Source: Psychrobacillus soli
GTDB taxonomy: Bacteria > Bacillota > Bacilli > Bacillales_A > Planococcaceae
Direction: 5' to 3'
Length of the DNA stretch: 51,099 bases
Assembly: GCF_006861775.1 (NCBI RefSeq)
Contig: NZ_VDGG01000014.1
Span: 1 to 51,099 of the forward strand
Positions within the stretch are counted from its first letter, which is position 1. Each line of letters starts with the position of its first letter. Positions 1 through 51,099 of this stretch are shown one piece after another. A program made the translations under genes and the position numbers. The notes below the pieces were generated by a model. The model had not been told where the DNA came from. It searched no databases and was given only the letters and a program-made list of their open reading frames with translations.

Positions 1-81
1 TACTGGATTTACACATTCGAAAAAACTGTATAAAATTTTGTTTTTTACGAGCCGAAGCTGATAAGTAAGCAATTTCCATTG

Positions 82-148
82 ATTTTCGCTGCAGGCGGGG
101 AAGGCTCATCGCTCGCCCCACGGAAAGCGTCCGCCCTGCAGCGAAAAT
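82..148. repeat. GC-rich palindromic intergenic repeat
   Basis: A large imperfect inverted repeat. The left arm at 82-98 begins ATTTTCGCTGCAGG and the right arm at 131-148 ends CCTGCAGCGAAAAT, with a GC-rich centre (CGCTCGCCCCACGGAAAGCG). It is much richer in GC than its surroundings and lies upstream of the yhc-type operon. Related, more decayed copies are near 8180-8300 and 13098-13250. Elements of this kind are common between genes in Planococcaceae. The 1-240 stretch holds no supportable gene. Confidence 0.7.
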
Positions 149-243
149 TCCCAGCGGACACTTCATTCAGCTCACTACGACGCAGTATCCCTATTTTGTG
201 CGTCATTCCTTGTATCGTTCTTTTTATAAAATGCTATTAATAC

Positions 244-288
244 TTTACAAAACATTTTGATATAGTGTACTATGTAACTAATACACTA
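244..288 (+). promoter_or_regulatory. Promoter and GntR-type operator of the yhc operon
   Basis: A -35 box TTTACA (244-249) and a -10 box TACTAT (268-273) are 18 bp apart. The -10 box is embedded in a perfect 7-bp inverted repeat, TAGTGTA (263-269) and TACACTA (282-288), with 12 bp between the arms. A wide-spaced repeat over the promoter is what YtrA/YhcF-subfamily GntR repressors use, and such a regulator is the second gene of the operon. The boxes are seen directly; assigning the repressor is inference. Confidence 0.55.
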
Positions 289-307
289 ATACTTAAGGGG
301 AGTGCAT

Positions 308-1102
308 ATGAAACAGTTGAAAGGACTAATAAAAAAAGAATGGGAGCTGATGAGGCTTTGGCTTGTCATTCTATTCATTTTGAATGCGTTAGGCATAGTA
401 GGAATCCCATTATTGTTGCATACATGGATAGACGATGTGCCTATTTTTAAGACCGCTATAATATTAGCTGGGATTTGGCTACTTTTTAGTCATCTAATCG
501 CATCCATTCTTTTCCTTACAAGTTTGCAACTAGATATGAAAAGGCCAGATATTTGGTTGCATACGGAAAGCACTATTTATAAATTAATCGGCACTAAGCT
601 TGCTTCGGCTACCGTCATAACATCATTGTCTTTACTGTGGATCGAGTTATTATTAATTATCTTACAGTCGGTAATTGGCGATCCTGCGTTTATGACATTA
701 GGTCAATTATTGGAATTGAAAGTATATGCTTTTGTTGGCGTCTTTTTCTCGCTTATTCTTAACTTAATTATCGTGTTTTTCTTTTGGGTCATTTATCATT
801 TAATGCGACCATATGTAAAAGGGTTTTCTATTATCATTTCCATTTCCTTGTTTATGGTTAGTTCTGGTATTTGGAGTATGAGCAGCAATATCGAATTGTT
901 CGAAAAGGTACCTCGTTTCGGAGGTATTCATATTCCGATTCCAAGTTTTATTGAGCAGTTGAGGAATTATGATAATATCGAAAATTTAACGTTTTTGGTA
1001 GAACCGACGATTTATGTTAGTGAAATTTTCCTCATTACTCTATTTGCTATTATTCTTTTTTGGGGGTCGGCATTATGGTTCGAAAAGAAAGTGAGGATTT
1101 AA
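308..1102 (+). CDS. yhcE: YhcE-like membrane protein, first gene of ABC export operon
   Basis: A 264-residue integral membrane protein with about six hydrophobic helices, separated by short polar loops, and an amphipathic N-terminus (MKQLKGLIKKEW) like those of ABC-2 permeases. The ATG at 308 is chosen over the GTG at 302 because AAGGGGAG (295-302) sits at proper spacing before it. It heads a tight operon of five genes whose order (membrane protein, GntR regulator, ATPase, ATPase, permease) matches B. subtilis yhcEFGHI, which is the main ground for the name. It probably works as a membrane component with the first ATPase. The exported substrate is unknown. Confidence 0.7.
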   Translation: MKQLKGLIKKEWELMRLWLVILFILNALGIVGIPLLLHTWIDDVPIFKTAIILAGIWLLFSHLIASILFLTSLQLDMKRPDIWLHTESTIYKLIGTKLASATVITSLSLLWIELLLIILQSVIGDPAFMTLGQLLELKVYAFVGVFFSLILNLIIVFFFWVIYHLMRPYVKGFSIIISISLFMVSSGIWSMSSNIELFEKVPRFGGIHIPIPSFIEQLRNYDNIENLTFLVEPTIYVSEIFLITLFAIILFWGSALWFEKKVRI

Positions 1103-1103
1103 G

Positions 1104-1475
1104 ATGAGCATCGATTTTTTGCCAGACAAACCAATTTATCAACAATTAATAGATCGAATTACTGGAGAAATTATTCGAGGCAATGTGAAGCCGGGCGAAA
1201 AATTGCCTTCAGTTCGTGAATATGCAGTGGAAGTCGGTGTGAATGCAAATACAATGCAGCGTGTATACAAGGAGCTGGAAATGATGGGGATTTCAGAAAC
1301 GAAACGTGGGCAAGGAACTTTTGTAACGGACAACGAAGCACGTTTACAGCAATTACGCGATGAAGTAAAAGAAGGGCTAGTACAGTCTTTTCTAACGAGT
1401 ATTGAGGCATTAGGTTTTTCCAAAAAAGAAATGATTGAATATATCCAAACGAGGGAAAGGGGGGAAGAAGGATGA
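1104..1475 (+). CDS. yhcF: GntR-family (YtrA subfamily) transcriptional regulator
   Basis: A short GntR regulator of 123 residues. The winged helix-turn-helix occupies about residues 8-76, with the family signatures PIYQQLIDRITGEI, GEKLPSVREYA and the wing RGQGTFV. There is no large effector domain, only a short C-terminal helical tail, which defines the YtrA subfamily that controls neighbouring ABC operons. It starts one base after the yhcE-like stop and its own stop overlaps the next start (ATGA). It most likely represses its operon through the inverted repeat over the promoter at 263-288. Confidence 0.85.
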   Translation: MSIDFLPDKPIYQQLIDRITGEIIRGNVKPGEKLPSVREYAVEVGVNANTMQRVYKELEMMGISETKRGQGTFVTDNEARLQQLRDEVKEGLVQSFLTSIEALGFSKKEMIEYIQTRERGEEG

Positions 1476-2194
1476 TTGTATTAGAAAATGTAGATAAAAA
1501 TTATGGAAAACATCAAGCATTATCAGGACTCAATTTGACAATTCCACTAGGAAAGATTATTGGGTTAGTTGGGGAAAATGGAAGTGGAAAATCCACACTA
1601 TTAAAGATAATAGCGGGACTTACAACCCCATCAAGTGGGTCGGTTCAAATCGATGAACTTAAAGCTACGAGAAGAATTGCAAGTAAGATAGCCTATATGC
1701 CTGATGCCGATATGTTCTATCCCTTCTTTTCGGTCGAGCGGTTATTCCGTTTTTATGAAACACAGTTTGAAGACTTTAATTATTCGAAAGCTTGTATCGT
1801 CGCACAATATTTAAATGTACCGTTAGATGCAAAATTAAAAAATTTGTCTAAAGGGAACAGAGGACGTGCTAAAATGGCGGCAACATTAGGACGAGAGGCA
1901 TCTTATTATTTGTTAGATGAACCGTTTTCCGGATTTGATCCACTTGTTCGTGAGGACATTATTAAAGGAATGATTCAATTTACTGATCCGGAAACACAAA
2001 CGGTACTTATGTCCACGCATGAAATTAAGGAAGCAGAACCGTTACTCGACGCCATTATATTATTGAATCATGGAAAAATTTTAGCTTTTGAAGAAGTGGA
2101 AACAATTCGTGATCAGTATGGTGTGGATGCAGTCACATGGATGACTAAACTAATTAAGGAAGGTGATTTGAGTGGAAATAAAACCAATCGTTGA
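1472..2194 (+). CDS. yhcG: ABC transporter ATP-binding protein (YhcG-like)
   Basis: A 240-residue ABC ATPase. Walker A is GENGSGKST (about residue 34), the signature region is the variant LSKGNRGR, Walker B is YYLLDEPFSGFD, and the H-loop is MSTHE. The atypical signature (KGNRGR in place of SGGQ) is usual for ATPases of GntR-linked ABC-2 exporters. It overlaps yhcF by four bases and the next ATPase by 23 bases, so translation is probably coupled. It should energise the membrane partner encoded at 308-1102 or 3073-4005. Confidence 0.85.
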   Translation: MIVLENVDKNYGKHQALSGLNLTIPLGKIIGLVGENGSGKSTLLKIIAGLTTPSSGSVQIDELKATRRIASKIAYMPDADMFYPFFSVERLFRFYETQFEDFNYSKACIVAQYLNVPLDAKLKNLSKGNRGRAKMAATLGREASYYLLDEPFSGFDPLVREDIIKGMIQFTDPETQTVLMSTHEIKEAEPLLDAIILLNHGKILAFEEVETIRDQYGVDAVTWMTKLIKEGDLSGNKTNR

Positions 2195-3095
2195 ATTGAA
2201 AAATCTATCGAAAACTATTGGAAAGAAAAAAATTATCGATCAATTAGATCTGTCCCTATATCCTGGTCAAATTACAGGATTTTTAGGACCAAATGGAGCT
2301 GGTAAAACGACAACAATCCGTATGATGGCAGGACTGATGAAGCCGACTACGGGAGATGTGATAATTGATGGACTTTCACTACGTTCTAATTTTGAACTAG
2401 GTATTAGTAAAATGGGCGCAATCGTTGAAAACCCGGAATTATATAAGTTTATGTCCGGTTACAAAAATTTAGTTCATTTCGCCCGTATGCATCATAATGT
2501 GACAAAAAAACGGATCGATGAAGTCATTCGCCAAGTGGGAATGGAAAAACGAATTCATGAAAAAGTATCGACCTATTCACTTGGAATGCGTCAACGTTTA
2601 GGTTTAGCTCAGGCGTTGTTAAATAACCCGAAGTTTCTCATTTTAGATGAACCGACGAACGGTTTAGATCCTGCAGGAATTCGAGAATTTCGTACCTATT
2701 TACGGAAAATTGCAGAAGAGGATGGCGTTTCTGTTTTAGTATCGAGTCACTTATTATCTGAAATTGAGCTCATGTGTGATCGGATTGCAGTTATCCAAAA
2801 CGGAAAACTTGTAGCTATTCGAGAAGTAAATGCAATCGAGGAATCTCAATACTACATCGAAGTTCAACCAGTAGATAAAGCTCGTAGCTTACTATCTGAC
2901 AAAGGCATAATCGTAGAAAACTATCAAGATGGTTTATTAATAAATGTAGAACAGTCCGCAATACCAACGATTGTAGAACAATTAGTGAAGCAAAATATTG
3001 CGATTTATGCGGTTTCGCATCATCGCAAAACATTAGAAGAGCAGTTCTTAGAAATGACAGGAGGTGGGCAAGTTGTTGAATCTAATTCGAAATGA
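2172..3095 (+). CDS. yhcH: ABC transporter ATP-binding protein (YhcH-like)
   Basis: A 307-residue ABC ATPase of the bacitracin/lantibiotic exporter (BcrA) type. Walker A is GPNGAGKTT, the signature is YSLGMRQRLGLAQALL, Walker B is FLILDEPTNGLDPAG, the H-loop is VSSHL, and a C-terminal extension of about 80 residues follows. The GTG at 2172 follows an AAGGTGA ribosome site inside the end of the previous gene. The last 23 bases overlap the permease gene, which is its probable partner. Families with this layout often give mild resistance to cell-envelope peptides, but the substrate cannot be read from the sequence. Confidence 0.85.
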   Translation: MEIKPIVELKNLSKTIGKKKIIDQLDLSLYPGQITGFLGPNGAGKTTTIRMMAGLMKPTTGDVIIDGLSLRSNFELGISKMGAIVENPELYKFMSGYKNLVHFARMHHNVTKKRIDEVIRQVGMEKRIHEKVSTYSLGMRQRLGLAQALLNNPKFLILDEPTNGLDPAGIREFRTYLRKIAEEDGVSVLVSSHLLSEIELMCDRIAVIQNGKLVAIREVNAIEESQYYIEVQPVDKARSLLSDKGIIVENYQDGLLINVEQSAIPTIVEQLVKQNIAIYAVSHHRKTLEEQFLEMTGGGQVVESNSK

Positions 3096-4005
3096 ATGGA
3101 TGAAATTATGGCATAAAAAAGCAACATGGGTAATGGTCATCCTACTTATTGCAATGATTATTGGACTTGTTGGGCTCACGAAATGGATGGATCGAAATAC
3201 CGAAACCCCTCCTTGGGAGCAGTCGATCACGGAAGAACTTACGATGGTTAAACAGCAGCTAACTGCATCGGATTTAAGTAATGAAACGAAAAGTAACTTG
3301 GAAGAACAGCAAATGTTACTTCAATACCGACTAGATGAACGAGTAGCGCCTATATCTGGTCAAGGATTTGAAGGATTTATGATGGAATCATATGGTATGT
3401 CCTCTATTATTACATTATTAACGGTGATTGTAGCTGCAGGGATTGTTGCTTCAGAGTTTTCACAAGGAACGATTAAAATGTTGTTGGCGCGTCCGGTTCG
3501 TAGATGGAAAATTCTTACGTCGAAATTTTTGACGGTCGTTGCATTTGCACTTTTCTTAACAGTGATCTCTTATGTCGTATCACTCATTATGGGGATGATT
3601 TTTTATGATGCTTTAGGCGGAAGTTTACTAGAAGTTGTGAATGGTCAAGTGATTGAAGAGTCGTATTGGCTAAAATCGATTTGGTTGAATGTATTAGCAC
3701 TAGGTGATGTTATTATTACTGCAAGCTTTGCTTTTGCAATTGGTACCGTCTTCCGTTCTAGTTCCTTAGCAATTGGAATCGCTATTTTCCTTATGTTCAC
3801 CGGCACACAATTTTCGTTTCTCTTACGAAATTATGAAGTCGCTAAATATATATTGTTCTCGCATACATTTACTCAAATAGAAACAGGAGGTTCCTTTATC
3901 GAAGGAATATCGACGCCATTTTCAGTTGCTGTATTAGTTGTTTACTTCGCTTTCTTCTTAGCAATCAGTTATTGGACGTTTACAAGACGTGACGTTACAG
4001 CATGA
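3073..4005 (+). CDS. yhcI: ABC-2 type permease (YhcI-like)
   Basis: A permease of about 310 residues: a positively charged N-terminus (LLNLIRNEWMKLW), a first membrane helix, a large extracellular loop rich in E/Q, then five hydrophobic helices. The motif GTIKMLLARPVRRWKILTSKF after the second helix is the classic ABC-2 coupling-helix signature. The TTG at 3073 fits the AGGAGGTG ribosome site (3059-3066) better than the GTG at 3064, which lies inside it. It ends the operon; a terminator follows at 4157-4192. Confidence 0.8.
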   Translation: MLNLIRNEWMKLWHKKATWVMVILLIAMIIGLVGLTKWMDRNTETPPWEQSITEELTMVKQQLTASDLSNETKSNLEEQQMLLQYRLDERVAPISGQGFEGFMMESYGMSSIITLLTVIVAAGIVASEFSQGTIKMLLARPVRRWKILTSKFLTVVAFALFLTVISYVVSLIMGMIFYDALGGSLLEVVNGQVIEESYWLKSIWLNVLALGDVIITASFAFAIGTVFRSSSLAIGIAIFLMFTGTQFSFLLRNYEVAKYILFSHTFTQIETGGSFIEGISTPFSVAVLVVYFAFFLAISYWTFTRRDVTA

Positions 4006-4156
4006 TTAATGTCCTGTGTAAGAAGCAGATAGGGATTTAAAGCTTCTAGCATTTGGATTCAGTAGTTAAGGGATACTTTTTTTCTGCTGGAAACAGCGAT
4101 GGAGGAAAAGTATTAGATGAAGGTGCTTAGTATTAAACTATAGATAAGGATAAAGG

Positions 4157-4192
4157 TTAAGGGAGGCTACTATTTCCCTTAATCTATTTTTT
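4157..4192 (+). terminator. Rho-independent terminator after the yhc operon
   Basis: The stem TTAAGGGA (4157-4164) pairs with TCCCTTAA (4175-4182) and is followed by TCTATTTTTTG. It lies about 150 bases after the permease stop. The stretch 4006-4156 shows no gene. Confidence 0.7.
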
Positions 4193-4261
4193 GTTAAGAT
4201 TCCGCCTCAAATTATTAAAGACATTTAAAGCGTGCATTGGTCAAATGGGGGATTAAGCTAA

Positions 4262-4289
4262 ACAAAAAACTAACGATGAACATATAGTA
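4262..4289 (+). promoter_or_regulatory. Possible sigma-K-like promoter
   Basis: AC (4262-4263), then 17 bases, then CATATAGTA (4281-4289). This fits the mother-cell sigma-K pattern AC-N16/17-CATANNNTA and sits just ahead of the ribosome site of a DUF4183 gene, a spore-surface family. The motif is short, so chance is possible. Confidence 0.35.
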
Positions 4290-4311
4290 TAGTTAAGGAG
4301 GTGTCAATATT

Positions 4312-4725
4312 ATGGAAGACCACAAAAAACACAAAAAAATAATGCGAGTATACGATTGTCATACCAAAAGAAGAAAGTTTGTCTGTAAGAGTAATGAAAT
4401 GAAGATAATAGATGCCCCTGTGGTTAGTATTATACCGACTGTTAAAAGGTATTTTTATATTCCAGAAGCTACTATGGACTTGACAAGGGGGGCTACGATA
4501 TCTTCTACTCTCTTTACTAACGATGATGGAAACCAAACAACTGAGTTTATGAGCTTTACCCCAAATGGATACGCCAATTTGCATATCAATGGAGTAATCC
4601 AAGAGGGTGGAATATACACTGTAAATACAAATTCTTTAATTATTAACCCAGTTAATTCTAGAATTAGTGCGATGACGCCTATAATAGTTGAGGTGTTGAC
4701 ATTCTCGTCTAAACTTAGTTACTAA
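4312..4725 (+). CDS. DUF4183 domain protein, putative spore-surface protein
   Basis: A 137-residue protein with a basic, polar first 35 residues and then a beta-rich domain. The pattern VKRYFYIPEA, FTNDDG, FTPNGYANLHINGVIQEGG...YTVN and a final PIIVEVLTF is that of DUF4183, often found in exosporium or coat-associated proteins of Bacillales. There is no signal peptide, as expected for proteins assembled on the spore from the mother cell. A near-perfect AAGGAGGTG precedes the ATG by 8 bases, and a sigma-K-like motif lies upstream. Family membership is fairly clear; spore location is inference. Confidence 0.65.
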   Translation: MEDHKKHKKIMRVYDCHTKRRKFVCKSNEMKIIDAPVVSIIPTVKRYFYIPEATMDLTRGATISSTLFTNDDGNQTTEFMSFTPNGYANLHINGVIQEGGIYTVNTNSLIINPVNSRISAMTPIIVEVLTFSSKLSY

Positions 4726-4741
4726 TACAAAGTGAAATTGT

Positions 4742-4793
4742 CCTTGTGTAATATACAATTCTGATTCCTCCTATAATTGTATGTTACACAGGG
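4742..4793 (+). other. Long hairpin in the 3' region of the DUF4183 gene
   Basis: CCTTGTGTAATATACAATT (4742-4760) and AATTGTATGTTACACAGGG (4775-4793) pair over 19 positions, two of them G-U as RNA, with a 14-base loop. There is no T-run after it, so it is not a simple terminator. A second small hairpin, TGTCTATCT/AGATAGACA, follows at 4806-4831. The pair may protect the 3' end of the transcript. Confidence 0.5.
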
Positions 4794-4858
4794 AATCAAT
4801 ACAGATGTCTATCTAGCCAAATAGATAGACACCATATATCAGCTTAATAGTTCACTCC

Positions 4859-4895
4859 AAAGACTGCTTGATTATCAGATTGACGCTGTCTTTTT
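4859..4895 (+). terminator. Probable terminator downstream of the DUF4183 gene
   Basis: AAAGAC (4859-4864) pairs with GTCTTT (4888-4893), with an extra GC pair inside, and continues into a T-run. The stem is weak. A much stronger terminator follows at 4975. Confidence 0.4.
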
Positions 4896-4974
4896 AAGTA
4901 CTTCAAAATAGATTTTTTACAGACACGCTAATTTAGTAGTATCTCATTGAACAAACAAAATATGACATTAAATA

Positions 4975-5029
4975 AAAAAGTGCTGCCCCATAAGTCGATA
5001 ACTTAATTGACTATGGGGCAGCACTTTTT
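4975..5029. terminator. Bidirectional terminator between convergent genes
   Basis: AAAAAGTGCTGCCCCATA (4975-4992) and TATGGGGCAGCACTTTTT (5012-5029) form a perfect 18-bp stem with a 19-base loop, A-run on one side and T-run on the other. It ends transcription from the DUF4183 gene on the + strand and from the gene at 5065-5409 on the - strand. Confidence 0.9.
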
Positions 5030-5064
5030 AAACAGGTTTTAACTGTTAAGATTTCTTTTTAAAA

Positions 5065-5409
5065 CTATAGAATTTGTACTAATTCTGAGTTCAAAATTCG
5101 TTGAGCAGGAATAATTAAACCAGAAGCTGTTCTTCCGTAGACAGAATATAGTCCACCGGTTTGTTTTGGAACAATTTCAACTTCATATTGAAATGCTCCC
5201 CCAACTAAATTAAGGGTCACAAAAGTAGAAGCATTGCAATTTGCGGTAAAGTTAGCTGATGAAAGTATTTCTCTTGTCCCGTTAAGTCTATAAACTCGAG
5301 CTACTCCGGTAAGCGTACCTCCAGTACGATTTAGTATTTTAACTCGAACGTTCGATGCATTCCCAGGTTGATTTCCCACATTTTCGATCGGTCCAGTTGT
5401 TAATGGCAT
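5065..5409 (-). CDS. Small beta-rich protein, putative spore-associated
   Basis: A 114-residue protein, not assigned to a named family. It has no signal peptide or membrane helix. The sequence alternates short hydrophobic strands with polar turns (NVRVKILNRTGG, GVARVYRLNGTREIL, FVTLNLVGGAFQYEVEIVP, LYSVYGRT), suggesting a single beta-sandwich. One Cys is seen. An AAGGAGGTG ribosome site precedes the ATG, and upstream lies a perfect 16-base palindrome ATAATCTGCAGATTAT (5440-5455). It is convergent with the DUF4183 gene and shares its terminator. Similar small proteins occur in spore-formers as I recall, so a spore-surface role is possible but unproven. Confidence 0.6.
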   Translation of the reverse strand: MPLTTGPIENVGNQPGNASNVRVKILNRTGGTLTGVARVYRLNGTREILSSANFTANCNASTFVTLNLVGGAFQYEVEIVPKQTGGLYSVYGRTASGLIIPAQRILNSELVQIL

Positions 5410-5439
5410 CTAGAATTCACCTCCTTACATAAAAAAATT

Positions 5440-5455
5440 ATAATCTGCAGATTAT
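5440..5455. promoter_or_regulatory. Perfect 16-bp palindrome upstream of the 5409 gene
   Basis: ATAATCTGCAGATTAT is its own reverse complement and lies 31 bases before the minus-strand ATG, just before the ribosome site. It could be an operator or a small 5' hairpin; which one cannot be told here. Confidence 0.4.
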
Positions 5456-5616
5456 GTAATTATTGTATTCAGTAGTCTATTTATTCTCTAAACAGAGTAA
5501 CTAATTTTCCAAAAGTAATATTATGAATGTCCCTGTGTAAAAGCATTTCAAAAGAAGGATTTCTACAAACGTATGTGGAATGTATCTTAGAAGCGAACAT
5601 TAGAGGAGGATTTTAT

Positions 5617-6087
5617 ATGAAACAAACAATTTTACTTCATATGGATACTTTGCGAAGTATAACGTTGAAATCTATCGATAAAATACCAGAAGAGCTTGCG
5701 GATGTTGTTCCTGAAGGTTTCAACAATAATATTCGCTGGAATTTCGGACATATTGCTTTTGTACAAGAAAGACTTGTATATAGTGTTCTAGGTGAAAAGA
5801 TGGGCCTCCCAATAGAGTACGAGGAATTTTTTAGCCCAGGAACTAAACCGGCAGATTGGAACGGAAATCCTCCAACACTTGCAGAGATTTCTTCTGTCTT
5901 AACTGAACAAACAGCAAGAATAAAAGCATTTGTCCCAGATCGCTATTCGGAAAGCTTGCCAACCCCATTTACGAATCGTATGGGTATCTCATTTTATACC
6001 CTTGGTGAAACCCTATTGTTTAGTTTTTATCATGAGGGAATGCATATGGAAACGATTAAAAGATTATACAAAACTATTTCAAAATAA
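5617..6087 (+). CDS. DinB-family putative metal-dependent protein
   Basis: A 156-residue four-helix-bundle protein of the DinB/YfiT-like superfamily. Metal-ligand histidines appear in NFGHIAF and in the C-terminal HEGMHMETI pair (HxxxH), the usual triad. The ATG at 5617 is chosen because TAGAGGAGGA (5601-5610) is ideally spaced; the longer reading frame from 5527 has no ribosome site. Members include bacillithiol/mycothiol-dependent S-transferases and stress proteins, and this one cannot be assigned more closely. It stands alone, with the decayed sigma locus downstream. Confidence 0.75.
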   Translation: MKQTILLHMDTLRSITLKSIDKIPEELADVVPEGFNNNIRWNFGHIAFVQERLVYSVLGEKMGLPIEYEEFFSPGTKPADWNGNPPTLAEISSVLTEQTARIKAFVPDRYSESLPTPFTNRMGISFYTLGETLLFSFYHEGMHMETIKRLYKTISK

Positions 6088-6147
6088 ATATTGCTAATTT
6101 AGCTTCTTTAAGTATTTTCCTCTTTAGGTAGCCAGTATATAAAGACC

Positions 6148-6660
6148 ATGAATTTATGGGATTTAACACGGCTACTTGAAGGGGATTTTATTATGTTAGT
6201 GGGTCTGGATATTTTAAGGCTTGTCTACTCGTACGTTAATAATAAAGAGGTTGCAGAGGATTTAACCCAAGATATATTTGTGAAATTTTATCAATCCATA
6301 CATACATTTAAAGGTAAATCTAAGCTGAAAACATGGTAGTGTCGAATTGCTATTAATCATTGCAAAGATTTTCTGAAGAGCTGGTATACCAAACATGTTT
6401 TCATTGCAGAAGATACAGAAAGTAGTTCAACACAAAAAGAATTCGTAGAAGAAGTAATTATACAAAAAGAAGCGAATGATCAATTAATTTCTGCGTTAAT
6501 GACATTGCCTATTAAATACCGTGAAGTGATTTATCTCTATTACTATGAAGAACGACTCATTAAAGAAATCGCGGTACTCACCGAAGTTAGTGAGAACACA
6601 GTTAAAACGAGACTCAGACGTGCCAAACAACTTCTAGAAGAGCGGTTGGAGGAGAAGTAA
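6148..6660 (+). pseudogene. ECF sigma factor, broken by an in-frame TAG
   Basis: Reading one frame across 6148-6660 gives an ECF sigma factor. Region 2 shows DILRLVYSYVNNKEVAEDLTQ and FVKFYQSIHTFKGKSKLKTW; after a TAG at 6337-6339 the frame goes on with CRIAINHCKDFLKSW, and region 4 shows LPIKYREVIYLYYYEERL with IAVLTEVSENTVKTRLRRAKQLL. The expected junction is TWLYRIAINH, so TAG stands where Leu is normal. The N-terminus before region 2 also looks altered. One stop in an otherwise well-kept frame suggests recent inactivation (or a sequencing error). The downstream partner gene is also damaged, which supports true decay. Confidence 0.75.
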
Positions 6661-6988
6661 TGGAAGAGCGTTTAAAAAACCTGATAAAATCAATGGAAGA
6701 ATTATAGTAATCGCGTGTAAAGTACATTATCCATATGGTAAGTTTCTACTCATTGGGGCGGTTGCTCTTTATAGCATTCAGCTAGTTACGAATATTGCAA
6801 TGATGCTAGGTTTTCTCCCAATGATTTTTATGTCACTGCCATTTATTGGTTATTGCTTGATACCTACTATATTTAATGCATTTTTAATCGGTGTCGTGCT
6901 AAGTGTATATCGACGTAAGGACCTAGTTGCTAGTGGTTTTATAACAAAGGATAATCTTCTGAAACCTAATCCCTCCCTATACGACTAA
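6660..6988 (+). pseudogene. Decayed anti-sigma/membrane protein gene
   Basis: The ATG at 6660 overlaps the sigma factor stop, the normal arrangement for an anti-sigma gene, and reads MEERLKNLIKSMEEL before a stop at 6705-6707. In the next frame, hydrophobic coding resumes (YGKFLLIGAVALYSIQLV, then MIFMSLPFIGYCLIPTIFNAFLIGVVLSVYRRKDL) to a stop at 6986-6988. The two pieces therefore look like one gene split by a frameshift and probably a deletion of its middle. The surviving 3' part from the ATG at 6800 has no ribosome site. Confidence 0.55.
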
Positions 6989-7005
6989 CTGGTTGGAGGT
7001 GTGCA

Positions 7006-7359
7006 ATGAATAAAATGATCGTAAGTCTAATGATAGTTGTATGTTCCATCTATTTAACTGGCTGTATGGGGCCGGAAACGGAAGTGAAGGTATCTAAAAA
7101 TCCAAATGCAGATATTTTTCAATGGGAAGGTTTAATTTATCAATCTAATATCGACTGGGTGGATGAGATTAAACTCACAAAACATGAGTTGGTTGGAGAA
7201 GTAGGGGGAATTTCCGATAATAAAAAACAATTTAGCAATGGAGTGGCGAACAAATTGCCAATAGGAGCGAAGATTTTCTCCGCAAAAGAGCGGCAAGATA
7301 TATTAATTGTAGAATATGATGAGAACAGTAAAAAATACTTAGCGCTTAGTGAAGGATAA
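7006..7359 (+). CDS. Small lipoprotein next to the ECF sigma locus
   Basis: A 117-residue exported lipoprotein. The signal peptide MNKMIVSLMIVVCSIYLTGC ends in lipobox LTGC with the modified Cys at position 20. The mature part is a small soluble domain with several short strands (IFQWEGLIYQSN, KLTKHELVGEVGG, IGAKIFSAKERQDILIVEYDE), resembling lipoproteins found beside ECF sigma/anti-sigma pairs in Bacillales. The ribosome site TTGGAGGTG precedes the ATG. The gene is intact although the two regulatory genes before it are broken, so its expression may be lost or driven from elsewhere. Confidence 0.7.
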   Translation: MNKMIVSLMIVVCSIYLTGCMGPETEVKVSKNPNADIFQWEGLIYQSNIDWVDEIKLTKHELVGEVGGISDNKKQFSNGVANKLPIGAKIFSAKERQDILIVEYDENSKKYLALSEG

Positions 7360-7426
7360 AGGGAGCGACAGTCTCCCTTCCTGCCGTCATTATGTAATAG
7401 TGGTAAAAGTAAAATTGATAATTCAA

Positions 7427-7840
7427 TTAGGGACTATTAGTAGAGCTGACCTGTATTGTAAAAGCCTGTTGTTCGATATGATTTTTTATCATCATATCGT
7501 TGAAAATCTGAAGTATTTCTTGTTGTTGATGTTCAGTAACTTCCTTTATATTTTCTAGAATGATATTAAGCTTAATATCATTTGAAGAATATATCATGGC
7601 CGCAATGGAATAGTCGTATCCCGCTTTCTCCATTTCAATGCCCACTTGCTCAAAGAAACCTCCATCTGTATAAAGATACTCTTGAAAATCATATAAAGCT
7701 TGCTCTTCCTCAGCGGAAATTTGTAAAGGATGCTTACTTGTTTCTTTTTCCGATCCAGATTGCTGAGGATACATAAATAAAGCAACGAGCATCAATAGAA
7801 AGAAACCAACACTGCCTATAAGGCGATTCCATTTCCTCAC
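7427..7840 (-). CDS. Small single-pass membrane protein
   Basis: A 137-residue protein with an N-terminal membrane anchor (VRKWNRLIGSVGFFLLMLVALFMYP) and an acidic, helical exterior domain with no Cys. The GTG at 7840 is chosen because AGGAGGAG lies 5 bases ahead; the longer frame from 7867 would put that ribosome site inside the coding region. The pattern YTDGGFFEQVGIEMEKAGYDY then IYSSNDIKLNIILEN suggests one alpha/beta domain. I do not recognise a family. It converges on the lipoprotein gene at 7006-7359, with no clear terminator between. Confidence 0.6.
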   Translation of the reverse strand: MRKWNRLIGSVGFFLLMLVALFMYPQQSGSEKETSKHPLQISAEEEQALYDFQEYLYTDGGFFEQVGIEMEKAGYDYSIAAMIYSSNDIKLNIILENIKEVTEHQQQEILQIFNDMMIKNHIEQQAFTIQVSSTNSP

Positions 7841-8033
7841 ACTGCTCCTCCTATAGTGTTTATTCAAGCATATGTTTACATGGTTGAAATAATAACCATA
7901 AGTAGTTCTTCAAGGCTTTTCACAAATTACTTACTTTTGAAGGGAAAGTAGTGAGGAAAAATTCCTCTAGTGCTCACTTCCCAATCTTACCTGGAGGAGA
8001 TTGTCCTATAAAAAATGTGTCACAATCATCGTC

Positions 8034-8110
8034 GTCTCACTTGAAGTAAACTTGTTATTTTAATATTTGGTTGCTTTCACTAGCTGGTTTGTTGCTCTAT
8101 GCCATTTTTT
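8034..8110. repeat. Dispersed TTGGTTGCT-type intergenic repeat, copy 1
   Basis: GTCTCACTTGAAGTAAACTTGTTATTTTAATATTTGGTTGCTTTCACTAGCTGGTTTGTTGCTCT, described here in pieces, aligns along its length with 51000-51075 at roughly 80 percent identity by eye. Core units are AGTAAACTTG, TTTGGTTGCTTTCAC and GTTGCTCT. It is non-coding on both strands as far as I can see. Confidence 0.6.
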
Positions 8111-8157
8111 AGTTTGATTTATTCCGTAATTACATAATATTGGTATTTGTTGAACTT

Positions 8158-8300
8158 AGATGCTGATTAGTAGGCACATCCCACTTATTTTCGCTGCAAA
8201 CGGCGACTCCTTAAGCATCCGATTACTTCCGAAGCGTAGGTTTTCAGCTAAGAGAGCGATCATTTTGTGATGCACCGTGGTAGCGCTGATTTCGTGCTAC
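8158..8300. repeat. Decayed copy of the GC-rich intergenic repeat
   Basis: The stretch contains TTATTTTCGCTGCAAACGGCGACTC and other GC-rich blocks, recalling the left arm of the palindrome at 82-148, but the matching right arm is lost. It separates the minus-strand gene at 7427-7840 from that at 8368-8679. No gene is seen in 7841-8367. Confidence 0.45.
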
Positions 8301-8367
8301 TTGGATGGCTAATAGGTGTTGTAGACTTTTAAGTAAAATCAACGCTTTCCTGAAAATTGTTTATGCA

Positions 8368-8679
8368 TTAGATATTTTTGAAGAAAACAATTCTTTTCCT
8401 AGCATAATCGATTATTACTCCTATAAACATACAACTTACAAAATGTATAAAATAGGCTATCTCGTTATAATGAATGGTAAAACTTCCCGTCTCTTGCAAT
8501 TGTAAATTTTGATTCACGATACGATCTCCTAATCCATTATGAAATAACATATTCAATAAGGGGTTGATGTTTAATAATAGGTTACCATAATCAATAGCTG
8601 CAATATTTAATAGAATCGCTGCTATTGCGAAAGTATCGAAAATAAAGGTGAACATATACTTTTTGACTCTACTTAACAT
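8368..8679 (-). CDS. Small membrane protein of unknown function
   Basis: A 103-residue protein with two or three hydrophobic helices: one near the N-terminus (MFTFIFDTFAIAAILLNIAA) and one near the C-terminus (IAYFIHFVSCMFIGVIIDYARKR), joined by a polar loop with LQLQETGSF. The ATG at 8679 is chosen over upstream starts because GGAGATG is correctly spaced before it. The ending on basic residues after the last helix fits a cytoplasmic C-terminus. No family is recognised and no neighbour points to a job. Confidence 0.5.
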   Translation of the reverse strand: MLSRVKKYMFTFIFDTFAIAAILLNIAAIDYGNLLLNINPLLNMLFHNGLGDRIVNQNLQLQETGSFTIHYNEIAYFIHFVSCMFIGVIIDYARKRIVFFKNI

Positions 8680-9127
8680 GGGCAACATCTCCTTTTTTAT
8701 AATAGTATTCATTATCATATTCCATAAAGTTACCTAAACTTCCTTTACTCTGTTTAATTTTCAAATCAAACGTCATTGTAAAACATTGATTATATAAATA
8801 TATTAGCGTGAACCGATTAGTATTTCTTTGTATTAAAGAAATAATAACGTTTCAACTGATATGTTTTAAAACGAGAACTTGCAGGGACTAAGAGGAGACA
8901 ATTTGTTGCAAAGTAAATATAATCGATGGTCATTCTTAGTGCTGTTCTTACACTCTTTCTATGGGGTGATGAAATTGTTTGAAATCTGATGCTTAAAAGC
9001 GAATGAAAAGCGTTTTTTACTGAAGGTACTTTATAAGTCCATTCACATAGAGGAATGTTTTAGCCTACCACTAAAAAGAAGGATAGACTGTCCCTCCTCT
9101 GATAATTATCTAATAAAAAAAAGTGTG
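8680..9127. other. Gene-poor intergenic region with a possible relic
   Basis: About 450 bases without a good gene. A short frame at 8903-8989 (+ strand, TTG start after AGAGGAGA) reads LLQSKYNRWSFLVLFLHSF and stops after 28 residues; it resembles the first helix of a transporter and may be a fossil 5' end. The rest is AT-rich and unremarkable. Confidence 0.3.
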
Positions 9128-9179
9128 TTGACAAATCGTCTGAATATTGTAAAATGTTAATTAGTAAATTGGTTTACTA
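9128..9179 (+). promoter_or_regulatory. Promoter and operator 1 of catabolic island A
   Basis: The -35 box TTGACA (9128-9133) and -10 box TAAAAT (9150-9155) are 16 bp apart. Just downstream, at 9162-9179, is the palindrome TAGTAAATTGGTTTACTA, perfect 7-base arms around TTGG. It covers the likely start of transcription, a classic repressor position. Its centre and outer bases match a second palindrome at 9593-9610. The LacI-type regulator at 19363-20388 is the obvious candidate to bind both; that link is inference. Confidence 0.7.
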
Positions 9180-9217
9180 TTTGAAAGCCGATTGAATAGG
9201 ATAAAGGAGATGTTCAA

Positions 9218-9592
9218 ATGAAAATCATGCAATTAGAAGATGCGGAAAGAACATACTTTCCGACAGGCAGAAATACAAGAGTTTTAATTGGGGCACACAG
9301 TCCCGTGCAAGCAGAAAACTTTGTGATGGGGTACGTAGAGTTAGATCCAGGTGGGTCAGTGCCAATGCATGAACATATACAAGAAGAAGTTTATTATATA
9401 GTCGAAGGTGCCGGGGCAATTGAAGTAGGAGATGAAACAAGAGAAGTTCGTACAGGTGACGCTATCTATATTCCAACAAATAAACCTCATTGCTTAACGA
9501 ATACGTCAGAGAAGTCGATGACGATGATGTTCGTATATTCTCCGGGTGGTACAGTGAAACATTGGGCAGAAGAACAACAAAATTTACGATAA
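9218..9592 (+). CDS. Cupin-domain protein
   Basis: A 124-residue single-domain cupin. Motif 1 is seen as GGSVPMHEHIQEEVYYIVEGAG, with two His and Glu as metal ligands, and motif 2 as GDAIYIPTNKPHCLTN, with the last His ligand. The whole protein is about one cupin barrel, as in small isomerases, lyases and oxygenases. It is the first gene of island A, behind a strong promoter and operator, with AAAGGAGATG as ribosome site. In sugar or uronate pathways small cupins often act as isomerases or epimerases; the reaction here is unknown. Confidence 0.8.
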   Translation: MKIMQLEDAERTYFPTGRNTRVLIGAHSPVQAENFVMGYVELDPGGSVPMHEHIQEEVYYIVEGAGAIEVGDETREVRTGDAIYIPTNKPHCLTNTSEKSMTMMFVYSPGGTVKHWAEEQQNLR

Positions 9593-9610
9593 TAGGAAAC
9601 CGGTTTATTA
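9593..9610 (+). promoter_or_regulatory. Operator 2 of catabolic island A
   Basis: TAGGAAACCGGTTTATTA lies directly after the cupin stop. Its core AAACCGGTTT is a perfect palindrome typical of LacI-family sites, and 14 of 18 positions match operator 1. The centres are 431 bp apart. It could act as a roadblock inside the operon or as an auxiliary site for looping. Confidence 0.6.
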
Positions 9611-9626
9611 AAAAGGAGGAATTCAA

Positions 9627-10826
9627 TTGCTTAAATCAGTGAAAGTACTAAGCTTTACACATTTCTTACAAGGGCCAGCTGCGGTTCAGTTTTTAGGAGA
9701 CCTCGGAGCTGATGTGATAAAAATCGAACATCCGAGGGGTGCTTATGAAAGGCATTGGTCGGGACTCAATGCATTTTTAAACGAAGAAAGTATTTTCTAT
9801 CTTCTTGCTGGAAGAAATCAGAGAAGTTTAAGTATCAACCTTCAGACAGAGGAAGGAAAAGAAATAATTTACAAAATGGTTAAAGAGGCCGATGTGTTAG
9901 TAGAAAACTTTAGACCGGGTGTTATGGATCGCCTTGGATTCGGTTACGAAGAATTGAAAAAAATAAATCCATCACTAGTTTACTGCTCATGTTCGGGATT
10001 TGGCTCCACAGGACCTTATAAAGATCGTCCCGGTCAAGATTTACTTCTTCAGGCGATGAGCGGTTTAGCTAGCTTGAACGGAAAAAAGAAGGATGCACCG
10101 GTACTTGTTGGAAGTGCAATTATAGACCAACACGCAGCAACTCTTGCAGCTATGGGCATCCTCGCAGCTTTATACGAGAGAAAAGAAACGGGCAAAGGGA
10201 AGAAAGTAGAAAGTAATCTACTAAGTGCTGCGCTAGATTTACAGATTGAACCGTTTAACTATTATCTCAATGGTTTTCCACTTTACGAAAGAAGTGAATC
10301 AGGTATTTCATCAAGATTTCATCAAGCCCCTTATGGAGTATTTGAAACATCGGATGATTATCTCTGCTTATCCTTGACGAATACGGCTAAATTAGCTGCT
10401 GTATTTGAGAATGATGAATTCTTGCAATGGAGCTATGAAGACCAGTTTGACGAAAGAGAGGCAATTAATACAAAAGTTGCAGAGCATATTAAAAGGAATA
10501 CAAAACAGTTTTGGTTCGACAAATTTGATGCGCACCAAATCTGGTATTCACCCGTCAATAACTATGAGGACATAGAGAAGGACCCTCAAGTGGAATGGAA
10601 CAAAAACATTCTGGAATTTGATCATCCAACAGCAGGTAAAGTTCGCTTATTATCTCACCCGGTTAGATATGACGGTCAAGCACCCAAAGTAAGGAAAGTT
10701 CCGCCGAAGCTTGGCGAACAAACAGAAGAAGTATTAAAAGAAGCTGGATTTAACGATAAAGAGATTGCTAATCTCATTGATAAAGGCGTTGTTACAAAAA
10801 GTCAAGAAGTTGTGAGCAAAAGTTAA
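9627..10826 (+). CDS. Class III CoA-transferase (CaiB/BaiF family)
   Basis: A 399-residue enzyme of normal family length that moves CoA between carboxylic acids. The N-terminal Rossmann part has LGDLGADVIKIEHPRG and the motif LVENFRPGVMDRLGFGYE; the stretch GFGSTGPYKDRPGQDLL is a strong family signature. The expected catalytic Asp is D167 in VGSAIIDQHAATLAAMGI. The TTG at 9627 follows AAAGGAGGA. In island A it probably activates an imported or pathway-made carboxylate; with the acyl-CoA dehydrogenase and crotonase it recalls CaiB of the carnitine operon. The actual acid is not known. Confidence 0.9.
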   Translation: MLKSVKVLSFTHFLQGPAAVQFLGDLGADVIKIEHPRGAYERHWSGLNAFLNEESIFYLLAGRNQRSLSINLQTEEGKEIIYKMVKEADVLVENFRPGVMDRLGFGYEELKKINPSLVYCSCSGFGSTGPYKDRPGQDLLLQAMSGLASLNGKKKDAPVLVGSAIIDQHAATLAAMGILAALYERKETGKGKKVESNLLSAALDLQIEPFNYYLNGFPLYERSESGISSRFHQAPYGVFETSDDYLCLSLTNTAKLAAVFENDEFLQWSYEDQFDEREAINTKVAEHIKRNTKQFWFDKFDAHQIWYSPVNNYEDIEKDPQVEWNKNILEFDHPTAGKVRLLSHPVRYDGQAPKVRKVPPKLGEQTEEVLKEAGFNDKEIANLIDKGVVTKSQEVVSKS

Positions 10827-10862
10827 TATCATTCAAACTACAAGTTGAAATTGGAGGTTTAT

Positions 10863-11906
10863 ATGAAAACGTTAGGTGTAGGAGTTATTGGACTTGGTGC
10901 AATTGCACAAATTCATTTTGAAGCCATAAAGAAATGTGAACAATTGAAACTTACAGGAATCTATGCACGAAAACAAGATCAGGCACGCAGTGAAGCGGAA
11001 AAATGGGGATGCGTTGCATTCCAATCACCCGATGAGTTAATGGCAAATCCCAATGTAGATATCGTTGTATTGCTAACACCACCAGGTATTCATAAAGAAC
11101 TAATTAACAAAGCAATTCACTATAATAAACATATTTTGCTAGAAAAGCCGATTGGAACATATTTGAAGGATATTGAGGAATACATTCAAGCAGCTTCAGA
11201 AAAAAACTTGTCGTTTTCCGTTGTCTCCCAACATAGATTCGACAATGCTTCCCAGCTTGTCAAAGAAAAAATTGAAAGGGGTTACATTGGAGAAATTGTT
11301 GGTGCAAACTGTTCAGTGAACTGGTATAGAGACACAGACTATTACCAAGGTTGGAGAACAAAACAGGAATTGGCTGGTGGCGGTGTGCTAGCGATACAGG
11401 GGATTCATACAATCGACTTAATGCTTTGGTTTTTAGGTGAAGTTGAGAGTGTGAAAGGCTATGTAACGAATCGATTGCACAAAGATATCGGTGTTGAAGA
11501 TACTGCAATGGCGACAGTTAAGTTTGCAAATGGCAGTTTGGGTAGCATTAGCGCTTCGACTAGTTCGTACCCAGGCTTCCCTGCAAGATTAGAATTGTTG
11601 GGAACAAACGGAAGTATTACGATTGAAGGCGATCGACTCGTTTTCTACCAATCTAACTTGGATGAAAATCCGCCGATTGTTCAAGTGAAAAGTGCTAAAA
11701 CAACAGATAGCCCATCAGATGTTTCAATTGAACCATTTGTCACTCAGTATGAAGACGTTATCCGATCAATCGAGCAAAGTAAAGAACCGCTTGTTTCAGG
11801 CGAAGAGGCATTTAAAGCATACAGATTAGTAGCTGCGATTTATAAATCTTCTGAAACAGGACTAGAAATTAATTTAAAAGAGGTGTCAGCATGTCTTACG
11901 AAATAA
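10863..11906 (+). CDS. Gfo/Idh/MocA family NAD(P)-dependent oxidoreductase
   Basis: A 347-residue oxidoreductase. The N-terminal Rossmann fold begins GVGVIGLGAIAQIHFEAIK, the catalytic motif EKPIG follows at about residue 97, and the C-terminal alpha/beta domain holds GGGVLAIQGIHTIDLMLWFLG with the conserved His/Asp pair. The ATG at 10863 fits the GGAGG at 10852-10856. Its stop overlaps the start of the next gene by 16 bases, so the two are translationally coupled. Family members oxidise sugars, inositols or their acids, often at a ring carbon. That chemistry paired with DUF993 is the core of the unusual pathway in this island. Confidence 0.88.
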   Translation: MKTLGVGVIGLGAIAQIHFEAIKKCEQLKLTGIYARKQDQARSEAEKWGCVAFQSPDELMANPNVDIVVLLTPPGIHKELINKAIHYNKHILLEKPIGTYLKDIEEYIQAASEKNLSFSVVSQHRFDNASQLVKEKIERGYIGEIVGANCSVNWYRDTDYYQGWRTKQELAGGGVLAIQGIHTIDLMLWFLGEVESVKGYVTNRLHKDIGVEDTAMATVKFANGSLGSISASTSSYPGFPARLELLGTNGSITIEGDRLVFYQSNLDENPPIVQVKSAKTTDSPSDVSIEPFVTQYEDVIRSIEQSKEPLVSGEEAFKAYRLVAAIYKSSETGLEINLKEVSACLTK

Positions 11907-13078
11907 ACTTGCCAAACCAAGAAGGGAAAGTCACTACCTACAAGTTAAATGAGCAAAAGGACTTCCAATTACCAGAAAAGCCCTTTCAAAGCAGAATCGC
12001 ATATGCCGCAGCCCATGTCGTATTTAATCCGTACTCGGATATAGCAAACAAAGATAGTTCCTCTGTGGATTGGGAAAAAACGATAGAGTTTAGGAAGTAT
12101 CTTTGGTCACTAGGATATAAAATTGCCGAAGCCATGGATACTGCCCAAAGAGGTATGGGCCTAGACTGGGAACTTTCAAAAGAACTTATTAAAAGATCCT
12201 TACAAGAATCAAAAATCACCGGCGGCGGAGTCGCTTGCGGAGCGGGAACTGATCATCTAATCGAAGATAAGGTCTATAGTTTAGATGAAATTATCGAAGC
12301 TTATCTTGAGCAGACTACCTATATTGAAAAATATGATGGCGAGATTATTTTAATGGCTAGCCGAGCATTAGCGAAAGCTGCCAAGTCTCCAGAAGATTAC
12401 ATTTATGTGTACAGGAAAGTTTTGGAGCAAGTGGAAAAACCGGTGATACTTCATTGGCTCGGAGACATGTTTGATCCCAAACTTGCAAACTATTGGGGGT
12501 ATGAAGATCTAGATAGCGCCATGGACACTTGCCTAATGGTAATTCAGAATAATACAAATAAAGTGAATGGCATTAAACTATCACTTTTAGATAAAGACAA
12601 AGAAATAAGTATGCGGAACATACTTCCAAGCACTGTGAAAATGTATACAGGAGACGATTTTAACTATCCTGAACTCATACAAGGTGATAAAGACAACTTC
12701 AGTCATGCATTGCTAGGAATTTTTGATCCAATTGCTCCAATTGCCGCTTATGCTTTAGCTAAATTAGACGAAAATGATATGGAAGGATACAAAGCAATCC
12801 TTGAACCAACCGTTCCTTTAGCCAGACATATCTTCCAGACGCCAACCTTTCATTATAAAACGGGAGTTGTTTTTCTAGCATATTTAAACGGGCACCAAAA
12901 TCACTTTAGAATGGTCAATGGAGCCGAAAATAATCGTTCAATAGTCCATCTATCAGAACTATTTAAACTTGCTGATCAAGCAGGTGTGTTGATTAATCAA
13001 AAACTAGCAATTCAAAGAATGAATCAGGTACTTCTTCTTTCAGGTGTTTATGAAGAGGAAACTGTTACTGCATTTTAA
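11891..13078 (+). CDS. DUF993 protein, aldolase-like (dihydrodipicolinate synthase fold)
   Basis: A 395-residue protein of the DUF993 family, whose members are predicted TIM barrels of the class I aldolase type. Recognisable parts are FQSRIAYAAAHVVFNPYSD, the GGGVACGAGTDHL loop, EKPVILHWLGDMFDP and NKVNGIKLSLLDKD, where K229 may be the Schiff-base lysine by analogy with dihydrodipicolinate synthase. The late motif TFHYKTGVVFLAYLNGHQNHFRMVNG is also typical. The gene overlaps the Gfo/Idh/MocA gene. A retro-aldol cleavage of the oxidised sugar or acid is a fair guess, not shown. Confidence 0.85.
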   Translation: MSYEINLPNQEGKVTTYKLNEQKDFQLPEKPFQSRIAYAAAHVVFNPYSDIANKDSSSVDWEKTIEFRKYLWSLGYKIAEAMDTAQRGMGLDWELSKELIKRSLQESKITGGGVACGAGTDHLIEDKVYSLDEIIEAYLEQTTYIEKYDGEIILMASRALAKAAKSPEDYIYVYRKVLEQVEKPVILHWLGDMFDPKLANYWGYEDLDSAMDTCLMVIQNNTNKVNGIKLSLLDKDKEISMRNILPSTVKMYTGDDFNYPELIQGDKDNFSHALLGIFDPIAPIAAYALAKLDENDMEGYKAILEPTVPLARHIFQTPTFHYKTGVVFLAYLNGHQNHFRMVNGAENNRSIVHLSELFKLADQAGVLINQKLAIQRMNQVLLLSGVYEEETVTAF

Positions 13079-13097
13079 TAGGAAGAGTTTATCTAAT

Positions 13098-13250
13098 GAT
13101 GCTTGTGATTTCCGCTACAGACGGATGCTTTCCGCGGGAGTACCGTGAGCCACAGGCTACTAGGAGGCCAGTCAGCTAGTCGTTGCGACAGAACGTCGCG
13201 AACTTAGACTGTCGCCTTCCGCTCCAATGAACGGTGCTTGGCTAAAATGA
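13098..13250. repeat. GC-rich intergenic repeat inside island A
   Basis: The block contains TTTCCGCTACAGACGGATGCTTTCCGCGGGAG in its first third and GTCGCCTTCCGCTCC near its end, a type frequent between genes of Planococcaceae. It is far richer in GC than the coding DNA around it and splits the island between the DUF993 and acyl-CoA dehydrogenase genes. No gene is seen between 13079 and 13296. Confidence 0.6.
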
Positions 13251-13296
13251 ACAGTGAAGTATAACAAAATCAATAAGAAAAGGAGCATTGAGTCAA

Positions 13297-14451
13297 ATGG
13301 ATATTTTTTTAAACGATGAGGATGTAATGTTAAAAGAGACAGCTAGAAACTTTGCTATCAAGGAGATTCAACCTGTTATTAACGAATTGCACGAAAAAGA
13401 GCAATTCTCGGCAGAAATTCATCAGAAGATGGGAAATTTAGGATTCGTAGGGGTACCTTATCCTGTAGAATACGGTGGCTCAGGCGGGACATGGCTTCAG
13501 TTTGCATTAATTCATGAGGAAATCTCAAGAGTGGATTCAGGTGTTGCCAATGCGATTATGGGAAATTGTTCCGTTAGTACACTATTGAACACGTTTGGTA
13601 CTACAGAACAAAAGCAGAAATGGCTACCTAATTTATTAAGCGGTAAAGGACTTGGTGCAATTGCCTTAACCGAACCAAATGCTGGTTCAGATGCAAATAA
13701 TTTAAGAACAACCGCAAAATTAGAAAATGGAAAGTGGATACTGAACGGAGCTAAAACATTTATTACAAATGCCGGTACTGAAATAACAGAACTAATTATT
13801 GTGGCAGCGGTTACAGGTATCGATGATCGAGGAAGAAAAAATATTAGTACGTTTATTGTTCCGAAAGAAACAGAAGGGTTAATTATTAGTCCGGCACTTA
13901 AAAAGATTGGCTGGCATACAAGTGACACAAGAGAACTAACATTTGAAAACTGTGTCATTCCGGAAGAGTATCTATTAGGAGAATTGCACAAAGGTTATCG
14001 TCAAGCACTTCAGGCAATTACAGCAGGCAGATTTCTCATTGGATCAATGGCAGTAGGACTAGCTCAAGGAAGCTTGGATTATAGCATGACTTATATCAAC
14101 GAAAGAGAGACGTTTGGCAAGAAATTAAGAGATTACCAGGATGTACAGTTTAAAATTGCCGACATGGCTACAAAAATTCATTCAGCAAGATTAATGGTGT
14201 ATTATGCAGCTGCCTTATGCGACAAAAATAAAGAATTTTCTAAAGCAGCTTCAATGGCTAAAATGCAAGCTTCCCAAGTAGCGGTGGAAGTGGCTAAAGA
14301 GGCCGTTCAACTACACGGTGGTTATGGTGTCATGCGAGAATACGATGTGTCCAGGCATTATCAAGCATCCAAAATATTTGAAATTGTAGAGGGAACCTCT
14401 GAAATTCAAAAAATTATTATTTCCCGGGGATTAATGAAGGAGTATTATTAA
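13297..14451 (+). CDS. Acyl-CoA dehydrogenase
   Basis: A 384-residue FAD enzyme of the short/medium-chain acyl-CoA dehydrogenase family, normal length. Signatures are IALTEPNAGSDANNL (flavin and substrate loop), WILNGAKTFITNAG, RETFGKKLRDYQDVQFKIADM and the C-terminal QLHGGYGVMREYDVSR. The catalytic base is expected to be the first Glu of VEGTSEIQ. The ATG at 13297 is preferred; the TTG at 13288 is only two bases from the AGGAG. It would oxidise the CoA ester made by the class III CoA-transferase to a 2-enoyl-CoA, or work as a CaiA-like reductase in reverse. Confidence 0.9.
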   Translation: MDIFLNDEDVMLKETARNFAIKEIQPVINELHEKEQFSAEIHQKMGNLGFVGVPYPVEYGGSGGTWLQFALIHEEISRVDSGVANAIMGNCSVSTLLNTFGTTEQKQKWLPNLLSGKGLGAIALTEPNAGSDANNLRTTAKLENGKWILNGAKTFITNAGTEITELIIVAAVTGIDDRGRKNISTFIVPKETEGLIISPALKKIGWHTSDTRELTFENCVIPEEYLLGELHKGYRQALQAITAGRFLIGSMAVGLAQGSLDYSMTYINERETFGKKLRDYQDVQFKIADMATKIHSARLMVYYAAALCDKNKEFSKAASMAKMQASQVAVEVAKEAVQLHGGYGVMREYDVSRHYQASKIFEIVEGTSEIQKIIISRGLMKEYY

Positions 14452-14497
14452 ATACTTCTGACAAATTTAACACAAAATTGAATTGGGGGGTTTTTAA

Positions 14498-15502
14498 ATG
14501 AAAAAACTATTTCTTTTGGCTCTTACACTCATTATGATGATGGTTATAGCTGGATGTGGAAGTGAAGCATCAGGATCAGGCGATAAAGATTCGAAAACGT
14601 ATACAATCAAAATTGGAAATGGAAACCCAGTGGGTGAACCATCTGCAGATATATTGGATGGCTTTGTTAAAGAAGAGCTAGAAAAAAGATCAGATGGTCA
14701 ATTTAAAGTACAAGTATACTTGAATAGTCAATTGGGTTCAGAGACTGAACTGTTAGAGCAGGTGAAAAGTGGAACGCTACAAATTGCAACTCCGTCTGCC
14801 CCTTCCTACCTTGTACCAGATTTAAGTGTTTATTTTCTACCCTACTTGTTTGAAACACAAGACGATTTATGGAAAGTAACAGATGGTCCAATTGGGCAAA
14901 GTCTTACGAAGCAATTAGAAGAACAAACAAACTCTAAGGTTCTCGGTTGGTGGAGTACTGGAATCAGACATATTTTCTCTAAAGAGAGAGAAATTAGACA
15001 AGTAGATGATCTTAAAGGAATGAAGATTAGAGTAATGGAAATCCCAGTGCTAATGGATGTGTTCAAAGGTCTAGGGGCGTTACCGACACCACTGCCTTAC
15101 TCAGATGTTTATGGATCACTTACTACAAATGTTGTTGACGGCGCGGATAATGACCCATCAGGTTATAAAAATATGAAGTTTTACGAAGTTGCAAATAATT
15201 TCTCGATAAGTAATACGTTGAATTACCCGAAAGCGGTTATTATCAATGAAGAATTTTATAACTCACTTCCGAGTGATTTACAAAAAATTATAGATGAAGT
15301 TTTTGCTGAAGCTCAAGAAAAACAACGTGATCTATTTATGGAAGTTATGGACAGTGATATAGCTGAGTTAAAAGATAAAGGGGTCAATGTAATAGAAGAT
15401 GTAGATATAGAAAGCTTTAAAGAATTGGCAGAGCCAATCTGGAGAGGAAGTAAAGATATAAACCAAGACTTACTAAATGAAATATTAGAAAGTAGAAATT
15501 AA
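14498..15502 (+). CDS. TRAP transporter solute-binding lipoprotein (DctP family)
   Basis: A 334-residue extracytoplasmic binding lipoprotein with a lipobox (IAGC, Cys at 20). The family features are visible: TYTIKIGNGNPVGEPSAD at the start, LLEQVKSGTLQIATPS, GIRHIFSKEREIRQVDDLKGMKIRV, where the Arg of KIRV normally clamps the ligand carboxylate, and the later NVVDGADNDPSGYK. TRAP systems import organic acids, including sugar acids, using a sodium gradient. As the only transporter of island A it should define the pathway substrate as a carboxylate. GGGGGG precedes the ATG at 8 bases. Confidence 0.9.
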   Translation: MKKLFLLALTLIMMMVIAGCGSEASGSGDKDSKTYTIKIGNGNPVGEPSADILDGFVKEELEKRSDGQFKVQVYLNSQLGSETELLEQVKSGTLQIATPSAPSYLVPDLSVYFLPYLFETQDDLWKVTDGPIGQSLTKQLEEQTNSKVLGWWSTGIRHIFSKEREIRQVDDLKGMKIRVMEIPVLMDVFKGLGALPTPLPYSDVYGSLTTNVVDGADNDPSGYKNMKFYEVANNFSISNTLNYPKAVIINEEFYNSLPSDLQKIIDEVFAEAQEKQRDLFMEVMDSDIAELKDKGVNVIEDVDIESFKELAEPIWRGSKDINQDLLNEILESRN

Positions 15503-15510
15503 ATGATAAA

Positions 15511-15539
15511 AAAGGAAAAGGCGATAAGCCTTTCCCTTT
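15511..15539 (+). other. Intercistronic hairpin after the TRAP binding-protein gene
   Basis: AAAGGAAAAGGC (15511-15522) pairs with GCCTTTCCCTTT (15528-15539) around GATAA, one mismatch, followed only by TATAA. It is placed between the binding-protein and permease genes, where partial termination or 3'-end protection commonly keeps the binding protein more abundant than the permease. Confidence 0.6.
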
Positions 15540-15564
15540 ATAAACTAGTTAGCAGGAGGTCACC

Positions 15565-16851
15565 ATGGAAATAGTTCTCATGCTCTTAATTCTTATGGTC
15601 ATATTAATTATGATAAATGTGCCAATTTCATATTCGATTGGGATTGTGTCTATTAGTTACTTTTTTATTAAAGACATTAGCTTACTTACGATTCCCCAAA
15701 GAATGTTTTCAACAATTAACACGTCGACATTGTTTGCTATCCCATTGTTCCTATTAGCAGGTATGCTTATGAATAAAGCGGAAGTAACCGATAAGCTTTA
15801 TCACTTAGCATTTACATTAATAGGTCATATTAGAGGTGGTCTAGCCCATGTTAACGTTTTAAGTTCGATGATGTTTGCATCCATGACTGGTTCAGCTATG
15901 GCGGACATTGTAGGGTTAGGAACTGTGTCAGCAACCGCTATGGAAAAGAAAGGATTTAAGAAAACATTTGCTGCTGCTGTGTCACTTTCAGCTAGTACAA
16001 TTACTCCAATCATCCCACCAAGTATTATTCTAATCGTTTATGGTGTTGTAGCGGAAGTTTCTATTGGACGATTATTTTTGGCAGGAATTTTGCCAGGTTT
16101 AGCGATAGGGCTAATTTTGATGCTGTATATCTATTTGGCTAGTTTCAAAAAGGACTTTCCAAGGGAAAAGTCACGTGCATCTTTTGGAGCTGTAGTAACT
16201 GCTTTCAGACATGCAATTTTACCTCTATTTATGCCTGTAATCATTTTAGGGGGAATACTGCTAGGAATATTTACGCCAACAGAGGCAGGCGCAGTTGCGG
16301 TATTGTATGTTTTGATTATTGGGTTCTTAGTGTATAAAAAGCTAACTGTGAAAATTGTCATTGAAACATTGAAAGAGGTAGCTGCAACTTCGTCAGTGAT
16401 CCTTCTTTTAATTTCAATTAGTGGCATACTTGGTTGGATTATTACGATTGAACAAGTCCCTGTATTATTGACTGATTCATTATTATCACTGACCTCTAAT
16501 CCGATTATTATTTTACTTCTTATCAACGTAATTATATTAATCGCAGGAATGTTTTTGGATGCTACTCCAATTGTTCTTATGTTAGTACCCGTGTTCATGC
16601 CCATACTTTTGAATATTGGCGTAGATCCAGTCCATTTCGGTATTATTATAGGAGTAAACACGATGATAGGGGTTACTACACCTCCAGTAGGTGCAGGTCT
16701 ATACGCCATTAGCGGAGCATTAAAGATAAATGTTATGGATGTCATCAAAGAAATGCTTCCGATGTGGGGTGCCCTTTTTGTTGTTCTGCTTATCATAACA
16801 TTCTGGCCGGGATTATCTTTGACTATACCGAATCTGATATTTGGGAAATAA
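15565..16851 (+). CDS. TRAP transporter large permease (DctM family)
   Basis: A 428-residue membrane protein with about twelve hydrophobic helices, the normal DctM size. Typical stretches include MFASMTGSAMADIVGLGTVSATAM, ASTITPIIPPSIILIVYGV and IFTPTEAGAVAVLYVL, which are the hairpin and proline-rich loops of the ion-transporter fold, and TTPPVGAGLYAISG near the end. AGGAGGTCACC lies before the ATG. It transports the bound acid together with sodium, working with the small subunit encoded next. Confidence 0.92.
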   Translation: MEIVLMLLILMVILIMINVPISYSIGIVSISYFFIKDISLLTIPQRMFSTINTSTLFAIPLFLLAGMLMNKAEVTDKLYHLAFTLIGHIRGGLAHVNVLSSMMFASMTGSAMADIVGLGTVSATAMEKKGFKKTFAAAVSLSASTITPIIPPSIILIVYGVVAEVSIGRLFLAGILPGLAIGLILMLYIYLASFKKDFPREKSRASFGAVVTAFRHAILPLFMPVIILGGILLGIFTPTEAGAVAVLYVLIIGFLVYKKLTVKIVIETLKEVAATSSVILLLISISGILGWIITIEQVPVLLTDSLLSLTSNPIIILLLINVIILIAGMFLDATPIVLMLVPVFMPILLNIGVDPVHFGIIIGVNTMIGVTTPPVGAGLYAISGALKINVMDVIKEMLPMWGALFVVLLIITFWPGLSLTIPNLIFGK

Positions 16852-16872
16852 GTAGAATTGAGAGGTGTAAAC

Positions 16873-17364
16873 ATGATTGAAAAAATCAGAAAGTTGGAAC
16901 AGAGGATTCTAAAACTTGAAGAGTGGTTTATACTAATTGCCTTAGCATGTATCGTTTTTTTTCAAATCATGCAAGTCGTGTTTAGGTATATCTTGTCTTC
17001 ACCAATAGGTTGGGTGGATGAATACTCTCGATTTTTATTTATTTGGATGATCATGATTGGTTCGGCAGTGGCCGTTCAAAAAATTGCTCATTTTAATGTT
17101 GAGTTTCTTGTGGAAAAATTCAATTTACGCATACAGTGGTTAACGAATGTAGTAGTAACAATCTTATCATCTTCTTTCGTTATAATCTTGATTGTTGCCG
17201 GGTTTCGATATTTAGTTGATATGAAAGGGAAAGTTTCATCAGCGACAGGAGTTCCGATAGAGATACTGAATTTTGCTATTCCAGTAGGTTTTACATTAAT
17301 GGCTATGCACCTACTATTCAATATTATTCTAAAAAATAAAAAAGAAGAATTGCCAGTGGAGTGA
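16873..17364 (+). CDS. TRAP transporter small permease (DctQ family)
   Basis: A 163-residue protein with four membrane helices: EWFILIALACIVFFQIMQVVFRY, SRFLFIWMIMIGSAVAVQ, WLTNVVVTILSSSFVIILIVAGF and FTLMAMHLLFNIIL. The motif FRYILSSPIGWVDEYSRFLFIW is the DctQ signature. The ATG at 16873 follows GAGGTG; the TTG at 16858 lies before that site. The gene comes after the large permease, whereas most TRAP operons have the order binding protein, small, large. Confidence 0.88.
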   Translation: MIEKIRKLEQRILKLEEWFILIALACIVFFQIMQVVFRYILSSPIGWVDEYSRFLFIWMIMIGSAVAVQKIAHFNVEFLVEKFNLRIQWLTNVVVTILSSSFVIILIVAGFRYLVDMKGKVSSATGVPIEILNFAIPVGFTLMAMHLLFNIILKNKKEELPVE

Positions 17365-17368
17365 TCAT

Positions 17369-18415
17369 ATGACTAAATCTAAAAAAATGAAGATTGTAAG
17401 TCCACTTGAAATAAAAATAACAGATCAAAAAATACCAAAACTTCAAAATGGTGAAGTTTTAATTAGGATTACTCATACAGGTATTTGCGGAACTGACCTG
17501 AAAATATTCGATGGTACTATCCCTTATGTAAAAGAAGGAACGTTGAAGTATCCGCACACACCTGGCCATGAATGGGTAGGCATTATTGAAAATGTAGGTC
17601 CCGAAGTTGATCCGACTATTCAAATTGGAGATAGGGTTACGGGGGAATGTCATATTGGATGCGGGCATTGTGAGGATTGTGCGAACGGTAGGTCTAACGT
17701 CTGTCAAAAAAGAGCTCGAATAGGAATTTTAGGCGTGGATGGTTCATTTGGAAATTTTATGGTATTTCCAAATAAAGCAGTGCATAAAATTCCTGATACG
17801 ATAAGTGATAAGCAAGCTGTATTAATCGAACCTTTAACGGTAGCCACTTTTGCGCTTGATAAATTAGAAAAAGTTCCAGGTTCTACTCTTGTTATATTTG
17901 GTTTAGGTCCTATTGGATTATTAGTTTCCGAAGTTGCTAGGGTAATGGGGGCAGCTAAAGTTATTGGCATTGATATGAATAGCCAACGCATGGAGACAGC
18001 CTTACGCATGGGCTGTGACATTGTTCTTAATGCAGGGGATCCGGACCTAAGTGTAAAAGTGAAAGAGGCTACTTATCAAAAGGGGCCAGATATAATTGTA
18101 GAAGCTTCAGGAGTCGGTAGTGTCTTGTCGTTGTCATTAAATCTCATCCGAGCCGGGGGCCAATTATCCCTTATAGGCCTTTACAGAGACGATGTAACAT
18201 TAGATGCAAATCTTATCCTTACAAAGGATCTTAAAATACATGGGAATATGGCAAGTGCACGGGTTTGGGAAAGGGCTATTAGACTACTAGAATCAGGTAA
18301 ACTAAATATAGATAGTTTAATTACACATCGCTTCCCTTTTGAAAATAGCGATGAGGCATTCGCAACTGCTTATTATAAAAAAGAAGAGTCGATTAAAGTG
18401 ATTGTAGAAATGTAA
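17369..18415 (+). CDS. Zinc-dependent medium-chain alcohol dehydrogenase
   Basis: A 348-residue MDR dehydrogenase resembling threonine, sorbitol or idonate dehydrogenases. Catalytic zinc ligands are C40 (HTGICGTDLK) and the GHE pair at 66-68; the structural zinc site uses C98, C101, C104 and C112; the NAD fold begins VIFGLGPIGLLVSEVARVMGA and ends its second strand on Asp (GIDMN), which favours NAD. It starts four bases after the TRAP small subunit. In the island it should oxidise a secondary alcohol, for example a hydroxy acid. The true substrate is open. Confidence 0.85.
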   Translation: MTKSKKMKIVSPLEIKITDQKIPKLQNGEVLIRITHTGICGTDLKIFDGTIPYVKEGTLKYPHTPGHEWVGIIENVGPEVDPTIQIGDRVTGECHIGCGHCEDCANGRSNVCQKRARIGILGVDGSFGNFMVFPNKAVHKIPDTISDKQAVLIEPLTVATFALDKLEKVPGSTLVIFGLGPIGLLVSEVARVMGAAKVIGIDMNSQRMETALRMGCDIVLNAGDPDLSVKVKEATYQKGPDIIVEASGVGSVLSLSLNLIRAGGQLSLIGLYRDDVTLDANLILTKDLKIHGNMASARVWERAIRLLESGKLNIDSLITHRFPFENSDEAFATAYYKKEESIKVIVEM

Positions 18416-18439
18416 GAACTGGAAAGGGGATTAAAAGGA

Positions 18440-19222
18440 TTGAGTAAAATTCAAGTAGATATTCAAGGCGATGGAATAGCCATCCTAACCTTAAACTATC
18501 CGGAAAAAAGAAATGTATTATCCTCATTTATCATGAAGGAACTTAATGATCAAATAAAGAGGCTATATACAATGAAGGAAAAAGTAAAAGTGCTAATCAT
18601 TCGTTCTGAGTATCCGGCATTTTTTAGCAGTGGTGGAGATATCAAAGAGTGGCATAGCTATTCAAAATCAGAAGCCTATGATGAAGGGACTAGTGGAAGC
18701 AAGATTTTTTCCCAAATCGAAAATAGTCCATTTATAACGATTGCCTCGATTAGCGGCACTTGCCTAGGTGGCGGTAGTGAATTAGCTTTATCTTGTGACC
18801 TTCGAATTTGCACGGAGGATGCAGTATTTGGTCAACCGGAAGTTATTCTTGGAAATGGCCCAAGTTGGGGAGGCTATTACCGACTTGCAAGAACAATCGG
18901 TGTTTCCAAAGCAAAAGAATGGATTCTTCTAGGGGAAAACTATTCAGCTAAGCAAGCAGAGCAGTGTGGTTACGTTCATAAAGTTACAAGGGACACAAAG
19001 GAACTGCAAAAAACGACCCATCGAATTGCTAGACAGCTTGCGAGTAATTTTCAAGCTGCGAAGGTTTCAAAACTTATTTTAAATCAGATTGAAGAAGAAA
19101 TGGTACCAACCAATGTAATGGTTGATGCATTGAGTGCATCTATATTTGCGGAAACAGAACTCTCCATTACTCGGAAAAAAGCATTTTTAGACAAGAGATT
19201 AAATGAAGTAATTGTAACTTAA
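18440..19222 (+). CDS. Enoyl-CoA hydratase/isomerase (crotonase family)
   Basis: A 260-residue crotonase. The oxyanion-hole loops are FSSGGDIKEW and SGTCLGGGSELALSCD, and both canonical acid-base glutamates are present, E114 and E134, spaced by 20 as in rat crotonase, so hydratase activity is likely. The usual PGxGGTQRL is replaced by GPSWGGYYRL, suggesting a non-standard acyl group. TTG at 18440 is used after AAAGGGGA. It would hydrate the enoyl-CoA formed by the dehydrogenase of the island, as CaiD does in carnitine metabolism. Confidence 0.85.
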   Translation: MSKIQVDIQGDGIAILTLNYPEKRNVLSSFIMKELNDQIKRLYTMKEKVKVLIIRSEYPAFFSSGGDIKEWHSYSKSEAYDEGTSGSKIFSQIENSPFITIASISGTCLGGGSELALSCDLRICTEDAVFGQPEVILGNGPSWGGYYRLARTIGVSKAKEWILLGENYSAKQAEQCGYVHKVTRDTKELQKTTHRIARQLASNFQAAKVSKLILNQIEEEMVPTNVMVDALSASIFAETELSITRKKAFLDKRLNEVIVT

Positions 19223-19307
19223 GCCAATTTTATTACCTACTTCGCTATTGGAATGGCCTAGAGGAGTCCCGTTTTTTCACAAAAAAATTAATTATGACAA
19301 TTCAAAG

Positions 19308-19327
19308 TATAATGGTAAACTTGCCAT
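19308..19327 (+). promoter_or_regulatory. Possible promoter/operator of the LacI-type gene
   Basis: TATAAT (19308-19313) runs straight into an imperfect palindrome ATGGTAAACTTGCCAT (19312-19327). No convincing -35 box is 17 bp upstream. The palindrome differs from the two island operators, so self-regulation is only a possibility. Confidence 0.3.
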
Positions 19328-19362
19328 TAACTATGGAGGAAAATTCTATCAGGAGATGCGAA

Positions 19363-20388
19363 ATGACAAAAGAAAATGCAACAATTCAAGATGTGGCGAA
19401 TCTTGCAGGTGTTTCAAAAGCGACTGTATCAAAATATATAAATGATATCCCCTATGTGGCAACTAAAACGCGAAAGAAAATTGCAGAGGCGATAGAAGAA
19501 CTTCAATTTCGTCCAAATACGTTTGCACGTGGCTTAGCGAATAAATCGCTTAGTTTAATTGGTTTAGTTATTTCGGACTTTCAAGTATCAATCAATATGG
19601 AACTCATTAAAGCCATTGAAGTAGAGTCTAGACGACTTGGGTATAATTTAGTGCTTGTCAGTACGGATGATGATGATAAGAAAGAGGAAGAAGTTTGCGA
19701 GATTTTGATTAACCAGTATCGGCATTTAGATGGAATTATCCTTGCGAATATGAGAATAAATGGCACGAGTTTATCAAAGCTGGAAGGTGTTTTTAAAAAT
19801 ATTGTTATGGTCCATCGTCATGTTGAATCTATGGCAGTTGACTATGTCGTAATTGACGGCTATTTGGGTGGGAAGTTAGCTGCTGAGTATTTAATTAGGC
19901 AAGGTCATAAAAATTTAGCAATGATTTCTGGTCCTACAAACATTTTTCAATTTAAAGAAAGAATCGAAGGATTTAAAAGTGTTATAAAAGAGTATGGGAT
20001 TGAAGAGCAAGCATTGATTATTGAAACCGACCAATCTTTAGAGGAAGGATACAGGGCAGCAGAAAGAATCGTTTTAGAACACAAACTGGCTACGGCTATT
20101 TTTGCAAGCAGTGATATGTTGGCACTAGGGGTTATAGAGGCGGCAACCCACTATGGTTGGGATATTCCTAATGAAATATCGTTAATTGGTTACGATAATA
20201 TTTTCTTTTCTAAGTTGGCTAGAGTGCCCCTTACTACAATTGATAGCCGGATGAAAGAACTAGGGACAACTGCTGTCCAACTACTCAATGAACGTATAAA
20301 GGGAAGAGCTACTTTAGAACAAATTAAGTTACGGCCTTCTTTAGTAGTTAGAGATTCATGCATTAAATTAAGTGTCCCAAATAAGTAA
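19363..20388 (+). CDS. LacI/GalR-family transcriptional regulator
   Basis: A 341-residue regulator. The N-terminal helix-turn-helix and hinge are clear: TIQDVANLAGVSKATVSKYIN followed by VATKTRKKIAEAIEELQFRPN. A periplasmic-binding-like effector domain follows, with SLIGLVISDFQVSINMELIKAIE, VVIDGYLGGKLAAEYLIRQGH and SLIGYDNIFFSKLARVPLTTI. The ATG at 19363 is used because AGGAGATG precedes it and the protein then starts like its family. It closes island A and probably represses it by binding the two palindromes near 9170 and 9602 until an intermediate or substrate is present. Confidence 0.9.
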   Translation: MTKENATIQDVANLAGVSKATVSKYINDIPYVATKTRKKIAEAIEELQFRPNTFARGLANKSLSLIGLVISDFQVSINMELIKAIEVESRRLGYNLVLVSTDDDDKKEEEVCEILINQYRHLDGIILANMRINGTSLSKLEGVFKNIVMVHRHVESMAVDYVVIDGYLGGKLAAEYLIRQGHKNLAMISGPTNIFQFKERIEGFKSVIKEYGIEEQALIIETDQSLEEGYRAAERIVLEHKLATAIFASSDMLALGVIEAATHYGWDIPNEISLIGYDNIFFSKLARVPLTTIDSRMKELGTTAVQLLNERIKGRATLEQIKLRPSLVVRDSCIKLSVPNK

Positions 20389-20408
20389 TACACCTCAAGT
20401 AATTCATG

Positions 20409-20468
20409 AAGACACTTTTTCCTGTGTATGGTCATTCTTACTGCTCATGTACAGGACGGTGTCTTTTT
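20409..20468 (+). terminator. Terminator ending island A
   Basis: AAGACAC (20409-20415) pairs with GTGTCTT (20459-20465), and inside it CCTGT pairs with ACAGG. TTTTT follows. It begins about 20 bases after the regulator stop. Confidence 0.65.
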
Positions 20469-20711
20469 GTTTGCCATTCAGGAATAAAGAAAGGAACCAA
20501 ATGTTGAAATTAGTAAAAATTTTTATTGGAGATGGGGGAGAAGGCACAGTCCAATCATTCATTGGGACTGCACAAGAACTTCAGAAGATTAGTAATTATT
20601 AATTGTCTTATATATGTTATTTCGAATAATAAGAGTATTTTCGTAAAAGATAAATATTTTTCTATGGAATCCATTATTTTTAGCATAGTGGGTAAAAAAG
20701 GGGGATTGCTA

Positions 20712-20903
20712 GTGGGCAGATTAAAAGATAAGGGAAAAATTATCACTGACGTTACAAATGGACAAGGTACAGCAAAGCCGCGTTTGTTTACTAATGAAGG
20801 GACTAATCTTGTCGTAACAGATATACAAGAGGAACTATTGGCTAAAAAAACGGAAGTAATCGATAAGATGCACACGTTTCTACTTTGTTTAACAGTAAGG
20901 TAG
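20712..20903 (+). pseudogene. Relic of a short-chain dehydrogenase/reductase, 5' end
   Basis: From the GTG at 20712, after a fitting AAAGGGGGA, the frame reads VGRLKDKGKIITDVTNGQG, then KPRLFTNEGTNLVVTDIQEELL, then stops after 63 residues. This is clearly the first beta-alpha-beta of an SDR enzyme, where the normal form is GRLKDKVAIITGAASGIG and LFAEEGAKVVVTDI. The glycine-rich cofactor loop has lost key glycines (ITDVTNGQG), and the remaining 180 or so residues are missing. It cannot be an active enzyme. The 20475-20711 stretch before it holds no convincing gene; one 33-residue frame at 20501-20602 is not recognisable. Confidence 0.7.
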
Positions 20904-20931
20904 AAGACTTCCAAGTCAGTATGGAAATTAA

Positions 20932-20968
20932 AAAGCCTGAGTCCATCTGAAAAACGGAACCAGGCTTT
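20932..20968. terminator. Weak hairpin after the SDR relic
   Basis: AAAGCCTG (20932-20939) pairs with CAGGCTTT (20961-20968) over eight bases. The loop is 21 bases and the T-run is short. It could be a leftover terminator. Confidence 0.4.
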
Positions 20969-20999
20969 AATAAGAGATTCTCTAAGTTTTCTTCTTAAA

Positions 21000-21071
21000 C
21001 TATTTACCGAAATGGTAGACATCCTAAATATTAGGTGGTTCAGAACGAATTTAATACGATGCTGCACCGCC
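21000..21071 (-). pseudogene. Relic of the C-terminus of a LysM/GH18 hydrolase
   Basis: Read on the minus strand from 21071, codons give GGAASY-stop-IRSEPPNI-stop-DVYHFGK-stop. The intact LysM/GH18 protein at 43220-44590 ends GGAAAWYIGSETPDIWDVYHFNK. Fifteen of 23 positions agree, including the position of the final stop, and both internal stops sit at aromatic codons (Tyr and Trp). Only the last part of the gene is recognisable; upstream, towards 21200, the similarity fades. This is a dead paralog or a dead relative of that gene. Confidence 0.7.
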
Positions 21072-21201
21072 TATATTTTCAAACTCCTGTGATTTCACAA
21101 AAGGATTAATATCTTCTATATTATTATAATAAGCACCTGTAAATCATCCTTCATCTATATGATTTATTTCATTAATATCCCAGTTAATAATTTTAAACAC
21201 T

Positions 21202-21238
21202 GAAAATACCTCTGTCCAAAATGGATGGAGGTATTTTC
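21202..21238. terminator. Bidirectional hairpin/terminator
   Basis: GAAAATACCTC (21202-21212) and GAGGTATTTTC (21228-21238) form a perfect 11-bp stem with a 15-base loop. It has A-rich and T-rich flanks and lies between the relic region and the TnpB fragment. Confidence 0.55.
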
Positions 21239-21254
21239 TAGTAAAATTATAATT

Positions 21255-21298
21255 AAGCCAAGAACACCCGTGACTTCAGTCATGAGATGAATTGGCTT
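21255..21298 (+). mobile_element. Left-end hairpin of an IS200/IS605-type (IS1341-like) element
   Basis: AAGCCAA (21255-21261) pairs with TTGGCTT (21292-21298), and inside is a smaller stem GACT-TC-AGTC in CCCGTGACTTCAGTCATGAG. The string GTGACTT-AGTCATG-GATGAATTGGC is familiar from ends of IS605-group TnpB elements in Bacilli. A T-run follows. It sits about 90 bases before the tnpB fragment. Assigning it as the element end is recall plus position. Confidence 0.5.
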
Positions 21299-21384
21299 TC
21301 TTTTTTTCGAAATACAAATGTCATCATATTGAGAACTTGTGTTCTTTTTAGTGGAATATACTTAGGAAAGGTAGGTGAAAAACT

Positions 21385-22025
21385 GTGGAAAAGTTGAATA
21401 AAGAATATCGAACTTACCAAATCAACATTAAAAACGGTCATAGAATGTATTCCTATTTCGATGAACTTTGTTTAAACAGTAATAACTTAAACAACACCAC
21501 GAATTTCTTTATCAGACAAGTATATACTGCTCTATACAATGAGGGAATCCTACAGCCTTTACAACAAGAGGTTCTAAAAGTTATTCTTGATAACATCGAT
21601 ATAATGAATGCCAATCAACGAAAAGCATTTCTTAAAAAATTAGAAAAAGAACAGTTGAAACCAAAAGACGAACAAAAAGAAATAAAGGAAAATCTATTTG
21701 ATTTCCCTTCAAAAGAGAAGTCCTTTTTAGGCTATAACTTTTTGGATTGTCTGTTTAAGACAATGAAGCAAAAAGATTATTATTCGCTGCCTGGTCAAAT
21801 AAATCAACAGGTTGTTCAGAATGTTGTACAAACTGGAAGAGTTTTTTTGCAAGCTTAAAAGAGTTCAAAAAGAATCCAGGAAAATATACAGCAAGACCTT
21901 CTATTCCTGGTTATTTACCGAAAGGAAGCAGAAAAGAAACTGTTCTTTCGAATCAAATTTGCAAAATAAATGCCGGTAAACTTCTGAGCTTTCCAAAAAC
22001 CAAAAGAAAAATAAATATAGGTAAG
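21385..22025 (+). pseudogene. tnpB: TnpB (IS605 OrfB family) N-terminal fragment, frameshifted
   Basis: The first 150 residues match the N-terminal region of TnpB: YRTYQINIKNGHRMYSYFDE, NTTNFFIRQVYTALYNEG, KEKSFLGYNFLDCLFKTMKQ and DYYSLPGQINQQVVQNV. Near 21830 one base is missing, so the frame ends at 21858, while the adjacent frame goes on as WKSFFASLKEFKKNPGKY, PSIPGYLPKG, and NAGKLLSFPKTKRKINIGKL. The catalytic RuvC-like domain and zinc finger that should follow are absent: after about 22025 the reading frame enters unrelated sequence. The element is dead. Confidence 0.8.
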
Positions 22026-22400
22026 TTGGCCAATGTAGACGAAAATAGATTTTTCGATTTTGAAAAGGACCTACAGCAGCTTAGGGGGAAACATATTCGG
22101 TGTAACTACAATATAAGAGGACATTTCGAAGTACAGTTAAATGGCAAAATGTTTTCTACACTTGTTTATAAAACATTGGATTATTTAGCTATTTATCGTG
22201 AGAAAATGGAAGGTCGATACTTATTTTTCATCGATTCCGAATCGGAAGATAATGAAGAAATTAGGCATAAAATGCATTTATTACCCCAAAATTTACAATC
22301 ACTCAATTTACCAGTCCATTTCTCAGAAATACAAAAGGAAGTGTATGTAAAAAACTGGATTCGTAGCATTCAGGATTATGGAACAGAAATTCTAGATTAA
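22026..22400 (+). CDS. Unknown protein, fused in frame behind the TnpB fragment
   Basis: A 124-residue frame starting at a TTG (22026) that is not preceded by a ribosome site; in fact it is the in-frame continuation of the second TnpB piece, open from about 21840. It is not TnpB: it reads NRFFDFEKDLQQLRGKHIRCN, GHFEVQLNGKMFSTLVYKTLDYLAIYREKMEG, YLFFIDSESEDNEE, LPVHFSEIQKEVYVKNWIRSIQDYG. The acidic, mixed alpha/beta character and its place right before a SUKH protein suggest another immunity-type protein whose own 5' end was replaced by the mobile-element fragment. I do not recognise a family. Confidence 0.5.
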   Translation: MANVDENRFFDFEKDLQQLRGKHIRCNYNIRGHFEVQLNGKMFSTLVYKTLDYLAIYREKMEGRYLFFIDSESEDNEEIRHKMHLLPQNLQSLNLPVHFSEIQKEVYVKNWIRSIQDYGTEILD

Positions 22401-22438
22401 TTGGCGGTGCTCTTAACTTATACACAGGGAATGAAATA

Positions 22439-22876
22439 ATGAAATGGAAAAATTACATAGAGTCAATTTCGAAAGATTATCATTTTAAAACACCTGCAAC
22501 GAATGCGGAAATAACGCTTCTTAAAGATGAGTTAAATATTGAATTACCTGGAAAGTTACTAGAATTATACTATGAAACAAATGGGATATTTGATGAACAT
22601 GCATGTCCTCTTATTTGGTCTATAGAACAGATAATAGAAGACAATTTATTTTTTAGAAATTTTGGTGACTATAAAGATTTCTATATGCATTTCGATCATT
22701 TACTATTTTTCTCAGATGCCGGCAATGGGGACTTATTTGGGTACCGAATATTAAATGGGAGCATTCAAGATGATGAAATTTTTGCATGGAATCATGAAGA
22801 CGATAGTAGAACATGGGTCTCCTCTTCGTTAGAAAACTTTGTGAAAGGCTGGATTACGGGAGAAGTTACTGTTTAA
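22439..22876 (+). CDS. SMI1/KNR4 (SUKH-1) family immunity-like protein
   Basis: A 145-residue cytoplasmic protein. SUKH features are seen in order: ATNAEITLLKDELNIELPGKLLELYYETNGIF (the helix then the LPxxYxxxNG core), LIWSIEQIIEDN, LLFFSDAGNGDLFGY, IFAWNHEDDSRTWVSSSLENFVKGWITG. In bacteria these proteins usually neutralise polymorphic or contact-dependent toxins. No toxin gene is next to it in this window, so it is an orphan immunity gene, perhaps kept for protection against neighbours. A weak AGGGA is the only ribosome site. Confidence 0.75.
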   Translation: MKWKNYIESISKDYHFKTPATNAEITLLKDELNIELPGKLLELYYETNGIFDEHACPLIWSIEQIIEDNLFFRNFGDYKDFYMHFDHLLFFSDAGNGDLFGYRILNGSIQDDEIFAWNHEDDSRTWVSSSLENFVKGWITGEVTV

Positions 22877-22975
22877 TAGCAATGTGTCCTAAAAGTTTGA
22901 AATATCCGAGTTGAAAGAGTAAAGTGGAGTTGTTTTTGAATTTCTTTACTTAATTAGAAAAGGGAGACCTGAAGT

Positions 22976-23605
22976 ATGACCGAATTTTGGGAAGCAAGTT
23001 TTATAGGAAATCAAATGATGTGGGGATTTGAACCTGCAGACTCTGCAATATTGACAAAGGACTTTTTCCTTGAGAAGCAAGTGAAAGATATATTGATTCC
23101 AGGTATTGGATATGGTAGAAATGCAAAGATTTTTTTGGACTACGAAATAAATGTAACAGGCATTGAGATTTCCAAAACAGCGATTGAATTGGCAAGTCAA
23201 AATGGGCTTTATTTGAATATTTTTCATGGTTCAGTTAACGATATGCCTTTTGAGGACAAACTATATGAAGGCATATTTTGTTATGCACTTATTCACTTGT
23301 TGAATAAAGATGAGAGGGAAAAATTTATAAAGGATTGCTATAATCAATTAAAGCCAGGGGGATATATGATTTTTACTACGATTTCAAAAGAAGCCCCAAT
23401 GTTTGGAAAGGGCAAACAACTTGGAAAAGATTATTTCGAGATAATGGAAGGGGTAAAAATGTTTTTTTATGATTCCGAATCGATAAAACAAGAGTTTGGA
23501 AACTATGGGCTGATAGAATTGACGGAAATTGTGGAGCCACATAAGAACATGGACAATAAACCTCCATTTAAATTTTCCATGATAAAGTGTCAAAAAGAAT
23601 TATAA
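22976..23605 (+). CDS. Class I SAM-dependent methyltransferase
   Basis: A 209-residue methyltransferase. It begins FWEASFIGNQMMWGFEPADSA, then motif I DILIPGIGYGRNAKIFLD (GxGxGRN), acidic motif VTGIEISKTAIELA, motif IV FCYALIHLLNK, and LKPGGYMIFTTIS. The pattern DILIPGxGYGRNA is that of the TPMT/TehB-like group that methylates small molecules, such as thiols, tellurite or halides. The substrate is not known. It starts on ATG after GGGAGACC and stands as a single gene. Confidence 0.8.
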   Translation: MTEFWEASFIGNQMMWGFEPADSAILTKDFFLEKQVKDILIPGIGYGRNAKIFLDYEINVTGIEISKTAIELASQNGLYLNIFHGSVNDMPFEDKLYEGIFCYALIHLLNKDEREKFIKDCYNQLKPGGYMIFTTISKEAPMFGKGKQLGKDYFEIMEGVKMFFYDSESIKQEFGNYGLIELTEIVEPHKNMDNKPPFKFSMIKCQKEL

Positions 23606-23751
23606 CTCTTTTTTAGTACGCACGAAATGGATAGGCGAACTAAGGGAAGTTAAAGGGCTTCCCTAAAAAACGGAACAAATTAATTCTGGTTCTTACGACA
23701 ATTTTAAGCAGTTAAGTTGGATTTTTTGTTATTGAAGAGGAGGAATAATAA

Positions 23752-24189
23752 ATGAAAAGAGTAGATGTTGCATATGTCCTGCTATTTGATGAGCTTAAAC
23801 AGAAAGTATTAATGGTAAAAAACAAAGGTACAGGTGCTTCCTATTATACGCTCCCAGGTGGAGCAGTGGAAAAAGGCGAAACGCTTAAGGAAGCTGCTGT
23901 ACGTGAAGTGAAAGAAGAAACGGGATTAGATGCAGAAGTGGATGGTATTTTCTCTGTTGGGGAAGCATTTTTTGAAGAAAGGGGACACCACGCTATCTTC
24001 TTTACTTTTGTCGGAAAAATTATCGGTGGAGAAATAAACATATCCTATCCAGAAGAAATTGAGGAAGTGACCTGGATGGATCTAAAGCAAGCGGAAAAAT
24101 ACATACATATTACAAATGAGCATGAGGGGTTGATAACGGACAGAAATACTGTTCCATATATGCTAAGAGAAGTTTTACAAAAGGGGTGA
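23752..24189 (+). CDS. NUDIX hydrolase
   Basis: A 145-residue NUDIX protein. The full Nudix box is present: GGAVEKGETLKEAAVREVKEE then TGL (GX5EX7REUXEEXGU). It binds magnesium and cleaves nucleoside diphosphate-linked compounds. The small size and the MKRVDVAYVLLFDELKQKVLMVKN start fit MutT/8-oxo-dGTPase-like or ADP-ribose-type enzymes, which cannot be separated by eye. GAGGAGGAAT precedes the ATG. The next small membrane gene begins four bases after its stop. Confidence 0.85.
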   Translation: MKRVDVAYVLLFDELKQKVLMVKNKGTGASYYTLPGGAVEKGETLKEAAVREVKEETGLDAEVDGIFSVGEAFFEERGHHAIFFTFVGKIIGGEINISYPEEIEEVTWMDLKQAEKYIHITNEHEGLITDRNTVPYMLREVLQKG

Positions 24190-24193
24190 TTTC

Positions 24194-24391
24194 TTGAAAA
24201 GCATTTTAAATTTAATTATTGGTCTTGCATTCTGTTTTATTGGGTATTTAGCATTTGGGGGAATCATTGCTTATATTGGCTACGAGGGAGCAGGAATTTT
24301 ATTCGGAATTATTTTCATTATTTTATTAACGATCATCATTAATTTACTAATGAAAATAAACAGTAACATAGAAAAATTAAAGAACAAATAG
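24194..24391 (+). CDS. Small two-helix membrane protein
   Basis: A 65-residue protein with two hydrophobic helices (ILNLIIGLAFCFIGYLAFGGIIAYIG and GILFGIIFIILLTIIINLLM) and a charged C-terminal tail (KINSNIEKLKNK). TTG at 24194 is preceded by AAGGGGTGAT at normal spacing, just after the NUDIX stop, so the two are probably cotranscribed. No family is recognised. Confidence 0.6.
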   Translation: MKSILNLIIGLAFCFIGYLAFGGIIAYIGYEGAGILFGIIFIILLTIIINLLMKINSNIEKLKNK

Positions 24392-24523
24392 TCTCAAAAA
24401 AAGTGATGCTTTTGTCTATTCTGTCGGTCGATAAAAGATCGAATGAGCTTATATAGATAAGAATTTTTAAAGTTGTATTTTATAGTTCTTCCTGGGAACC
24501 CTAAGTACAAAAGGGTTGCTAAG

Positions 24524-25327
24524 ATGATTAAAAAGATTTACGCAAGTTTTCTTATAACATTCCTGTTATTATGCCAATTAGAAAATGCTTATGCGAGTGA
24601 GCGAGTGGTGCTATTAAGCGTACCATCTGATATATGGTATAAAAGGGTCTACTTATTGGCCGATAAAAAAAGTTGGATGGATTTTGAGAATTTTACCGTG
24701 CAAATTGGTGATCGAGGAGTATTAGTTTATCATTTTCCTGATTGGTACCATGGCAAGTATGATCCTGCACTATATTATCAAGATATAAATGAGGACATGC
24801 TGGAGGATGTCATCATCGTATTAAATAATGATAAAGCTGATCATAAGGAGATTCATATCCTCAATCAAATACAAGACCCTTACCTAAGATTTGAAGAGGC
24901 GCCAGTTGAACCTATTGACTTGACCATTAATCGCCTTGTGAAAATAAGGAAGCATAATCATATCCTGAGTATTCTTGCGAGCAAAATAAAATATGAAATC
25001 GATCTATCCCCATATAATTTTACAAATCCTCGTAAACCATACTTCAGTACAGAGACAGTTGAATATTCTATCGAAAATGGCGCATTAATAGGAACTATGA
25101 GTGTCAACGTAGTGCGAGATGATAGTGTTTATGGAGGTTTGCTTGGTTATTTAACTATTGTGTACTTTTGGGACGGTAAAATGTACAAAGCAAAATACGT
25201 AACATTTCAACAAGAGGAACCTGAAAAAAGCGGAACGTTATCGCAGTGGAATACGCAAGGAACTATACTGGAAAGGCGTGTAGTAAATGAACAAGGCGGT
25301 ATTTTTGGATCGAGACGGAGTAATTAA
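24524..25327 (+). CDS. Secreted protein of unknown function
   Basis: A 267-residue exported protein. The signal peptide MIKKIYASFLITFLLLC, then QLENAYAS, with likely cleavage after YAS. The mature part has beta-rich sequence and one calcium-loop-like stretch (DINEDMLEDVIIVLNND) as found in FG-GAP/VCBS-like proteins, then IKYEIDLSPYNFTN and VYGGLLGYLTIVYFWDGKMYK. The ATG at 24524 is chosen since the signal peptide begins there. Its last 41 bases overlap the next gene in another frame (tail ERRVVNEQGGIFGSRRSN), so the C-terminal end may be an extension into that gene. Confidence 0.6.
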   Translation: MIKKIYASFLITFLLLCQLENAYASERVVLLSVPSDIWYKRVYLLADKKSWMDFENFTVQIGDRGVLVYHFPDWYHGKYDPALYYQDINEDMLEDVIIVLNNDKADHKEIHILNQIQDPYLRFEEAPVEPIDLTINRLVKIRKHNHILSILASKIKYEIDLSPYNFTNPRKPYFSTETVEYSIENGALIGTMSVNVVRDDSVYGGLLGYLTIVYFWDGKMYKAKYVTFQQEEPEKSGTLSQWNTQGTILERRVVNEQGGIFGSRRSN

Positions 25328-25826
25328 TGAAGTACTATCGGACCGGGTTAAATTTGTGAACAAGCCGGAAGAGTTTTATTTTTTACCGGGAGTGCCAGAA
25401 GCAATTAAGAAATTGAATGCTTTTTTTGATTACATATTTGTTGTAACGAATCAAGGCGGTGTGGGACTTGGATTTATGAAGGAATCGCAACTCATTAAAA
25501 TTCATGACCATATGATTGCGCAACTTAAGATAGAAGGGGCAATTATTCATGAAGCGGTTTATTGTCCACATAAACCGAAAGCGGGTTGTGCTTGCCGCAA
25601 GCCAAACAGCAAATTAATCGTGGATCTAGGTAAAAAATATAACATTGATTTAGCCCAATCTTACATGGTTGGTGATACCGATACAGATATTATTGCAGGG
25701 AAAAAGGCGGGTACAAAGGGGGTTTTTTTAGGAAAGAGTGACCCACTTGCGGATGCCGTCTATCCTGACCTGTTAAGTGCTGTCGACTGGATCATAGAGG
25801 ATGCAACATCAAAGCAAGAAGGGTGA
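25287..25826 (+). CDS. HAD-IIIA phosphatase (GmhB/histidinol-phosphatase-like)
   Basis: A 179-residue HAD hydrolase. Motif I AVFLDRDGVIN with nucleophile and acid Asp residues, motif II VVTNQGGVG, a zinc loop CPHKPKAGCACRKP with Cys-His-Cys-Cys, and motif IV MVGDTDTDIIAGKKAG. This arrangement is that of D-glycero-D-manno-heptose-1,7-bisphosphate 7-phosphatase and the HisB N-terminal phosphatase. In a Gram-positive it may act in heptose or other sugar phosphate metabolism; no heptose genes are nearby. It overlaps the end of the secreted protein gene by 41 bases. Confidence 0.8.
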   Translation: MNKAVFLDRDGVINEVLSDRVKFVNKPEEFYFLPGVPEAIKKLNAFFDYIFVVTNQGGVGLGFMKESQLIKIHDHMIAQLKIEGAIIHEAVYCPHKPKAGCACRKPNSKLIVDLGKKYNIDLAQSYMVGDTDTDIIAGKKAGTKGVFLGKSDPLADAVYPDLLSAVDWIIEDATSKQEG

Positions 25827-25889
25827 TTAGTTTCGCTAAAAGGGTATAATAATTGGATAATAAAAAATAAAGGAAGACAAGGAGACAAG

Positions 25890-27362
25890 ATGACAGAAAA
25901 AAAAGAAATGATAGAAACTGGATGGAATTTCGATAATAGTTATGCTCGTTTGCCAAATATATTTTTCACAAAACAAAACTTACACGCTGTGCGCGCCCCT
26001 AAGTTGACGATACTGAATGAGCCATTAGCCCAATCATTGGGATTGGACGCCCGATCGTTACAAAGTGATGAAAGTGTAGCAGAGCTTGCGGGTAACCGAG
26101 TTCCAGTAGGTGCATTGCCGCTTGCTCAAGCTTATGCAGGGCATCAGTTTGGACATTTTAATATGTTAGGGGATGGGCGTGCTATTCTTCTTGGCGAGCA
26201 AATCACGCCTACGAATGAGCGATTTGATATTCAGCTGAAAGGAGCAGGAAGAACACCCTATTCACGTGGAGGAGACGGTAGAGCTGCCCTCGGTCCAATG
26301 CTAAGAGAGTATATTATAAGCGAAGCAATGCATGGACTTGGTATTCCTACTACCCGAAGTTTAGCAGTAGTGTCTACGGGTGAACCAGTAATCCGTGAAA
26401 CGGGCTTACCAGGTTCAATTCTCACTAGAGTAGCTGCAAGTCATATACGCGTTGGTACTTTTCAATACGCTGCGAGATGGGGCACGAAAGAGGATCTTTG
26501 TGCATTAGCAGATTATACTTTGGAGCGACATTTCCCAGAAGTTGCCGCTGATTCGAATCGCCATCTGTCCCTGCTTCAGAAAGTAATTAAGAGGCAAGCG
26601 GAGCTGATTGCTAAATGGCAACTTGTTGGGTTTATTCACGGAGTGATGAATACGGATAATATGAGCATTAGTGGAGAAACGATCGATTATGGTCCTTGTG
26701 CCTTTATGGACGTGTATGATCTGGAAACGGTATTTAGCTCTATTGATACACAAGGGCGCTATGCATATGGTAATCAGCCAAATATTGGAGGATGGAATTT
26801 AGCGAGGCTTGCTGAATCTTTATTGCCATTGCTTCATGAAAACCTGGAGGAAGCATATAAACTGGCAGAGAAAGAACTTCAAGCGTTTCCTAAATTGTAT
26901 TACGCTAATTGGCTCTCCGGAATGCGAAAGAAACTAGGATTATTTAATGAAGAGGTAGAGGATGAAGCACTTATTGAGGAGCTCCTCGGTATGATGCAAA
27001 AGTATCGCGTGGACTACACAAATACTTTCTTGTCATTAACTTTTGATAAGCGTGGAGATACTGCACTGTTCGATTCTAAGGAATTTGGCGATTGGTTTGA
27101 AGAGTGGCAAGCAAGATTAAGCAGACAAGAAGAGTCAAAATCCTCCGTCCTGCAACTGATGAGAAACAACAATCCAGCGGTAATACCTCGCAATCATCGG
27201 GTAGAAGAAGCGCTAGATGCTGCGGAACAAGGTGACCTAAGTGTGATGGAGCAACTTCTTGGTGTACTTTCAAATCCATACGCTCATACTCCTAAACAAG
27301 AGGAGTACTCCACGCTGCCTGTGCAATCAAACTGTTCGTACAAAACCTTTTGCGGCACGTAA
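25890..27362 (+). CDS. selO: Protein adenylyltransferase SelO (YdiU/UPF0061)
   Basis: A 490-residue pseudokinase-fold enzyme of full family length that transfers AMP from ATP to Ser, Thr or Tyr of target proteins, with a role in redox stress. Conserved parts are [85 protein letters not shown] (catalytic and metal Asp/Asn) and the C-terminal CSYKTFCGT, where Cys stands in the region of the selenocysteine of animal homologs. AAGGAGACAAG leads the ATG. A terminator follows at 27467. Confidence 0.92.
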
Positions 27363-27466
27363 TGTAAACAATGTTGAATCTATGCTTGATCGAATTGTGC
27401 GTGGCATCGGATCTTGCGATTATGGGCAACATTCCCAAATTGTTAATTTAACTAAAAATTCTAACA

Positions 27467-27507
27467 AAAGACTGATTGAGTAAGATATCAACTCAGTCTT
27501 TTTTTAT
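27467..27507 (+). terminator. Terminator after selO
   Basis: AAAGACTGA (27467-27475) pairs with TCAGTCTTT (27493-27501), followed by TTTTTT. It clears the region before the sialic acid island. Between the selO stop and this stem, a short frame ending at 27483 has no ribosome site and is not called. Confidence 0.75.
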
Positions 27508-27551
27508 TACTTCAAATAACAGGACTTTCAAGATTCAAAGATGCTTCTACC

Positions 27552-27580
27552 ATATCATTAACGTACTCAATTAATGATAT
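27552..27580. promoter_or_regulatory. Inverted repeat upstream of the nan island
   Basis: ATATCATTAA (27552-27561) and TTAATGATAT (27571-27580) are perfect arms around nine bases; flanking CTAC and GTAG extend the symmetry. No T-run follows. It is about 60 bp before the -35 box of the nan promoter, so an operator for the RpiR-type regulator of the island is possible. Confidence 0.4.
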
Positions 27581-27639
27581 AGAGTAGATACTTCAATAGT
27601 GGAAATTTTTTTCAAAAAATAATAAAATGGCGAAAAATA

Positions 27640-27689
27640 TTTACAATTATCAGAATTGATGATATAGTCTGTTTGTAAGCGATTTCAAA
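27640..27689 (+). promoter_or_regulatory. nan promoter with overlapping CcpA cre site
   Basis: The -35 box TTTACA (27640-27645), a 17-bp spacer ending in the extended -10 TGA, and the -10 box TATAGT (27663-27668) form a strong sigma-A promoter. A cre-like palindrome TTTGTAAGCGATTTCAAA lies at 27672-27689 over the expected start point, where CcpA binding would block initiation. The whole island should therefore be under carbon catabolite repression. Confidence 0.75.
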
Positions 27690-27715
27690 TATTGGTTTAA
27701 GGCGGGGAAAAGAAT

Positions 27716-28633
27716 ATGTTACTAGATAAGTATAAGGGGATTATTCCTGCATTCTATGCTTGTTATGATGAATCAGGAGAAATATCACCCGAGAGAATTA
27801 AATTATTAGCTAATCATCTCTATGAAAAAGGAGTTCAAGGTCTTTATGTTGGGGGAAGTTCGGGAGAGTGTATTTATCAAAACCTTGAGGAAAGGAAAGC
27901 GACTTTAAAATATGTTTCTGAAAGCCTGAAGGGAAAACTTACACTAATCGCTCATGTCGGAGCTCCATCAACTAAGGAAAGCGTGGAATTAGCGAAGTAT
28001 GCGGAAGAGTTGGGATATGATGCACTTTCCGCTATACCGCCCATTTATTTTAAGCTTCCGGAGAGTTCCATTGAAAAATATTGGACGGAGATAATGGATT
28101 CGACGGAACTGCCATTTATTATTTATAACATACCGCAAACGACTGGCTATAATCTTTCTATTAATCTGCTTACAAAGTTATTGAAAAATGACAAGCTCAT
28201 TGGGGTAAAAAATTCTTCCATGCCTGTAATGGATATTGAAAGATTTAAAGCTGCGGCACCTGAAGAGTTTATAGTATTTAATGGACCTGATGAACAATAT
28301 GTCTCTGGAAGATTAATCGGCGCGGATAGCGGGATAGGCGGCACATACGGTGTGATGCCGGAGCTATTCTTAAAAGCAGAAGAGTTTGTGGTGGCTGGTA
28401 ACTTTTCCGAAGCGAGAAAAATCCAACGTGATATCAATGACATTATTATTGCATTATGTTCATTGAACGGTTCGATGTATTCCACGATTAAAGAGATCTA
28501 TAAATTACGCGGGATTAATATCGGAAGTGTGAGAGGGCCATTGGAACCTGTATCTGGGGAAGATCTAGGGAAGATTGAAATCATTAAAAATATGATTGAT
28601 GTAGCCAAACAGAAATTTGGAATAGAAAACTAA
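27716..28633 (+). CDS. nanA: N-acetylneuraminate lyase
   Basis: A 305-residue TIM-barrel class I aldolase that splits N-acetylneuraminate into N-acetylmannosamine and pyruvate. GGSSGEC (46-52) binds the pyruvate carboxylate, Y137 lies in FIIYNIPQTTGYN, and the Schiff-base lysine is K165 in LIGVKNSS. Both numbers equal those of the E. coli enzyme, and the rest of the island encodes the following steps, so NanA is preferred over a general dihydrodipicolinate-synthase-like call. It is the first gene after the cre-controlled promoter. Confidence 0.88.
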   Translation: MLLDKYKGIIPAFYACYDESGEISPERIKLLANHLYEKGVQGLYVGGSSGECIYQNLEERKATLKYVSESLKGKLTLIAHVGAPSTKESVELAKYAEELGYDALSAIPPIYFKLPESSIEKYWTEIMDSTELPFIIYNIPQTTGYNLSINLLTKLLKNDKLIGVKNSSMPVMDIERFKAAAPEEFIVFNGPDEQYVSGRLIGADSGIGGTYGVMPELFLKAEEFVVAGNFSEARKIQRDINDIIIALCSLNGSMYSTIKEIYKLRGINIGSVRGPLEPVSGEDLGKIEIIKNMIDVAKQKFGIEN

Positions 28634-28655
28634 TATCAAAAAGGGGTGTAAGTGG

Positions 28656-30302
28656 ATGAAAAAAGTAGGATTCTATTTATTTGTTGTCTTGAGTGTATTG
28701 TTTATTATTGGATGCTCACCTGAGAAAGATTCAACTAATGAAGATAGTACAAAGCCGTCCAATGATTCGGTAGTGCCAGCTGCAGAAAATGGTGGCACAT
28801 TAAATCTTGTTACAATTGATCCTAATGGGTTTGGCGAGAGGATTGAACCATTGTGGTTAAATAGGGGAGGAATGCACCAAAGGTTAATGTTTAGAAGCCT
28901 ATTTCTACCAGATGTAGATTTGCAAAATCTAAATCCAGATTTAGCTGCAAGTTACGAGGGTTCAGACGATGGGCTTACGTACACAATTACGATGAAAGAT
29001 GGACTTAAATGGCATGACGGGGAAGACCTAACTGCTGAAGATGTAGTTTGGAGTATAGAAACTGTGCTAAAAGCGACGCAAGTCAATGCGATTTATACAA
29101 ATGCATTCTCTTCGATTGAAGGGGCAGCGGATTGGATAGCAGGGCAAAGTGATAAACTTGCAGGTATTACGGCTGAAGGAAATACAATCACAGTTAAACT
29201 AGACAACCCAGTAGGAAACTTCCTACCTGTATTAGGGCAATTCGCAATATATCCAAAGCACTTATTGAAAGATGAAAATCCATTAGAAATTCATAATGCC
29301 GCTTTTTGGGAAAATCCAGTTGGGAATGGAATGTATAAGTTAGAAAAACTGGAACCTGGAAACTTTGCTACATTTGTTCCAGCTGAATCTTATGAAGGTA
29401 CAAAGCCTAAAATTCAGAAGATTGTGTTGACGGCTGTTGCAGAACCAACTTCGGCAGCAAAAACTGGCCAAGTAGATTTCTTTAACACGAATGTTGCAGA
29501 GTTCATTGATAGCATGAAAGCTGTTGACAATTTCGTTGCACATCCTATCGATATTCTTTTTTACCGTTATTTCTTAGTGAATATGGAAGATACAGAAGGA
29601 AATGTTAATGAGAAAATGGCTGATAAGAGAGTTCGAGAGGCTCTTATGTATGGAATTGACAGAAAGTCGTTAACAGAACAACTATATCCCGGCTTAGCTG
29701 CAGTCTTGAACACTGGTGTTCCACCAACTTTTGACGAAAGTTATACGGATGCTCCTGAATATGAATATAATCCAGAGAAGGCAAAAGAGCTTTTAAAGGA
29801 AGCAAACTTTGATTTTAATGAAACGATTAAGCTACGTTTTTACTATGGCGACCAAACATCCATTAACTTTATGACAGCTGTAGCGCAGTACCTGACTGAA
29901 CTTGGAATGAAAGTGGATGTATTGCAGTTCCAGGCAGACCCTACAACAGAACTTTACAAAGTAAGAGATTACGATATTGCACTTAAAGGGTTATCTTCAT
30001 TTGGTTATGAGGAATGGTACGGTGAATACGAATCAACAAACTCAAATATGATCAACATCTTTGGTCTTGATGGTATTTTTGACGATGGAGTCGCAAAGTT
30101 AAAAGAGACGGTTGATGCTGTGGAACGAAAAGAAATTCTTCAAGAACTTCAAAAACAAGAAGTGGAAAATCTTTATAAACTTCCATTGTATACAGTGAAT
30201 AGTTATTACTATGTAAATGAGGAAAAGCTTAAGACCGCAGGAATCTACGGAAACCCTTGGTATAACTACGACATGAAATTCGAAGAGTGGGAAATAAAAT
30301 AA
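28656..30302 (+). CDS. Opp/Dpp-type ABC transporter substrate-binding lipoprotein
   Basis: A 548-residue family 5 extracellular solute-binding protein. The signal MKKVGFYLFVVLSVLFIIGC has lipobox IIGC with Cys20, followed by a polar linker. Typical stretches are DVDLQNLNPDLAASYEGSDDGLTYTITMKDGLKWHDGEDLTAEDVVWS (described only in part), VGNGMYKLEKLEPGNF and KRVREALMYGIDRKSL. The family binds peptides, but also sugars, nickel and, in SatABCD of Haemophilus ducreyi, sialic acid. Sitting between nanA and sialidase, it most likely binds sialic acid or a sialoside. Confidence 0.85.
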   Translation: MKKVGFYLFVVLSVLFIIGCSPEKDSTNEDSTKPSNDSVVPAAENGGTLNLVTIDPNGFGERIEPLWLNRGGMHQRLMFRSLFLPDVDLQNLNPDLAASYEGSDDGLTYTITMKDGLKWHDGEDLTAEDVVWSIETVLKATQVNAIYTNAFSSIEGAADWIAGQSDKLAGITAEGNTITVKLDNPVGNFLPVLGQFAIYPKHLLKDENPLEIHNAAFWENPVGNGMYKLEKLEPGNFATFVPAESYEGTKPKIQKIVLTAVAEPTSAAKTGQVDFFNTNVAEFIDSMKAVDNFVAHPIDILFYRYFLVNMEDTEGNVNEKMADKRVREALMYGIDRKSLTEQLYPGLAAVLNTGVPPTFDESYTDAPEYEYNPEKAKELLKEANFDFNETIKLRFYYGDQTSINFMTAVAQYLTELGMKVDVLQFQADPTTELYKVRDYDIALKGLSSFGYEEWYGEYESTNSNMINIFGLDGIFDDGVAKLKETVDAVERKEILQELQKQEVENLYKLPLYTVNSYYYVNEEKLKTAGIYGNPWYNYDMKFEEWEIK

Positions 30303-30310
30303 TGGACTGA

Positions 30311-30354
30311 AAACAAATCGCAAATCAATACTTCTCTCGATTTGCGATTTGTTT
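30311..30354 (+). other. Intercistronic hairpin after the binding-protein gene
   Basis: AAACAAATCGCAAATC (30311-30326) pairs perfectly with GATTTGCGATTTGTTT (30339-30354) across a 12-base loop; only TATATAG follows. It is placed between the binding protein and the permeases, as at 15511-15539 in the TRAP operon. It is likely to stabilise the upstream message or terminate part of the transcripts. Confidence 0.7.
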
Positions 30355-30379
30355 ATATAGAATTCAGGTGGTGAAGTAA

Positions 30380-31333
30380 GTGTTAAAGTATATCATTCGA
30401 AAATCGCTAGTCACAATACCGATGTTATTTGTAATCAGTATTATTGTATTTTTCGCTATACAATTATCACCAATTGACCCCATAAGTTATTCAGCTTCCC
30501 CGGATGTAGCGGTAGATTCGGAAAACTTAGAAGCGCTTCGAGAACATTTGGGATTAAATGATCCGTTATACATACAGTATTACCACTGGATCATTGCTGT
30601 TTTTAAAGGTGACTTTGGCTATAGTATTATAACTGGTCAACCTATAGCAAAAATATTAGCCTTAAAGTTGCCTGCAACCATTGAACTTTCATTGTTAGCT
30701 TTAGTAATCTCCACGATTATAGGTGTGGCGATGGGATTAGTTTCTGCAATCAAACCCAATAGTATGAGTGACTATTTTTCTCGAAATGTTGCTGTCCTAG
30801 GTATTTCAATTCCCGAATTCTTTTTTGGGATTATCATCATTCAAATATTTGCCATTCAATTAGGCTGGTTACCCATTAGTGGTCGTATCGGAGTAAACGA
30901 TGTTACATTTTGGGATAGGCTCCCAAATTTGATACTTCCCTCTTTTACGTTGGCAATCGGAATGTTGGCCGTACTCCTAAGGTATACAAGAAACTCCATG
31001 TTGGATGTTCTCAGTAAAGATTATATTAAGACAGCAAGAAGCAAGGGGATTCCAGAGTGGAAAGTATTTATATTTCATGCATTTCGAAACTCATTGGGAT
31101 CAATATTAGTCATTCTCGCTTTCCGCCTTCCGATGCTAATTGGCGGATCAGTCATTATCGAAATGGTATTTATGTGGCCGGGTATTGGGAACGCGATCAT
31201 TAGCGCGGTTTCATCGAGTGATTATCCTGTAATTATGATTACGACAATGATGCTTGCATCGGCGATATTAGTAGCAAGCTTTTTAGTGGATGTGCTTTCC
31301 GCATTTTTAGACCCAAGAATCCGACTTGAATAG
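30380..31333 (+). CDS. Opp/Dpp-type ABC permease (DppB-like)
   Basis: A 317-residue inner membrane permease with about six helices. It opens MLKYIIRKSLVTIPMLFVISIIVF, has LREHLGLNDPLYIQYYHWI as in all OppB/DppB proteins, and shows the EAA coupling loop SKDYIKTARSKGIPEWKVFIFHAFRN. It ends with SAFLDPRIRLE. GTG is used as the start at 30380 after GGTGGTGA. It forms the channel together with the next gene. Confidence 0.9.
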   Translation: MLKYIIRKSLVTIPMLFVISIIVFFAIQLSPIDPISYSASPDVAVDSENLEALREHLGLNDPLYIQYYHWIIAVFKGDFGYSIITGQPIAKILALKLPATIELSLLALVISTIIGVAMGLVSAIKPNSMSDYFSRNVAVLGISIPEFFFGIIIIQIFAIQLGWLPISGRIGVNDVTFWDRLPNLILPSFTLAIGMLAVLLRYTRNSMLDVLSKDYIKTARSKGIPEWKVFIFHAFRNSLGSILVILAFRLPMLIGGSVIIEMVFMWPGIGNAIISAVSSSDYPVIMITTMMLASAILVASFLVDVLSAFLDPRIRLE

Positions 31334-31348
31334 TGAGGTGGCTATGAT

Positions 31349-32230
31349 ATGACTATGACTACTTCAGCGATAGAAGTAAAAGCAAAAAAAACTAGTCTCT
31401 TGAAAATTCGAATGAAAAAAATGCGGTCAAATAAATTAGCGACTATAGGTCTACTAGTTTGTATTGGAATGACCTTATTATCGGTATTTGCCCCATTCAT
31501 AACAAGTTACGATCCAGCACAAATGAATCTTTCCAATATTACACAAGCTCCAAGTGCTGAGCACATTTTTGGAACCGATAAGTTAGGTAGAGATGTATTT
31601 GCCCAAGTTCTATATGGTGGACGTGTTTCCATATATGTTGGTGTTTTAAGTGCTTTAGGTGGAACGATTATTGGTGTACTAGCAGGGGCTATCGCTGGTT
31701 ACTTTGGTGGGAAGATTGATAGCATACTCCTAAGATTTTCAGAGATTTTCATGACATTCCCACAACTAATATTAGTGCTAGTGTTAGTATCCCTTCTTGG
31801 TCAAGGGGTAAACAATCTAATTATTGTGTTTGTCATTACAGGGTGGATGACGACATTCCGTCTAGTAAGAAATGAATTCTTAACTGTAAGGGAAGAAACG
31901 TATGTAAGTGTATGTCGTTCTTTTGGAATCCCCACTTCATCCATAATATTTAAACATATGCTACCGAATACAATGAGTCCAATTATTGTAGCATTTACAG
32001 TAAACGTTGCGGGTTTTATCTTGGCAGAAGCGGGATTGAGCTTCTTAGGTCTTGGTGTTCCTGTTACAACACCAACATGGGGGAATATTATGAATGCTGC
32101 ACAATCAATTGATGTTGTCACAAACTATTGGTGGTTATGGTTAGCGCCAGGGATAGCAATTTCATTGTTTGTTTTGGCGATAAACTTCTTAGGAGATGGA
32201 TTACGAGATATTTTAGATCCTAAACAGTGA
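31349..32230 (+). CDS. Opp/Dpp-type ABC permease (DppC-like)
   Basis: A 293-residue permease. Family marks: a cytoplasmic N-tail ending in MRSNKLATIGLLVC, the loop PSAEHIFGTDKLGRDVFAQVLYGGRVSIYVG, the EAA loop EETYVSVCRSFGIPTSSIIFKHMLPN, and the end NFLGDGLRDILDPK. Sixteen bases separate it from DppB. GAGGTGG precedes the ATG. Confidence 0.9.
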   Translation: MTMTTSAIEVKAKKTSLLKIRMKKMRSNKLATIGLLVCIGMTLLSVFAPFITSYDPAQMNLSNITQAPSAEHIFGTDKLGRDVFAQVLYGGRVSIYVGVLSALGGTIIGVLAGAIAGYFGGKIDSILLRFSEIFMTFPQLILVLVLVSLLGQGVNNLIIVFVITGWMTTFRLVRNEFLTVREETYVSVCRSFGIPTSSIIFKHMLPNTMSPIIVAFTVNVAGFILAEAGLSFLGLGVPVTTPTWGNIMNAAQSIDVVTNYWWLWLAPGIAISLFVLAINFLGDGLRDILDPKQ

Positions 32231-32240
32231 GGGATTAATT

Positions 32241-33257
32241 ATGAGAAAACTAAATTCAATATTAAAGGTAGAAAATTTAACTGTCTCATTTAGTGATGGA
32301 AAAGAATCCACAAAGATTTTAAAAGATGTTTCATTTTCAGTATTCAGTGGTAAGATGTTGGCGATTGTCGGGGAATCTGGATGTGGAAAAAGTGTCACTG
32401 TTCACTCTATCATGCAGTTATTACCTAAAAATGGTAAAATAGATAGTGGAAAAGTACTTTTTAATGACGGAGGAAATGAAGTAGATTTAGTCAGTATGAA
32501 AAAGTATGGAAAACAGATGAGAGCGATGCGTGGACAGAAGATTGGTATGGTTTTTCAGGACCCAATGGCTTCCTTGAATCCAACTCATCAAGTGGGAAAG
32601 CAAGTAATGGAGAATTTAATGCAGCATTATAAAATACCTAAAAAAGAGGCAAGGGATAAGGTAATTGAGTTATTTAAATTGTTAGGAATTCCTGATCCAG
32701 AACAGCGTATAAAAGATTATCCTCACCAATTTAGCGGAGGTATGCGGCAAAGGGTAATGATTGCAATCTCCATGATTTGTAATCCGAATTTGTTAATTGC
32801 CGATGAGCCAACTACAGCTCTCGATGTAACGATTCAGGCTCAGATTATGGATTTAATGAAAGAACTCCAAGAAAAACACGATAAATCAATCATATTAATT
32901 ACACATAATATGGGTTTGGTGGCGGAAGTAGCTGATTTTGTAGCTGTTATGTATATGGGGAGAATTGTTGAGTACGGTACGGTGAGAGATATATTAAACA
33001 ATCCAAGCCATCCGTATACGCAATCACTATTGAAATCTGTACCAGTTATGGGGTTAGACAAAAATCAAAAGCTAGCAACAATTAGAGGAACTACTCCAAA
33101 TCCGAAAGATTATGTGAAAGGATGCGAATTTGCAGGTAGATGTGATTTTGCAATGGAAAGTTGTCTAACAAGAGATATTCCCGACATTAACTTAACTAAT
33201 AGCCATCAAGTAAGGTGTCTATTAGTGGAAGAAAGTAAGGAAGTGATTGCAAAATGA
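32241..33257 (+). CDS. Opp/Dpp-type ABC ATPase (OppD/DppD-like)
   Basis: A 338-residue ATPase. Walker A GESGCGKSV, signature FSGGMRQRVMIAISM, Walker B LLIADEPTTALDVTIQAQ, H-loop LITHNMG, then the family C-terminal region with HPYTQSLLKSVP and a Cys cluster (GCEFAGRCDFAMESC) as in members that bind an iron-sulphur centre. The stop codon overlaps the start of its partner ATPase (ATGA). Confidence 0.9.
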   Translation: MRKLNSILKVENLTVSFSDGKESTKILKDVSFSVFSGKMLAIVGESGCGKSVTVHSIMQLLPKNGKIDSGKVLFNDGGNEVDLVSMKKYGKQMRAMRGQKIGMVFQDPMASLNPTHQVGKQVMENLMQHYKIPKKEARDKVIELFKLLGIPDPEQRIKDYPHQFSGGMRQRVMIAISMICNPNLLIADEPTTALDVTIQAQIMDLMKELQEKHDKSIILITHNMGLVAEVADFVAVMYMGRIVEYGTVRDILNNPSHPYTQSLLKSVPVMGLDKNQKLATIRGTTPNPKDYVKGCEFAGRCDFAMESCLTRDIPDINLTNSHQVRCLLVEESKEVIAK

Positions 33258-34264
33258 CTACATCTAAACGTGAAGAGATGATTTTCAGTATTAAAAACTT
33301 GAAAACACATTATCCAGTACTTGGAGGTTTTTTCAGAAAACAAATTGGAACGGTGAAGGCAGTAGATGACGTTACGATAGATGTTCGAAGAGGTGAAACG
33401 TTGGGTATTGTCGGAGAGTCTGGCTGCGGAAAGTCAACTCTGGCTAAAACCATGATGTTATTGGAAAAACCAACTGAGGGAAAAATGCTATACGATTTTA
33501 ACGGGGAACAAAAAGATGTAACCAAACTAAACGCCGGAGATGTGTTTGATTTTAGAAGTCGTGTACAAATGGTTTTCCAAGATCCATATTCTTCCCTCAA
33601 CCCATCCAAAAGAATTATAGAATCATTTGATGAGCCACTTAGAGTACATGGTTATAAAAATCCAGCAGAAAGAAAACAACGCATTATTGAGTCACTTAGA
33701 ATGGTAAATCTTAGTGAGGACTATTTATATCGATTTCCCCATGAATTTTCGGGTGGCCAGAGACAGAGGATTAGTATCGCAAGAGCATTATGTATTAATC
33801 CTGAACTTATTATTTGCGATGAACCTGTATCGGCACTTGACGTATCAATCCAGGCACAAGTTTTAAATTTAATGAAAGAAATTCAAAAAGAACTGAATCT
33901 GACATACGTTTTTATCGCACATGATTTAAGTGTTGTCCAGTATATGAGTGACCGTGTTGTTGTCATGTATTTAGGGAAAATCGTGGAAATTTCTGAAGCA
34001 TCCAATCTACATGTTAATCCACTTCATCCTTATACGGAAGCATTACTTTCTGCGGTACCTGTTCCAGTTGTTAATGAAGGCAAAAGTAAACGAATACCTT
34101 TAACAGGCGATGTTCCAAGTCCAATCAATAGACCATCGGGATGTCCATTTAGTAACAGATGTCCGAAAAGAATGGATATTTGTACGCAAGTTGAGCCTCC
34201 ATTGCAATCATATGGTGAGGAAGACCATCAAGTCGCCTGTCATTTATATACGAAACCAATTTGA
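33254..34264 (+). CDS. Opp/Dpp-type ABC ATPase (OppF/DppF-like)
   Basis: A 336-residue ATPase, partner of the previous one. Walker A is GESGCGKST, signature FSGGQRQRISIARAL, Walker B ELIICDEPVSALDVSIQAQ and H-loop FIAHDLS. The C-terminal tail holds PSGCPFSNRCPKRMDIC. It completes a five-gene importer (binding protein, two permeases, two ATPases) and overlaps its neighbour by four bases. Confidence 0.9.
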   Translation: MTTSKREEMIFSIKNLKTHYPVLGGFFRKQIGTVKAVDDVTIDVRRGETLGIVGESGCGKSTLAKTMMLLEKPTEGKMLYDFNGEQKDVTKLNAGDVFDFRSRVQMVFQDPYSSLNPSKRIIESFDEPLRVHGYKNPAERKQRIIESLRMVNLSEDYLYRFPHEFSGGQRQRISIARALCINPELIICDEPVSALDVSIQAQVLNLMKEIQKELNLTYVFIAHDLSVVQYMSDRVVVMYLGKIVEISEASNLHVNPLHPYTEALLSAVPVPVVNEGKSKRIPLTGDVPSPINRPSGCPFSNRCPKRMDICTQVEPPLQSYGEEDHQVACHLYTKPI

Positions 34265-34280
34265 CACAGGAGTGATTAAG

Positions 34281-35723
34281 ATGCAGAAGACGACAAAGTA
34301 TTTGTTCTTAGACTCTGGAATTGTAAATTCCCATTATGGTGATAATGTTGAAATGCATTTGAATACTATTCAAAAAGATGAAGTGAATAACCCGCTCTTT
34401 ACTGAGGAATTCTTTTCTAATCCATCAAAGAGCTGGGAAGTTCGGTACGATAATTCTTATCCAAATGTATTTTATGATCGGCAAGAAAAAATTTATCGGT
34501 GCTATTATACTTTATTTTTAAAAGATGATCATTCAGCAACAACACCTTTAGAAAAAAGACCAGGACAGCAATACCAACCTAGTTCAAAAAGAATTACTGG
34601 ATTTTGTTATGCATTTTCAAAAGATGGAGTCAATTGGGAGAAACCGAATCTAGGATTAGTCGAATTTAATGAAAGTAAAGATAATAATATTATTTTTAGG
34701 AATGCACATGGTTCTTGTGTATTTTTGGACGAGGAGGAGACAGACCCTAAGAAAAAATACAAACTATTGACAAAGATAGAGTATTCTCACGATAACCACT
34801 TTATGGCTGTTGCCTATTCTAATGATGGGATTCATTTTGGAGAACCTATTCCGTGGCCAAACTTCAATCCACAAGCAGATACATATAATTATTTTTTTAG
34901 AGACCCTGTGACACGGAAATTCATTTTGATTACACGTATTTGGAAAAACGGATTGAGGATTGCTGCCAAATGTGAAAGTGTAGACTTTATTCATTGGTCG
35001 GAACCAGTTGAAATAACGAGAGGTCAAGGAGCTGAATCCCAGGTTTATTCTATGCCTATTTTCCGTTATGAAAATATCTATCTAGGATTGCCTTCTATGT
35101 ATAAAGAAGGTGACCGTTCAGATGATGATTTTGACACGGTTGATTTGAAACTAAATTTTTCAGTCGATATGAACAACTGGGAGTTCGTTGCACCTAAGGA
35201 GAACTTCATTGTGCGTGGAATAGGGAAGTATCCAACTGGTGAATTTGATTGTGGATGTATTTTTTCTAGTACACCTGTTGAAATCGATCATAAAATCTAT
35301 TTTTATTATATGGGTGGTAATGGCCAGCATACGAACTTCCGTGAGACTTCATTTGCAAGAGGTTATATAGAAAAAGATAAATTTGCTTATTACGCACCTA
35401 AAAATGAAGGCAGCAAATCAATTGTGCTAACATCTGCTTTCAACTTCTTTGGGGACCAATTAAGCATATTGGCTGACTTAGAAGAAGGTGGGTCCATTCA
35501 ATACGAAATTGTAAAGCGCAACTCGTTAGAATCTATGGAAGGTTTTGGTGTAGCTGATTGTGAGCCAATTATCGGATCGGGTTGGAGTTCAATGAAGTTT
35601 AAAAACAAAAAAATAACAGACTTAGGTAATGAGCCATTCTGTATTCGATTTACTTTTGAAAAAGCAAAATTATTTGCACTTGACGGTTTCTTAAATGTCT
35701 TGAAGAAAAAGTATAATCAATAA
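34281..35723 (+). CDS. Uncharacterised beta-propeller protein, GH32/GH43-like
   Basis: A 480-residue cytoplasmic protein (no signal peptide). Blade-like repeats run through it: YPNVFYDRQEKIYRCYYTLF (60-79), FCYAFSKDGVNWEKPNLGLVEF (108-129), GSCVFLDEEETDPKKKYKLLTK, AVAYSNDGIHFGEPIPWPNF, FRDPVTRKFILITRIWKNG, FSVDMNNWEFVAPK and FSSTPVEIDHKIYFYYMGGNG. The shape is that of five-bladed propeller glycosidases, with candidate acidic residues in DRQ, RDP and EFDCG. The ATG at 34281 follows AGGAGTGATTAAG. Next to the sialidase, it may trim the glycan that carries sialic acid; its exact reaction is unknown. Confidence 0.6.
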   Translation: MQKTTKYLFLDSGIVNSHYGDNVEMHLNTIQKDEVNNPLFTEEFFSNPSKSWEVRYDNSYPNVFYDRQEKIYRCYYTLFLKDDHSATTPLEKRPGQQYQPSSKRITGFCYAFSKDGVNWEKPNLGLVEFNESKDNNIIFRNAHGSCVFLDEEETDPKKKYKLLTKIEYSHDNHFMAVAYSNDGIHFGEPIPWPNFNPQADTYNYFFRDPVTRKFILITRIWKNGLRIAAKCESVDFIHWSEPVEITRGQGAESQVYSMPIFRYENIYLGLPSMYKEGDRSDDDFDTVDLKLNFSVDMNNWEFVAPKENFIVRGIGKYPTGEFDCGCIFSSTPVEIDHKIYFYYMGGNGQHTNFRETSFARGYIEKDKFAYYAPKNEGSKSIVLTSAFNFFGDQLSILADLEEGGSIQYEIVKRNSLESMEGFGVADCEPIIGSGWSSMKFKNKKITDLGNEPFCIRFTFEKAKLFALDGFLNVLKKKYNQ

Positions 35724-35753
35724 TAAAGAGAAAAATTCAAGGAGTTTTCTACT

Positions 35754-37094
35754 ATGACCAAACTTGAAACACAAGCAATTTTCTATCCGAATTATGCTGG
35801 TTCGAAAGCATATCGAATTCCGTCCATGATAACATCAAGTAAAGGAACAATTATTGTTGGAATTGATGCAAGGATAGTAGATCAGAGGGACAATCCTAAC
35901 AAAATTGAAACGGCGATTAGGCGAAGTAATGACAATGGAAAAACATGGGATCTGATTCGGAGAATTGTAGCTTTTGCTGGAGAGGGTTTAGATGGTGCGG
36001 CTGCTATTGATACGGCTCTATTAGAAGATGAAGTGACTGGTACGATATTTATGATTTTATGTCATACACCAGGTGGAATTGGTCTCCGGACTAGCGAAAC
36101 TGGGATTGGTTTTGATTCAAAAGGACGTAGGAAACTATTTGACAAAGACGGAACGCTTTATTTACTGTCCGAGGACGGCAAGGTTTTTGATTCAACGGAG
36201 AAAATAACTAATTATACAGTTGATGCCCAAGGGTATGTTTATGAGGACAGTAAACCAAGCGGCAATATATATTATAAAAAAGGAATTGATCCAAATGAAA
36301 CCTTGCTTGAAGGAAGAACATCTTTTTTACAAATGATTCAAAGTAAAGATGATGGATTTACCTGGTCGGAACCAAGCGAGCTAAATCCATTCGTGAAAGA
36401 AGAGTGGATGCGCTTTATCGGATCTGGTCCTGGGCGTGGACTACAATTGAAACATGGCGAAAAAGCTGGACGTTTGGTGTTTCCAATCTACTTTTCCAAT
36501 GAAGAGGGTCACTTATCATGTGCTTGTATATATAGTGACGACCATGGTGTTACTTGGAAGAGAGGGGAGTCGCCAAATGATGAAAGGGAGCTGGATGGAA
36601 AAGTTCTTTCTGCAAAAGAAATCTCTGATGTAAAGCAGTACTTAACTGAATCTCAAGTGATTGAATTACCAAATGGAGATCTCCAATATTATATGAGAAA
36701 TCACTATGGACTTCAAAGAACTGCCGTGACTAAGAGTACGGATGGGGGCGAAACTTGGGATGATGTGACATTTGACATGACTTTGTTGGACCCAATTTGT
36801 CAATCTAGTGTCGTCCTTTATCCTGATCAAGGTGATGGTAAGGTACGAGTGTTATTCTCTAATCCAGCCAATGAAAATAAACGAACAAAAGGTACGGTTC
36901 GCTTGAGTGAGGATGGAGGGGTAACCTGGCCGTATAAGAAAGTGATTGAAGACGGCTATTTTGATTATTCTTGCTTAACGATCCTTCAAAACGGCGAAAT
37001 TGGTGTCGTTTATGAACATATCTATGATGATAGTGATTTAAATAATATGGATATTCGGTTTGGGACATTTACGTTGGACTGGTTGAAATCATAA
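35754..37094 (+). CDS. Exo-alpha-sialidase (GH33), no signal peptide
   Basis: A 446-residue sialidase, releasing terminal sialic acids. The first catalytic Arg is R21 in YRIPS; Asp boxes SxDxGxTW occur at 58-65, 197-204, 261-268, 328-335 and 385-392; the Tyr nucleophile is likely Y405 in FDYSCLTI; QVIELPNGDLQYYMRN holds a further Arg. The segment of about 75 residues before the second Asp box, with YLLSEDGKVFD and SGNIYYKKG, resembles the inserted beta-domain of pneumococcal NanA/NanB-type sialidases. No signal peptide or anchor is seen, so it should act in the cytoplasm on imported sialosides. Confidence 0.85.
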   Translation: MTKLETQAIFYPNYAGSKAYRIPSMITSSKGTIIVGIDARIVDQRDNPNKIETAIRRSNDNGKTWDLIRRIVAFAGEGLDGAAAIDTALLEDEVTGTIFMILCHTPGGIGLRTSETGIGFDSKGRRKLFDKDGTLYLLSEDGKVFDSTEKITNYTVDAQGYVYEDSKPSGNIYYKKGIDPNETLLEGRTSFLQMIQSKDDGFTWSEPSELNPFVKEEWMRFIGSGPGRGLQLKHGEKAGRLVFPIYFSNEEGHLSCACIYSDDHGVTWKRGESPNDERELDGKVLSAKEISDVKQYLTESQVIELPNGDLQYYMRNHYGLQRTAVTKSTDGGETWDDVTFDMTLLDPICQSSVVLYPDQGDGKVRVLFSNPANENKRTKGTVRLSEDGGVTWPYKKVIEDGYFDYSCLTILQNGEIGVVYEHIYDDSDLNNMDIRFGTFTLDWLKS

Positions 37095-37140
37095 TAATTC
37101 GGTTACTTCTGCATTGAAAATAAGTAATAGGGGTGTACTA

Positions 37141-38127
37141 ATGAAACCTATTTTGTTGAATTCACAAACAATACGAGGTGCCTTGTCACTCGAAAAAGAC
37201 GGTGAATTTATTATTCCTTGGCGAATTTTTCATGAAGAAAAAGAATTCTATACGCCAAATCTACTTAATGGAACTGCAGAAATACCTGCCGGTGTTCGAA
37301 TAACATTTGAAACAAACGCATCAAACATAACAGTGGAAATTGCGGTATCTGAAGCTGAAGTTGAATTCGATCTTGTGATAGATAAAGCGTTCGTGAAAAC
37401 AATCATTGTGAATCCTGGGGACACATCTTTTACTGTGGATGGTCTTTCGGTAAGCACTAAACTTGTGGAAATTTACTTGTCGCAACAACGAAAAGTAGCG
37501 GTAAGAAATGTTTATATTCCCGATGAAGCAAATTGGAATGTTTATTCGACTCAAAGGAAGAAGTGGATTACATATGGGAGTTCTATCACTCAATGCACTG
37601 CAGCAGAAAGTCCTTCGAAAACTTGGCCAGCTATTACCTCGAGTGAATTGGATCTTGATTTGATTTGTCTGGGATTTAGTGGGCAATGCCATTACGAGCC
37701 AATGATAGCCCGAACAATTAGGGATACGCCTGTTGACTTCATTTCCCTGTGTGCGGGAATAAATATTTTCGGTGCAAATAGTTACAATCACCGAACATTC
37801 CAAGCCATCATCATTGGATTTATTAAAATAATTCGGGAAAGGCATATCGCTGTTCCAATTGTTTTAAGTTCTCCTATTTTCGGGACATTTAGAGAAGAAA
37901 CTCCTAATTTAGTTGAATTTACTCTAATTGAAATGCGAGAACAGGTAAAGGAAATTGTAGATATTTTCAGGAGAAATGGTGATAAGTATATTCACTATGT
38001 GGATGGACTAGATATTCTGAATGCAGAAAATGAAAGTTTACTCCCAGACGGCCTTCATCCTGATGCAGAAGGGTATAAGATGATGGGACGCAAGTACGCA
38101 ACTAAGTTTAATACTTATTTTACTTGA
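37141..38127 (+). CDS. SGNH/GDSL esterase, putative sialate O-acetylesterase
   Basis: A 328-residue two-domain protein. An N-terminal beta-sandwich (about 1-125) is followed by an SGNH hydrolase: block I ITYGSSIT with nucleophile S148, Gly in LGFSGQC, Asn208 in CAGINIFG, and the DGLHPD block with D303 and H306. No signal peptide is present. The ATG at 37141 follows AGGGGTG. In this island it most likely removes O-acetyl groups from imported sialic acids so that sialidase and NanA can act. The family call is firm, the substrate is inferred from context. Confidence 0.75.
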   Translation: MKPILLNSQTIRGALSLEKDGEFIIPWRIFHEEKEFYTPNLLNGTAEIPAGVRITFETNASNITVEIAVSEAEVEFDLVIDKAFVKTIIVNPGDTSFTVDGLSVSTKLVEIYLSQQRKVAVRNVYIPDEANWNVYSTQRKKWITYGSSITQCTAAESPSKTWPAITSSELDLDLICLGFSGQCHYEPMIARTIRDTPVDFISLCAGINIFGANSYNHRTFQAIIIGFIKIIRERHIAVPIVLSSPIFGTFREETPNLVEFTLIEMREQVKEIVDIFRRNGDKYIHYVDGLDILNAENESLLPDGLHPDAEGYKMMGRKYATKFNTYFT

Positions 38128-38180
38128 TAAAAAATAGTGGAAAAGCCATTGGCAATTCATGAGCATGGAGTTGTATTTAT

Positions 38181-38870
38181 ATGAAAACTAAAGAGGCAAT
38201 TTTTGCATCAATAAAAGGGGAACTTATTGTTTCATGTCAGGCACTTCCTGAAGAACCCATGCACAGCTCGTTTATTATGGGGAGAATGGCTTATTCAGCG
38301 ATGAAAGGTGGAGCTAAGGGAATTAGAGCTAATAGTGTCGAGGATATTAGAGAGATTAAACAAACGGTAGATTTGCCGATTATCGGGATTATCAAAAATG
38401 TATATGAGAACTCTGATGTGTTTATCACCCCAACATTTAAGGAAATAGATCTTTTATATCGTGAAGGTGTAGATATCATTGCGATAGATGCTACGAAGAG
38501 AATAAGACCTGATGGCAAAACAATAAGCGAGGTTTATCCTGTTATTAAAGAGAAATATAAGGATCAATTATTCATGGCAGATTGCTCTACGTATGAAGAA
38601 GCAAAAACAGCCTATGAATTAGGATTTGATTTCATTGGTACAACGCTCAGTGGTTATACGAACTACACCCAGGAGGTTAACTTGCCAAACATGGAATTGA
38701 TGGAAAGATTAGTGAAAGACTTTCCTGTGCCAATCATTGCAGAGGGTGGTATTTGGACGCCAGAAGAACTTAAGCACGTATTCGACCTTGGAGTTTACTC
38801 AGCAGTTGTTGGAACAGCCATTACACGACCTATGGATATTACCAAAAGGTTTATTGAAGCAATAAAATAA
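38181..38870 (+). CDS. nanE: N-acetylmannosamine-6-phosphate 2-epimerase
   Basis: A 229-residue TIM barrel converting ManNAc-6-phosphate to GlcNAc-6-phosphate. The start region [20 protein letters not shown], then [45 protein letters not shown] and the end [21 protein letters not shown] with VVGTAITRP all fit NanE. Catalytic Lys and Glu are expected in IIKN and IAEGG. It stands before the kinase that makes its substrate. Confidence 0.92.
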
Positions 38871-38889
38871 GGTATGTAGGATGAAGCAA

Positions 38890-39780
38890 ATGAAAATAGT
38901 AGCAGTAGATATTGGGGGAACTTCGATTAAAATATGCCTATCTGATGAACATGGGAATATTTCTTCGTTTAAAGAGATTGATGCTGAGGCTAAAAAGGGT
39001 GGGCCATATTTAATCGAAAATTTGATTCAAGTAATAGCAGAGTCTTATAAAGGGTTTGATGGCATTGCTATTAGTACAGCTGGTCAAGTAGACAGTGAAG
39101 AAGGTTCAATCATTTATGCGAATGATAACATTCCAAATTATTCGGGTATGAATATAAAAGGTATTTTTGAAGCGAAGTTCGATGTACCCGTGAAAGTAGA
39201 AAACGATGTAAATGCGGCTGCTATCGGGGAAAAGCATTTCGGCGCAGGTAAGGAATTTAATGATTTTCTCTGTTTAACTTATGGAACAGGAATTGGGGGA
39301 GCAATTGTCATTAATTCTACAATTTATAAAGGTCTTAATGGAGTTGCGGCCGAGTTTGGTCATTTAATATTACATCCTGAAGGAGAAAAATGTAATTGTG
39401 GACATCAAGGATGTTATGAAATGTATGGATCTACTAGAGCATTGGTGAAGAATGCGATGGAGCTAGACAGTAAGTATGCCAATGGGCGAAAGATTTTTGA
39501 AGGTCTTGAACAAGGAGATACTAAATTAGAAAAAGTGCTGAATGACTGGGTGGATGAAGTTGCCTACGGTTTAGTTTCATTAATTCATATTTTTAATCCA
39601 CCAGCAATTATTATTGGTGGCGGGGTGATGGAGCAGGAAAGGCTATTGGTATTGATAACAAATAAAGTAAAGAAATTAATGATTAGTAGTTTTTCCAATG
39701 TGAAAATAGTGAGAGCTACTCTTGGAAATAAAGCTGGATTACTAGGTGCAGTATCGCTTCATTTTTCGAGGAATGACTAG
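38890..39780 (+). CDS. nanK: ROK-family N-acetylmannosamine kinase
   Basis: A 296-residue ROK kinase that phosphorylates ManNAc at C6. The N-terminal phosphate loop is [14 protein letters not shown], the substrate site has [13 protein letters not shown], the second phosphate loop is [11 protein letters not shown], and the zinc motif is [21 protein letters not shown] at 38890 is preferred as the one at 38881 abuts the ribosome site. The exact sugar is deduced from the position between nanE and the regulator. Confidence 0.85.
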
Positions 39781-39793
39781 GGGGAAGGGCTTA

Positions 39794-40648
39794 ATGACCA
39801 AAATAGATATACTTTCACTTATCCAATCAAGATACCATACCTTTACGAATACGGAGAAAAAAGTGGCCGACTATATCCTAGAAAACATAAAAGATGTGAT
39901 ATATATGTCGATTACCGACTTGGCTGATGCTTGTAATGTAGGGGAATCAAGTGTATTTAGATTTTGCAAAACACTAAAGCTTAGAGGTTATCAAGAATTT
40001 AAAATTGCTTTAGCACATAACACTTCCTTAGAAGATGAAATGCCACAACTTTCGAGTAAAATTACAATGCAAGATACCATTGAAGAATTATCTTCCAAAA
40101 TATTAACTGCTAACGTTAATGCACTGACCGAAACACATAACCAAATTAATATAAATGATGTGTCTAATGCTGTTGAGATGATAATTAAGGCAAATAGAAT
40201 CCACTTCTTTGGTGTTGGAGCATCATTAATGACTGCGTTGGAAGCGAAGAATAAATTTATGAGAATAACAAATAAAACAGAATGTACGATAGATTCTCAT
40301 CTCCAAATCATGTCAGCCTCATTAATGACAAAAGATGAAATTGCTGTTCTTATTTCTTATTCTGGTTCGACTAAAGATATCATCCAAGTGGCAAAGGTTG
40401 TGAAGGAAAGAGGAGCAAAGATTATCTCCATAACTAGATTTGCCAAATCACCTCTAACAAGTTATTCAGATATTACGCTCCTATGTGGGTCCAATGAAGG
40501 ACCACTGCAAGGGGGTAGTTTATCAGCTAAAATATCACAGCTATACTTATTGGACCTTCTTTATGCGGAGTACTTTAAGCGAACTAAAAAAGAATCGAGC
40601 ATTAACAAAGAGAGTACTGCAAATGCGGTTATAGAAAAGATGTTGTAA
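39794..40648 (+). CDS. RpiR/MurR-family regulator with SIS domain
   Basis: A 284-residue regulator: helix-turn-helix at about 1-80 (FTNTEKKVADYILENIKDVIYMSITDLADACNVGESSVFRFCKTL in parts) and a sugar-phosphate-binding SIS domain from about 120 (RIHFFGVGASLMTALEAKNKFMR, AVLISYSGSTKDIIQVAKVVK). It is the NanR type of Gram-positive nan operons, sensing an amino-sugar phosphate such as ManNAc-6-P or GlcNAc-6-P. AGGGGGAAGG precedes the ATG at 39794, 14 bases after nanK. Targets may be the inverted repeat at 27552-27580 and its own region. Confidence 0.88.
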   Translation: MTKIDILSLIQSRYHTFTNTEKKVADYILENIKDVIYMSITDLADACNVGESSVFRFCKTLKLRGYQEFKIALAHNTSLEDEMPQLSSKITMQDTIEELSSKILTANVNALTETHNQININDVSNAVEMIIKANRIHFFGVGASLMTALEAKNKFMRITNKTECTIDSHLQIMSASLMTKDEIAVLISYSGSTKDIIQVAKVVKERGAKIISITRFAKSPLTSYSDITLLCGSNEGPLQGGSLSAKISQLYLLDLLYAEYFKRTKKESSINKESTANAVIEKML

Positions 40649-40695
40649 TAGATTCCTTGCTGGAAAAGTATCTTGCAAAGGAAAACATTACAATA

Positions 40696-40752
40696 TTGCC
40701 ATTCTACTAGCATAGGTTGGAAAGTCTTCAACCTATGCTAGTAGAGTAGCAA
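40696..40752 (+). other. Long perfect hairpin between the regulator gene and nagA
   Basis: TCTACTAGCATAGGTTG (40703-40719) pairs perfectly with CAACCTATGCTAGTAGA (40729-40745) around nine bases, and TTGC/GCAA (40696-40699, 40749-40752) extends it beyond a 3-base bulge. No T-run follows. It splits nagAB from the nan genes and may be a processing site, a roadblock or an operator. Confidence 0.65.
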
Positions 40753-40817
40753 GTATTATCTCAACGATTAAGGGAAGAAAAATGTCATTATGGTTTTTTC
40801 ATAAGGAGAGACTATTT

Positions 40818-41993
40818 GTGGGAAAAACTTTACTAATATCAAATATTACAATCGCAGATCCGACGAAAGAGAGTATTTTTGGAGACGTTTTTTTGGAAAG
40901 TGGGAAAATTATAGAAGTTGCTACTTCTATAAAAACAAAGGCGGATAAAAACATTGATGCCGCTGGTAAAGGCTGGATCCTAGTCCCAGGGTTTATTGAT
41001 ATTCATATCCACGGAGCGTCAGGCTTTGATGTAATGGATGCAACAAAAGAAGCATTAAGTGGTTTGGCAAGTGCACTTCCTAGAGAAGGAACGACTAGTT
41101 TTTTAGCAACGACAATGACGCAAACAGATAGAAGTATCGGAAAAGCGTTACAGAATGCAAGTTTGTTTACCGCTGATGATACGCAGGCTGAAATGCTAGG
41201 TATTCACTTGGAAGGTCCTTTCATCTCATCCAAAAGGGCTGGCGCACAACCGATTGAACATATTCTACCGGCCTCTTTTTCATTATTTAAGAAATGGCAA
41301 GAACAGAGTAGAAATCGTATTAAAATTGTAACATTAGCTCCTGAAATAGATAATGGGCTTACTTTTATTAAGGAACTGACTACAAATAACATTATTGCAT
41401 CGCTCGGACATACAGATGCAACAATAGAAATAGTTGGCGAAGCGGTTACAGCGGGAGCTAGACATGTGACTCATTTATATAACCAGATGAGCCCTTTTCA
41501 TCATCGAGAACCTGGGGTAGTAGGAGCTGCTTTTTTGGAAAGAAATCTGACGGTTGAAATGATTGTTGACCTGATTCATAGTTCGCCCAAATCCGTTGAA
41601 CTTGCTTTTCTTCAAAAGGGCGCAAGTCGAATTATTTTAATTACGGATGCGATGCGGGCAAAAGGACTTGCACCTGGTACATATGATTTAGGTGGACAGG
41701 ATGTCGTGGTTACTTATAGGGATGCACGGCTTGCTGATGGGACGCTAGCTGGGAGCATATTAACAATGGAGAATGCAGCGAAAAATATGAAGTTGGTAAC
41801 GGATTGTACATTATCTGAACTTGTGGCGATGACATCTACAAATGCTGCAATACAGTTAGGACTTTCGAATAAGGGTAAGATAGAATCGGGAAAAGACGCA
41901 GATTTAACAATTATAGATGAAGAATGGAATGTTCAAATGACCATTTGTCGCGGGAATATTGCCTATACAAAGGGGGGACAATTATGCAGGTGA
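40818..41993 (+). CDS. nagA: N-acetylglucosamine-6-phosphate deacetylase
   Basis: A 391-residue amidohydrolase turning GlcNAc-6-P into GlcN-6-P and acetate. Metal ligands and active site: HIHGASGFDVMDA, LEGPFISSKRAGAQP, ASLGHTDATIE, THLYNQMSPFHHREPG and LITDAMRAKGL with the catalytic Asp. GTG at 40818 is preferred over the ATG at 40782 because AAGGAGAG is 8 bases before it and the protein then starts like other NagA. The stop overlaps nagB by ten bases. Confidence 0.92.
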   Translation: MGKTLLISNITIADPTKESIFGDVFLESGKIIEVATSIKTKADKNIDAAGKGWILVPGFIDIHIHGASGFDVMDATKEALSGLASALPREGTTSFLATTMTQTDRSIGKALQNASLFTADDTQAEMLGIHLEGPFISSKRAGAQPIEHILPASFSLFKKWQEQSRNRIKIVTLAPEIDNGLTFIKELTTNNIIASLGHTDATIEIVGEAVTAGARHVTHLYNQMSPFHHREPGVVGAAFLERNLTVEMIVDLIHSSPKSVELAFLQKGASRIILITDAMRAKGLAPGTYDLGGQDVVVTYRDARLADGTLAGSILTMENAAKNMKLVTDCTLSELVAMTSTNAAIQLGLSNKGKIESGKDADLTIIDEEWNVQMTICRGNIAYTKGGQLCR

Positions 41994-42721
41994 TTGTGCT
42001 CGATAATTACGATGCAATTAGTGAGCAAGCAGCCCGATTGGTAGAAAAGAATATTCAAGAAAATGATCAATTAGTCCTCGGACTTGCAACAGGAGCAACG
42101 CCACTTGGTTTGTATAAAAATCTGATTAGTGGTTACAACGCGCGAGGCATTTCCTATAAGAATGTGAAGACAATAAACCTAGATGAATATCTAGGGCTAG
42201 AAAAAAATCACCCGGAAAGCTATCATACATTCATGTCTGAGAAGCTATTCCAGCATATAGATATTGCAATGAAAAATACATTTATTCCTGACGGCAACCC
42301 AAGTTCTGCTGAAGAGGAATGTATACGTTATGAAGAGATAATTGACAGTATAGGTCCAGTCAATCTACAAATATTAGGAATTGGAACAAATGGTCACATT
42401 GGTTTTAATGAACCGGGGACTGATCCAAACATGTCAACTCATGTAGTGGAACTAAAAACATCTACCAGGGAAGACAATGCACAATTCTTTCAGTCGTTAG
42501 ACGAAGTTCCGAGGCACGCAATTACGATTGGAATCCAAACGATATTAAAAAGTGAGCAAATTATTATATTGGCTTCTGGAAAAAGTAAAGCAAAAGCCGT
42601 GAAAAGGCTGCTAGAACAAAATGTTAATAGGAATTTTCCTGCATCATTTTTGTGGAAGCATGATCATGTTACGCTAATTGTGGATCGAGAAGCATACCAG
42701 TTTGTCCAATCAATAAAGTAG
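41984..42721 (+). CDS. nagB: Glucosamine-6-phosphate deaminase
   Basis: A 245-residue enzyme converting GlcN-6-P to fructose-6-P and ammonia, joining sialic acid breakdown to glycolysis. Motifs: LGLATGATPLGLYKNLI, TINLDEYLGLEKNHPESYHTFM, ILGIGTNGHIGFNEPG. The short form without the allosteric C-terminal extension is usual in Bacilli. The ATG at 41984 is placed after AAAGGGGGGA within the end of nagA, so translation is coupled. Confidence 0.93.
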   Translation: MQVIVLDNYDAISEQAARLVEKNIQENDQLVLGLATGATPLGLYKNLISGYNARGISYKNVKTINLDEYLGLEKNHPESYHTFMSEKLFQHIDIAMKNTFIPDGNPSSAEEECIRYEEIIDSIGPVNLQILGIGTNGHIGFNEPGTDPNMSTHVVELKTSTREDNAQFFQSLDEVPRHAITIGIQTILKSEQIIILASGKSKAKAVKRLLEQNVNRNFPASFLWKHDHVTLIVDREAYQFVQSIK

Positions 42722-43219
42722 TGAAATAGCAGTTTACTATACCGTCTAAGCTTCTAGATGTCAAAATCGAAAATACCGTGTGTCATCGCCCACCCTGAAT
42801 GTTAAAACAAGTAATCACGATGTTTCAATCCCTTCCTGTTTGATCGGTAGGGATTATTTGTGTTTATTTTTAATGGTACAGGAGTGGTGGATGGGGTAAC
42901 TTCTTTGCTTAAAATGCAATGCTGATATTCGGAGAAAATGCTCGGTCCCTTTTATCGTAGGAAAAGATCCAGTAATCTTCTACTTCACATTCATCGTTTG
43001 ATATCCCAATCTGGCAAACTTTTTGTTGTACATGAAAAAGACTTCCAGTGCCAGTACAATTCCAAATTGTGCTGGCATTGGAAGCTGATTTTCCCTTATC
43101 TAGCGGTTTCTTTAAATTCAATGTGGACCAATTCGTCTGTTTTTCTAAATATTCGATATGCCCCAATTTGAGGTTATACTAAGGGACATTAGGTTATAAG
43201 AATTTATTCTATTAAACAA
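42722..43219. other. Intergenic region with a 20-bp hairpin
   Basis: About 500 bases with no sure gene. On the + strand CTTCCAGTGCCAGTACAATT (43042-43061) pairs with AATTGTGCTGGCATTGGAAG (43065-43084), all 20 positions pairing as RNA if two G-U pairs are allowed, with a 3-base loop. On the minus strand an 85-residue frame (42909-43166) reads through it, has only a TTG start and no ribosome site, and is not recognisable; it may be a relic. Confidence 0.5.
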
Positions 43220-44590
43220 TTATTTGTTGAAATGATATACATCCCAAATGTCTGGTGTTTCGGAACCGATATACCAAGCGGCTGCACCGCCTAGATGATA
43301 TTGGTTAGCAAGATCGATTCGTAGTTGAATCGATTGTTTGTCCTCCAACCATATTTGGTGCTTCTCTCCATTTGCAGTAAATTCAACATAATTTTGCTGC
43401 GTATTTTGATCCCAAACTTTTTTAAGATTTTTAGATGAAATTATTTGCTCAACCTCAACCATTGTGCGGTCTATACCTTTCACTTTTTTGGTCGTTAAAT
43501 TAGTCACCCATTCCCTCGTGTAAAATGGTACTCCTAGAACGATTTTATGAGATGGTACGTCATTCATTAATAGCTCCACACCTTGTTTAGTCCAAGGAAT
43601 AGAAGCTACAGAACCTGCTATTGGACTAGTTCCCCAATGTTCTTCGTAGCCCATCATCACGATATAGTCAGCAACTTCACCTAGTTTTTTTCGGTCTAAG
43701 CTGCCTGACCAAAATGGATCGGTGTTTTCTCGTGTAACGTCCACAGAGACTTTAATATTATGCGGCTGAAGAGCCTTTTTAAGTTCGGTTATGAAAAGGA
43801 CAAAATCTTGTTTGGTTTTCGGATCGATGTTTTCAAAGTCGACATTAATCCCATCGCTTTTTGTTTGAACTAATGAGTTCTTAAGAGCTGCAACTAATTT
43901 CTGACGGTTTTTAGCATTATTTAATACTAAATCAGTCAAAACCGGATCGAATTTGTTCCCAAATAATGGCCATACTTTTTTTCCTTTACTATGTGCATCC
44001 TTCAGATACTTTGTATCCGCTGTAATGGAAACAAAATTGCCCGAATTATTTAAAGTATACCAACGGGGCGACACGACATTTAAATTGGAATGGCTTAATT
44101 GCTGAGCATAACTTTTGGTTCCTCCGTTATACTTCCAACCCATAACGATTCGTTCTTGATTCTTTTGTTGTAAAACTGACTTCTTAACCCATCCTTTTTT
44201 GCCACCTAGCAATTGAATTTGCATGTAGTAATCAGGAATGTATAATATTTGCCCCACAAGAATAGTTGATGAATTCAAATGGTTCAATTTGATTAAGTCA
44301 TGAATGGACACTCCATACTTTTTGGAAATTTTCCATAAAGTATCTCCAGAAATGACAGTATGCATTTTAGTGGGGGATAGATCTCCCGATACAGTGGAGA
44401 GGATAGAAAATTCTTCCCCTTTTCTTAAAGTTGTAATTACAGTAGAACCTTGTTTAGGTAAACTTAATACTTTAACATTATCTATTTGAACAGTCCCAAC
44501 TGAAAGCGAATTGCCAGATGCTTCTCCTTTAATCGGTCCGAAACTTAATAATAAAATTAATATCATGATACTATGAAGTGTTTTTTTCAT
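43220..44590 (-). CDS. Secreted LysM/GH18 glycosidase (YaaH/SleL-like)
   Basis: A 456-residue exported hydrolase. Signal peptide MKKTLHSIMILILLLSFGPIKGEAS, an SH3-like segment (about 30-70, KVLSLPKQGSTVITTLRKGEEF), one LysM (about 77-120, HTVISGDTLWKISKKYGVSIHDLIKLN in part), a second small SH3-like piece with GGKKGWVKKSVL, and a GH18 barrel with the catalytic DGINVDFENID and MGYEEHWG. Relatives cut cortex peptidoglycan fragments during spore germination (N-acetylglucosaminidase). A relic of the same gene end is found at 21000-21071. It is a single gene on the minus strand. Confidence 0.85.
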   Translation of the reverse strand: MKKTLHSIMILILLLSFGPIKGEASGNSLSVGTVQIDNVKVLSLPKQGSTVITTLRKGEEFSILSTVSGDLSPTKMHTVISGDTLWKISKKYGVSIHDLIKLNHLNSSTILVGQILYIPDYYMQIQLLGGKKGWVKKSVLQQKNQERIVMGWKYNGGTKSYAQQLSHSNLNVVSPRWYTLNNSGNFVSITADTKYLKDAHSKGKKVWPLFGNKFDPVLTDLVLNNAKNRQKLVAALKNSLVQTKSDGINVDFENIDPKTKQDFVLFITELKKALQPHNIKVSVDVTRENTDPFWSGSLDRKKLGEVADYIVMMGYEEHWGTSPIAGSVASIPWTKQGVELLMNDVPSHKIVLGVPFYTREWVTNLTTKKVKGIDRTMVEVEQIISSKNLKKVWDQNTQQNYVEFTANGEKHQIWLEDKQSIQLRIDLANQYHLGGAAAWYIGSETPDIWDVYHFNK

Positions 44591-44782
44591 TTAATCTCAT
44601 TCACCTTTAATTTGATAGTAGTATAGAACTGTCTAAGGTTACTATAGATTAAATGTAATAGATACAGGTACATTGTGGTAGGGGAACCAGTGTTGAATAC
44701 GGGTGCTATCTCTATGTAAATATCAGAATTTTTTATTATATGATAAAATAAGCATACTTGCAGTCTATTGAAGGAGGAATAT

Positions 44783-45274
44783 ATGATAATTAGAGAGATG
44801 CAGTTTTCAGACATAGAAAGCGTGAGTTCTATTGCAGCTCGTACTTGGAAAGATACATATAGTGCGTTTATACCAGAAGAGATTCAAGGGAAGGTTCTAA
44901 CAGATGCTTATTCCTCGGAGACGATGGAAAAAAGATTTAAGTCCTCGATAACATTGGTTGCTGAAAATAAGGAAGAAATTATGGGGTATGCTTTTTTCTC
45001 GAGCGATACCCTAGGTAAAGACGTTTTCTTGGAATCCTTATACGTTCATCCCGATCATCAAGGAAAAAAAGTCGGAAAACAACTCTTACACGCTGGACTT
45101 TCAAAGTTCGAAGACCCGACAACTATATCGTTAACTGTATATAATGGGAATCCAAATATCACTATTTATGAAAGAATTGGATTCAAAGTAATAGAAGAAA
45201 ATAAGGGCAATTTTTATGGACATCCTATGGTTTTTATATTAATGAAAAGGAATTTAATCGATCATTTTAAGTAA
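44783..45274 (+). CDS. GNAT-family N-acetyltransferase
   Basis: A 163-residue GNAT enzyme. The N-terminal MIIREMQFSDIESVSSIAARTW, the acetyl-CoA loop LYVHPDHQGKKVGKQLLHAGL and the later NPNITIYERIGFKVIEENKG fit the family. AAGGAGGAA precedes the ATG at 44783. The acceptor is unknown. Confidence 0.85.
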   Translation: MIIREMQFSDIESVSSIAARTWKDTYSAFIPEEIQGKVLTDAYSSETMEKRFKSSITLVAENKEEIMGYAFFSSDTLGKDVFLESLYVHPDHQGKKVGKQLLHAGLSKFEDPTTISLTVYNGNPNITIYERIGFKVIEENKGNFYGHPMVFILMKRNLIDHFK

Positions 45275-45325
45275 ATCTGGATGTTGCGTGACACAAGTGG
45301 CCAATCGTTTCATATATCCTGTGTC

Positions 45326-46315
45326 TCACAGGGATTGGTCGGCATTTTTAAAGTTGTTTTTTTGAATCACTTTACTAAATATAGAAGCAAGCACTTGTTG
45401 GAACAACATACCAAAGACTACAGGCATTGCAACTTTCGGTGGGAAATACGTGGTAGCCACAATAACACCAACCGCAATATTTCTCATACCACCAATGAAA
45501 ACAAATGTTGTTAGAACACTTGTATCTTTCCAGATCAATCTGCCAAGTAGTATCGCAAAGATATAACCGGAGATAGATAGAAAGAGTACAACGAATATGA
45601 CACCGACTAATTCCCAACTAATATCTTTTAGATAAGGTGCTACCGCACTACTATTGATCATAACCACCCCAAAAAGACTTAATTTTGAAAGCGGGGCTAA
45701 GTATTTCCCAAAAGATCGTTGAATAGAGCCTTTAGAAAATTCATTAAGTACAATTCCTACAATGGAAGGCAGAACAATCATCCATAATAAGTCGATGATA
45801 GTGGAAGATGTATCAATTGCTATACTTTCACCTGCAATTAAATCCAATAAAAAAGGCATAATTATGGGAGATAATAAAGTATCGATCAATATGATCGATA
45901 AACTGAGTGGTAAATGGCCTTTACACATATTGACCCAAATGACACTTGTAACTCCAGTTGGAACAGCAACAGAAATTACATATCCAATGGTTAACAGTTG
46001 ATCATCAAAAATAATAATGGATAAAAAATAAGCCCAGATAGGCATCAAAATATGTAGAAATGCGATGCTAAATAAAATTGTTTTCGGATATGTAGTAAAA
46101 ACCTTGATATCGTAAAGTTTCATACTCAGACTACTGGAAAAAGTCATAAACGCAAATAGCCATGGCACTAAGAATAATAGATGCCCACCAACATCTTCAA
46201 GTAATACACCTAGTACTAAACTTAATGGAGTTAAAACAGCCATCCATCTTTGGATAAAGAAATTGAACTTTTGTAACAAAGGGACTTCCTTCCTTCTAAA
46301 ATACTCTGTGTTCAT
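45326..46315 (-). CDS. Bile acid:sodium symporter family (BASS/ArsB-like) transporter
   Basis: A 329-residue membrane protein with about nine or ten helices. It shows LTPLSLVLGVLLEDVG, FAFMTFSSSLSMKLYD, VAVPTGVTSVIWVNMCKGHLPLSLSIILIDTLLSPIIMPFLL in parts, and FIGGMRNIAVGVIVATTYFPPKVAMPVVFGMLFQQ, where the two crossing helices carry the sodium and substrate sites. Relatives take up organic anions such as pantoate, ketoacids or bile acids with sodium. AGGTGT precedes the ATG at 46315. It converges on the acetyltransferase gene. Confidence 0.8.
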   Translation of the reverse strand: MNTEYFRRKEVPLLQKFNFFIQRWMAVLTPLSLVLGVLLEDVGGHLLFLVPWLFAFMTFSSSLSMKLYDIKVFTTYPKTILFSIAFLHILMPIWAYFLSIIIFDDQLLTIGYVISVAVPTGVTSVIWVNMCKGHLPLSLSIILIDTLLSPIIMPFLLDLIAGESIAIDTSSTIIDLLWMIVLPSIVGIVLNEFSKGSIQRSFGKYLAPLSKLSLFGVVMINSSAVAPYLKDISWELVGVIFVVLFLSISGYIFAILLGRLIWKDTSVLTTFVFIGGMRNIAVGVIVATTYFPPKVAMPVVFGMLFQQVLASIFSKVIQKNNFKNADQSL

Positions 46316-46485
46316 TATACACCTGGAAAATAAAAAATAGGGAAATTAGCATTACATATCTCTGTGTAAGAAGAAATAGCAGGTAATTCTGAATCGCACT
46401 AAAGAGGTTTTTTAGTAAGGAGTAAAGAATATTCTATTAAGCAAACATAGTTTGTCAGTTTTTATGTAGAAATGAGGAAAATGAT

Positions 46486-46965
46486 ATGTTAGAACAAGAT
46501 GGATTTTTTATCAGCACGGATAAAATTTATTTAGATGTTGAAGTAATCTATGAATTTTTAAGTAAGGAATCCTATTGGATGACGGGTACCACGAAGGAAA
46601 TAGTAAAAGCATCGATCGAAAATTCCACTATTTGCTATGGCGTTTATGAAGGGGATCCAGCTGATGGTTCAGCTAAGCAAATTGGATTTGCGCGTGTTGT
46701 GTCTGATCTTGTGCGTTATTCTTGGCTTGGGGACGTTTTTGTACTTCCTGAATATCGTGGAAGAGGAGTAAGCAAATGGTTAATGAGTGTTATCATCGAA
46801 CATCCAAAGTTAAAAGGAACGAGTTTTCAACTGTCTACTAAGGATGCTCACACACTCTATGCACAGTTTGGTTTTAAGCCATTAGATCAAATTGAAAATA
46901 GAATGGCTAGACCGCTTGATTGGGATGCTATTAATGAAGCATATAGCTTAAAAATAAACAATTAA
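46486..46965 (+). CDS. GNAT-family N-acetyltransferase
   Basis: A 159-residue GNAT protein of the type with a short N-terminal part. VSDLVRYSWLGDVFVLPEYRGRGVSKWLMSVIIEHPKL in parts holds the acetyl-CoA loop (YRGRGVSKWL), and STKDAHTLYAQFGFKPL is the usual C-terminal element. It is similar to the group that includes small-molecule and aminoglycoside-like acetyltransferases; the substrate is unknown. It is divergent from the symporter gene. Confidence 0.85.
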   Translation: MLEQDGFFISTDKIYLDVEVIYEFLSKESYWMTGTTKEIVKASIENSTICYGVYEGDPADGSAKQIGFARVVSDLVRYSWLGDVFVLPEYRGRGVSKWLMSVIIEHPKLKGTSFQLSTKDAHTLYAQFGFKPLDQIENRMARPLDWDAINEAYSLKINN

Positions 46966-47077
46966 AGTAGAATCACCTTTTTGATTTTGTTCAGCCATTC
47001 TCTCTTACACAAGACTGCTCAACAGAAATTTCCATAGAGGAAGAGATAAGAATGCCATTTTATCAGAGAGAATTTTA

Positions 47078-47212
47078 ATGAAATTATATAAGAAGCTTAG
47101 ATATATGGAAAAATACATGAAATCATTAACCATCAGCCAAGAACGAATTCGAGAAGATATGATGGATTATAGTGATAAATATATGAAAAAGGACTCTGCT
47201 CACACACTTTGA
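47078..47212 (+). CDS. Possible 44-residue small protein
   Basis: A short frame MKLYKKLRYMEKYMKSLT, then ISQERIREDMMDYSDKYMKKDSAHTL. It is very basic, helical, rich in Met, Lys and Tyr, with no membrane helix. The ribosome site (AGAGAG, 47066-47071) is weak. Its last codons lie inside a strong terminator stem (47186-47226), which shows the transcript ends here and makes a short coding RNA plausible, though a small non-coding RNA fits as well. Confidence 0.4.
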   Translation: MKLYKKLRYMEKYMKSLTISQERIREDMMDYSDKYMKKDSAHTL

Positions 47213-47226
47213 ACGGAGTCCTTTTT
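47186..47226 (+). terminator. Terminator overlapping the small gene
   Basis: AAAAAGGACTC (47186-47196) pairs perfectly with GAGTCCTTTTT (47216-47226), with a 19-base loop. It ends transcription from 46486-47212. Confidence 0.85.
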
Positions 47227-47408
47227 ATTCAATAAAGGGTTTTAAAAAAGAGTTGGAGAATATTTTTATGAAGTAATCATTTTTTGAAAAATACCTATTA
47301 GCTCATCATAAAGCAGAAGGTAATTTTAAAATTTTGGCTATAATATGTTAATAGTATGATTCAATAACATGGAAAATGGGTACGAGAAATGTGAAGGGTG
47401 TGGGATCG

Positions 47409-49400
47409 ATGGTATATGTTAAAATTATCGTTCAAGTACTAGTCATCTCGCTGTTTATTTATTACGTAAGTGGGCGACTGATGGGTTCACAGATAAATTT
47501 TATGAAACGGATTATGTCAGTTCTCGGGAGTGTAGCTTTTACTTCTTTTGTTTATTGGTATTCGTATTTGCGTTACACGGCGTATTTAGACGATGTATAT
47601 GTGTTGATGGACATTCGGACAATTATTTGGATCGGCAGTATGCTGCTTATATCCATGCTACTGTATCTTTTTTTCGAGCTGTTTGACCCGCTTGCCATTG
47701 GGGAAAAAGGGGAGCGTTTAACGAGGCATAAGTCTCCTTTTTTGTATTTGAGGAATCAGTGGAGAAGCCAAAAAAGATTGGCGCAAGTGATGCAAATTGC
47801 GATGAAAAACGGTATCTCGCGTACTCTAAAATACGCTCGCCACAGGGAAAATGACCATGAATTAGCGATTGCGTTTCGTGATACTCTGGAGGAGTCAGGT
47901 GGTATTTTCATTAAGTTTGGTCAAGTGTTATCTACTCGTAATGATCTATTTCCTAAAGCTTTCGTAGAAGAACTAGGTACACTTCAACAAAATGTAAAAC
48001 CACTTTCGGAAGAACAAGTAAAACGTATATTGGAAAAATCGTTACCATATAAAATGGAAGACGTGTTTTCGGATTTTAATATGACACCAATTGCAGCTGC
48101 ATCTATTGGCCAAGTACATAAAGCAGTTTTGCGGATAAGTAATGAGGAAGTAGCCGTAAAATTACTGCGACCAGAAGTAAAAGAAATGATGCGAGACGAT
48201 TTAATGATATTGGTGCAGTTTGCCCAATGGGTTTCGGATAAATCGAAATGGGCAGAGAGTTTAGGTTTTCGGGAACTAGCGACTGGTTTTGCGGAAAACA
48301 TGCGAGAAGAAGTTAATTTTGATATTGAAATGCGGAACACGATGCAAGTAGCAGCTGCGCTAAAAAAAAGTTCGTATCAAATGAAAATCCCCTATATTTA
48401 TACAGAATATAGCAATAGTCAATTGATTGTTTCTCAATTTGCGCGCGGGCAAAGTATTGCTAGCAGACAGAATTTGTTTGAATCTTTACATGTAAATAGA
48501 GAAGAATTCGCTCGCACCGTGTTGTTTTCTTTTTTCGAGCAAATGTTATATTCAGGCATTTTCCATGCGGATCCACATCCGGGGAATATATTTATCGACG
48601 AGCGAGACGGAAATCCAATTTTGTTGGACTTTGGCGCTGTAGGGCGTTTAGCAGTACCGCAGCAAGAAGGGATTAAATTATTCCTCATGGGAATTCAGCA
48701 AAATGATGCGAATATTTTATACGATGCAATTACCTTACTTGTAGAAGAACATGAACATATAGATCGTTTGAAAATGGAGCAAGCAATGGCGCAAATTTTG
48801 CTTCGGATTTCGTATGTTCCTCGTATTCCGACAGAAGAACTTATTCATTCTCTTTTTGCTGTCGTTCGTGATTTTGGTTTATCGTTTTATCCATCCGTCG
48901 GAATTGCGTTGCGCTCGCTTATTACACTAGACGGGACATTGCATTTGATCAAAGCTGATTTTGATCTATTCACGGAGGCAAAAGATTTCTCCAAGCAATA
49001 TATAACATCGATGTTAAAAAGACCGTTTAAAGAACCAATCGAGACAAAAGAAAGATTGGAAGAAGAGTTTGCATTAATGTTACCGGCACTAAGGAAAATT
49101 CCAAGACGTGTAGATAAACTTATACAACGGGTAGAAAGTGGAAAAATCATTTTGCATCATGATGTATTTTCCGATAAGCATAATGCAATGTTTGTTACTC
49201 AATTATTCTCTCGTTTCGTGTTATTGCTCGTAGGGATAACGTTTGGATTTATATCGGTTGCACTTTTAGCGATAGGGCAATTCATCGAAGCACCATATGG
49301 CGTGTATTTAAACACTGCCGCATATGTAGGGTTGTTTTTGTGTGCGGTATTACTCGTTCGTTTATCGATTCAAGCAATACGATTGATGAAGCGGGGGTAG
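47409..49400 (+). CDS. AarF/ABC1/UbiB kinase-like membrane protein
   Basis: A 663-residue atypical kinase. Two or three N-terminal membrane helices (MVYVKIIVQVLVISLFIYYV and onward), the KxGQ region FIKFGQVLSTRNDLFPKAF, the alanine-rich loop PIAAASIGQVHKAVL, VAVKLLRPEVKEMMRDDL, the catalytic HADPHPGNIFIDE and the metal-binding LLDFGAVGRL, and two C-terminal helices. In Gram-positives with menaquinone the family supports quinone or lipid handling by an unclear mechanism. The ATG at 47409 follows GAAGGGTGTGG and is preferred over 47376. It stands alone. Confidence 0.85.
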   Translation: MVYVKIIVQVLVISLFIYYVSGRLMGSQINFMKRIMSVLGSVAFTSFVYWYSYLRYTAYLDDVYVLMDIRTIIWIGSMLLISMLLYLFFELFDPLAIGEKGERLTRHKSPFLYLRNQWRSQKRLAQVMQIAMKNGISRTLKYARHRENDHELAIAFRDTLEESGGIFIKFGQVLSTRNDLFPKAFVEELGTLQQNVKPLSEEQVKRILEKSLPYKMEDVFSDFNMTPIAAASIGQVHKAVLRISNEEVAVKLLRPEVKEMMRDDLMILVQFAQWVSDKSKWAESLGFRELATGFAENMREEVNFDIEMRNTMQVAAALKKSSYQMKIPYIYTEYSNSQLIVSQFARGQSIASRQNLFESLHVNREEFARTVLFSFFEQMLYSGIFHADPHPGNIFIDERDGNPILLDFGAVGRLAVPQQEGIKLFLMGIQQNDANILYDAITLLVEEHEHIDRLKMEQAMAQILLRISYVPRIPTEELIHSLFAVVRDFGLSFYPSVGIALRSLITLDGTLHLIKADFDLFTEAKDFSKQYITSMLKRPFKEPIETKERLEEEFALMLPALRKIPRRVDKLIQRVESGKIILHHDVFSDKHNAMFVTQLFSRFVLLLVGITFGFISVALLAIGQFIEAPYGVYLNTAAYVGLFLCAVLLVRLSIQAIRLMKRG

Positions 49401-49467
49401 CATACTAATCGGTAGTGAATAAAGTGATAAATAGGGTTAAAACACTCATTTTTTAAAATTCTAAATA

Positions 49468-49476
49468 TGGTATAAT
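49468..49476 (+). promoter_or_regulatory. Extended -10 promoter ahead of the histidine kinase
   Basis: TGGTATAAT at 49468-49476 is a perfect extended -10 box. There is no good -35 box at the right distance. It precedes the kinase start by about 140 bases. Confidence 0.45.
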
Positions 49477-49613
49477 TTTTTCATTATTAAGGGAACAAAG
49501 CATGTGGATCACTTATATTTGTTTACTTCGACCGTAATTATCATCGAGGTAACAAGCAAAAGTATCTTCCAGTTCCGGCATTGCTTTATGTGTGGGGGAT
49601 AGGAGGATAATTA

Positions 49614-50849
49614 ATGTTAGAAAGTTTTTTTGTCAATATTTTATTTATTGTTTTACCTATGTTACTTATTAATGTCTTTTTTGATATGAATGAAAGACGA
49701 TATGAGAAATTGTTTTTCTTGTTCTTTTTCGCTCTCTCGATGATTCTATGTATGAATTTTCCGTTTGTTTTGGAAGCTGGCGTAATTTATGATTTACGAT
49801 ATATCCCATTTACTATAGTTGCGTTATACGGTGGATATAAAGGTGTATTTCCACTTTTTGTACTATTAAATATACAGCGATTTATAATAGGTGGGGAAGG
49901 TGCGTTTCAGTCATTCGTATTAGCAACGGTTGTTTTTATTGTGCTGCCGCTCATGTCTAAGCGTTTTAAAGCGTATCATTCAAAAAAGCGGGTTATCATT
50001 GGTGTTTACAGCGCGGTAATTGTAGTTTTAGTTTATTTATTAGCATTGGCTCTATTTTTAGGGGAACTAACGTCTGAATTTTGGACACTTGCTTTTTATG
50101 CATTGACTATCCAAGCAAGTGTAATGGCGATAAATCTAATTTTGATAGAAAAAATGATATCCAATAAAAAAAAGCGAGAATATATTCTTTGGGCGGAGCA
50201 GCTCCATGTCATGGGAGAGCTTTCAGCAAGTGTTTCACACGAATTACGAAACCCTTTAACGGCGACGAAAGGCTTTCTACAATTATTAGCTACATCTGAA
50301 ACGAACACGAGTAAAGACCAATTGTATATCGATTACTCTTTAAAAGAAGTGAAGCAAGCGGAAAAAATTTTGAATGATTATTTGGCATTTTCAAAGCCAC
50401 AGTCAGAACATATGATTTATTCGGATTTAAAGGAAGAAATCCAGTATGTAAAGGATATGTTGCTGCCATTTGCGACCATCCATAATGTCAAAATCCGCTT
50501 CCATTTTTCTAATTCGTTGAAAAAAAAATATGACCAAAATCAGATGAAGCAGTGTTTGCTTAATTTGCTGAATAATGGAATCTTGTCTATGAAAGAAAAG
50601 GGAGGTATTCTTTCTATTACCGTAAAAGAGGAAGGAAAGAATATCATCATCCGAATAGCAGATGATGGGATCGGTATGACAAAGGATGAGCTCCGTCACC
50701 TTGGGAAACCCTATTATTCCTTTAGAAAAGATGGAACTGGTCTTGGTATGTTAATGGTTTACGGAACGATCGTGAAACTAAATGGGAATATTGATGTCCA
50801 AAGTAAAGTTGGAGAGGGAACAATCTTTACAATCGCTATTCCTACATAA
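49614..50849 (+). CDS. Membrane sensor histidine kinase (KinB-like)
   Basis: A 411-residue histidine kinase. Six hydrophobic helices (about 1-185) form a membrane sensor of the 5TM-5TMR-LYT type (DLRYIPFTIVALYGGYKGVFPLFVLLN in parts), then HisKA with ELSASVSHELRNPLTATKGFL and the phosphorylated H209, then the ATPase: N box QCLLNLLNNGI, G1 RIADDGIGM, F box PYYSFRKDG, G2 TGLGM. The same layout is found in KinB, which starts the sporulation phosphorelay. No response regulator gene adjoins, fitting an orphan phosphorelay kinase. AGGAGGAT precedes the ATG. Confidence 0.85.
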   Translation: MLESFFVNILFIVLPMLLINVFFDMNERRYEKLFFLFFFALSMILCMNFPFVLEAGVIYDLRYIPFTIVALYGGYKGVFPLFVLLNIQRFIIGGEGAFQSFVLATVVFIVLPLMSKRFKAYHSKKRVIIGVYSAVIVVLVYLLALALFLGELTSEFWTLAFYALTIQASVMAINLILIEKMISNKKKREYILWAEQLHVMGELSASVSHELRNPLTATKGFLQLLATSETNTSKDQLYIDYSLKEVKQAEKILNDYLAFSKPQSEHMIYSDLKEEIQYVKDMLLPFATIHNVKIRFHFSNSLKKKYDQNQMKQCLLNLLNNGILSMKEKGGILSITVKEEGKNIIIRIADDGIGMTKDELRHLGKPYYSFRKDGTGLGMLMVYGTIVKLNGNIDVQSKVGEGTIFTIAIPT

Positions 50850-50857
50850 AGAGGAAG

Positions 50858-50889
50858 AAAAAGGATGTGCTAAGCTGCACATCCTTTTT
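50858..50889 (+). terminator. Terminator after the histidine kinase gene
   Basis: AAAAAGGATGTGC (50858-50870) and GCACATCCTTTTT (50877-50889) are perfect arms with a 6-base loop. Confidence 0.9.
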
Positions 50890-50996
50890 ATTGTACATAA
50901 TATAGGAATAATGCGTCGTAAAAAGTGTTCACTATCCTTCGCACTGCATTCCTCTTCAAACTCGCAACTTTTATAAATAATGCGTCCAATTCCTGG

Positions 50997-51082
50997 TCGT
51001 TTCACTCCAAGTAAACTTGCTATTTTAATAAATTGGTTGCTTTCACCAGCAATTTGGTTGCTCTCATGTTGATTTGATTGCT
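50997..51082. repeat. Dispersed TTGGTTGCT-type intergenic repeat, copy 2
   Basis: The stretch holds GTCGTTTCACTCCAAGTAAA then CTTGCTATTTTAATA and repeated units ATTGGTTGCTTTCACC, TTTGGTTGCTCTCAT and TTTGATTGCTTTCGG spaced by about 20 bases. It aligns with 8034-8110. The final 250 bases hold no supportable gene. Confidence 0.6.
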
Positions 51083-51099
51083 TTCGGAATAGAAATGGT

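Follow-up and report, generated by a model that had tools for sequence, protein, structure and literature searches.

The window, a stretch of 51,099 nucleotides from Psychrobacillus soli, contains an island of eleven open reading frames between positions 9128 and 20388. All are open and on the + strand, and each product scores above the Pfam curated cut-off for its family. The features are listed below, with identities to counterparts at three other loci, designated L144, L145 and L146.

9128..9155, + strand: promoter-like site TTGACA-16-TAAAAT, the best in the region, 11 of 12 consensus matches
9162..9179, no strand: putative operator O1, TAGTAAATTGGTTTACTA, a palindrome with two perfectly complementary 7-base arms
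9218..9592, + strand: small single-domain cupin, the first gene (Cupin_2, 75.9 bits; 61% identity in L144)
9593..9610, no strand: second operator-like site O2, TAGGAAACCGGTTTATTA, differing from the O1/L144 pattern at two positions, whichever strand is read
9627..10826, + strand: class III CoA-transferase (CoA_transf_3, 342 bits)
10845..11906, + strand: Gfo/Idh/MocA dehydrogenase (Pfam GFO_IDH_MocA), EKP lysine retained, a subtype of its own
11891..13078, + strand: DUF993, a DHDPS-fold protein with lysine 229 in strand 6
13085..13285 (about), no strand: dispersed repeat in the intergenic space from DUF993 to ACAD, matched in part at 12 other places in the genome
13288..14451, + strand: acyl-CoA dehydrogenase, ACAD (Pfam; 52% identity to the L145 and 50% to the L146 ACAD)
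14498..15502, + strand: TRAP substrate-binding protein DctP (Pfam), R157, R178 and N218 conserved
15565..16851, + strand: TRAP large permease DctM (Pfam)
16858..17364, + strand: TRAP small permease DctQ (Pfam)
17369..18415, + strand: zinc-dependent dehydrogenase (Pfam zinc ADH; 52% identity in L144)
18440..19222, + strand: crotonase-family hydratase (Pfam ECH_1)
19294..20388, + strand: LacI-family regulator (PF00356, 67.8 bits; 58% identity in L144)

These assignments bear out a sequence-only reading of the region, which had described a catabolic island on one strand and the absence of a thiolase or CoA ligase; neither a thiolase nor a CoA-ligase model is among the profile matches of the eleven island proteins. 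The reading frame at 20526-20903 had no Pfam match at 1e-5. The dispersed repeat, which divides the island gene set in two, contains a marginal match to Rfam Bacillaceae-1 (13157-13223, - strand). DUF993 is present in none of 18 genomes of the same genus, and in one genome of the genus the flanks of the island are collinear and the island itself is missing. The island is probably a horizontally acquired, LacI-controlled catabolic operon for a hydroxylated organic acid.

O1 begins six bases past the -10 box of the promoter-like site. The promoter-like site is called from its consensus match alone; with 37 such sites against 44.6 in shuffled sequences, they are not enriched. O1 has a counterpart in L144 (12771-12788, - strand), where it precedes the cupin gene and has 15 of 18 bases alike. 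A search with the O1 pattern returned two matches, both strands of one site, where 0.04 were expected. Other operator sites genome-wide were about as frequent as in controls (4+4 against 3+1 in G000, 1+1 against 3+3 in G188). The LacI protein may repress its own operon through the putative operator.

L144 lies in a genome of another family and has the cupin, LacI, CoA-transferase, Gfo, zinc dehydrogenase and DUF993 genes side by side, the six core proteins being 51-68% identical to those of the window. Since these six genes are contiguous again and share an operator, the gene set is more than a chance association. The expectation that the genes would be conserved together elsewhere thus holds for six of the eleven and fails at L144 for ACAD, crotonase and TRAP, which are not present in that stretch. 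L145 and L146 have the composition LacI-TRAP-crotonase-ACAD-CaiB, in which ACAD and TRAP accompany a CoA-transferase of the same clade, without DUF993. The window CoA-transferase falls in one clade with those of L144, L145, L146, L147, L164, L165 and L166; a crotonase accompanies it also in the last four of these, among which L165 has DUF993.

The DUF993 start overlaps the end of the Gfo gene by 16 bases. The protein scores 592.5 bits (Pfam gathering score 24), covers positions 1-382 of the 382-position model, and is 54-61% identical over full length to the 28 other sequences of our alignment A1. It differs from other family members in its long branch and in missing the usual partner genes. 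An AlphaFold model and fold match give it a DHDPS-type (beta/alpha)8 fold, the same fold as in the solved family member (PF06187; 4DNH, SMc04132, "uncharacterized protein"). This supports the earlier view of DUF993 as aldolase-like, and cleavage of a C-C bond is the likely, predicted activity. The similarity to the DHDPS / N-acetylneuraminate lyase superfamily is distant: identities are only 11-18% among the matches listed, the DHDPS Pfam model gave no match at E 1e-3, and comparison with one single DHDPS sequence gave no match. In the DHDPS family a lysine at the end of strand 6 forms a Schiff base with the substrate. Lys 229 of DUF993, in strand 225-231, is invariant in all 29 aligned sequences and was read by eye onto that lysine in a profile alignment, which is weak (probability 7.7%). 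In our best tree the window and L144 DUF993 proteins are not sisters, which would suggest two separate origins of the link, but a single clade is not rejected (p 0.165), and we do not adopt two origins.

The CoA enzymes retain what we take to be their catalytic residues: the Asp of the class III CoA-transferase in IIDQHA, the Glu of ACAD in VEGTSEIQ, and both acidic residues of the crotonase in GGGSELA and GQPEVILG, the last two enzymes judged from alignments. The carnitine CaiA/CaiB/CaiD system likewise joins a class III CoA-transferase, ACAD and crotonase, whereas the island additionally has sugar-type dehydrogenases and DUF993. The description of this chemistry as carnitine-like must be rejected at the family level. 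With the L-carnitine CoA-transferase equivalog model, whose cut-off is 413, the score was 141 bits; with the crotonobetainyl-CoA dehydrogenase model (cut-off 540) it was 183.8. The best 25 of 73 matches include no crotonobetainyl-CoA hydratase equivalog. Among CoA-transferases of solved structure, the closest bear the names SUGCT, which comes first, and formyl-CoA transferase.

A pattern of two arginines and one asparagine is possibly general to TRAP binding proteins. In DctP, R157, R178 and N218 align with the same motifs of 4x8r, 4p1l and 4ng7/4x04; STM3169, a hexuronate-type binding protein whose ligand-holding residues are given as Arg150, Arg170 and Asn210 in PMC7660916, lies outside the alignment. 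The nearest solved relatives are 4x8r, 4p1l and 7bbr. PMC11668362 lists glucuronate in 4x8r, 2-keto-3-deoxygluconate in 7bbr and galacturonate in 4n8y, so that some solved relatives hold sugar acids, in favour of the suggested TRAP uptake of a polyhydroxy acid. These residues do not decide the ligand, and we do not name a substrate from DctP. Shikimate or quinate was also considered; a shikimate-transporter-like MFS protein in L164, below its equivalog cut-off, and a shikimate-dehydrogenase-like gene in L158 are insufficient.

For the cupin no specific family was matched, and no specific function is assigned; the zinc dehydrogenase is under every NCBIfam cut-off among the matches listed. The window Gfo is sister to the L144 Gfo (100/100) and far from the usual DUF993 partner in the tree; it is 24% identical to the canonical partner in L165, from which it is separate. 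Its nearest solved structures are 3q2i/3q2k.

DUF993 usually occurs in the triad Gfo - DUF993 - AP_endonuc_2 isomerase. The island resembles this in having a Gfo gene directly upstream and overlapping, but its Gfo is of another subtype (20-27% identity), the isomerase is missing from the island proteins and CoA genes are added, and we reject the island as a usual triad. We compared 82 further DUF993 loci, those closest to that of the window; 80 have the isomerase in the stretch covered. A CoA-transferase or crotonase occurs at none of the 82 and ACAD at one (flanks of up to 10 kb per side, some much shorter), so most such loci function without CoA genes. By contrast, 11 of 13 annotated plasmid DUF993 loci, chosen non-randomly, have acyl-CoA genes. 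The pSymA operon of Sinorhizobium meliloti 1021 has a family I CoA-transferase, crotonase, ACAD, SDR, DUF993, isomerase and ETF, and operons of this type, which include glycerate kinase, are also on Paracoccus and Roseateles plasmids and, in part, in Sagittula and Rhizobium. Both arrangements unite a CoA-transferase, crotonase, ACAD, a dehydrogenase and DUF993; the island has instead a class III transferase, Gfo, zinc dehydrogenase, TRAP and LacI. When 12 operon proteins were searched against the window by tblastn (E 1e-8, half length), only DUF993, ACAD (37% identity) and ECH (30%) matched, and the family I CoA-transferase, SDR, isomerase and ETF of the pSymA type were not found. From the plasmid loci and the pSymA operon, the link between sugar oxidation and CoA recurs with different CoA-transferase families. 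The linkage of DUF993 to CoA genes is recurrent, in differing forms, across three phyla.

We give an even chance to a single LacI-repressed, horizontally acquired operon in which the TRAP carrier would import a hydroxylated carboxylic acid and the Gfo and zinc dehydrogenases would oxidize its hydroxyls to ketones. DUF993, as a DHDPS-fold lyase, would form a Schiff base with the ketone at Lys 229 and cut a C-C bond. The class III CoA-transferase would load CoA onto a pathway carboxylate, ACAD and crotonase would act on the resulting thioester, and general host enzymes would complete the breakdown. The proposal draws on the observed genes, the shared operator, the recurrence of the core, the DUF993 fold and the DUF993-CoA linkage; the substrate class, the DUF993 chemistry and the order of steps we infer.

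Several observations run against this proposal: the near absence of CoA genes from the 82 loci, the isomerase common there and missing here, the L144 stretch without ACAD, crotonase and TRAP, the DUF993 tree, the weak lysine alignment and the unenriched promoter-like sites. Two unrelated pathways joined by recombination, cupin-CaiB-Gfo-DUF993 and ACAD-TRAP-zinc dehydrogenase-crotonase, with no common substrate, would fit the dividing repeat and the occurrence of one half in L145 and L146 and the other in L144. This is quite improbable, given that the zinc dehydrogenase and LacI of the second half are core members in L144, that a CoA-transferase accompanies both halves elsewhere, and that DUF993 is joined to ACAD and crotonase in other phyla too. 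The genes might also split a glycoside or ester, with Gfo and DUF993 processing the sugar half and the CoA enzymes the acidic aglycone. Sugar ABC carriers adjoin DUF993 and acyl-CoA genes at other loci, several of which have glycerate kinase and one DUF2264, and the fourth-best solved match of the window Gfo is the glucuronide-3-dehydrogenase 8tdi; the window carrier, however, is TRAP rather than sugar ABC, no glycosidase is among the island proteins, and we consider such a split improbable.

A rather unlikely alternative, though one with more in its favor, has CoA transfer first. The class III transferase would esterify the imported acid, ACAD, crotonase and a dehydrogenase (Gfo or zinc dehydrogenase in the island, SDR in Proteobacteria) would run a beta-oxidation-like sequence, and DUF993 would make the final C-C cut, replacing thiolase. 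No thiolase is among the island proteins or annotated in the sequence covered at the eleven plasmid loci with acyl-CoA genes, whose gene tables are incomplete; the gene order CoA-transferase, crotonase, ACAD, SDR, DUF993 is recurrent; and the transferase is the sole CoA gene of L144, next to Gfo, zinc dehydrogenase and DUF993. Against this, many DUF993 loci have no CoA genes, so the DUF993 substrate need not be a thioester, and we know of no DHDPS-fold enzyme cleaving acyl-CoA. Other candidate cleaving genes, for 3-keto-5-aminohexanoate cleavage proteins, lie further off in L157 and L229, and a 3-hydroxyacyl-CoA dehydrogenase is annotated further off in L229.

More broadly, and tentatively, DUF993 may be the C-C lyase of an undescribed route, shared by Bacillota, Actinomycetota and Pseudomonadota, that handles a polyhydroxylated acid as its CoA thioester and cleaves it with no need of thiolase. 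Different lineages would draw on unrelated enzyme families for CoA transfer and dehydrogenation, the island being the version with class III CoA-transferase and Gfo. If DUF993 does replace thiolase, this would be a new ending for CoA-linked degradation. DUF993 has a solved structure (4DNH), yet we found no assigned function, and a literature search found no paper naming DUF993, PF06187 or IPR009334. Its repeated union with CoA-transferase, ACAD and crotonase in three phyla, where different enzyme families fill the same roles beside it, narrows the search for that function. The conserved operator is a route to the inducer of the Bacillota version. Many genomes or plasmids of Paenibacillus, Bradyrhizobium and Sinorhizobium carry DUF993, and S. 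meliloti 1021, a model strain with the whole operon on pSymA, offers an experimental entry.

The eleven genes at 9218-20388 of the window, all on the forward strand, are read as one unit, and as a variant form of a catabolic operon.

Gene content of the island, from Pfam matches
9218-20388, + strand: cupin (first), class III CoA-transferase, Gfo/Idh/MocA dehydrogenase, DUF993, acyl-CoA dehydrogenase (ACAD), TRAP binding protein and permeases, zinc dehydrogenase (ZnDH), crotonase, LacI (last)

The Gfo and DUF993 genes overlap by 16 bases. Residues that we take to be the catalytic ones of their families are retained, namely the CoA-transferase Asp, the ACAD Glu, both crotonase acidic residues, and the lysine of the Gfo EKP motif, and the Pfam matches of the island proteins include neither a thiolase nor a CoA-ligase model. 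The gene set, these residues and the Pfam matches thus bear out the observation, in the sequence-only reading, of a one-strand set lacking both enzymes. The CoA chemistry had also been called "carnitine-like" there; at the family level this does not hold for either CaiB or CaiA. That reading knew of no described pathway with this set, and our literature search on the combined genes likewise found none, so far as it reached; the pathway seems undescribed, with the proviso that an operon on the Sinorhizobium meliloti plasmid pSymA may have been described under locus tags. DUF993, PF06187 and IPR009334 were not mentioned in the literature searched, which took in few subscription papers. A paper on the PhaR regulator tabulates SMc04132, the DUF993 protein solved as 4DNH, as an "uncharacterized protein" with a value of -1.69. 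The argument from the DUF993 lysine is a provisional one, drawn from fold and conservation rather than from a strong sequence alignment, and this weighs against our reading.

Within the region, the best promoter-like site starts at 9128, the base at which the sequence-only reading began its island, although such sites are not enriched (37 found versus 44.6 in shuffles). Six bases downstream of its -10 box is a palindrome, TAGTAAATTGGTTTACTA (O1, 9162-9179). In a matching operon from another family (L144, genome G188), TAGTGAACCGGTTTACTA precedes the cupin gene and is identical to O1 at 15 of 18 bases. The operator search in L144 gave one site (counted as 2, being read on both strands) versus 0.04 expected, and 2 was reached in 1 of 200 shuffles. 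A second site fitting the pattern (O2, 9593-9610) lies between the cupin and CoA-transferase genes; it is the only new match there, because the pattern was built from O1 and L144. Over the rest of both genomes the frequency of operator sites was about that of the reversed control. This pattern fits a putative local LacI operator.

When the Gfo and CoA-transferase were searched against 348 genomes of the class, their best non-self matches were adjacent genes on one G188 contig. Six contiguous genes of L144 correspond to the island (cupin 61% identical, LacI 58%, CoA-transferase 68%, Gfo 51%, ZnDH 52%, DUF993 57%). The expectation that the gene set would be found in other genomes thus holds for these six; the 19.5-kb L144 stretch has no ACAD, crotonase or TRAP. 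Half of the CoA genes are missing from L144, which counts against our reading, as does the separation of the two DUF993 proteins in the tree, where a single clade was not rejected (p 0.165).

The CoA-transferase of the window falls in a clade of 12 rows, duplicates included, with support of 96/90. The clade is rare: at E 1e-110 or better it was matched by 1 of 398 genomes in the phylum sample (the island's own) and, among the matches listed, by 3 of the 348 in the class sample. Two members, L145 and L146 (from G072 and G188), have LacI, TRAP, MaoC, an FrdA-like flavoprotein, crotonase and ACAD without DUF993, and these operons are read as a sister pathway. A further G188 locus (L147) and plasmid loci from Rhodococcus (L164, L166) and Glaciihabitans (L165), the latter three with crotonase, flavoprotein and LacI, also belong here; L165 also has, starting about 4 kb away, a DUF993 triad accompanied by glycerate kinase. 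DUF993 is within the examined stretch of three of the eight loci carrying a CoA-transferase of this clade, three of the eight (L144, L146, L147) being from G188, which has one DUF993.

The 82 other DUF993 loci nearest the window (L002-L083) follow the pattern Gfo, DUF993, isomerase: a Gfo of the canonical subtype is present in 79, plus one fusion, and the AP_endonuc_2 isomerase in 80 (in L020 distant from DUF993); the window has no isomerase, which again tells against our reading. So does the absence of CoA genes from most of these loci: within flanks of at most 10 kb, some far shorter, query CoA-transferases and crotonases were found in none of the 82, and ACAD in one (L040). A Gfo/Idh/MocA-DUF993 fusion of 793 residues is encoded in a Gemmatimonadetes MAG (L018 8771-11152).

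In a non-random choice of 13 annotated plasmid DUF993 loci, 11 have at least one of CoA-transferase, ACAD, crotonase and MaoC in the examined stretch. The other two have consecutive Gfo, DUF993 and isomerase genes; in one of them a CoA ester lyase gene lies on the opposite strand, 3-4 kb away. No thiolase is annotated in the 13, for which PLSDB gives incomplete gene tables. Paracoccus, Roseateles and S. meliloti share the order AKR, family I CoA-transferase, crotonase, glycerate kinase, AKR, ACAD, SDR, DUF993, isomerase, EtfB, EtfA, with both AKRs on the opposite strand; in S. meliloti 1021, tblastn matches all 11 genes to pSymA (L227 2233-13817; L232). The Rhodococcus USK13 locus (sugar ABC, glycerate kinase, AKR, SDR, ACAD, CoA-transferase, DUF993, isomerase, LacI, alcohol dehydrogenase, Gfo) has nearly the cast of the window, although its CoA-transferase is of another family. 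In L224, near DUF993, the interval between the crotonase and Gfo genes has no annotation but includes a sequence (5105-6202) with 67% identity to the family I CoA-transferase.

In the route that we propose, TRAP would take up a carboxylate, Gfo and ZnDH would form ketones, and DUF993 would be the cleaving step; the CoA-transferase would activate a carboxylate, and ACAD and crotonase would process the thioester. CoA could be added before or after the DUF993 cut. Because the order CoA-transferase, crotonase, ACAD, SDR, DUF993 recurs and the acyl-CoA-linked DUF993 loci lack an annotated thiolase, a sequence with CoA first and DUF993 last is a serious rival. As to the substrate, the nearest solved relatives of the TRAP binding protein are 4x8r, 4p1l and 7bbr. 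PMC11668362 gives glucuronate as the ligand of 4x8r and 2-keto-3-deoxygluconate as that of 7bbr, and cautions that co-purified ligands may be non-native. Aligned with 4x8r, 4p1l and 4ng7/4x04, the protein has two arginines and one asparagine at what look like the glucuronate-binder motifs given in PMC7660916. Elsewhere in the same genome, a further locus (L155 5751-10358) combines TRAP genes with a Gfo that shares 36% identity with that of the island.

The island is read as acquired. DUF993 is absent from all 18 further same-genus genomes and present in 3 of 101 relatives, its own genome counted. In a stretch from the same genus (L183), matches to 6697-7958 and 22032-22875 of the window are separated by 4.4 kb, versus 14 kb in the window, and the ORFs between them differ from the island. 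Two other stretches (L181, L182) also match both flanks and have 43.2-46.3 kb of the window in between, so the neighbourhood is rearranged there.

Between DUF993 and ACAD lies a repeat (13085-13285) that is partly matched at 12 other places in the genome and has a marginal Rfam match to Bacillaceae-1 (13157-13223, - strand; 35.9 bits versus a cut-off of 35). A second dispersed intergenic repeat, at about 8007-8146, has many matches in its own and same-genus genomes. Just 3' of LacI, the ORF at 20526-20903 has no Pfam match at 1e-5; by eye, its end resembles the beginning of a short-chain dehydrogenase gene in a decayed state. At 27716-42721, Pfam matches indicate a DHDPS-family protein, a family 5 binding protein, a BNR-repeat protein, a GDSL esterase, NanE, a ROK kinase, an RpiR-type regulator, an amidohydrolase and a glucosamine-isomerase family protein; judged by these families, the region looks like a sialic-acid (nan) cluster.
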